A model generated the notes under the pieces. The model worked only from the letters and a program-made list of their open reading frames with translations, was not told the origin of the DNA and ran no database searches. Positions 1-37,448 of a stretch of 37,448 bases of DNA are shown here, in pieces. The DNA is from Anaerohalosphaeraceae bacterium (GTDB taxonomy: Bacteria; Planctomycetota; Phycisphaerae; Sedimentisphaerales; Anaerohalosphaeraceae). Both the position numbers and the translations under genes were made by a program. Location: positions 102,477 through 139,924 of the forward strand of contig JBBFLK010000006.1 in assembly GCA_037479115.1 (NCBI GenBank). The letters are read 5' to 3'. Positions within the stretch are counted from its first letter, which is position 1; every line of letters starts with the position of its first letter.

Positions 1-2
1 TG

Positions 3-1256
3 GGAGGAGGCATGGGGGGCATGGGCGGCGGCATGATGGGCGGCGGCATGATGGGAGGCGGCATGATGGGCGGCGGTATGGGAGGAATGGGGGGAGGCAT
101 GATGGGCGGTATGATGATGACCGGCATGAGCGGGAACTGGCGAGGCGAAATCCGCGCTGTTGAAATCATCTATCTGCTCCAGCAGACCGTGCGTCCTCTC
201 AGCTGGTACCTCGAAGGCGGAGAAGGACGGGTCTGGCAGTATAATGCCCGCAAACTGATTGTTTATCAAACCGCCGATGTCCACAAAGAGGTGGAAGCCT
301 TCCTGAAGAAACTCAAAGAAGGCATCGGTGATCAGGTCGCAATTGAAGCCCGCTTCCTGCTGGTCGATGAAAACTTCCTCGAAGAAATCGGATTAGATTT
401 TGACATCCCACGCTGGAGAGTCGGCAGCAAGTTCGGCGGCGGAACAGGCTTTCTCCAGAATATCAACCAGGATTCTATCAATCTGGCCAGGCCGAAAGCC
501 ACCTTTATCGGCTCCAGCCTCGGAGATGCCACAACCACAGGAACCCCTCTTCGTTCCTCACTGGACATGGGATTCAGCTGGGGCAGTGCGATGGATGACC
601 TTCAGGTGGAATTCCTGATTCGAGCTACCCAAATGCATCGGAACACCAAGTCGCTGTCGGCTCCGAAGGTCATGGTAATGAACGGGGAATCCGCTAACAT
701 TGAAGTTACGACCGAACGTCGGATTAAAACAGATGCCAGCTTCACAACGGAGACGCTGACCACGCTGGCCGGGACCGACCGAACACTGGCTTATTTTTCC
801 CACACAATCGAAAATATTGATACCGGGGTACGGCTGAACGTTATGCCGACTATCACCGAAGATAAAAAATATGTCCTCCTGCGGATTATCACCTATATGG
901 ACCTTCTTAACAATTTGCAGACGGATACAGCCGTTGGCCTGATGCCGACCCCGGAAGGCGGTGCAGTAGAAGTCACGGAAGACTACAGTCTGCCGACAAT
1001 TCAGACTTCCTCAATTGAGACCCGTGTCTCGGTCCCGGACCGCGGAACCGTTTTGCTGGGCGGCTTAACAATGACAGCCGAATATGAAGTCGAAGCAGGC
1101 GTACCCGGTTTGAGCAAACTGCCGGTATTGGGGCGGCTCTTTACGAATCGAAGCACGGTCAAGGACAAATCTGTCCTTTTGATTCTCGTTCGCCCGACGA
1201 TTGTTCTTCGGGAGGAAGCAGAGCAGGATGCGATTGCCTCTCTGAAACCTCTCTAA
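3..1256 (+). CDS. secretin-like outer-membrane protein, C-terminal part (5' truncated by window)
   Basis: The frame is open to the left edge of the window, so the true start lies upstream. The first visible part is a Met/Gly repeat (units such as MGGG and MMGGG, about residues 1-40), then an N-domain-like region. The C-terminal part from about residue 200 resembles the secretin domain of GspD/PilQ proteins. It ends with the hallmark G-V-P-G-L-S-K-L-P-V-L-G-R-L-F segment followed by a hydrophobic strand, LLILVRPTIV. Secretins form the outer-membrane ring of type II secretion and type IV pilus systems, and planctomycetes carry several divergent ones. No other secretion gene is seen here, so the system served is unknown. 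A strong bidirectional terminator follows the stop codon. The secretin call is fairly sure; the specific role is not. Confidence 0.75.
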   Translation, partial: GGGMGGMGGGMMGGGMMGGGMMGGGMGGMGGGMMGGMMMTGMSGNWRGEIRAVEIIYLLQQTVRPLSWYLEGGEGRVWQYNARKLIVYQTADVHKEVEAFLKKLKEGIGDQVAIEARFLLVDENFLEEIGLDFDIPRWRVGSKFGGGTGFLQNINQDSINLARPKATFIGSSLGDATTTGTPLRSSLDMGFSWGSAMDDLQVEFLIRATQMHRNTKSLSAPKVMVMNGESANIEVTTERRIKTDASFTTETLTTLAGTDRTLAYFSHTIENIDTGVRLNVMPTITEDKKYVLLRIITYMDLLNNLQTDTAVGLMPTPEGGAVEVTEDYSLPTIQTSSIETRVSVPDRGTVLLGGLTMTAEYEVEAGVPGLSKLPVLGRLFTNRSTVKDKSVLLILVRPTIVLREEAEQDAIASLKPL

Positions 1257-1272
1257 ACAAGCCAAAAAGGCA

Positions 1273-1316
1273 GCCATAAAAAAGGGACACCTATGCGGTG
1301 TCCCTTTTTTTATGGC
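1273..1316. terminator. bidirectional intrinsic terminator
   Basis: The arms are 1273-1291 (GCCATA, A-run, GGGACACC) and 1297-1316 (GGTGTCCC, T-run, ATGGC), around a 5-base loop TATGC. The A-run and T-run inside the stem make it work in both directions. It serves the secretin gene on the plus strand and the convergent aroK-aroC gene on the minus strand. Confidence 0.85.
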
Positions 1317-1332
1317 TTTGCTTTTGGATAAT

Positions 1333-2952
1333 TTATTTCAGACCATACTGCTGCGCCCAATCGGGATTGAGCCGCATTTGGATTTCCCATGCATCCCAAA
1401 GAACCAGAGCCGCCATGCTTTCCACCACCGGAACCAACCGGGGAACAATGCAGGGATCATGACGACCATGCGTCTCAATCACTCGGTCCTGCATCTGAAT
1501 ATCGAGCGTCCGCTGCGGACGGGCTATCGAGGAGGTCGGTTTCACACCGACACGCACAAGAATCGGCTGTCCGGTCGAAATTCCTCCCGTTATTCCGCCG
1601 GCATGATTGCTTAAAAAACCGCCGCCGCCCATGGCATCGTTGGCCTGACTGCCGCGCATCCGAGTCAGAGCAAACCCGTCTCCGATTTCCACGGCCTTGA
1701 CGGCCCCAAGACTCATCAGGGCCCCTGCAAGCCGCGCATCCAGTTTCGCAAAAACAGGGTCTCCAAGCCCCGGCGGCACTCCGCAAATCTCCAACTGAAT
1801 AATGCCGCCGACGGAGTCTGAATCATCGCGTGCTTTCCGAATTGCCTCCGCCATTTGTTCAGCGGCCTGCGGGTCGGCACAGCGGACGGGATTTTTTTCA
1901 ATTGCATCAGGCTCAAATACTTGGGCCCGGATACCCGCAATTTCAACGGTATGGGCCAAAATCCGAACCCCCTGCTTCTGAAGAATGCTTTTGGCAAACG
2001 CCCCCGCCATCACCCGCCCTGCCGTTTCACGTCCGGACGAACGCCCGCCTCCCCGATAATCCCGAATTCCGTATTTTTTATAAAAGGTAAAATCGGCATG
2101 TCCGGGACGAAAGAGGTCTTTAATACCCTCATAGGCCTGCGAGTCCTGATTTTTGTTAAAAATCACTAACGCGATCGGCGCCCCCGTGGTTTTGCCTTCA
2201 AAAACCCCGGAAAGCACGGAAACGCAATCCGCCTCATTTCGGGGAGTGGTCACATCGCTTTGGCCCGGCCGACGGCGGTTCAGCTCTTTTTGAATCTCTT
2301 CTTTGTTAAAGGGGAGTCCCGGACGCACCCCGTCCAGCACAGCCCCAATAGCCGGTCCGTGACTTTCCCCAAAGGTCGTAACCCGTATCAGCTCTCCATA
2401 TGTATTCGCATTCGTGCAGCGAACAGCCATTTCCTGGGCCACAGATTGACAGAGCTCTTCCGCCAGCTCTTCAGGATTTCGATGGGTCGTATCCAAAAGA
2501 ATATCCGCGTAAGGAAAAAGAACCTCATTTCGGCGGGCTGACTCTTCTTCAAACTTTTTTCGGCCCTCCGGCCCTTCCAACCAGGGCGGAATGCCGTTTT
2601 TGATAGCCCGCTCCCAGGCTGCCTGCGGCTGAGCCGTCAAAAGGATCAAAATGGAGTTCCAGCGAAGTGCCCGCCGATTGGCCGCTGACAAAAGAGTAGC
2701 ACCACCCGTGACAATCACCTTCCAGTCTTCCTCGGCCAGTGCCTTCACGGCTTGATTTTCAAGATTACGAAAGTACTCAGCCCCATGCTCCCTGTAAATC
2801 TCCCGGCAGGTTTTGTGAACCGCTGTGTTTTCAAGGTACTTTTGTTCAATCAGCGTGTCGGTCTCAACATACGGCAGACCGATCTTGTCCGAAAAAAGCT
2901 TGCCGATTGTGCTTTTTCCGACACCTTTGGAGCCAGTAATGACAATTCTCAT
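1333..2952 (-). CDS. aroK-aroC: shikimate kinase-chorismate synthase fusion protein
   Basis: 539 aa. Residues 1 to about 170 are a shikimate kinase: Walker A GSKGVGKST (7-15), shikimate-binding D32 in ETD, R62 in FRNLE, and GGA (83-85) where most enzymes have GGG. Residues from about 182 to the end are a full chorismate synthase, with TTFGESHG near the start, RPGQSDVTTPRNE, the RDYRGGGRSSGRETAGR signature, and a C-terminal D-P-C-I-V-P-R motif. Shikimate kinase makes shikimate-3-phosphate. Chorismate synthase converts EPSP to chorismate with reduced FMN. The AroA step between them is not in this protein. Met175 (codon 2428-2430) sits just before the chorismate synthase part, like an ancestral start. 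Translation starts at the ATG at 2952, the first codon before the Walker A strand. Both halves look catalytically complete, but the GGG-to-GGA change and the first Asp to Glu30 deserve testing. Confidence 0.93.
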   Translation of the reverse strand: MRIVITGSKGVGKSTIGKLFSDKIGLPYVETDTLIEQKYLENTAVHKTCREIYREHGAEYFRNLENQAVKALAEEDWKVIVTGGATLLSAANRRALRWNSILILLTAQPQAAWERAIKNGIPPWLEGPEGRKKFEEESARRNEVLFPYADILLDTTHRNPEELAEELCQSVAQEMAVRCTNANTYGELIRVTTFGESHGPAIGAVLDGVRPGLPFNKEEIQKELNRRRPGQSDVTTPRNEADCVSVLSGVFEGKTTGAPIALVIFNKNQDSQAYEGIKDLFRPGHADFTFYKKYGIRDYRGGGRSSGRETAGRVMAGAFAKSILQKQGVRILAHTVEIAGIRAQVFEPDAIEKNPVRCADPQAAEQMAEAIRKARDDSDSVGGIIQLEICGVPPGLGDPVFAKLDARLAGALMSLGAVKAVEIGDGFALTRMRGSQANDAMGGGGFLSNHAGGITGGISTGQPILVRVGVKPTSSIARPQRTLDIQMQDRVIETHGRHDPCIVPRLVPVVESMAALVLWDAWEIQMRLNPDWAQQYGLK

Positions 2953-2999
2953 TTTTATCTGCCCGTTTTATCTTTTTATTCTTTTTCGCCTCATACTGA

Positions 3000-3028
3000 A
3001 TTCTATTTTAAATTCAGAAAACTCGCAA
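3000..3028 (-). promoter_or_regulatory. candidate sigma-70-type promoter of aroK-aroC
   Basis: On the minus strand a TTGCGA box (3028-3023) is followed after exactly 17 bases by TAGAAT (3005-3000). The predicted transcript would start near 2993, about 40 bases before the ATG. It lies in the 173-bp divergent region shared with the Rrf2 gene. Confidence 0.45.
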
Positions 3029-3046
3029 AAAATATCTTTTTTTCAT

Positions 3047-3077
3047 TTGACAAAAAATTCCCCTATAATATTATATA
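3047..3077 (+). promoter_or_regulatory. candidate promoter of the Rrf2-metY operon
   Basis: A perfect TTGACA lies at 3047-3052. With 17-19 base spacing the -10 would be ATTATA, TTATAT or TATATA (3070-3077). TATAAT at 3064-3069 is present but only 11 bases from the -35, too close to pair with it. The exact -10 is therefore uncertain in this AT-rich stretch. Confidence 0.45.
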
Positions 3078-3100
3078 CCAAGTAGTAAAAGTAGTATATA
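3072..3100. promoter_or_regulatory. candidate operator palindrome for the Rrf2 regulator
   Basis: TATATAC (3072-3078) and GTATATA (3094-3100) form an inverted repeat with a 15-base spacer. It overlaps the proposed -10 and start site of the Rrf2 gene, as expected for autoregulation. An internal direct repeat AGTAGTA-AA-AGTAGTA lies at 3081-3096. AT-richness makes chance symmetry possible. Confidence 0.3.
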
Positions 3101-3125
3101 TGTTAGAGATATATCATCTTAATTT

Positions 3126-3566
3126 ATGAGAATTTCAACCAAAACCAGATACGGAACACGCTTTTTAATCGAACTGGCCTGTCAGTACGGCAAAGGCCCT
3201 GTTTATATGAAAGACATCGCCCGTTCGGAGGGCATATCCGAAAAATACCTCAGTCAAATCCTGATTACGCTGCGGTCCGCAGGACTCGTAGAGGGATTCC
3301 GAGGAACGAACGGCGGCTATGTCCTCAGCCGACCCCCTTCTGAAATCACCGCCCGGGAAATCGTCAGTATCCTCGAAGGCGGATTATCCATCATCGACTG
3401 CACCCAAGACGATGGGGTCTGCCCACGCAAGGCACAATGCTCCAGCCAGGACATTTGGGCAAAAGTCGAACAGACCCTTTCGCAGGTGCTGGAGTCCATT
3501 ACATTAGAACAGCTGGCTTTGGATCATCAGAGGAAAAAACAGCAAAAACCGATGTATTACATTTAA
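3126..3566 (+). CDS. Rrf2-family transcriptional regulator with IscR-like cysteines
   Basis: 146 aa, full length for the family. The N-terminus MRISTKTRYGTRFLIELA and the winged helix-turn-helix around residues 27-67 (KDIARSEGISEKYLSQIL, then RGTNGGYVLSRP) are typical of Rrf2/IscR/CymR proteins. Three cysteines, C92, C99 and C105, lie in the same place as the [2Fe-2S] ligands of IscR (C92, C98, C104), so cluster binding and redox or iron-sulfur sensing is likely by analogy. The metY gene follows after 24 bases and is almost surely co-transcribed. This suggests control of sulfur amino-acid metabolism, as known for other Rrf2 members such as CymR. No iscS/iscU genes are near, so calling it IscR is not justified. 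No clear Shine-Dalgarno sequence precedes the ATG. Confidence 0.9.
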   Translation: MRISTKTRYGTRFLIELACQYGKGPVYMKDIARSEGISEKYLSQILITLRSAGLVEGFRGTNGGYVLSRPPSEITAREIVSILEGGLSIIDCTQDDGVCPRKAQCSSQDIWAKVEQTLSQVLESITLEQLALDHQRKKQQKPMYYI

Positions 3567-4889
<1,323 letters not shown>

Positions 4890-4894
4890 AATGG

Positions 4895-5164
4895 GTGATT
4901 CCGAGCAAGACTCCTTCGATAAAACTAGACCTTCCGGCTCCTTTAGCCGGCTGGATAGTCCTTCTGTTCTTTTTTTCGGTTGCCGGAGGAATCATCCAAA
5001 CCAAACGAGCGGGGCTGATTGAGACAGATAGACAAAAAGTAAAGAATCAGCAGCAAGTACGAAAGCCCGATTCCAGCAGGGATTGCGAACATTCCTTACT
5101 TCTCCTGTCGCCTTTTGGGTCTCTTCCCAAATACTATAACGGCAATCCTTCGGAAAAAGAATAA
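4895..5164 (+). CDS. doubtful small membrane protein ORF
   Basis: A GTG-started 89-aa reading frame begins 6 bases after the metY stop. It has one hydrophobic stretch (about residues 18-36, APLAGWIVLLFFFSVAGG) followed by a charged, basic tail. The layout is what a single-pass small membrane protein would show, but the ribosome site is poor and the second half reads like non-coding sequence. I do not recognise it, and it may be chance. Confidence 0.22.
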   Translation: MIPSKTPSIKLDLPAPLAGWIVLLFFFSVAGGIIQTKRAGLIETDRQKVKNQQQVRKPDSSRDCEHSLLLLSPFGSLPKYYNGNPSEKE

Positions 5165-5303
5165 AAAAAATTTTTTCCCGCCGCTGTATTCTGAATCCCC
5201 TATATCCGAATAGAGCAAACCGCTGACTTCAAACAACTGAACAGATGCCGGTTTTTCCGCATCTATCACCCGCCGAAAAACATCCGAAACGGATGAAAAA
5301 CCG

Positions 5304-5332
5304 TTGCCTGCAGAGAGAAAAAATGATATAAA
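5304..5332 (+). promoter_or_regulatory. candidate promoter of nifJ
   Basis: TTGCCT (5304-5309) is followed after 17 bases by TATAAA (5327-5332). Transcription would start near 5339, giving a leader of about 64 bases. This argues against translation starting at the TTG at 5304. Confidence 0.5.
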
Positions 5333-5402
5333 GTCGATTTCTCTTAGGTATGGGACTTTCCGTTTCCCTCTAACAGTTTTTTCTGAAATTGGAGAAACCT
5401 TT

Positions 5403-8400
5403 ATGGCACGAAAAATGGTTACCATAGACGGCAATACGGCCGTTGCCCACGTAGCCCATGCTACCAACGAAGTCATTGCAATTTACCCAATTACGCCCAG
5501 CTCCCCGATGGGCGAAATGGCCGACGCGAAAAGCGCCGCCGGCGAACGAAACATCTGGGGCACTGTTCCTTCGGTAACGGAAATGCAGTCCGAAGGCGGA
5601 GCTGCCGGTGCCGTCCATGGTGCCCTGCTCACGGGTGCTCTGACAACTACCTTTACCGCTTCGCAGGGCCTCCTGCTGATGATTCCGAATATGTATAAAA
5701 TCGCCGGAGAACTCCTGCCGACTGTATTCCACGTCTCGGCCCGTTCGCTGGCCTGTCAGGCCCTCAGCATCTTCGGAGACCACTCGGACGTCATGTCCGT
5801 CCGGCAAACCGGCTTTGCTCTGCTGGCTTCCGCTAATGTGCAGGAAGTGATGGATATGTCGCTCATTGCCCAGCAGGCCACCCTGGCCAGCCGTGTGCCG
5901 TTTCTCCATTTCTTTGACGGATTCCGTACCAGCCATGAAGTGCAGAAGGTGGAAGAGCTGACCTTCGATGATATGCGGGCGATGATTGATGAAAAACTGG
6001 TGGCCGCTCACAAGGCACGGGCCTTAAGTCCGGACCATCCGATGATCAGCGGCACCGCCCAAAATCCGGATGTCTATTTCCAGGGCCGTGAAACCGTCAA
6101 TCCCTTCTACCTGGCCTGCCCCGATATTGTCCAGCAGACGATGGACAAATTCGCCAAAATCGTCGGTCGGCAGTATCATCTGTTCGACTATGTCGGAGCC
6201 CCCGATGCGGAAAAAGTCATCGTGATTATGTGCTCCGGCGCCGATGTGGTGCACGAAACCGTGGACTATTTGACGTCTCGCGGGGAAAAGGTCGGCGTCC
6301 TGAAGGTCCGGCTGTATCGGCCGTTCAGCAGCAAACACTTCGTGCAGGCCCTCCCGAAAACCGTCAAAAAGATTGCAGTGCTGGACCGCACCAAAGAGCC
6401 CGGTTCCATCGGCGAACCGCTGTACCTCGATGTCCGCTCCGCTGTGGGAGAAGGAATGTCCGAAGGCTGGGCACCGTTCAAGGACTATCCGAAAATCATC
6501 GGCGGACGGTACGGCCTGGGCTCCAAGGACTTTACGCCGGCTATGGTCAAGGCCGTCTTTGACAACCTGGATGCCCCGCAGCCGAAAAATCATTTCACCG
6601 TCGGCATTATTGACGACGTCTGCCACACAAGTCTGACGGTGGATGAATCGTTTGACATCGGCGGAAAGACCTTCACAGGTCTGTTCTATGGACTCGGTTC
6701 AGACGGAACCGTCGGAGCCAACAAGAACAGCATCAAAATTATCGGCGAACAGACGCCCAACTATGCTCAGGGCTATTTCGTTTACGACTCCAAGAAGGCC
6801 GGCACCATTACCGTTTCTCACTTGCGGTTTGGTCCGGACCCGATTCGCAGTCCTTATCTGATTTCCCGGGCGGACTTCGTGGCCTGCCACAATCCGAGCT
6901 TCCTCGAAAAATACGATATGCTTTCCAACCTCAAGCCCGGCGGCACCTTCCTGCTCACCAGCAGCCATGGTCCGGAGGAAGTCTGGGATACCCTCCCCCT
7001 GGAGGTGCAGCAGCAAATCATTGACAAGAAAATCAACTTCTATGTGATTGACGCGATTGGAATCGCCGAGCAGCTGGGACTGGGAAGCCGCATCAATGTC
7101 ATCATGCAGACGGCCTTCTTTAAGATCAGCAGCGTCATTGACATTCAACAGGCCGTCAAAGCCATTAAAGACGCCATTTACAAAACCTACGGCAAGAAGG
7201 GCGAAAAAATCATCCAGATGAACAACGCCGCTGTGGACCAGGCCCTTGAAAAGGTTTACAAAGTCCAGGTGCCCTCGAAAGCCACCAGCAAGATTCGAAT
7301 GGCCAAAATGGTGCCGGATGACGCCCCTGAATTTGTCCGCACCGTCACGGCGGAAATCCTGGCCGGACGGGGCGACAAGCTGCCCGTCAGCAAGATGCCC
7401 TGCGATGGGAAATTCCCAACCGGCACAACTCAGTACGAAAAACGAAACATTGCCGTACATATTCCGGTCTGGGAACCTGAACTGTGCATCCAGTGCGGCC
7501 AGTGCTCGTTCGTGTGTCCTCATGCCGCAATTCGCATCAAGGCCTATGACCCGGCCTGCCTGAAGAACGCTCCGGCCGCTTTCAAGAGCACCGACGCCAA
7601 GGGCAAGGAATTCGCCGGAATGAAGTTTACGGTGCAGGTGGCTCCGGAAGACTGCACCGGATGCGAGGCCTGCGTGGTAACCTGTCCGGGTATTGAAAAA
7701 GACGCCAATAAACAGCCGACCGGACGCAAGGCCATCAATATGGCCCTCCAGGAACCGCTGCGGGCCCAGGAGCGGGAGAACTTCCGCTTCTTCCTGTCTA
7801 TCCCGAACACGGACCCGAAAAAATTCAAACTGGCTTCCATCAAAGGCAGCCAGCTGGTTCCGCCGCTGTTTGAGTTCTCCGGCGCCTGCGCCGGCTGCGG
7901 TGAAACCGCCAACATCAAATTAATCAGCCAGCTGTTCGGCGACCGCCTTTACATCGCCAACGCGACGGGCTGTTCTTCGATTTACGGCGGCAATCTGCCC
8001 ACCACGCCCTACACCAAACGGGCGGACGGACGCGGTCCTGTTTGGAGCAACAGTCTCTTTGAAGACAATGCGGAATTCGGGATGGGCATGCGGCTGGCCA
8101 TTAACAAAATGATGACGCACGCCCTCGAACTGCTCGACCGGGTAGCCTCCGCGGGCTGCGTGAGCAAGGAACTGGCCGAAAGTCTCAAGGAAGGGATGAA
8201 AACCCAGGATACACAGGAAGGCATCGAGGCCCAGCGTGCTCGGGTCGATGAATTGAAAGCCGCCTGCCGGAAAAGCAACTGTGCCGAATGTGAGCGGCTC
8301 CTGACCGTGGCTGACTACCTGGTTCGAAAGAGCGTCTGGATTGTCGGCGGCGACGGCTGGGCCTATGATATCGGCTATGGCGGACTCGACCATGTCCTGG

Positions 8401-8978
8401 CCAGCGGCGAAAATGTAAACGTTCTGGTGATGGACACAGAAGTGTATTCAAATACAGGCGGCCAGATGTCCAAGTCCACTCCTCTCGGTGCTGTTGCCCA
8501 GTTTGCAGCCGGCGGCAAACGCCTGCCCAAAAAGGATATGGGGCTGATTGCCATGACATACGGCAACATCTATGTGGCCTCCATCGCTATCGGAGCCAAC
8601 CCGACCCAGGCCGTCAAGGCCTTCGTGGAAGCGGAAAGCTATGACGGACCGTCCCTGATTCTGTCCTATTGCCACTGCATCGCACACGGCATCGAGGATA
8701 TGAGCCGCGGCTATGAAGAGCAAAAGAAGGCCGTCGCCTGCGGACACTGGCCCTTGTACCGATTCGACCCGCGGCTGGCTCGCGAAGGAAAGAATCCGCT
8801 TCAGCTGGATTCCAAAGCCCCCACAATGGACTTTGCGGAATATGCCAAAGGGGAAAACCGCTTCCGGATCCTGCAGAAAATCGAGCCGCAGACCGCTCAG
8901 CGGCTCCTGGAGGAAGCCCAGAAGCACGTCAAACGGAAATATGCCCTTTACGAAAAGCTGTCACAAATCGAATGCTGA
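5403..8978 (+). CDS. nifJ: pyruvate:ferredoxin (flavodoxin) oxidoreductase, single-chain
   Basis: 1191 aa, the normal length of homodimeric PFOR. It converts pyruvate and CoA to acetyl-CoA and CO2 with reduction of ferredoxin or flavodoxin, a central anaerobic reaction. Domains in order: pyrimidine-binding domain (IDGNTAVAHVAHATNEVIAIYPITPSSPM at the start), CoA/transketolase-C-like domain, EKR region, two 4Fe-4S motifs (C695-X2-C698-X2-C701-X3-C705 and C751-X2-C754-X2-C757-X3-C761), and the TPP-binding domain. The last has C829/C832 for the proximal cluster and GDGWAYDIGYGGLDH near residue 982. The start at 5403 is chosen because TTGGAGAAACC provides a ribosome site and MARKMVTIDGN matches the family start. 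The frame is open for 33 more codons upstream but that part holds the promoter. Gene is monocistronic by its promoter and terminator. Confidence 0.97.
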   Translation: MARKMVTIDGNTAVAHVAHATNEVIAIYPITPSSPMGEMADAKSAAGERNIWGTVPSVTEMQSEGGAAGAVHGALLTGALTTTFTASQGLLLMIPNMYKIAGELLPTVFHVSARSLACQALSIFGDHSDVMSVRQTGFALLASANVQEVMDMSLIAQQATLASRVPFLHFFDGFRTSHEVQKVEELTFDDMRAMIDEKLVAAHKARALSPDHPMISGTAQNPDVYFQGRETVNPFYLACPDIVQQTMDKFAKIVGRQYHLFDYVGAPDAEKVIVIMCSGADVVHETVDYLTSRGEKVGVLKVRLYRPFSSKHFVQALPKTVKKIAVLDRTKEPGSIGEPLYLDVRSAVGEGMSEGWAPFKDYPKIIGGRYGLGSKDFTPAMVKAVFDNLDAPQPKNHFTVGIIDDVCHTSLTVDESFDIGGKTFTGLFYGLGSDGTVGANKNSIKIIGEQTPNYAQGYFVYDSKKAGTITVSHLRFGPDPIRSPYLISRADFVACHNPSFLEKYDMLSNLKPGGTFLLTSSHGPEEVWDTLPLEVQQQIIDKKINFYVIDAIGIAEQLGLGSRINVIMQTAFFKISSVIDIQQAVKAIKDAIYKTYGKKGEKIIQMNNAAVDQALEKVYKVQVPSKATSKIRMAKMVPDDAPEFVRTVTAEILAGRGDKLPVSKMPCDGKFPTGTTQYEKRNIAVHIPVWEPELCIQCGQCSFVCPHAAIRIKAYDPACLKNAPAAFKSTDAKGKEFAGMKFTVQVAPEDCTGCEACVVTCPGIEKDANKQPTGRKAINMALQEPLRAQERENFRFFLSIPNTDPKKFKLASIKGSQLVPPLFEFSGACAGCGETANIKLISQLFGDRLYIANATGCSSIYGGNLPTTPYTKRADGRGPVWSNSLFEDNAEFGMGMRLAINKMMTHALELLDRVASAGCVSKELAESLKEGMKTQDTQEGIEAQRARVDELKAACRKSNCAECERLLTVADYLVRKSVWIVGGDGWAYDIGYGGLDHVLASGENVNVLVMDTEVYSNTGGQMSKSTPLGAVAQFAAGGKRLPKKDMGLIAMTYGNIYVASIAIGANPTQAVKAFVEAESYDGPSLILSYCHCIAHGIEDMSRGYEEQKKAVACGHWPLYRFDPRLAREGKNPLQLDSKAPTMDFAEYAKGENRFRILQKIEPQTAQRLLEEAQKHVKRKYALYEKLSQIEC

Positions 8979-8985
8979 TTTGTCC

Positions 8986-9029
8986 GAACAGGCGGTCCTG
9001 CAAAACAGGACCGCCTGTTCTTTCTTTTC
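8986..9029 (+). terminator. intrinsic terminator of nifJ
   Basis: A perfect 15-bp stem (8986-9000 with 9006-9020, GAACAGGCGGTCCTG and complement) closes a CAAAA loop and is followed by TTTCTTTTC. It begins 7 bases after the nifJ stop codon. Confidence 0.92.
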
Positions 9030-9047
9030 GATGGAAAGGAAAAGCAT

Positions 9048-9725
9048 ATGACCCTGGTAAGAAGGATGCATCCGGTTCTGCTCGTAATTTTCATTCTTGC
9101 CGGCTGTGCTTCTCAGAAAACCTCGCAATCTTCTCCAGAAAGAAGCGGAGCTTGTCCTGACCTCCTAAAAGCCCAGGCCGTCACTGTCTTTTATCTGCCA
9201 ACCGGAAAACCCTACCTCACTGAACAAGAGCACAAAATTTGTCCCTCCGCCAAATCCCTTGAAATCGTCTCCGAAGAACCCCACGCTAAAATGTACTGGA
9301 AATGGGACAAAAACGGCTTTTCCCGCTCTTCTTCCCCCCAAAATCCTCTCGGAGAATGGAATGCTGAATCGATTCTGGCTGTGTATGCCGGAGTTCTCTA
9401 CGGCAGCGGCCTGCTCCCCGTTGAAGGTTTCACTGAAGGCTCAACAGTCTCTCTGGAAGGCCAGGCCTATCTCCCTATCCCGATGGACCTCAAATCGCCC
9501 GGTTTGAAAACGGTCTTCTATCGAAATCAAAAAACAGGACTTATCGACCGAGTAATGATTCAAAACGTTCCCAATCAAACCGCCGTAATGGCTATCCTCT
9601 ATAACTGGAAACTCTCAGGAAGAGGGAAAACCCTGATTCCGCGAAATATAGACATATTCGATATAACAAGTGGATTATTCGCCAAAAATCTTCTTATCCA
9701 AATCGATTATAAACTTGTTCAATGA
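9048..9725 (+). CDS. lipoprotein of unknown function
   Basis: 225 aa. A basic N-terminus (VRRMH), a hydrophobic stretch and the lipobox L17-A18-G19-C20 mark it as a lipoprotein, presumably anchored on the periplasmic side of a membrane. The mature part has no motif I recognise. It contains segments that look like beta strands (VTVFYLPTGKPYL, GLKTVFYRNQKTGLIDRVMI) and two further cysteines (C36 and C65) that could pair. A ribosome site GGAAAGGAAAA precedes the ATG by about 7 bases. It sits 20 bases after the nifJ terminator and 285 bases before the EPS operon, so it could belong with either or with neither. Function unknown. Confidence 0.8.
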   Translation: MTLVRRMHPVLLVIFILAGCASQKTSQSSPERSGACPDLLKAQAVTVFYLPTGKPYLTEQEHKICPSAKSLEIVSEEPHAKMYWKWDKNGFSRSSSPQNPLGEWNAESILAVYAGVLYGSGLLPVEGFTEGSTVSLEGQAYLPIPMDLKSPGLKTVFYRNQKTGLIDRVMIQNVPNQTAVMAILYNWKLSGRGKTLIPRNIDIFDITSGLFAKNLLIQIDYKLVQ

Positions 9726-9741
9726 CAGGTTTTTCTATATT

Positions 9742-9768
9742 AAAAAGAAGGATTTTTATCCCTTTTTC
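9742..9768 (+). terminator. possible terminator after the lipoprotein gene
   Basis: GGAT/ATCC (9750-9753, 9758-9761) extended by AAAAAG/CTTTTT (9742-9747, 9762-9767) with a 2-base bulge. The stem is imperfect, but the T-run is at the correct side. Confidence 0.4.
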
Positions 9769-9840
9769 TGCTCGAACATCGGAAAGGCACAGTCCGTGAA
9801 AAAGGGACTTCTATTTTTATGAACCCAAAAAGAGCGGGAT

Positions 9841-9868
9841 TTAACATTCAGAAACACATAAATAATAT
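9841..9868 (+). promoter_or_regulatory. weak candidate promoter of the EPS operon
   Basis: TTAACA (9841-9846), 16 bases, TAATAT (9863-9868). A second candidate, TTGAAT-N16-TAGGAT, lies at 9912-9939. Neither is strong. Some promoter must lie between 9726 and 10010 if the operon is transcribed separately. Confidence 0.25.
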
Positions 9869-10010
9869 GCCGACAAAGGTTTTATGACCGATATATCACT
9901 GAAGAGAGCCTTTGAATCAACCGATAGGAGAGATAGGATACCATAAAGCCAGATATTAAAGCAGTTGTGTGTCTGGACTGTCTTTTTTAATCTTACTTGT
10001 GAGTGGGAAA

Positions 10011-11579
10011 ATGAAAAAAATAACCTTTTTAACGAACCTGGCAAACGTTCTGGTCCTTTGTTTTCTCTTCGGATGCTACAACGACCCATTAGACCCTACA
10101 CAAATTGGACGCTTTGAACCGACTCCGAAGGTGAACGTCATCTTAAACACGCTGGGAGTTGCGGAAGAACCGAGTCCCGCCTATGAAGGCGCTGAGGACC
10201 CCAGACCGGAAGACCTGATTGACTTCCAGACAGACTACGTCTTTGGTCCAGGGGATGTGGTTCAAATCAGCATCTTCGAACTTTATCAGGAAGGCCAATT
10301 ATTTACGAATAACTATGTCGTCACGGAAACAGGCCGCATATCGATACCGGATGTCGGCCTCGTTCAGGCGGCCGGCCTGACAGAACCTCAACTGGAACAG
10401 GAAATCCGGGATATATTGTCCCCCAATATCCTGAAAAATCCCTCTGTTACAGTCAGCTTAATCAACTCACAAAAACAGTATTTTTCCATTGTCGGACAGG
10501 GATTGGGCACGTCCGGCCGTTTTCCGCTTCCTCGTTATACCTTCCGCCTGACCGATGCAATCGCTCTGACCGGAAGCATTGCTGAATTCAACCTCAGCTA
10601 CATTTATGTCTCCCGTGACGTACCGGCTGAACAGTCGGAATTTCTTCCCATTAATCCGATAGAAACTGAAAAGCCGGCGGAATCCGCCCCACCTGCTTTA
10701 CCGCCGGACCCTTCCGGAGTGCATGAAAAAACGCTCCTTGAAATCATCACTCCGGCTGAAACAGCCGCAAAACGCTCCGGCATTCTGATTGCCTCCGCTG
10801 AAATGGCCACGCGGGATGAGCTGGAAGCGCTGGCTTTTCCAGAAGGCTTCGAACCGCCTACTCCCAAATCGATCCAGTCTGAGCAGCCCTTCCAGGAGGC
10901 GGCTCCCATTGAACCGGAACCGATTGAATGGGTATATGAAAACGGAAAATGGATTCCCAAAGTGCGGTCCGCCGTTCCGCTCGCCAAGCAAACGACGCCT
11001 TCGCCTGCCGGCCAGCCCAGACAAGTTCCTCAGGAACCGCTGCCGGAAGGATTCGGCGCCAGAGATATCGGGAAAACAAAAACAACGACTCGTGTTATCC
11101 GGATTCCGGTTGACCGCCTTTTGGCCGGAGACCCCCGCTATAATATTGTGATTCGTCCGGGAGACAGAATTACCGTCCCGCTGGACATCATCGGAGAATT
11201 CTGGATTTTAGGGAATGTGAATGCCCAGGGTCCCTTCCCATTGACCGGAAGACCCATCACACTCAAACAGGCTATCGCCACTGCCGGCGGACTGAACCAG
11301 ATTGCTTATCCCCAGAAAGTAGAGGTAATTCGTCGTCTTGGTAAAAATCCTTCCGGTCTGACTCAGGAACAAATTGTGCTGGTGGACCTCAAAAAAATTG
11401 CCAAAGGTCTTCAGCCGGATTTCTTTATCAAACCCTATGACCTCATTAACGTAGGAACACACGGAAGCAGCCGATATCTGGCTGTGCTGCGGAATGCCTT
11501 CCGTGCTACCTACGGCTTCGGGCTTGTCTATGACAGGAATTTTGCCAACGAAGATTTTGAAGATATCTGGACCTGGTAA
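10011..11579 (+). CDS. Wza-type polysaccharide export lipoprotein
   Basis: 522 aa. Lipoprotein signal with lipobox L19-F20-G21-C22. The polysaccharide-export domain (about 75-150) starts with YVFGPGDVVQISIFEL and contains GRISIPDVGLVQAAGLTEPQLE. SLBB-type beta-grasp segments follow at about 155-200 and again at about 380-455 (EFWILGNVNAQGPFPL, TLKQAIATAGGLNQIA). Between them is an unusual insert of roughly 160 residues, rich in Pro, Glu and Ala. These proteins form the outer-membrane/periplasmic channel for exopolysaccharide. The ATG at 10011 was preferred over the in-frame GTG at 9969 because it gives a standard MKK...LFGC signal. First gene of the operon; the exosortase gene begins 18 bases after its stop. 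Confidence 0.92.
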   Translation: MKKITFLTNLANVLVLCFLFGCYNDPLDPTQIGRFEPTPKVNVILNTLGVAEEPSPAYEGAEDPRPEDLIDFQTDYVFGPGDVVQISIFELYQEGQLFTNNYVVTETGRISIPDVGLVQAAGLTEPQLEQEIRDILSPNILKNPSVTVSLINSQKQYFSIVGQGLGTSGRFPLPRYTFRLTDAIALTGSIAEFNLSYIYVSRDVPAEQSEFLPINPIETEKPAESAPPALPPDPSGVHEKTLLEIITPAETAAKRSGILIASAEMATRDELEALAFPEGFEPPTPKSIQSEQPFQEAAPIEPEPIEWVYENGKWIPKVRSAVPLAKQTTPSPAGQPRQVPQEPLPEGFGARDIGKTKTTTRVIRIPVDRLLAGDPRYNIVIRPGDRITVPLDIIGEFWILGNVNAQGPFPLTGRPITLKQAIATAGGLNQIAYPQKVEVIRRLGKNPSGLTQEQIVLVDLKKIAKGLQPDFFIKPYDLINVGTHGSSRYLAVLRNAFRATYGFGLVYDRNFANEDFEDIWTW

Positions 11580-11597
11580 CCGAACGGAACGAACTTC

Positions 11598-12593
11598 ATG
11601 AGCCAATCGCAGTCGGCAAAAGAAGTATCCGCCATTGCCTCACAAGCCTCCAGTCCCTCCTGGAATCAGGTTCCGGTTGGAGTGTATGTGCAGATTGGAG
11701 CGGTTGCGCTGCTGTTTTATGCGTTTTTTTATGAGGAAATCCATCGTCTGGTCTGGCAGTGGACAGACCCCAGCTGGTCGCACGGCTTTCTGATTCCCCT
11801 GTTCAGCCTTTACCTTCTGAATCGACGCAAAGCAGAGGTTCTTCAGACACCGGCAAAACCTAGTCTGCTTTTCGGGACGGTCGGACTGCTTGCCTCCCTG
11901 CTGCTGTATGTCCTGAATATAGTCGTGCTGAAATTCGGCTACGGTCGTCCTCTGCTGATGCTCACGGCCTTGGCTTCGATTGTCCTGCTGCTGGGCGGCT
12001 GGCCCCTGTTTCGGCATCTGTGGCTTCCTGTTTTTTACCTGTACTTTGCCATCCCCCTGCCGGCCGACATTTATACGCGAATCTCCAGACCCCTGCGTCT
12101 GCTTGCTTCGCATGTTTCCACGATGATTCTCAATCTGATTCCCGGTTTGGAAGCCGTCGCTCAAGGGGTCACAATTGAAGTGGAATACAAAGGCGTTCCG
12201 CTCGAACCGGCCCTGGATGTGGCAGAAGCCTGCAGCGGCATGCGTCTGCTGTGGGCTTTTGTGGCCCTGAGTGTTCTGATGGCTTATCTGCATAAACGGC
12301 CGGGCTGGCAGAAAATCATTCTTCTTCTGAGCACGATTCCGATTGCGATTATCTGCAATGTCATCCGCGTGACTGTGACAGGTTTGATTTATATCTTCGG
12401 CGACCCCCGCTATGCCCAGGGCGTTTATCACGACCTGCTTGGAATGATGATGATTTTTGTGGCCTTTTTCTTTTATTGGGGTCTTGCCTGGCTGATGGAG
12501 AATCTCTTTGTCGATGAAACCCAAACCGCCCCGTCCGTCATCATCCGAAGACAGCCCTCTCAATCCTCCGGCGGAGAAGGAGGTGCCTCGTGA
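11598..12593 (+). CDS. xrt: exosortase (EpsH/Xrt family)
   Basis: 331 aa integral membrane protein with about eight hydrophobic segments. The family's active-site pattern is present: Cys212 in AEACSGMRLL, Arg257 in CNVIRVT and His278 in YHDLLGM. Exosortases are membrane transpeptidases thought to process C-terminal sorting signals (PEP-CTERM-like) of exported proteins, and their genes usually lie in EPS loci as here. The sub-family cannot be fixed from sequence alone. The 20-odd residues after the last membrane segment are polar, and their coding region contains the ribosome site of the next gene. No protein with an obvious matching sorting signal is encoded in the window. Confidence 0.93.
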   Translation: MSQSQSAKEVSAIASQASSPSWNQVPVGVYVQIGAVALLFYAFFYEEIHRLVWQWTDPSWSHGFLIPLFSLYLLNRRKAEVLQTPAKPSLLFGTVGLLASLLLYVLNIVVLKFGYGRPLLMLTALASIVLLLGGWPLFRHLWLPVFYLYFAIPLPADIYTRISRPLRLLASHVSTMILNLIPGLEAVAQGVTIEVEYKGVPLEPALDVAEACSGMRLLWAFVALSVLMAYLHKRPGWQKIILLLSTIPIAIICNVIRVTVTGLIYIFGDPRYAQGVYHDLLGMMMIFVAFFFYWGLAWLMENLFVDETQTAPSVIIRRQPSQSSGGEGGAS

Positions 12594-13405
12594 AAGACGC
12601 TCTGCGCCTTTTGAAAACCCCTTCGTTTCTCCTTTGTGCAGGGATTTTGGCGGCGGCCTCCGCCTCCAAAGAATTCACCATTCGTCAGATGGGCATTCAC
12701 TTTTCCAAACTGCCGATTCCCCTGAAGGCCTCTCTGGAAAAACTGGATGAGACCAAACTTGCCCCCTACGCGGTTGTCCGGAAAAACCGCATTACCAATC
12801 GGGATGTTCTGGACAGTCTGGGAACAGAAGAGTATCTGCAGTGGGAGCTGGAGGATAAAGAGATGCCGGCGGACAGCCCACTGCGGTTCTGCTCTCTGTT
12901 TATCACCTATTATACAGGCAATCCGGATATGGTCCCGCATGTTCCGGATGAATGTTATGTCGGAGGCGGCAATCGAAAACTGGGCGACGAAATCCTCGAA
13001 GTGGCCATCGACAAAACATTCTGGCCGGATGCGATGCGGGCGAAGGTTCCGGACGCGATTCGGTTTCAGTCCATTCTGTTCAGCCAGATCTCCCGCGGCC
13101 CGATGCCGACAGAAAAAGAGCTGCGGGTTCAATACTTTTTCAAAACCAACGGCAAATACGCCTCCAGCCGAACCGAAACCCGGGCCATTCTCGGGGGCAA
13201 TTTCTTCAGCCGTTACTCTTACTTTTGCAAAGTTGAATGGAAATTTTACGGGATAGGCTTTTCAGAAATCCTCTATCCGGATAAAAAACAGGTGCTGGAA
13301 GGCAGCCGAAAACTGCTCTCGGTGCTGCTGCCGATTCTGGAAGCCGACCATTGGCCGGATTGGGACAAAGCCAATCAGAAATCAACCCAGGTTTCTTTAG
13401 AATGA
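12590..13405 (+). CDS. epsI: EpsI-like exosortase-associated protein
   Basis: 271 aa. One N-terminal hydrophobic segment (about 11-26) followed by an extracytoplasmic domain. The motif H-V-P-D-E-C-Y-V-G-G-G (about residues 115-125) corresponds to the HxPxxC signature of the EpsI/DUF3485 family, in which Cys and His are thought to matter for function with exosortase. It starts at a GTG that overlaps the exosortase stop (GTGA, 12590-12593), directly after the very good ribosome site AAGGAGG, so translation is probably coupled. In several other bacteria this domain is fused to the exosortase. Here it is separate and longer than the bare domain. The biochemical role is not established in the family. 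Confidence 0.82.
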   Translation: MKDALRLLKTPSFLLCAGILAAASASKEFTIRQMGIHFSKLPIPLKASLEKLDETKLAPYAVVRKNRITNRDVLDSLGTEEYLQWELEDKEMPADSPLRFCSLFITYYTGNPDMVPHVPDECYVGGGNRKLGDEILEVAIDKTFWPDAMRAKVPDAIRFQSILFSQISRGPMPTEKELRVQYFFKTNGKYASSRTETRAILGGNFFSRYSYFCKVEWKFYGIGFSEILYPDKKQVLEGSRKLLSVLLPILEADHWPDWDKANQKSTQVSLE

Positions 13406-13419
13406 ACGGATAAACGAAT

Positions 13420-16400
13420 ATGGCTAAAAAACTCAACAAAAAAGTGGTGATTATCCTGCTGATTCTGGCAGGCGCTGGCGCCCTGGCCGCTGCCGGCGCC
13501 GGATTTTATGTGCTTCGGACCCGAGACCCCCAGTATTGTCTGCACAAAGCCGAAGAGGCGCTGGCAAACAATGATTACAAAACCGCTGAACGGTTTTTCG
13601 GCCGGGCCTGCGCTGTTGCCAAGACCACTCGGGAAAAAATTGACAACTATTTCCGATACGCCGAATTTCAGCTGATACAAAACGAATATCATGAAGCCGA
13701 CTGGGGCAAGGCCCTCGGATGCTGGAACCAAATTCTGCGGCTGGACCCGAAAAACGAGACCGCGACACGCAAACTTTTTGACTATTTTTATGAAGTGGCG
13801 GACCTCGGCAATCCCCAGGCATGGAAGCAGGTGCAGGATTACGCCCGCGACCTTCTGAAAATCCTTCAGGAGGCCCAAAAACCGGTTGACTCGAAAGTCC
13901 TGCTGGCCCACGGCCGGGCCGCCCTTGAACTGGCTCGGCTCGGAGCTGTCAGCAATCGGCTGGAGCTGATTCAGAAGGCGGCGGCGGATTTTCAGAAATA
14001 CATCGAACTGAATCCTGCCGACTCGAAGGGCTATGAGTACCTGGCAGAGTCCACACTCGTGCGGGGCCTCATTGAAGCGTCACAGGGCAATCTTCAGGCC
14101 CGAGACACCGCCCGAAAAGAAGCGGAAACGATATTGAACCAGGGCATCGAATCCAGCAGCGATCTGCCTGCGGCCTGGGCGGCCAAAATCAACTTTGAAC
14201 TGGAAACCCTCACCGACCCGAACCGTCTGGTTGAGATTCGTCGGCAGATTGAGACTCTCATTGAAACCCTTCCGCCGCGGGATGTGCTCTACACAACCCT
14301 GTCGAATGCCTACGAGCGGACGGGGAATCTCAGCCGTTCGGAAGAACTGATGCGGGCTTCGGCGGCCATGCGTCAGGCCGTTGCGCTGGAGCCGCAGAAC
14401 ATTCGTCATCTCCTCCGTCTGGCAGCCCTCCTCCACCGTCAGGGAACCATTCAGAAAAAACCAGCTCTGATTGAAGAAGCCCTCCAGATTGCGGAAAATG
14501 CACTGCGGCTTCCGGACGCACAGGAACAAACCGGCCCCCGTCAGTCCTATGCTCGGGGCAATCAATACGCTCTGCACTCCTTTATTGCTCAGATTCATAT
14601 CGAAACCATTCTGGAGGGAAAGCGGGCCGGGCGCTCCATTGAGGAATTTAAATCCCAAATGGACCGTGTGAAAACCGCCGTGGACCGAATGACCCAGCTG
14701 CTCGGGTCTGCCGAAAACCCGGTGATTCAAAAATGGCATGGACTGCTTGCCCTCGCCGAAGGGCAGCCGGATAAAGCCGTCCGTCAGCTGTACAAAGCCT
14801 ATGAGCAGGCCAAAGCCCTCGATACTCCGAACGAACCGTCGCAAATCGACTCCTACCTGTGCTATGTTCTGGCCCTCGAAATGGGCGACCAGAATGTCTT
14901 TGGAATGCATAAGGAATTTCTGGAAAAGGCCCTCTTCAACCGCAACAGCATAGCTGCCTGGAAGCCGGAAGCGCTGATCGACTATGCCAAAATCCTCATG
15001 GTCGCCCGAAGCTATCCTCAGGCCGTGATGATGATTCGAACCTATGAAAACAGCTACGGGAGCACACCGGAAACAGAGCATCTTCGGCTGCAGGCCCTGA
15101 TTGAAGCAGGCTTTCTGGAAGAAGCGGAAAAGGCCCTGGCTTCGCTGAATCCGGACGACCCGAAAACCCTCTCTTTGCGGCTGCAGCTGGTAAACCGCAA
15201 AATCCTTTCTGCATCAGCCGCAGCACCCGGTGAAGAAGAAACTCCCCTCTCCCCGGAAAAAAGACGGCAGCTGAACACCCTTTATGAAGAACAATTTGCT
15301 CTCTTTTCCAAACTGCTGTCGCTGGCGCCGGAGCAAACAGACAGTACGATGCTGCTGTCCGCCTGCCACCGGCTGATACGAGACAAAGAAATTGAAAAAG
15401 CCAGGGTTCTTGTGGACACCTATCGGCGGCATCGGCCGAATGAGCCGGCTTTTGCCGTTCTCCAGAAACAGCTCACTCAGCCGGACCCGATGGCCATTCC
15501 CTCCGACCTGCTGTCTCAGATGACCGAAGAAGCTCTCTTTTCGCTCACAGACGCCCGTACGCGTCTGGTTGCGCTGGCCCAGTTTTATGCTTCGGCCAAC
15601 CGCCCGGAGAAAGCCCTGGACGCCTATCGCCGGGCCTATGAGCAGTTCCCGGATGACCCGGAAATCGTCAACGCCTACTATGAAACACTGCTTGGACAAA
15701 AAGCCCTGGATGAAGCGGAAAAAATCCTGCAGCAGGCCCGGCAGAAAAACCTGGACGGCTGCGGAGGCAGTTTCTACGCCGCACAGATGGCGATGATACG
15801 GGACAATCCTGACGCGGCCCTGCGTCTTCTGGATGAATCCCTGACGTATCGGCCGCTGCTGCCGCAGGCCTGGCTGCTCAAAAGCCGCATCTTTCTGCAG
15901 CAAAACAAGTTAGAAGACTCTGTGAATGCCGCCCAAACCGCTGCACGAATGAACCCCGTCAGCCCGGAAATTATTCTGCATTACGCTTCGGTCCTGCAGG
16001 AACGGAACGCCCGGCTGGGCGCCAAAGTCACCGCCGAACAGGCGGAAGAAGCAGAACGAATGCTGCTCTTTGCCATGATGCTCAATCCGGGCAACCGGAA
16101 TCTGCAAAGCTATTACGCCGAAATCACCTTTGACAAGAATCCGGAACGCTCGCTGGCCATGCGGCAGCAGCTCTTTAAAAGCAATCCCACGGTTTCGAAC
16201 GCTGTCCTGCTGGGCAATATGGCAATGCGGATGGCGGAACGCGAACGGGATGCCGCCAAAAAGCAGGGCCTTCAGCAGCTGGCCGGCGGGGCCTATCAAA
16301 AGGCTCTGGAGCTGGACCCGAATAACGAAGGAGTACTTAATACCTTTGCCGAATACCTGCGTCAGACCGGACGTTCTTCAGAAGCTGAAACGCTTCTGAG

Positions 16401-18135
16401 CGGCCAGGCCAATGTGCTCTGGCGTTTTTATCTGCGGGATGGCCAGTTTGAAAAGGCAGAGGCCATCTTAAATAATCTGCTTCAACAGAACCCGTCGGAC
16501 AAAGAGGCCCTGCAGGGATTGATTCTGGTTGCCCAAGGCAAAGGCGACCGTGCCGCCGTTCGACGCCATCTGGATACTCTGCTGTCACTGGCCTCCACAG
16601 CCGATGAAGAATTGTGGGTCCTGCAGCGGTATCTCGAATTGGAATTGACCGACCAGATTGAAAAGCGTATCGCCAGTTTTCGGGAACGCTATCCGAACAA
16701 TACGCAGGTCCTTTTGCTGGATGCGTGGTTCCGCCTCAGCCGCGGCCAGCTTTCGGAATCCCTGTCCAAACTGAATGAGTTCCTGGCGGTTCAGCCCGAA
16801 CACGCCGGAGCCTGGCGTCTGCGCGGCCGGGTGTATCGGCTGATGGGAGATTATCCAAAAGCCATCGAATCTCTTTTGAAAAGCAAAACCATTGAAGTCA
16901 GCGCCGCCGCCCGGATTGAACTGGCCAACGTCTATCTGGAAAGCGGCCAGATGGAGGCGGCGATCGGAGAGCTGCGAAGCGGACTCAATGACCCCCAGGC
17001 CCCGATACAGCTGCGGTCAATGCTGGAAAATATCTACGAACAGCGCAAACGCACCGCGGACCTGAGGCGATTCTATCAGGAAACCCTTGACAAATATCCG
17101 GACAATGTGTACTGGCATTTCCGGGCGGGAAAATTCTATCTGGAACAAAAGGATTTGGTCACGGCCGAACAGCTGCTGGCCAAGGCCTGGGAATTGAGCC
17201 GCCAAAACGGCCCGGGCGACAGCCGAACTCTCGATTACTACCTCGAAAGCCTCCTGCAAAGCAAAAACTACAACAAGCTGCTGGCGTTTGCCGCAGAGAA
17301 TATTGACTCGCCGCACGCCGCTATTCTGTACACCTATGTGGCACAGACCCATGCTGAACTGGGGCAGAAGGACAAGGCGATTCAGAATTTCTTCCTGGCC
17401 CTCGACAAAGCCGGCACCGACATCGACCTGATGAACGGCATCGTAGCCGTAATTGTCGAAAAAACCGGACCGGACACGGTTGCGCAGTGGTGCGCCCAGA
17501 AACTCCGTGAGAATCCCAAGTCTCTGCAAGGCCTCTTCGGGGCGGTGAGTTTGTACACGCAGACAGGCCAGTACAATCAGGCTCTTCAATCCATCGATGC
17601 CTGCCTCGAACAGCTGGACCCCGGACGCATGGAATGGCTGCTGCTGTCCATGCGAAAAGCCAACATCTACACCATGGCTTATGCTCAGACGGCTGACGAA
17701 CAGTACATGCAGCAGGCAATGTCTTTGATGGAAAAACTGCTTGAACGGATGCCCAACAACCAGACGGTCCTGAACAATCTGGCCTATATGCTGGCCGACA
17801 ACAACCAGCAGCTCGAAAAAGCACTGGAGTACTCCCGCCGGGCCTGCCAGATTGATATGAGCAATCCGATCTATCTGGATACCTATGCCTATATCCTGTG
17901 CCTGCTGGGACGCTATGAAGAGGCCCGCCAGGCCCTGCTTCGCGCCATTCAGCTGCACGAAGCCCGCAACGAGCCGATTCCATGGGAGGTTCACAAACAT
18001 ATCGGAATGGCTCAGGAGGGCTTGGGCCGAAAATCCGAGGCTCTTGCAGCCTATCGGAAATCCCTCGATGCACCGGGAATTCCAACCAAAGAAAAAGAAT
18101 CCATCGAAAAGAAAATTCAGGAGTTGAGTTTGTAA
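13420..18135 (+). CDS. giant membrane-anchored TPR protein of the EPS/exosortase operon
   Basis: 1571 aa. A short basic N-terminus is followed by one membrane segment (about 9-31, VVIILLILAGAGALAAAG). Almost all the rest consists of tetratricopeptide repeats, recognisable by recurring A-x3-Y/F...A-x7-P patterns (for example EKALDAYRRAYEQFPDDPEI, AIESLLKSK, ALEYSRRACQIDMSNPIYLDTYAYI). It is predicted to stand in the periplasm as a long superhelical scaffold. Large TPR proteins are common in PEP-CTERM/exosortase loci (PrsT-like), where they may organise the export machinery. The last repeats resemble those of PEP-CTERM TPR proteins. It lies 14 bases after epsI and 36 bases before the kinase gene. 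No catalytic domain seen. Confidence 0.88.
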   Translation: MAKKLNKKVVIILLILAGAGALAAAGAGFYVLRTRDPQYCLHKAEEALANNDYKTAERFFGRACAVAKTTREKIDNYFRYAEFQLIQNEYHEADWGKALGCWNQILRLDPKNETATRKLFDYFYEVADLGNPQAWKQVQDYARDLLKILQEAQKPVDSKVLLAHGRAALELARLGAVSNRLELIQKAAADFQKYIELNPADSKGYEYLAESTLVRGLIEASQGNLQARDTARKEAETILNQGIESSSDLPAAWAAKINFELETLTDPNRLVEIRRQIETLIETLPPRDVLYTTLSNAYERTGNLSRSEELMRASAAMRQAVALEPQNIRHLLRLAALLHRQGTIQKKPALIEEALQIAENALRLPDAQEQTGPRQSYARGNQYALHSFIAQIHIETILEGKRAGRSIEEFKSQMDRVKTAVDRMTQLLGSAENPVIQKWHGLLALAEGQPDKAVRQLYKAYEQAKALDTPNEPSQIDSYLCYVLALEMGDQNVFGMHKEFLEKALFNRNSIAAWKPEALIDYAKILMVARSYPQAVMMIRTYENSYGSTPETEHLRLQALIEAGFLEEAEKALASLNPDDPKTLSLRLQLVNRKILSASAAAPGEEETPLSPEKRRQLNTLYEEQFALFSKLLSLAPEQTDSTMLLSACHRLIRDKEIEKARVLVDTYRRHRPNEPAFAVLQKQLTQPDPMAIPSDLLSQMTEEALFSLTDARTRLVALAQFYASANRPEKALDAYRRAYEQFPDDPEIVNAYYETLLGQKALDEAEKILQQARQKNLDGCGGSFYAAQMAMIRDNPDAALRLLDESLTYRPLLPQAWLLKSRIFLQQNKLEDSVNAAQTAARMNPVSPEIILHYASVLQERNARLGAKVTAEQAEEAERMLLFAMMLNPGNRNLQSYYAEITFDKNPERSLAMRQQLFKSNPTVSNAVLLGNMAMRMAERERDAAKKQGLQQLAGGAYQKALELDPNNEGVLNTFAEYLRQTGRSSEAETLLSGQANVLWRFYLRDGQFEKAEAILNNLLQQNPSDKEALQGLILVAQGKGDRAAVRRHLDTLLSLASTADEELWVLQRYLELELTDQIEKRIASFRERYPNNTQVLLLDAWFRLSRGQLSESLSKLNEFLAVQPEHAGAWRLRGRVYRLMGDYPKAIESLLKSKTIEVSAAARIELANVYLESGQMEAAIGELRSGLNDPQAPIQLRSMLENIYEQRKRTADLRRFYQETLDKYPDNVYWHFRAGKFYLEQKDLVTAEQLLAKAWELSRQNGPGDSRTLDYYLESLLQSKNYNKLLAFAAENIDSPHAAILYTYVAQTHAELGQKDKAIQNFFLALDKAGTDIDLMNGIVAVIVEKTGPDTVAQWCAQKLRENPKSLQGLFGAVSLYTQTGQYNQALQSIDACLEQLDPGRMEWLLLSMRKANIYTMAYAQTADEQYMQQAMSLMEKLLERMPNNQTVLNNLAYMLADNNQQLEKALEYSRRACQIDMSNPIYLDTYAYILCLLGRYEEARQALLRAIQLHEARNEPIPWEVHKHIGMAQEGLGRKSEALAAYRKSLDAPGIPTKEKESIEKKIQELSL

Positions 18136-18171
18136 ATTCTGTAATGACGTCCTTTTCAGTGGGAGCATGAT

Positions 18172-20454
18172 ATGTCTGAACAGATTCAGCGGGTAATCCA
18201 AGGTATGACAAGCCCTGTGCCGGCACAGCCTGCGGCTGTGCGAGCCGTGATGCAGCCGGCCCCTGCCGTTACCTTAACTCCCAGGGAAATCCTGGGGATT
18301 CTGCGGCGGCACATCTGGATGATCATTCTCTTTTCTATCGGAGGTTTTGTTCTCTCTACCGGGCTGTATTTCTTCATGCTGCGGTTTTTCCCCCGATATA
18401 CTGCGGTTGCAGGCATTAATGTTTCGCCGCCGATAACATCAGACCCCCGGGAATTTACGTCCGTGCAGCCGCAGAAGGACCTGTACTATCAGTTCCGATC
18501 CACCAAAGCGGCGCTGATGAAGCAGCAGAATATGCTCGAAAACCTGATCAAACTGGACACCATCCGAGCCACCAAGTGGTTTGAGCAGTTTGTCAAACGA
18601 GATGCCGATAATCAAATTGTTTCGATTGATGTCGCCAAAGCCCTTCGAAGACTGAACAAAAGACTCGTTGTCAGTGCTCCCCGAGACCAAGACTTCATCC
18701 GGATTGAAATGACCTGGGCCGACCCGAAAGAAGCGGCGCTGATTGTCAACGAAATGGTCCGTTTGTTTCTGTCGGACCAGCGGGAAAAAGCCCGTGCGGA
18801 GATTTCCGAAAAAATGGCTTCTGAAGAGCGCGCCCGTCAGGAGCTTCGAGATGCTCTTCGGGCCATTCAGACCCAGATGGACAATATGCGGCAAGGCAGC
18901 GAATTCGCCCGTCTCGACCCCAAAAATGTTTCGTACCGCGACTATATGGATGAAAAACTGGCCTCGCTGTACAACGAATTCAGCCGGCTGGATGCCGAGC
19001 GGGAGCGGCTTCGGGTTCTTCTGGCTATCGCGGAACGACGCGCCACCCAGGCGGATTATGACCAGGTCGTCCAGCAGGCCGTCGAACAGGACCTGCTCGT
19101 TCGGCAACTGCAGAACTCCCTGAACAGCATTGACGCACTGCTGGCTCAGCAAACGGCCCGATTTGGTGAAAATCATCGACGTGTACACGAAACCAGACAA
19201 GCAAGAGAACAATTCAAGAAAGACCTGGATGCCCGCAAGATTGAAATCGCAGAAATTCAGCGAAAATCCCAGTGGCAGCTGGTGCAGGATGAAGTCACAG
19301 CCATTGCCCAGCAGCTCGAAACCGTCACACAGCAGGTCCAGCGGGCACGCGATGAATACAGGCGCGTGGACCACGAGCGTGCTCAGTATGCCAAGCTCGA
19401 AATCGAACGGGAGGAAAAGCAGGCCCAGCTGGAAAAAGCCAATGCCCACTATGAAAGCCTGAAAGCCCTTTTCAACGACCCCGAAATCAGCAAACTGCGC
19501 AGTCTCGGTTCAGCCCCGGAACCGCTTGAGGTCAGCTCTCCCCGCTGGGAAATCTATCTGCCCGCCGGTTTCATGCTCGGGCTGCTGGCCGGCCTGGCTC
19601 TGGCTTTTGCCGTAGAACTGCTCAATGACCTGGTTCGGACTCCCAGCGATGTCATGCGTCATCTGAAGGTGCCGCTGCTGGGCAATATCTGCCATGCCGA
19701 TGACGATGACGACGTCGAAGGCATCGAGCTGGTGCACGTGGTCCGGCAGGCCCCCTATTCAATTATGAGCGAATGCTATCGGCAGCTGCGGACCAATCTG
19801 AAACTGTCCGCCGGCCCGTCCGTTCACAAAACCCTGCTGATTACCAGCCCTAAAGCCGGTGACGGCAAGACCTCTGTTGCCAGCAATCTGGCCAGCACCT
19901 TTTTGGCGGAAAACCGTCGGGTCCTGCTGATTGATGCAAACTTCCGACGTCCCGCTGTTGCGCATTTGTTCCCGCGAACCGGTGCAAACGGCACCGTTGT
20001 TGAGCATCCGGATTACGGGCTAAGCAACTATCTGTTGGGTCAGTGCACAGAGGTTTCGCAGATTATTCGACCCAGCGGGATTGCAGGGCTGGACATCATC
20101 GACAGCGGTCCTCTGCCCTCCAATCCGTCGGAGCTTCTGGACAGCCCGCGGATGAAGGAACTGCTGGAACAATCCAAAAGCCGCTACGATTTTGTCCTGA
20201 TCGACGGCCCGGCCATGCTGGTCAGTGACGCCAAAGCCCTGGCGGCCGCAGCAGACGGCACACTCGTGGTATTCAATGCCTCGACAACCCACCGCGGGGC
20301 GGCCATGCGGATTCTGCGGGAGCTGCAGTCGATTCGAGCCAGCGTTGTCGGAACAGTCCTGATGGGCGTCCGAAGCCGAAAAGGCGGCTATTTCCAGGAG
20401 GTCTATCGTTCCTATCTCGAATACCAGCAGGTTCCGGTTCGGTCCGGCATTTAA
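18172..20454 (+). CDS. Wzz-type chain-length determinant fused to BY-kinase
   Basis: 760 aa. Two membrane segments (about 44-66 and 460-485) enclose a periplasmic Wzz/GumC domain with long coiled coils (about residues 180-440, rich in E, R, Q and K). The cytoplasmic C-terminal part is a bacterial tyrosine kinase: Walker A SPKAGDGKTS with K566, Walker A' LLIDANFRRP, and Walker B FVLIDGPAM. A Tyr cluster, YFQEVYRSYLEYQQ, lies at the very C-terminus, the expected autophosphorylation site. Such proteins control polymer length and export by cycles of phosphorylation and oligomerisation. The ribosome site GGGAG precedes the ATG by 8 bases. It fits the operon with the Wza-like lipoprotein as outer-membrane partner. 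Confidence 0.95.
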   Translation: MSEQIQRVIQGMTSPVPAQPAAVRAVMQPAPAVTLTPREILGILRRHIWMIILFSIGGFVLSTGLYFFMLRFFPRYTAVAGINVSPPITSDPREFTSVQPQKDLYYQFRSTKAALMKQQNMLENLIKLDTIRATKWFEQFVKRDADNQIVSIDVAKALRRLNKRLVVSAPRDQDFIRIEMTWADPKEAALIVNEMVRLFLSDQREKARAEISEKMASEERARQELRDALRAIQTQMDNMRQGSEFARLDPKNVSYRDYMDEKLASLYNEFSRLDAERERLRVLLAIAERRATQADYDQVVQQAVEQDLLVRQLQNSLNSIDALLAQQTARFGENHRRVHETRQAREQFKKDLDARKIEIAEIQRKSQWQLVQDEVTAIAQQLETVTQQVQRARDEYRRVDHERAQYAKLEIEREEKQAQLEKANAHYESLKALFNDPEISKLRSLGSAPEPLEVSSPRWEIYLPAGFMLGLLAGLALAFAVELLNDLVRTPSDVMRHLKVPLLGNICHADDDDDVEGIELVHVVRQAPYSIMSECYRQLRTNLKLSAGPSVHKTLLITSPKAGDGKTSVASNLASTFLAENRRVLLIDANFRRPAVAHLFPRTGANGTVVEHPDYGLSNYLLGQCTEVSQIIRPSGIAGLDIIDSGPLPSNPSELLDSPRMKELLEQSKSRYDFVLIDGPAMLVSDAKALAAAADGTLVVFNASTTHRGAAMRILRELQSIRASVVGTVLMGVRSRKGGYFQEVYRSYLEYQQVPVRSGI

Positions 20455-20472
20455 AGAAGGAGCATCTGCCTT

Positions 20473-21411
20473 ATGGAGCGTTTTTTAGTCACAGGCGGGG
20501 CGGGCTTTATCGGTTCTCATCTGTGCCGGCGTCTGGTTCACGAGGGGGCTTTTGTTCGGGTGCTGGACAATCTGAGCACCGGAAAAAAAAGCAATCTGGC
20601 CGACATCCTCAACTCCGTCGAGTTCGTTGAAGGCGATATGGGCGATGAAGCAGCCGCCCGCCGATGTATGCAGGGAATCGACATCGTCTTCCACCAGGGA
20701 GCTCTGCCTTCGGTCCCCCGGAGTGTGGAAAATCCGGCGGCCACGCATCGGGATTGCGTCGATGCCACCTTTACTCTTTTGACCGCCGCCCGCGATGCCA
20801 AAGTCAAACGCTTTATCTATGCCGCCAGCTCATCCGCCTATGGAGACAGCCCCACCCTGCCGAAAATTGAGTCCATGGCGCCGAATCCGCTGTCGCCGTA
20901 TGCCGCCGCCAAACTCTTCGGCGAGTACTACTGCAGCGTCTTTTCAAAAGTGTACGGATTGGAAACCGTCTCGCTGCGCTATTTCAATGTTTTCGGCCCC
21001 CGCCAGGACCCGAAAAGCCAATACGCCGCGGCCATCCCCGCTTTCATAACCAGTATTCTCAACGATCGCCCTCCCACCATTTACGGAGACGGAGAGCAAA
21101 GCCGCGACTTTACATATGTCGAAAATGTAGTCCAAGCCAATCTGCTGGCTGCCAAAGCCCCCAAAACCGCCGGCGAGGTTATCAATATTGCCTGCGGTCA
21201 GCGAATCACCCTCAACGAAGTCGTTCGGCTGATAAACAGGCACACAGGCAAAAATATCCATCCGACGTATGCTCCCCCGCGCCCGGGCGATGTACGGCAC
21301 TCCCTGGCGGACATTCGGAAAGCCCAAGAGCTGCTCGGCTATGAACCGATTGTTTCCTTTGAAGAAGGACTGCGCAGAACCATCGAATGGTATAAACAGA
21401 ACCCCGTATAA
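20473..21411 (+). CDS. NAD-dependent sugar-nucleotide epimerase, WbpP/GalE-like
   Basis: 312 aa extended short-chain dehydrogenase. NAD-binding GGAGFIGSHL at residues 8-17; Ser in AASSSAYGDSP (about 119-121) and Y143-x3-K147 form the catalytic set. HQGALPSVPRSVENP, SLRYFNVFGPRQDP and YGDGEQSRDFTYVENVVQANLLAA closely resemble WbpP-type UDP-N-acetylglucosamine 4-epimerases, so it probably supplies an epimerised UDP-sugar for the exopolysaccharide. UDP-glucose or UDP-glucuronate as substrate cannot be ruled out. The ribosome site AAGGAG lies 10 bases before the ATG. Last gene of the operon, 18 bases after the kinase gene. No clean terminator follows: the hairpin GAGTC-CGG-GACTC at 21435-21447 has no T-run on this strand. 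Confidence 0.93.
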   Translation: MERFLVTGGAGFIGSHLCRRLVHEGAFVRVLDNLSTGKKSNLADILNSVEFVEGDMGDEAAARRCMQGIDIVFHQGALPSVPRSVENPAATHRDCVDATFTLLTAARDAKVKRFIYAASSSAYGDSPTLPKIESMAPNPLSPYAAAKLFGEYYCSVFSKVYGLETVSLRYFNVFGPRQDPKSQYAAAIPAFITSILNDRPPTIYGDGEQSRDFTYVENVVQANLLAAKAPKTAGEVINIACGQRITLNEVVRLINRHTGKNIHPTYAPPRPGDVRHSLADIRKAQELLGYEPIVSFEEGLRRTIEWYKQNPV

Positions 21412-21464
21412 AAAAGCTGCACCGAGGAACTATTGAGTCCGGGACTCCATCCTCCTTTAAGGAC

Positions 21465-21550
21465 TGCCCAGGACTGGAGTCGAACCAGCACGAGGTGTTA
21501 CCCCCATCAGGCCCTCAACCTGACGCGTCTGCCAATTCCGCCACCTGGGC
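21465..21550 (-). tRNA. tRNA-Leu (anticodon GAG)
   Basis: 86-base tRNA read on the minus strand. Acceptor stem GCCCAGG/CCTGGGC, discriminator A, no encoded CCA. The anticodon stem-loop TCAGG-TTGAGGG-CCTGA gives anticodon GAG. A long class-II variable arm (about 21495-21510) and the T-loop GGTTCGACTCC are present. It reads CUU and CUC leucine codons. Confidence 0.96.
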
Positions 21551-21564
21551 TTCAATCGGGGGAA

Positions 21565-21592
21565 ATTGTACCATAGCCGTCAGTTTTGGCAA
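21565..21592 (-). promoter_or_regulatory. promoter of the tRNA-Leu gene
   Basis: On the minus strand TTGCCA (21592-21587), 16 bases, TACAAT (21570-21565). Transcription would start about 8 bases before the mature tRNA. Confidence 0.55.
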
Positions 21593-21649
21593 GTTTTTTT
21601 CCACTGTCCCCCGGAGAATTCCCATAAAAGAGTTCTATAGAATCTGGCT

Positions 21650-23548
21650 TCAGCGGCTTCCGCCGCCCGAAGATTGAACCGTATGAACAGAAACCGTCTG
21701 AACGTCCAAATCGCCGAAAAACTGAACTTCCGCGACATTCCCATACCCGTCGGCCGGTGACAAATATCGGACATACCGGAACCAATTCGGATTGGAAATT
21801 GATTGGGAAGTCAAAACCCCATCAGGCGGCTGTACCCGAATTGTAAACAAATCAACAACGTCGCCGCTGAAGTCCGGCGTATTGGCCCCCTGAAACCGTC
21901 CGTCCACCATTCGACTGCCGTAACCGGGTCGCGGACAGTACCTTATCTCCGTGATTCGAGCCCGGACCCCTTCCCCAAAATCCAGTCCGGCCCAGGCTGA
22001 ACGGCTCGGTGCATCAAAAAAGTTTCGCAGGCAGCCGTCAAAAACCGCATCCCGTACGGCTCCGGCATTTTGATAGGAACCCTCTGTCCCAATCACTGCT
22101 CCAAACAGCTGCTTGTTCGCCGCTGCGGCCGCCGGAGCACAGTCCTGCGTCTCCCCCTTCGGGGTTTGGGCGGACACTGTATAAAAATAGGTCATTCCCG
22201 GCGTCAAATCTTTGTCGATGTAATATGTCTCTTTCGTTGCTGCAATCGTCGTATAAGGCCCGCCGTGCGAGGTGCTGCGTTTGATAATATAACTTTGGGC
22301 AGACGCCGAACCCGTCCAGGACAAAACAATCCGTCGCCCCTGAACAGTCAGCCGCAGGGCGCTCGGTGCACGGGGGCCAATCGGTTCCCGCGTATGCGTA
22401 AGTGTCGTAAACCCAAGCTGGTCAAATCCGCCGCTGGTCGTCCCGTAATTGAACCCTCCTCCCTCCGGACGAACGTTCTCGGCATACTGCTGTGTATAGG
22501 GCGCTGACAGCCCTTTTCGGTTGACATAATGGTTATAAATCATCTCCCAGCCGGGCCGCATTTGACCGCGTGCCGTCGAAGAAATCATCGAATGAGCCGC
22601 CCGACTCGGATAATCGCAGGTTATATAAGTTACAAAAGGCACCTCATACCCCAGATTGTATTTGGCGACATATTCACAGCCTGCCAGCACCCGATTGCCG
22701 TCATAGCCGTAAAGGTCAATCCCCTGATTCCAGGCAATCTCGCAGATGGTTCCCATCAGCAGCACCCCCATCAGCGTATGTCCCTGGTCCCGCCCGCTTT
22801 CCTGCCACTGACCCAATCCGTCCGGATGGATAAAATGAACCGCATTTCGTACGGAACCGCTGCCGATCCCCTGATAAAAATAATTCAGCCCTTCCTCAAA
22901 AATATCGCGCCGGTCGCACAGCACGCCGATTGCCATCACGGAGGCAATATTTGCCAAATCCCAATTCGCCCAGTAATGGCTGCTGCACGTGCCGTGATGA
23001 GAGGCAAGAAAAGAAGCATTCTTCACATAAAAACCATCAAGCATCCACTTCTGAAAAGCCGCAAAATCCGCCGCACTCCAGCCGGAATAGTCCCGCATCA
23101 GTTCCGCCGTGCAGGCCAGCTGATACCCGTACAGACCCGCACGCAGACTGACGTTGGTATCTCCCTGCCAGCCGGTCATCCCAGAAGCCCAGGCGTTCAG
23201 AATCTCCACCGCTTTGTCTCCATACGCCGTTTCGCCGGATACCTGATAACGAAGGGCGCATTGATAAGCCCGGGCGCAGTCTCGGGCCAATCGGATGTAA
23301 TTCTCCGGATAGCCCCCGCCTGCATAGAGAATCGGCTGAGCCTCCGGTTTTGTATGAAGAAACGAATTCGTATTGCGGACAAGAAGTTCCCAGCTGCCCT
23401 TCCAAGGCTGCTCACCGGCCGCAACCTTTGCACGCATCCGCTCCAAATCCTCCTGTGTGGACAAAAGTCCCGGGTGAACAAACGCAGAAGGTCCCTGCAG
23501 CCCCAGCATTGTCCAAATGAAAACACTCAGTCCCAGACAATGCATCAT
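21650..23548 (-). CDS. alginate-lyase-family polysaccharide lyase with Fn3 and discoidin-like domains
   Basis: 632 aa. Signal peptide (1 to about 22, MMHCLGLSVFIWTMLGLQGPSA). Residues about 30-385 match the (alpha/alpha)-toroid alginate-lyase family (PF05426-like, probably near PL38). The central HHGTCSSHYWANWDLANI (H184, H185) and GLGQWQESGRDQGHTLMG are typical of this branch. A fibronectin-III-like domain follows (about 398-476), then a discoidin/F5-8C-like beta-sandwich (about 479-617). It should cleave a uronic-acid polymer outside the cell; alginate versus glucuronan cannot be decided. The start at 23548 is chosen because AAAGGAAT lies 6 bases upstream and a signal peptide follows. The frame stays open to 23701 only by running through the dockerin-coding end of the gene before it. 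It lies 38 bases downstream of that gene and, unlike its three operon partners, has no dockerin-like tail. Confidence 0.88.
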   Translation of the reverse strand: MMHCLGLSVFIWTMLGLQGPSAFVHPGLLSTQEDLERMRAKVAAGEQPWKGSWELLVRNTNSFLHTKPEAQPILYAGGGYPENYIRLARDCARAYQCALRYQVSGETAYGDKAVEILNAWASGMTGWQGDTNVSLRAGLYGYQLACTAELMRDYSGWSAADFAAFQKWMLDGFYVKNASFLASHHGTCSSHYWANWDLANIASVMAIGVLCDRRDIFEEGLNYFYQGIGSGSVRNAVHFIHPDGLGQWQESGRDQGHTLMGVLLMGTICEIAWNQGIDLYGYDGNRVLAGCEYVAKYNLGYEVPFVTYITCDYPSRAAHSMISSTARGQMRPGWEMIYNHYVNRKGLSAPYTQQYAENVRPEGGGFNYGTTSGGFDQLGFTTLTHTREPIGPRAPSALRLTVQGRRIVLSWTGSASAQSYIIKRSTSHGGPYTTIAATKETYYIDKDLTPGMTYFYTVSAQTPKGETQDCAPAAAAANKQLFGAVIGTEGSYQNAGAVRDAVFDGCLRNFFDAPSRSAWAGLDFGEGVRARITEIRYCPRPGYGSRMVDGRFQGANTPDFSGDVVDLFTIRVQPPDGVLTSQSISNPNWFRYVRYLSPADGYGNVAEVQFFGDLDVQTVSVHTVQSSGGGSR

Positions 23549-23586
23549 CAGGATTCCTTTGTCTGCAGAAAGAGGAATTGACCGAC

Positions 23587-23770
23587 CTACTGGACAATCA
23601 GCCAGTTGTCCGCCAGGTCGGCCAAATCCTCCAGGCCCACCCAGCCGTCGCCGCCCGACGGAGCCGTATCCGCTGAAGGCTCGCCCGGTTCGCCCAGCCA
23701 CTGGCTGGACAAAATCGAAAAGTCCTCCAAATCCACCAGCCCGGACCGGTTCAGGTCCGCCGGATTGTAC
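23587..23770 (-). repeat. dockerin-coding repeat, copy 1
   Basis: This stretch and those at 27395-27580 and 30683-30866 are highly similar at the DNA level. They encode the RRYNPADLNRSGLVDLEDFS...DNWL tail of three adjacent genes. Copy 1 carries an Asp-to-Gly change in the second calcium-loop-like motif. Confidence 0.85.
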
Positions 23771-26700
23771 CGCCGGATAAACTCCACATTATTCACCAAA
23801 ACATGCGGACTGTTCAGAACAAACCGCAGGCCCCTGTCCGGCCCATTCGACAGAGAAATCCCTTCGATGACCGCATCCTGCCAGCTGCTCCAGCCGCCCG
23901 TCGAGGCCAGAGAAATATCCGCCAGAAGAGTTCCGGCAGTGCTGTCCAGAAGCTGCAGCGACGGAACAGCCTGATTGGTTGTATAGCGAATTCGCAGGGC
24001 ATAAAGACCCGGCTGAACAGAACAGGTGTATTCCAGCCACTCTCCGGACTCCATAAAAACGCCAAATCCGGCCCCGCCGTCCCAAATCGTCATAATGTCC
24101 ACATCGACATCCGTCCGATAGCCCCCGTAACTGTTGCCGGGAGTGGTATCAAAATACGAGACGCCCTGTCCGCCGATGTCAAAATCCTCCATTTCAATCC
24201 GACCGGGAAGCAAAAACGGACTGCCCCAATAGGGTACCTGCCGGGCAATCTCAATCCAGTTCATACGAAAACCGCTTCCGACAAATTCAAGTTTCAGAAC
24301 CGCTTGGTCCTTTTGCGGCAGCGGCAGACAGGAAGCCTTCACAGTCTGCCAGGCCGTCAGCGAACCCGTATTCGGCACCGCCACCGTCGCCAGCAGGTCC
24401 GCATCCAGCCACACCCGAATCTGCCCGCCGGACTGAATCGAGGCCGCCCGCGCATAGACAAACAAATTCCCGACGGACGGCTGCGTGCTGACGGTATAGG
24501 TGAGCCATTCGCCGCTTTCAATCGAATCCACCGCATAGCCGGCCGAACCGTCCGTCACCGCAACAATATCCACCGACTCGTACGTCCGATACGCTCCGCC
24601 CGAATTGCCGGCCGTCGTATCCCAATACGCATACCCAGGACCGCCGAAGTCAAAATCCTCCGCCTCTACACGCCCCGGCAACCCCCTCGCCATCCCGCCC
24701 CACGGCGACTGCTGCTTCTGGAATTCCACCCAGTTGACCTCCAGGCCTCCGGCTGGAAAAGACAGTTCCAAAACTCGTCCTGTGCCCCCTTCCAGCGTCA
24801 GACTATTCAGCATAAATGTCCCGAAGGTATCCAGCGAGCCCGTGCTGTTGACCCAAACCGTGCCCAGCACTGCATTGTCCAGCTTCACGGTCACCGGAAG
24901 ATTATTCCCCGTCGCCGACGCCCGCAGATACAGACAGTACACGCCGGACTCCGTCACATTCACCGTATAGCGAAGCCATTCCCCCGCCGCAATATTCGTC
25001 ACGGCAAACCCGCTGCCGAAGTCCGAAATACTCCGAATATCCACATCCGTCGGCAGCCGAAACACTCCGCCGCTGTTGCCGATTGTTGTGTCATAATAAG
25101 CGGTTCCCTGCGGGCCGTAATCATACTCTTCCGCCTCAATCCGCCCGGGAATGACCGCCGGCTGACCGCCGTACGGACCTTCCATCGTAATCATCTGATA
25201 CAAGTCCTGCACCGCCTCCGGCGTCAGGGCATAATTATAAATCCGAAAATCATCGATTCGCCCGTTAAAATACGGGTCGCCGGAAAACTGGCTTTTGCCG
25301 ATAGCGTTATTGACCGCATTAATTTCAGACGGGTCCAGACGTATCTGGCCGGCAACACGGGGCGTTCCGTTTACATAGAGAATGCCGGTATGGCCGCAAA
25401 GGGTCACCGCCACGTGAACCCATTGACCGATCGGAAGCGGGTCGGTTTCGAGAATCTGCTCATTGGCATTTCCCTCTTTGGTAATGGCAAACCGCAGGGT
25501 ATTGGCACCGGAACGCGGCGTCAGAAACAGATATTCGGATGTCCCGCCGCCGAAATCGAAAAGTCTCTGCCAATTTCCGCCGCTGTTCCAATACACCCAC
25601 GCCGCCGCCGTAAAATCAGTTGTATTCACAACCCCGGCGGGAAGCGACACAAAATCATCGACTCCATCCAGAACAATGGCCCGTCCGATGCGTCCGACGG
25701 TATAAGCCGGCGAACCCGAGGCGGTTCCATGGTAGGCAAACGTACTGTCCAACACACTGTCTTCAAACTCATAATAAGCCCGCAGGGTTCCATTCACCGG
25801 AGGATTGGCCGGCACAAACCGCCACTGCTGCGTATAGGAGCCGGTAAAATCCCACTGATAAATGGTTGCGGTGCCGCTGGCGGTCATGTATTTGCAGCTG
25901 TGGGCGTTGCGAATATAAAAATAACCGTCGCCGGCGTATTCCAGAAACCACCGCTGCAGGAAATTCTCCCCCATCCCCCATTGCCGGATGTTCGCACCGT
26001 TGCTGGTGGACCAGTTGGCCACTTCGGCGGTTCGGCCGCTGTGTGCGGCAAAGAGGAGAAAGTACCCGCTCATCTCCCGCAGAAGATTCCATTTCTGATG
26101 CAGTCCATCGGTATCAACCGCCTGGCGTATATCCGCTCCGTCCTGCATGCCGGCATTGGCCACCTCGGCCACGCGTCCGGTCTGGCGATTCACGATTTTC
26201 CATCGATTGCCGTCCAGAGCAGGCCACACCGGATTGTCCGTCTCGATTTCAATATACGCATCCTGCCCCTGATTGACATTGACCATATACGCTCGAATGG
26301 GGCCGATGCCGTTGTAATACACATCGCGATCGGTACAGACAAAACGATAAGGAGTCAGAGCCCCCTGCCGCTCAAAACACCCGGCAAAACCGTAGATTTT
26401 CCCATCCGGAGCCCGATAGACCGCCGCCGCAGAATATTTCCCGCGGTTTTCTGAATACCCCAGCCGCCGTCCGTCTGAAGCCCTCACAAAAACACCTCGA
26501 GGCAGCACCACCGGCCCCCACCAAATCCCGCCGCCCAGTCCGTACTCGGCCCCGTAGATGGCCTCCGCCAGACTGTGCAGTTCCGGATTATGCGGGATGG
26601 CTCCGTTGGCCTTGACATACTGAAGGAAATTGACATAGCTGTTTGTCGAGCCGGCCAGCTGATGGGTGGACCCCAGATGAACCCGGCTTTTGATGACATC

Positions 26701-27324
26701 ATACCAGGTCCGGGCCGTATCGCTGTTCAGAACACTCGGGCCGCCCAGCAGCGTACCCTGAAAGCGCGGGCTGTTTTGGAGAAGCCCCAGAATGTCATAC
26801 AAATTCTGCGGCGTTCCCTGATTCCATGGTGAATAATCCGGCTCGTTAAACGGTTCGACCGCCGCAATCGGCCTGTTGATATAGGCCTGGGTCGCCTCAA
26901 TCAGCTGAGCCCAGCGGTCCGGCCAGACCTGCGAGCCGTTTTTATACCACGAATGCACGCCGTCCCCGGTAGCCGGTGTGAGCATCAGCGGTTTGCTGCC
27001 CGCCATGGCGGCAATGCTCAACTGATTATTAATCTTTGCTTTGGAGGAATCCGCAATCTCTCCATTGGCCGTCAGCGGTTCATCCATATAGAAATTCAGC
27101 CGGATGATATCAATGGCATCCAGCCCCATATGAGCGATGCTGATTCGCATATTGTCCCGGCTGGGCCAGGCCGTATCCACCCCCCACTCTGGAACAGATT
27201 TGACCTGACCGGCGTCCGCGGTGCTGAACGAAACCGTTTCCGCCAAAACAAAACCGCTCCATCCCAACCAGAGCGCTGCATACAGCCCCAGTCTAACTGC
27301 TCTGGAAAACTTGTTCGATTTCAT
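23587..27324 (-). CDS. GH30/39-like glycoside hydrolase with ricin lectin, LamG, three CBM6 and dockerin-like domain
   Basis: 1245 aa. Signal peptide 1-28 (cleavage after FVLA). Residues about 40-360 look like a retaining-type TIM-barrel glycosidase: EPFNEPDYSPW contains the probable acid/base E161, and candidate nucleophiles are E254 or E260 in LAEAIYGAEYG. The exact GH family is uncertain. Then come a ricin-type beta-trefoil with QxW repeats (about 371-504), a LamG/concanavalin-like domain (512-710), three CBM6-like modules (719-869, 873-1025, 1029-1182; each starts near GRIEAEDFD), and a dockerin-like pair of EF-hand loops (1185-1245). The first loop, DLNRSGLVDLED, is intact. The second has Gly (GWVGLED) where the two sister proteins have Asp. 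ATG at 27324 has GAGGAGGG 8 bases upstream; the TTG at 27342 overlaps that site and was rejected. Confidence 0.82.
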   Translation of the reverse strand: MKSNKFSRAVRLGLYAALWLGWSGFVLAETVSFSTADAGQVKSVPEWGVDTAWPSRDNMRISIAHMGLDAIDIIRLNFYMDEPLTANGEIADSSKAKINNQLSIAAMAGSKPLMLTPATGDGVHSWYKNGSQVWPDRWAQLIEATQAYINRPIAAVEPFNEPDYSPWNQGTPQNLYDILGLLQNSPRFQGTLLGGPSVLNSDTARTWYDVIKSRVHLGSTHQLAGSTNSYVNFLQYVKANGAIPHNPELHSLAEAIYGAEYGLGGGIWWGPVVLPRGVFVRASDGRRLGYSENRGKYSAAAVYRAPDGKIYGFAGCFERQGALTPYRFVCTDRDVYYNGIGPIRAYMVNVNQGQDAYIEIETDNPVWPALDGNRWKIVNRQTGRVAEVANAGMQDGADIRQAVDTDGLHQKWNLLREMSGYFLLFAAHSGRTAEVANWSTSNGANIRQWGMGENFLQRWFLEYAGDGYFYIRNAHSCKYMTASGTATIYQWDFTGSYTQQWRFVPANPPVNGTLRAYYEFEDSVLDSTFAYHGTASGSPAYTVGRIGRAIVLDGVDDFVSLPAGVVNTTDFTAAAWVYWNSGGNWQRLFDFGGGTSEYLFLTPRSGANTLRFAITKEGNANEQILETDPLPIGQWVHVAVTLCGHTGILYVNGTPRVAGQIRLDPSEINAVNNAIGKSQFSGDPYFNGRIDDFRIYNYALTPEAVQDLYQMITMEGPYGGQPAVIPGRIEAEEYDYGPQGTAYYDTTIGNSGGVFRLPTDVDIRSISDFGSGFAVTNIAAGEWLRYTVNVTESGVYCLYLRASATGNNLPVTVKLDNAVLGTVWVNSTGSLDTFGTFMLNSLTLEGGTGRVLELSFPAGGLEVNWVEFQKQQSPWGGMARGLPGRVEAEDFDFGGPGYAYWDTTAGNSGGAYRTYESVDIVAVTDGSAGYAVDSIESGEWLTYTVSTQPSVGNLFVYARAASIQSGGQIRVWLDADLLATVAVPNTGSLTAWQTVKASCLPLPQKDQAVLKLEFVGSGFRMNWIEIARQVPYWGSPFLLPGRIEMEDFDIGGQGVSYFDTTPGNSYGGYRTDVDVDIMTIWDGGAGFGVFMESGEWLEYTCSVQPGLYALRIRYTTNQAVPSLQLLDSTAGTLLADISLASTGGWSSWQDAVIEGISLSNGPDRGLRFVLNSPHVLVNNVEFIRRYNPADLNRSGLVDLEDFSILSSQWLGEPGEPSADTAPSGGDGWVGLEDLADLADNWLIVQ
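24548..24636 (-). repeat. 89-bp perfect repeat within CBM6-B, copy 1
   Basis: Identical to 31638-31726. It encodes the start of the second CBM6 module (around NSGGAYRTYESVDIVAVTDG). Confidence 0.88.
24908..25048 (-). repeat. 141-bp perfect repeat within CBM6-A, copy 1
   Basis: By direct comparison this is identical, base by base, to 31998-32138. It encodes the core of the first CBM6 module (around SDFGSGFAVTNIAAGEWL). Confidence 0.9.
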
Positions 27325-27394
27325 TCCGTTGACCCTCCTCAAAACGCACAGTGAACATCTGCCCGTTATTCCCCGTATTCCGCAGAAAGCGGCA

Positions 27395-27580
27395 TCAATA
27401 TTCCTTCAGCCAGTTGTCCGCCAACTCGGCCAAATCCTCCAAATCCACCCAGCCGTCGCCGCCCGACGGAGCCGTATCCGCTGAAGGATCGCCCGGTTCG
27501 CCCAGCCACTGGCCCGACAAAATCGAAAAGTCCTCCAAATCCACCAGCCCGGAGCGGTTCAGGTCCGCCGGATTGTACCG
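27395..27580 (-). repeat. dockerin-coding repeat, copy 2
   Basis: Copy of the dockerin-like coding sequence, at the end of the C25 peptidase gene. Confidence 0.85.
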
Positions 27581-30500
27581 CCGGATAAACTCCACATAAT
27601 TGATCGAAACCCGGGGACTGGCCAAAACGAAGCGAAGCACCTTCTCCGGCCCGCCCGGCAGATAAATCCCTTCAATCAGGGCATCCTGCCAGGTACTCCA
27701 GCCGCCGGTGGGCGCCAATGCAAAATCCGCCAGAACTGCGCCCGTCCCCCCGTCCTCCAGACGCATTGAATCCACCCGATAGTTTGTCGTATAACGAACC
27801 CGCAGGTCATACAGTCCCGACGGAATCGAACAGGTATATTCCAGCCATTCGCCGGACTCCATAAACACACTATACCCCATGGTTCCGCCGTCCCAAATCG
27901 TCATAATGTCCACATCCACATCCGTCCGGTACACACCGTAGCTGTTGCCGGATGTATTGTCATAGAAGGAAATCCCCTGTCCTCCGATGTCAAAATCTTC
28001 AAATTCAATCCGACCGGGAAGGGAAAACGGACTTCCGAGATACGGCAGCTGTTTGGTCAAGGCAACCCAGTTCAGCCGGAATCCGCCGCCTAAAAATTCG
28101 AGTTTCAGCAGGGCATTTGTTCGCCCGGGCAGAGGAATCCCGCCTGCCTTAATACTTTGCCAGGTGTTCAGGGAACCGGTATTCGGAACGGCAACGACAG
28201 CCAGCAGAAGCTCATCCAGCCAAACTCGAACCACCCCTCCGTCCTGCGCCGAAGCCGCCCGCAGATACAAATCCGCCGTTTCCGCCGAGGTGTTCACCCG
28301 ATACGTCAGCCATTCGCCGGCTTCAATGGCATCTACAGCATAATCCGCCGTCCCGTCTGTGATGGAAACAATATCCACATCCTCCCGTGTTCGTAGGACG
28401 CCGCCGGAATTGCCTGTTGTGGTATCCAAATATGTAATTCCCTGCCCGCCGACATCAAAATGCTCCGCCTGAATTCGGCCGGGCAGCGTTCGAGCCTGTC
28501 CCCCGTACGGATAAGGCGAAAGAACCGCCGTCATCGGTTCAGAATACGCCGTCTCATTGAGATTATCGCTCAAATCCCGGGCCTTCACCCGGTAGGTACT
28601 GACTGTCTGTACAACCCCCGTATCGGTATAAATCGGACTGCTCTGCCAGCCGCTGTCTTTTCCTCCGCCCGCAACACACTGGAAGTAATACTGAACATTC
28701 GAACCTCCGGCGTCTACCGCCGTCGTCGCTTCCATCGTCACAGAGCCCGGGCCGCTCTCATAAGGAGGCGTTGCCCACGTCATCGGATTCGGGGTCGGAG
28801 GGGCAAAATCCGGATCGACCAGCACAAAGACCGACGGGTCCCCGTAGAGAGTCATCCGGGTCGCATTCGGCGGATAAATATAATCCTGCTGCTTGGCATT
28901 GGCCAGCGCCAGCCCGCAGGTCTGGCGGTTGACCACCATATTCCTCGTATAACGGTACGCCAGCGTCCCGATGCTTCCGCCGCCGGCAAAGTTGGTCTGT
29001 CCCACATCGTAAAAGCTCTCCCGTGTCGCCGCCACCGTCGTAATGGCTCCCCGCTGCAGAATCTTATAGGCCAGATTGGAATTGTTCTCCGGATAAGCAT
29101 TCAGACAGGACCCCTGATACACGGCGCTCGGATACGAATCATTCAGACGCCAAATATTGTTATTGTCGATCACCTCACTGGCCACATTCCAGTTCCCGTG
29201 CGTCAGCCATGTTACAAATCCATACGGCTGACTGCCCCATTCCGTCGCCGGATAACGATTTGAAAGCAGATACTCCGGAGCGGGATTCAGCCCGTAATTG
29301 TCCCGATAAATCCGCGTCGAGGCAATCCCGTTCGGGATGTAAAAGGCGCTGCGTATCTGTTCTCCGCACTGGTAGGCCGGCGTCGTATCATCCAGCGGCA
29401 CCATCGGCAAAAGTCCCTTGCGCCGCCACAAGACCTGCTGAGAGTTTTCATAGTTCATGGTCTTCTGCAGAATTGCATCCAGTTCCGACATCGTACCATA
29501 GTTCGGAATCCTCCCGACCACAACCTCCCAATACTTATCCCAACCGCTTGCCGTGCTCAAATCGGAATACATCGCATCAATCGGAGCACTGCCGCGGCCG
29601 TCATCGTACCAGCGCATCGGCACGGTTCCGGTATCCGGATGCGGGTCTCCGATCAGCAGCACATACAGAATATCCATTGTCTGATAGTTCGCCCGAAGCC
29701 AGTTGCGGATATTCACCGCCGCCGCAGACCCCGTCCCGCCGCCCCAGGTGCTCTCCGTTACCACGCTCACATTCCAACCGCGTGATGCCTTATGCGCAAC
29801 AAAAGCAGCCAATTTTGTCGAGCTGTTTACAATCGACGAGGTGGTCAAAATCACATACCCCTTTGAATTCACTCCCGCTGTGCCGATAAGCCCCTCCCCG
29901 GATTCCGTCGAAAGGGTTCCGACAGCAGAAGAAGTCCCCGCTTCCGCATCATACTCCGCCGCCGCGGAAGCAAAATTGACCGCCAGTTCCCGAACTCGTT
30001 CTCGACCTCGCCGAGTGTTGATTGTTCGGCCTGCCGCTTCCAGCCGTTTGCGCCGCTCCGCCTTTCGGTCCCAATCGGTCCAGACATTCGCCTCCGTCAG
30101 CTCCTGCACTTCTCCGGTTACGGGATTGTACCGAACAAGCGGGACGGCGATTTCGACTAACTTCCAATCCTCCAGCTGCCCCTTGTGAACCAGCCGATAC
30201 GTTTCCTGCGGCCAGAAAGCATTGCGGGTATAGATTTCCGTATCGTATCCATCCACAATAATCCGCCCTTCGGGCCAGACAAAAACCGGATTGCCCTCGG
30301 CGTCCCAGGTTCCCCAAGGTCCGCGCGGGGCAATCTTTCGATTTCCTTCAAGCAATGTGTATTTCCCATCCGCCCATACGGCAATCTGCTCCAAATCGAC
30401 AAACGGCGGCAGAACAACCCGCAGCACCTGCCAGGGAATATCCGGCTCGCCCGGCTGACTGGTAAAGGCGGCCTCTTCCGCCCACACCCGAACCTGATTT

Positions 30501-30643
30501 TGCTCGGTCTGATGAAACCGCAGCGGACGGGTTTCCACCTGCCCCCCCGCACGACTGCCCGTAAACACACGAACAGTTCCCGCCGACAGCAGAGAAGATG
30601 CCGACGCCAGAAAAACAAACCCAACTCTCAGATAATGTCTCAT
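27395..30643 (-). CDS. gingipain-like C25 cysteine peptidase with two CBM6 and dockerin-like domain
   Basis: 1082 aa. Signal peptide about 1-21 (ending LLSAG). A propeptide-like region rich in Arg and Glu (about 22-230) is followed by a caspase-fold peptidase of family C25 (about 255-605). The catalytic dyad is visible: H482 in WLTHGN and C513 in GSCLNAYPE. Spacing of 31 residues matches gingipain R (33). An Ig/Fn-like domain (about 620-708) and two CBM6-like modules (712-865, 869-1020) follow, then the dockerin-like tail (1022-1082, DLNRSGLVDLEDF and GWVDLEDL). Presumably secreted and attached to a polysaccharide or complex by the tail. A peptidase with carbohydrate-binding modules inside a polysaccharide-degradation operon is unusual. 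Substrate specificity is not predictable. Ribosome site GGGGAA lies 6-9 bases before the ATG. Confidence 0.87.
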   Translation of the reverse strand: MRHYLRVGFVFLASASSLLSAGTVRVFTGSRAGGQVETRPLRFHQTEQNQVRVWAEEAAFTSQPGEPDIPWQVLRVVLPPFVDLEQIAVWADGKYTLLEGNRKIAPRGPWGTWDAEGNPVFVWPEGRIIVDGYDTEIYTRNAFWPQETYRLVHKGQLEDWKLVEIAVPLVRYNPVTGEVQELTEANVWTDWDRKAERRKRLEAAGRTINTRRGRERVRELAVNFASAAAEYDAEAGTSSAVGTLSTESGEGLIGTAGVNSKGYVILTTSSIVNSSTKLAAFVAHKASRGWNVSVVTESTWGGGTGSAAAVNIRNWLRANYQTMDILYVLLIGDPHPDTGTVPMRWYDDGRGSAPIDAMYSDLSTASGWDKYWEVVVGRIPNYGTMSELDAILQKTMNYENSQQVLWRRKGLLPMVPLDDTTPAYQCGEQIRSAFYIPNGIASTRIYRDNYGLNPAPEYLLSNRYPATEWGSQPYGFVTWLTHGNWNVASEVIDNNNIWRLNDSYPSAVYQGSCLNAYPENNSNLAYKILQRGAITTVAATRESFYDVGQTNFAGGGSIGTLAYRYTRNMVVNRQTCGLALANAKQQDYIYPPNATRMTLYGDPSVFVLVDPDFAPPTPNPMTWATPPYESGPGSVTMEATTAVDAGGSNVQYYFQCVAGGGKDSGWQSSPIYTDTGVVQTVSTYRVKARDLSDNLNETAYSEPMTAVLSPYPYGGQARTLPGRIQAEHFDVGGQGITYLDTTTGNSGGVLRTREDVDIVSITDGTADYAVDAIEAGEWLTYRVNTSAETADLYLRAASAQDGGVVRVWLDELLLAVVAVPNTGSLNTWQSIKAGGIPLPGRTNALLKLEFLGGGFRLNWVALTKQLPYLGSPFSLPGRIEFEDFDIGGQGISFYDNTSGNSYGVYRTDVDVDIMTIWDGGTMGYSVFMESGEWLEYTCSIPSGLYDLRVRYTTNYRVDSMRLEDGGTGAVLADFALAPTGGWSTWQDALIEGIYLPGGPEKVLRFVLASPRVSINYVEFIRRYNPADLNRSGLVDLEDFSILSGQWLGEPGDPSADTAPSGGDGWVDLEDLAELADNWLKEY

Positions 30644-30682
30644 CCGAATTCCCCTGCCTCTCTTTTTGTCTTTTCTCTTCTC

Positions 30683-30866
30683 TTACTGCCAAATCAGCCA
30701 GTTGTCGGCCAGGTCGGCCAAATCCTCCAAATCCACCCAGCCGTCGCCGCCCGCCGGAGCCGTATCCGCCGACGGGTCGCCCGGCTCACCCAGCCACTGG
30801 CTGGACAAAATCGAAAAGTCCTCCAAATCCACCAGCCCGGACCGGTTCAAGTCCGCCGGATTATAC
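30683..30866 (-). repeat. dockerin-coding repeat, copy 3
   Basis: Copy of the dockerin-like coding sequence, at the end of the GH128-like gene. Confidence 0.85.
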
Positions 30867-33800
30867 CGCCGGATAAACTCCACATAATTCACCAAAACAC
30901 GCGGACTGCCCAGAACAAACCGAAGGATGCTCTGCGGCCCGCCCGGCAGATAGATCCCTTCAATCACCGCATCCTGCCAGCTGCTCCAGCCGCCGGTGGA
31001 TGCAAGCACCAGATTCGCCAAAACCGTCCCCGTTGTCCCGTCAGCCAGCTGCAGGGAATCCACCGGATAATTCGTCGTGTACCGAACCCGAAGGTCATAC
31101 AGCCCGGCCGGCATGGAACAGGTGTACTCCAGCCATTCGCCGGACTCCATATACACCCCGAATCCGGCTCCGCCGTCCCAAATCGTCATAATGTCCACAT
31201 CCACATCCGTCCGATAGGCACCATAACTGTTGCCCGGCGTATTGTCGAAATAAGACACATAATTTCCGCCGACATCAAAGTTTTCAAACTCCAGAATCCC
31301 CGGCAGAGAAACAGGAACCCCCAGATAAGGCATGCGGTTCTGGAAATCAATCCAGTTGACCCGATACCCGCTTCCGATAAATTCCAGTTTCAGAATTGCA
31401 TTGGTCTTTTGCGGCAGTACTACGCCCGGCACAATCACATTCCGCCAGGCATCCAGCGAACCCGTATTCGGCACCGTCACAGTCGCCAGCAGGTCTGCAT
31501 CCAGCCACACCCGTATCTGTCCGCCGTCCTGAATCGAGGCCAGCCGCACATACAAATCCCGCACGGCCGCACTGGTGCTGACGGTATAGGTGAGCCACTC
31601 GCCGCTCTCAATCGAATCCACCGCATAGCCGGCTGTCCCGTCCGTCACCGCAACAATATCCACCGACTCGTACGTCCGATACGCTCCGCCCGAATTGCCG
31701 GCCGTCGTATCCCAATACGCATACCCGGGACCGCCGAAGTCAAAATCCTCCGCCTCCACACGCCCCGGCAGAACCCACGCCGTCCCGCCCCACGGCGACT
31801 GCTGCTTCTGAAATTCCACCCAGTTGACCTCCAGACCCGGAGAAGAAAACGACAGTTCCAGCACACGCCAGGCCCCAGCTTCCAGCGTCAAATTATTCAG
31901 CAGAAAGGTCCCAAACGTATCCAGTGAGCCTGTACTGTTCACCAGAACCGTTCCGACAACCGCATTGTCCAGCTTCACGGTCACCGGAATATTGTTTCCC
32001 GTCGCCGACGCCCGCAGATACAGACAGTACACGCCGGACTCCGTCACATTCACCGTATAGCGAAGCCATTCCCCCGCCGCAATATTCGTCACGGCAAACC
32101 CGCTGCCGAAGTCCGAAATACTCCGAATATCCACATCCCCGTCATTTCGGAAGGCCCCGCCGCTGTTGCCGACCGTTGTATCATAATAAGCAGCCCCCGA
32201 TTGTCCGAGGTCATACTGCTCCGCTTCAATCCGTCCGGGGATTACGGCCGGCTGACTGGTGTACGGGCGGCTGCCGCCGGAGGCATACAGCGCCGCCGCT
32301 TCGCTGGTCGTCACCGCATAATCATAAATCCGCACATCATCCAGCAACCCCTGATAATAGGCATCCGCCGTCCAGTTGCTTCGTCCGATATAATTCGCCG
32401 TCCGTGTCGCACTCAGCGGAATGCTCGTCGTCGCCGTCAGAATCAGCTGGCCGTTCTTATAAATCTTCACATTGCTGGACGAACGCTTGCTGATGCTCAC
32501 CACGAAATGCTGCCAGGCATTCAGGGCCAAAGCATTCGTTGCACGGACAACCGTTCCCCCTGAAGAACCGTTAAAAACCTGTACAAACAGGTCATTGGTA
32601 GTCCCGTATCGGCCTACGATGATATTGTTGGCGTTCGGTCCGCTGCCCAAATCCACAAAGCGGGCATAATTTTTCACCGCCGTCGGATACGCCCAGAACG
32701 AAACGGAAAACCCGTTGTCAAATTCATAAAAACCGCTCGGCAGCTGGATGTAGTCGTCCGTCCCGTCAAACTGCAGGGCCCGGCCCAAAACACCCGGAGC
32801 GCTGTTTGATGCAAAATTCAGCCCTCCCATCAAAGTTCCGTTCCGACCCTTTCCGGACAGGTCGCCGGCCGTTGTCCCCGTCTGTTCATCCAGCCGATAA
32901 TACCCGATGCATTCAAAATTAACATCCAGGGAATTGGCCATCGGCGGCAGGTGGTCGCGGTACACCACACCCGCCGGTGTCAGAGCTCCGTCAACAATCA
33001 GCTCCCGATTGGTGCACCACTGATAAATCGAATACCGTTCGACATACGGCAGACTGGCCATCCGAGTAATCAGCTCATTAATTTTGGCGGCATTCTGCTC
33101 ATAGGTCGGGTGCGGCGTTGTCCAGTTGCACCCGTTATTGAACTCCGTAATCCACAGCGGCCGTCCCGTCCGCTGATGAATCCCGCGCAGCCAGTTTTCC
33201 AGCTGGTCCGCCGTCCAGTTGTTCTTGTAATAATGGACCGCCACGAAATCCACCCGCAGCCCCAGCGCATCCGCCTGGTCAATAAAACTGTACAGCCAGT
33301 CCAGCCCGCTGGAGGCATCGCTGGGAGCCGGTGAACCCAGACGGAGCCCGGAAGCCACCAGATTCGGCCAGGCATCGATTACCTGCTGAACCGTCATATT
33401 TGCCTGGTCCGACTTGTCCGGCTCATTGAACGCCAGCACATGCGTGGAATTCTGCTTGTTATTGATATTCGAATAACTGTTCCAGTTGGCATTGTGCCGC
33501 ATCGGCACATATTCAATATCCAGTGTCGAGGTCGCCGCATTATCCCAGTCATACCGCCAGGTGCAGTTGACCATCGCCGCATCCGATGCACTGCCGCACC
33601 AGCCCTTCTTGGAAGGCCAGCGCCACGGAATCACCCGGACAAAGGAAACGTCATTCTCCAAATCCGCCGGCATCACCCCAATCCAAAGGTCCGCATCTTT
33701 GGCAACATACACCCGACTGGGACCTGTTCCGTTGTCATTGGCCGCAAAGGTCGCCATATACCCCCGCTTCAGCCGAAACGAACGGATATTGTTGTTCATC

Positions 33801-35035
33801 GCCCCCAGCTGCGTCGAACGGTAATATGTATAATTGCCCAGATTCACGGAACTGCCGGTAAAGTTCACATTGCTGAATACCTGCAGGGCCTGATAACTGC
33901 TCGAATGGGGAATCACCACCGTGCCCGCCTCATACTGGACAATCCGGATGTTTGTATTCAAAACAGCGGCGGCTCCGTTCACACGAATTTGATTCAGATA
34001 GGTGGATGTATTGACGGCAGAGGGTTTCAGCGAGCGGAAAAACAGCCAGGCATCTGCAGAATTCAGATGCACGACGCTGTTGGTCAAGGGAGTCGTACCG
34101 GTCAGATGCAGCTCGGATGTGCCCGTCATATACACCGTTGCATTGCTCAGACTGCCGTAGGTCTGAATGCTGTTGTCAATATAAAGCGTTGTTGAACTCG
34201 GAATCACCGTCAGTTTTCCGGTGGACTGGTCGAACTGATACAAAACCCCGTTGGCCTCCTTTTCCCAGACCCCGCCGCCCTTGTTTGTAAAACCAACCAC
34301 CGTAAATGTGGCCCCAAAGGTCCGGTTGGATGCACTGACAATTGTCCAGCTGTCCCCGACACTGGTTCCCGCCCCATTCAAATCAAAGATAAAATCTCCA
34401 TTGAGAACGGTCTGCGGCCCCGTTCCGGAGATGCTGTTGTTCACTCCGTTGGCGCCAATCACAAACCGCAGGACTGCATCATCCGCCAGCACAAACCGTC
34501 CGTTGTTGACGATACTCCCTGTAAACGTATTGGCCGACGAATAAAACGTCAGCGTCCGTCCGTCCCCGTCCGAGCCCGTGTTCGTAATCCTGGCACTGCC
34601 GCTGATAGTCGCATACACGTTAATCGGCCCTTGTTTGGCATACATCATTGAGTCGGCGGCAATATGAATATTCCCGTACAAATTGCAGACATCCGCCGCC
34701 CCATTCCGATGGTCAATAATTGTTCCCCCGTTGCCGATGAGATTATTCACTGTGATGCTGCCGGTTGAACCGGTGCCCTTGTACATCAGAACCCCGCCGG
34801 TATTGATGGTCAGCGAATCGCCGCCGAAAACATAATTGCCCCCATCCGGCGGTGTCCGCAGCTGAGCAATGCTCACCACATAATCATTGCCTGCGCTCGG
34901 CGGCTGCCCGTTGCTCCAGTTGAGCCCGCTGTTAAAAGACGATTGCCCCAGCGCATCGGCAGCCACCAGCGTGATGGTGGCAGAATAAGCCGGTACAGAC
35001 GTGAAAAGAACGGCTAAAAAAAGCATCTTTTTCAT
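30683..35035 (-). CDS. GH128-like glycanase with beta-rich N-terminal region, LamG, three CBM6 and dockerin-like domain
   Basis: 1450 aa. Signal peptide 1-18 (AYS cleavage). Residues about 20-450 are repetitive beta-rich sequence resembling autotransporter-type beta-helix or pseudo-helix modules. About 460-700 is a TIM barrel of the GH128 (Glyco_hydro_cc, PF11790-like) type: LAFNEPD with E538 and PLWITEFNNG with E631, and QWCTNRE near the end, as in beta-1,3-glucanases of this family. Then a LamG domain (705-915), three CBM6-like modules (928-1078, 1082-1233, 1237-1388) and the dockerin-like tail (1391-1450). Likely secreted, attacking beta-1,3-glucan such as laminarin. First gene of the operon: ribosome site GAGGGAG, ATG at 35035, promoter near 35300. 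The next gene begins 39 bases after its end. Confidence 0.85.
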   Translation of the reverse strand: MKKMLFLAVLFTSVPAYSATITLVAADALGQSSFNSGLNWSNGQPPSAGNDYVVSIAQLRTPPDGGNYVFGGDSLTINTGGVLMYKGTGSTGSITVNNLIGNGGTIIDHRNGAADVCNLYGNIHIAADSMMYAKQGPINVYATISGSARITNTGSDGDGRTLTFYSSANTFTGSIVNNGRFVLADDAVLRFVIGANGVNNSISGTGPQTVLNGDFIFDLNGAGTSVGDSWTIVSASNRTFGATFTVVGFTNKGGGVWEKEANGVLYQFDQSTGKLTVIPSSTTLYIDNSIQTYGSLSNATVYMTGTSELHLTGTTPLTNSVVHLNSADAWLFFRSLKPSAVNTSTYLNQIRVNGAAAVLNTNIRIVQYEAGTVVIPHSSSYQALQVFSNVNFTGSSVNLGNYTYYRSTQLGAMNNNIRSFRLKRGYMATFAANDNGTGPSRVYVAKDADLWIGVMPADLENDVSFVRVIPWRWPSKKGWCGSASDAAMVNCTWRYDWDNAATSTLDIEYVPMRHNANWNSYSNINNKQNSTHVLAFNEPDKSDQANMTVQQVIDAWPNLVASGLRLGSPAPSDASSGLDWLYSFIDQADALGLRVDFVAVHYYKNNWTADQLENWLRGIHQRTGRPLWITEFNNGCNWTTPHPTYEQNAAKINELITRMASLPYVERYSIYQWCTNRELIVDGALTPAGVVYRDHLPPMANSLDVNFECIGYYRLDEQTGTTAGDLSGKGRNGTLMGGLNFASNSAPGVLGRALQFDGTDDYIQLPSGFYEFDNGFSVSFWAYPTAVKNYARFVDLGSGPNANNIIVGRYGTTNDLFVQVFNGSSGGTVVRATNALALNAWQHFVVSISKRSSSNVKIYKNGQLILTATTSIPLSATRTANYIGRSNWTADAYYQGLLDDVRIYDYAVTTSEAAALYASGGSRPYTSQPAVIPGRIEAEQYDLGQSGAAYYDTTVGNSGGAFRNDGDVDIRSISDFGSGFAVTNIAAGEWLRYTVNVTESGVYCLYLRASATGNNIPVTVKLDNAVVGTVLVNSTGSLDTFGTFLLNNLTLEAGAWRVLELSFSSPGLEVNWVEFQKQQSPWGGTAWVLPGRVEAEDFDFGGPGYAYWDTTAGNSGGAYRTYESVDIVAVTDGTAGYAVDSIESGEWLTYTVSTSAAVRDLYVRLASIQDGGQIRVWLDADLLATVTVPNTGSLDAWRNVIVPGVVLPQKTNAILKLEFIGSGYRVNWIDFQNRMPYLGVPVSLPGILEFENFDVGGNYVSYFDNTPGNSYGAYRTDVDVDIMTIWDGGAGFGVYMESGEWLEYTCSMPAGLYDLRVRYTTNYPVDSLQLADGTTGTVLANLVLASTGGWSSWQDAVIEGIYLPGGPQSILRFVLGSPRVLVNYVEFIRRYNPADLNRSGLVDLEDFSILSSQWLGEPGDPSADTAPAGGDGWVDLEDLADLADNWLIWQ
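31638..31726 (-). repeat. 89-bp perfect repeat within CBM6-B, copy 2
   Basis: Identical to 24548-24636. Near-identity continues past both ends with a few substitutions. Confidence 0.88.
31998..32138 (-). repeat. 141-bp perfect repeat within CBM6-A, copy 2
   Basis: Identical to 24908-25048. The two copies are about 7.1 kb apart in the same operon. Confidence 0.9.
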
Positions 35036-35336
35036 AAGTGTACTCCCTCAAAAACCCTCGACCTCTTTCTCTTTTTTGGGAACATTTTGAGTTTCATTTG
35101 AGCCGCTTTTGCCCGAATCTCATTCCCGCACATACACCGATTTCAGGGCGAAGTGGACAACGTTTTTTTGAAAAAAGCAAGACGGAATTGAAAAAGAACT
35201 ATTCGCGAATGCCGCCCCCGGAATGAATGCGTTTCTTAAAAGCAATAAACCCCCATCAAATTTTTTCTAATTACATTTCAAATCGTTACTTATGATTTTA
35301 CCGTCTTTTATCTTTGACGGCAAGCAGCTTTTGCAG
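35036..35336 (-). other. intergenic leader of the CAZyme/peptidase operon
   Basis: AT-rich 301-bp stretch without a supported gene. It holds the promoter at 35295-35323, and the predicted transcript would have a long 5' leader of roughly 250 bases before the ATG at 35035. No known riboswitch was recognised in it. Confidence 0.5.
35295..35323 (-). promoter_or_regulatory. candidate promoter of the CAZyme/peptidase operon with internal inverted repeat
   Basis: On the minus strand TTGCCG (35323-35318), 17 bases, TAAAAT (35300-35295). An inverted repeat CCGTC-N10-GACGG (35301-35305 with 35316-35320) fills the spacer and touches both boxes, a good place for a repressor. It comes directly after the terminator of the upstream gene. 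Confidence 0.45.
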
Positions 35337-35375
35337 AAAAAGGCAGGCAGAGCCCGTTTTTTGCTCCGCCTGCCT
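35337..35375 (-). terminator. intrinsic terminator of the LamG protein gene
   Basis: On the minus strand AGGCAGGC-G-GAGC pairs with GCTC-T-GCCTGCCT around a 9-base loop (arms 35363-35375 and 35341-35353, one mismatch), followed by TTTTCTGC. It begins 12 bases after the stop codon. Confidence 0.88.
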
Positions 35376-35387
35376 CTTCATAACCTC

Positions 35388-37448
35388 TTATTGGCAATCC
35401 GGATACAGACCGCAGGCCAGCCAGTTCTGGATAAACACGGCAAGGTCCGCTAAATCCACCCGGCAATACGAATCAATCGTATTGACAAAATTGTACGCAT
35501 TGCCTGTAAAGGAGGGCGTCAGACACGGTTTCAGACCTGTCTTGTCCACATACTCCTGCGCAATCACTGTTCCTGAAACAGCGTAATTGTACACCCGGAG
35601 ATTGTCGATGGCCCCGCCAAAGAAGCTCGTCAAAACAGTGCGGTCTGCAGCCGTCCGGCTGGCGCCAATCAGCATCCCCCGCTGCCACGGCAGATATTGG
35701 TCCGGCTTGCCGCCGGTCACAGAAGCCACCTGCTCGCCGTCCACGTAAATCCGGACAAACTCCCCTTCTTTCCAAGTAGCCCCAACCAAATGCCACCGGC
35801 CGTCATACAGATTAAATCCCGTCATCCCCGGGCGGCCTTCCGCCGTACCGATTTCCTGATATTCCTGCTGGAAACCTTCCCCGCGAATGTTCAGCCGGGC
35901 ATTCGGAGCGGTGTTCAGCGAGAACCCAAATCCCGTCGTCGCCCCATCGTTGTAGTTCAAAAGCACCGTACCGGCCTGTGTGGGCTTCACCCAGCACAGA
36001 ACCGTGCCTTCCGACATTCCGTTGGCAAACCCGGCCTTCGGATAGGCTTCGGCCCCAAGGTCAATATATTGACCCTGTCCGTCCAGAACTGCATACATCC
36101 CGTCAATCGGGGCGGTACTGCCGAACGTCGGACCGCCGGAACCCGGATTCGTGTAATTCAGGCCGACTCCGTGATTATTCCCGACGGAATCATTGAAGCT
36201 GCCTTCAAAGTCATACCGAGCCAGCAGCCGATTGACAATCAGAGGGGCCTGCTGACTTGTCGTGCTTCCCGTCAGATTCGTCAGAACGCAATAGTAATAT
36301 CCCTGATCGCTGACCCCTGGATTGTTAATGGACAGCGTCGTCGTTGTATCATCCCAGGCAATCGAATACTTGCTGCCGGGCGTGAGCACGGTATCATTGA
36401 GCCCATCAACATACTTCTTCCAGGTCGGCTGGGCCGCAGAGAGCTCGCTGCGGAACTTTACTGTAAATACCGCCGGAGGAGGCGTCGGATTCGAGCCGTC
36501 CACACGAACCTCACTCGGCTGTTCTTCAATATACGGAACCGCCGGAATGGTCTTAAAAGTCCAGACTCCGCCCCGAATCGTCCTGGAATCAGTCGGCAAC
36601 GAATTGTCTATGCTTTCATCCACGCGCCAATAGTAAGTCCGGTCTGCTTCCAGCCCGGCCGGCGGCGTATAAGAGCCGACCGCCCCGGTCGCCGGAATCG
36701 TAATCGGCGTCATTCCGACAAAATTGGGGTCCGTATGACGCAGATACAAATAGTGCTTGGTAATTCTCGGATTGACCTGTGAAGGATTATTCGGGTCAAC
36801 GCCCGTATTCCAGCTGAGCACAGTATCCAGCAGAACGTTCGTTGCTCCGTTTGCCGGAGAAGGATTGTAAGCCGCACCGGACACATACACGGACAGATTT
36901 TCACCGGGACTGGTCACAATGTTGTCAAAATACAGCCGCGTACCCGCCGTGATGTTGGAACCATAGTTAGCGATGGTATAAAACCGGTCCAAATCCCCAT
37001 CCGTTCCGCTGGTGCGGAACGCAAAATCCGTCGCCACGCGGTCCGCCGCCGTGGCCGCAGACGGTGTGGTTTTGATATAAACGGAGTAGGTGTTGTTGAT
37101 GTTGTTCACAACAATCCAGAGATAATACCAGGTATTGGCCTGGAAGGTCCCTACTGTCTGAGAGGAACCGCCGTTTCGCACCAGCAGGTTCCCCCGCACC
37201 AGAGCGACCTGACAGTTAAAGTTGGCAAATCCGCCGCTGGTCGGCGAATCAATCGATGTGAGGCCGAACGACTGATCCAGCGCCGTCGTCGTCACATAAA
37301 ACTGGCAGAACAGAGTCCCGATTGTGCCGTCCTTTATGGCATCCGCCGCCGGAATCACCCCGTACATTCCATACTGACCGGTATTGTTCGTTTCTACTAC
37401 CGTTTCCATTAAATAAGTTTTAGTTTTGTTGAGTTTGTTTATTGCGAT
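35388..37448 (-). CDS. secreted LamG/Ig-like surface protein, N-terminus beyond window
   Basis: The frame remains open to the right edge (13 codons before the ATG at 37409, no stop), so the gene is very likely 5' truncated. At least 687 codons including the stop are present. Counting from Met at 37409: a concanavalin-like domain about 1-175, an Fn3-like region (about 178-285, NPSPANGATNVLLDTVLSW...YYWRVDES), an Ig-like domain (about 295-390, ending in GYYYCVLTN), and a LamG domain (about 395-610, ARYDFEGSFNDSVGNNHGV...GAIDNLRVYNYAVS). A half-dockerin-like end, YCRVDLADLAVFIQNWLACG, follows. This tail differs from the three genes below it. No catalytic residues are recognised, so it is probably a glycan-binding or adhesive surface protein. 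It has its own terminator. Confidence 0.82.
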   Translation of the reverse strand: MAINKLNKTKTYLMETVVETNNTGQYGMYGVIPAADAIKDGTIGTLFCQFYVTTTALDQSFGLTSIDSPTSGGFANFNCQVALVRGNLLVRNGGSSQTVGTFQANTWYYLWIVVNNINNTYSVYIKTTPSAATAADRVATDFAFRTSGTDGDLDRFYTIANYGSNITAGTRLYFDNIVTSPGENLSVYVSGAAYNPSPANGATNVLLDTVLSWNTGVDPNNPSQVNPRITKHYLYLRHTDPNFVGMTPITIPATGAVGSYTPPAGLEADRTYYWRVDESIDNSLPTDSRTIRGGVWTFKTIPAVPYIEEQPSEVRVDGSNPTPPPAVFTVKFRSELSAAQPTWKKYVDGLNDTVLTPGSKYSIAWDDTTTTLSINNPGVSDQGYYYCVLTNLTGSTTSQQAPLIVNRLLARYDFEGSFNDSVGNNHGVGLNYTNPGSGGPTFGSTAPIDGMYAVLDGQGQYIDLGAEAYPKAGFANGMSEGTVLCWVKPTQAGTVLLNYNDGATTGFGFSLNTAPNARLNIRGEGFQQEYQEIGTAEGRPGMTGFNLYDGRWHLVGATWKEGEFVRIYVDGEQVASVTGGKPDQYLPWQRGMLIGASRTAADRTVLTSFFGGAIDNLRVYNYAVSGTVIAQEYVDKTGLKPCLTPSFTGNAYNFVNTIDSYCRVDLADLAVFIQNWLACGLYPDCQ

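Follow-up and report, generated by a model that had tools for sequence, protein, structure and literature searches.

A CBM6-type and dockerin-like tail shared by unrelated planctomycete enzymes: a putative docking or targeting tag

Introduction

Three adjacent genes of an uncultured Anaerohalosphaeraceae bacterium encode proteins with unrelated catalytic domains that share one type of C-terminal tail, formed from CBM6-type modules and a dockerin-like module. The locus raises the question of what such a tail does, and whether it has behaved as a unit that can be placed behind one enzyme or another. An original prediction, made from the window alone, compared it to a plug-in that might bring glycanases and a peptidase to one place.

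Organization of the locus

The window analysed here is the whole stretch of 37,448 nucleotides (G000:C6:102477-139924), which reaches the end of its contig; the assembly to which it belongs (G000) comprises 3.02 Mb in 52 contigs and is 99.85% complete. In order of transcription on the minus strand, the cluster consists of a LamG-Ig gene cut by the contig end, the GH128 enzyme P0003, the C25 peptidase P0002, the GH39-like P0001 and the alginate-lyase-family P0004 (Table 1). The gaps between the last four genes are about 40–50 nt (with the P0004 start set at 23548), and P0003, P0002, P0001 and P0004 therefore look like a single operon.

NCBIfam gave no confident name for any of the five cluster proteins. 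The LTHG and QGSC motifs of P0002 are presumably those that are catalytic in C25 peptidases. The catalytic part of P0001, originally taken as GH30/39-like, gave no match in Pfam or in a single-sequence search; a weak profile match to a solved GH39 β-xylosidase (E 0.0028) makes the description GH39-like a tentative one. The true start of P0001 is probably the ATG six codons after the listed TTG.

Table 1. Genes and domains of the cluster, in positions of the window
Feature	Position	Strand	Assigned by
LamG-Ig protein gene, cut by contig end; terminal half dockerin-like repeat	35388..37448	-	
P0003, GH128-type glycoside hydrolase (PF11790): N-terminal region without Pfam family, LamG, tail A-B-C-D	30683..35035	-	
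P0003 Glyco_hydro_cc (GH128) catalytic core; motifs FNEPD and ITEFN present	32960..33571	-	Pfam
P0003 Laminin_G_3 domain	32300..32767	-	Pfam
P0003 module A (CBM6/35-type)	31790..32263	-	Pfam and module identities
P0003 module B	31325..31789	-	Pfam and module identities
P0003 module C; CBM6 aromatic platform kept	30866..31324	-	Pfam, module identities and platform count
P0003 module D (dockerin-like)	30686..30865	-	Module identities
P0002, C25 (gingipain-family) peptidase: propeptide-like region, tail B-C-D	27395..30643	-	
P0002 Peptidase_C25 domain; motifs LTHG and QGSC present	28829..29857	-	Pfam
P0002 module B	28040..28504	-	Pfam and module identities
P0002 module C	27578..28039	-	Pfam, module identities and platform count
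P0002 module D	27398..27577	-	Module identities
P0001, putative clan GH-A (GH39-like) enzyme: ricin-B lectin, LamG, tail A-B-C-D	23587..27342	-	
P0001 catalytic region, without Pfam match, weak GH39 profile match	26245..27243	-	
P0001 module A	24700..25173	-	Pfam and module identities
P0001 module B	24229..24699	-	Pfam and module identities
P0001 module C	23770..24228	-	Pfam, module identities and platform count
P0001 module D	23590..23769	-	Module identities
P0004, alginate-lyase-family protein (PF05426) with fn3, tail-less in the window	21650..23548	-	

Architecture of the tail

In P0003 and P0001 the tail follows a LamG domain and has the order A-B-C-D, and in P0002 it has the order B-C-D. 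Pfam finds CBM_6/CBM_35_2 in three stretches of P0001, two of P0002 and three of P0003, with scores for CBM6 (PF03422) of 133.9, 79 and 110 bits against a cut-off of 28.9 and about equal scores for CBM_35_2 (PF18099). These matches, combined with the module comparison, confirm the order first read for the glycanases and for the C25 peptidase. Modules of the same letter in the window proteins share 85% protein identity for A, 62–78% for B, 71–76% for C and 88–93% for D, and A, B and C compared with one another share 35–48%. The original observation that modules of one letter are closer across proteins than A, B and C are within a protein is borne out by these values (62–93% versus 35–48%). The eight window modules also group by letter in a tree, and the same holds, against a grouping by protein, for 47 modules from 10 genomes, with support of 97/95 for A (drawn as an open group that includes one very long row), 100/97 for B and 100/100 for C. 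On these trees A, B and C are old, separate module families. The signature first described for module C does not extend to P0003, whose module C reads VYMESGEWLEYTC and not FMESGEWLEYTC.

A search of the genome with profile A1 gave eight places (E 5e-77 to 3e-71), which are the eight A, B and C modules of P0001, P0002 and P0003; the other matches were just three, all partial, on contigs C10 and C12 (E 5e-8 to 4e-6). A chance likeness is thereby excluded.

The CBM6-type modules

Among solved structures the modules are most closely related to the CBM6 of CtXyl5A, matched by profile with an E of 2.9e-30 over about 140 residues. A fold search with a model of C-D likewise gave CBM6 entries as its best matches, CtXyl5A at the top. 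Module C forms a β-sandwich in this model (residues 51–150, pLDDT about 60–89); the overall pLDDT is 60 from 8 sequences, and the D part is unreliable.

The aromatic platform of the cleft is taken here to consist of the sites of Tyr33 and Trp92 of CmCBM6, which presumably hold the sugar. At these two sites module C has an aromatic residue in 18/19 and 17/17 sequences, module A in 0/8 and 0/6 and module B in 0/19 and 0/19, and the Asn site of the platform is occupied by Asn in 6/6 sequences of A, 15/19 of B and 9/16 of C; the platform count omits A2 of G031, whose row is long. Since only C keeps both CBM6 aromatic sites, C is the likely glycan binder of the tail. The weaker retention of Asn in C (9/16) counts against this assignment. 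The three modules are probably not three alike binding modules.

Distribution and exchange of the tail

Among the matches listed in a scan of genome contigs, the closest relatives are planctomycete MAGs. A B-C-D profile at E ≤ 1e-50, run against the 161 genomes of the order, matched 11 of them, the own genome included, at 24 places that hold the whole tail or much of it; within the genus, five of six genomes have it and G002 gave no match. The carriers are GH128 (8), C25 (7), CotH (3), alginate-lyase-family (1) and P0001-type (1) proteins, with 4 unclassified. The genome search called for originally has two sides: other species and genomes carry GH128 and C25 tails, with GH128 tails reaching other families of the order, whereas A, B and C of the own genome occur only in the three neighbouring genes.

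The catalytic part of P0001 is found in 4 of 98 genomes searched. Its genus relative, in G005, shares 61% identity with it through the end of the LamG domain and then continues into a different dockerin-like end; A, B and C were not found there at E ≤ 0.01, and by eye the stretch after LamG resembles a putative Ig domain. Five P0001-type matches in G031 and G035 are also without A, B or C in the same frame. Conversely, a relative of P0004 in G040, 60.5% identical over 446 aa, bears LamG-C-D. The tails on relatives of P0001 and P0004 differ from those in the window, and tails have therefore been gained, lost or replaced. As judged from the sequences, the tail shows plug-in behaviour, in that homologous enzymes of different genomes can differ in it. 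The idea of a unit set behind varied catalytic domains is upheld by its presence on GH128, C25, CotH, alginate-lyase-family and P0001 enzymes, and by the differing tails of the P0001 and P0004 relatives.

The tail of P0001 is of the GH128 type, and patches of 100% nucleotide identity to P0003 occur within A and B in 20-codon windows. A recent copy of the P0003 tail was considered as its origin and not retained. Module A of P0001 branches outside the group of P0003 module A, G003 and G004 in the 47-module tree, and its module B lies outside the other GH128-type B modules in the AU-test tree, with weak support. The P0001 branch in module A precedes the split of P0003, G003 and G004, and the P0001 tail is therefore not simply a fresh local copy. 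Local copying is possible for P0001 alone; it is rejected for the GH128 and C25 genes.

Different histories of module B and modules C-D

A comparison of the GH128 and C25 tails within single genomes separates module B from the modules that follow it. Nucleotide identity between the two genes is 69.9% in B, 96.5% in C and 97.8% in D of G001, 65.8% in B and 96.4% in C of G003, and 63.6% in B and 91.2% in C of G004; the values for the own genome, G000, are 68.5, 77.8 and 90.4% for B, C and D. In G001 a C-D stretch of 180 codons, or nine consecutive 20-codon windows, shows 100% identity at every codon position, for which an assembly error is possible, and is flanked by windows at 73% and 89%.

The trees give the same division. 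AU tests reject a grouping of C modules by enzyme (p 8e-9 and 2e-100) and a grouping of B modules by genome (p 2e-5, 1e-3 and 2e-51), the enzyme groups having been defined by gene identity after the first tree was known. The GH128 type forms a starred clade (99/99) in the B tree, and a C25 clade is neither recovered nor rejected by the AU test (p 0.32). The D tree (30 rows) is little resolved, with 4 starred branches.

Modules C-D have thus been homogenized between the neighbouring GH128 and C25 genes within G001, G003 and G004, and B has not. The pattern is taken to reflect gene conversion at the 3' end of the tail, because paralogues within a genome exceed orthologues in identity, the borders are sharp and third positions are included. 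In the own genome the homogenization is weaker, partial and patchy: its C modules share 75–78% with each other and 73–75% with their counterparts on the matching G003 and G004 enzymes, and the three group at 96/91 in the 47-module tree and at only 86/91 in the smaller AU-test tree. That B tracks the enzyme and C-D the genome is new relative to the original prediction.

Module D

The final module had been called both dockerin and dockerin-like. It is not matched by Pfam Dockerin_1 (PF00404) at E ≤ 1 in P0001, P0002 or P0003, and is tied to this family only via other members in the own genome that do match Pfam. Its first loop, DLNRSGLVDLED, fits D1-N3-S5-D9-D12, which we take to be the calcium-loop pattern of dockerin repeats, and the second loop is longer, with first positions that do not fit; this comparison was made by eye, with a poor model of D. 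Against solved structures the best dockerin has an E of 0.023 and is followed by unrelated proteins. By these comparisons D is best called dockerin-like, not a dockerin proper.

Modules like D occur at 35 places in the own genome (E ≤ 0.01), and dockerin-like modules without cohesins are thus common in this planctomycete. In the 20 proteins scanned they lie beside rhamnogalacturonan lyase, GH43, GH30-like, GH16, GH76, GH95, pectate lyase and other domains. A count at E ≤ 0.05, made in limited stretches and with half repeats included, places the match within 30 aa of the C-terminus in 28 of 41 ORFs and farther away in 13. Some own-genome proteins have the module near the N-terminus (L193 1-1338, minus strand; L196 2581-3900, plus strand), a position at odds with a sorting signal confined to the C-terminus.

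A possible role for the tail

The explanation preferred here, at slightly better than even confidence, is that the tail serves secreted degradative enzymes as an address cassette, C-terminal and movable, whose module D would dock to a partner other than cohesin. The cassette consists of three CBM6-type modules, A, B and C, and of D, a dockerin-like and putatively duplicated calcium-loop module. Recombination within the cluster would spread it and keep C-D alike. Module C would bind glycan, with A and B acting as spacers or binding otherwise, and D would fold around calcium and dock to its partner, perhaps the LamG-Ig protein encoded upstream. Such docking would let a glycanase and a peptidase act on a single glycan-protein target, and from the enzymes carried a mixed glycan/protein-degrading system, as originally suggested, is plausible. 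We infer that the shared tail, which moves among enzymes, works like a docking or targeting tag.

The LamG-Ig protein is perhaps the partner of D and is the sole candidate that can be named. Of 10 GH128 or second-C25 clusters for which over 1 kb upstream could be inspected, 8 have its gene immediately before the first tail gene (G000, G001 twice, G003, G004, G005, G031 and G035); it was not found near the GH128 gene of G044 or G079. The proteins encoded in relatives (L160, L164, L166, L155, L158, L161 and L162) are 77–90% identical within the genus and 27–35% for the more distant ones. A bolder version of the preferred reading would be a cohesin-free docking system in which gene conversion keeps C-D identical within a species because it has to match a partner that diverges fast and is specific to that species, possibly the LamG-Ig protein from the same operon. 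This version is speculative and its probability is low; if true, glycanases and a gingipain-family peptidase would belong to one surface machine, in which enzymes are exchanged via their tails.

Alternative explanations

The most serious rival, a real possibility that nevertheless ranks clearly below the address cassette, is that the tail is a substrate-binding array and nothing else. Module C would grip glycan, A and B would space it, D would be a calcium-stabilized end cap that docks to nothing, and the homogenization of C-D would be a by-product of adjacent similar sequences. The failure to find a cohesin in the six genus genomes agrees with this, as do the 13 dockerin-like matches more than 30 aa from the C-terminus, which fit a general structural module. 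Similarly, a simple identity threshold for recombination would leave B, at 64–70%, unconverted while C-D is converted. Against it, D is among the best kept parts of the tail in the window proteins (88–93% versus 62–85% for A, B and C), and the C-terminal position of the other 28 matches suits a tag.

The same 28 matches would fit a tag for sorting or anchoring by an export or surface machinery, comparable to PEP-CTERM, and an exosortase and exopolysaccharide (EPS) locus lies next door (9969-21411). This reading is improbable and is not favoured, given the 13 matches that are not C-terminal, some of them near the N-terminus. By eye, moreover, the tail ends in ...LADNWL and has no PEP motif, membrane segment or basic end, and the stretches searched around the tail genes of relatives, a few kb each, contained no homologue of the EPS proteins.

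A little less probable again is that the tail belongs to a cellulosome- or planctosome-like complex, with a cohesin that has diverged beyond the reach of the profiles or falls in an assembly gap. Cohesins do occur in the order (9 of 161 genomes by Pfam). In the same order, 13 dockerin proteins are reported from Limihaloglobus, along with a protein of the form Coh2-Doc1-Coh1 (PMC11557425), and a peptidase-bearing 'planctosome' has been proposed for freshwater planctomycetes (PMC6461901). Nevertheless, Pfam gave no cohesin in the own genome and none in any of the six genomes of the genus, five of which are listed as at least 98% complete, and an order-specific profile at E ≤ 0.05 also gave 0/6. 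In a control that profile found cohesins in 8/8 genomes, including all four that had given it no row, though Pfam already saw those four. No scaffoldin with several cohesins was found in the own genome or in the 6/6 genus genomes. The original remark that neither cohesin nor scaffoldin is in sight thus holds across the genome, and recruitment of the enzymes to a cohesin-based complex, one reading of the tail, is not supported by these searches.

The last alternative, a recent local tandem duplication of the three genes that would leave the sharing without further meaning, had been raised with the original prediction and is scarcely credible, since the confinement of A, B and C in this genome to three adjacent genes and the 300-nt repeats at 85–90% stand against GH128 and C25 tails present in further species, those of GH128 even outside the family, trees that group by letter, B modules that sort by enzyme with the genome grouping rejected, and LamG domains beside the tails that are unlike each other (37–67% in 20-codon windows).

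Comparison with known systems

CtXyl5A of Clostridium thermocellum, with the presumed domain order GH5-CBM6-CBM13-Fn3-CBM62-dockerin, is a multimodular enzyme of a cellulosome. It contains the solved CBM6 closest to the tail modules (PDB 2y8k, 5la0-5la2 and 5g56). Its dockerin binds a cohesin scaffold; in the genus studied here no cohesin was found, and one tail is common to unrelated enzymes. Cellulosomes similarly unite extracellular enzymes of different families that bear a related C-terminal duplicated calcium-loop module. The present system differs in that scaffoldin and cohesin were not found in 6/6 genus genomes, in its C25 peptidase and CotH carriers and in the three CBM6-type modules that precede D, and is not classed as a cellulosome.

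Cohesin–dockerin sets of planctomycetes have been published (PMC6461901, PMC11557425). The hypothetical planctosome (Andrei et al., 2019; PMC6461901) includes planctomycete dockerin proteins, among them peptidases and LTD-bearing proteins, according to the portion of the paper available. As described there it rests on cohesins, borne by anchor and adaptor proteins, of which none were found in the genus studied here, and a tail shared by glycanase and peptidase and the tail modules themselves are not part of it. Limihaloglobus sulfuriphilus, of the same order by the paper's own reference, has dockerin modules fused to unusual domains and a two-cohesin protein in the text available (PMC11557425), whereas the searches made gave none in the genus of the window. 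In the accessible text of two genome surveys dockerins are not mentioned (PMC11131199 and, by term search, PMC11266412). A limited literature search found no paper that joins concerted evolution with dockerins, which is not proof of novelty.

The system offers several handles in sequence, namely tail differences on related enzymes, complete versus incomplete glycan sites and a homogenization that stops at the B/C border. C-D would be the minimal unit for binding, and LamG-Ig is a specific candidate for its partner. Should one be identified, dockerin-like modules would provide a second way, besides cohesins, of gathering enzymes, a peptidase included.

Further observations on the locus and its relatives

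The EPS locus is encoded on the plus strand and converges on the enzyme cluster. It contains an exosortase above the family cut-off, an EpsE-like export protein, a PrsT-like TPR protein, a tyrosine autokinase and an epimerase. As a conserved neighbour of the tail genes it was rejected, given the lack of homologues in the stretches searched around those of relatives.

In three genomes the tail, or its B module, is attached to CotH-kinase-like proteins (L157 3142-8664, L250 541-6105 and L251 5045-9625), and two of the three tail-bearing CotH proteins, those of G005 and G044, combine LTD with CotH. Several contigs of relatives end within tail modules (G003:C5, G004:C15, G004:C40, G044:C22 and G005:C12), and the tail of the G005 CotH gene is among those cut; such breaks would be expected where short-read assembly fails at nearly identical copies of the tail. 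In G005 each of the two C25 copies is split into two overlapping frames (L157 1-3161 and L158 1993-5305), which may reflect broken genes or faulty sequence. Finally, relatives also encode the N-terminal region of P0003 (aa 1-284) as a gene of its own that lies upstream of GH128, with 57–79% identity (L166 3894-4829, L160 6664-7929 and L256 8203-9246).
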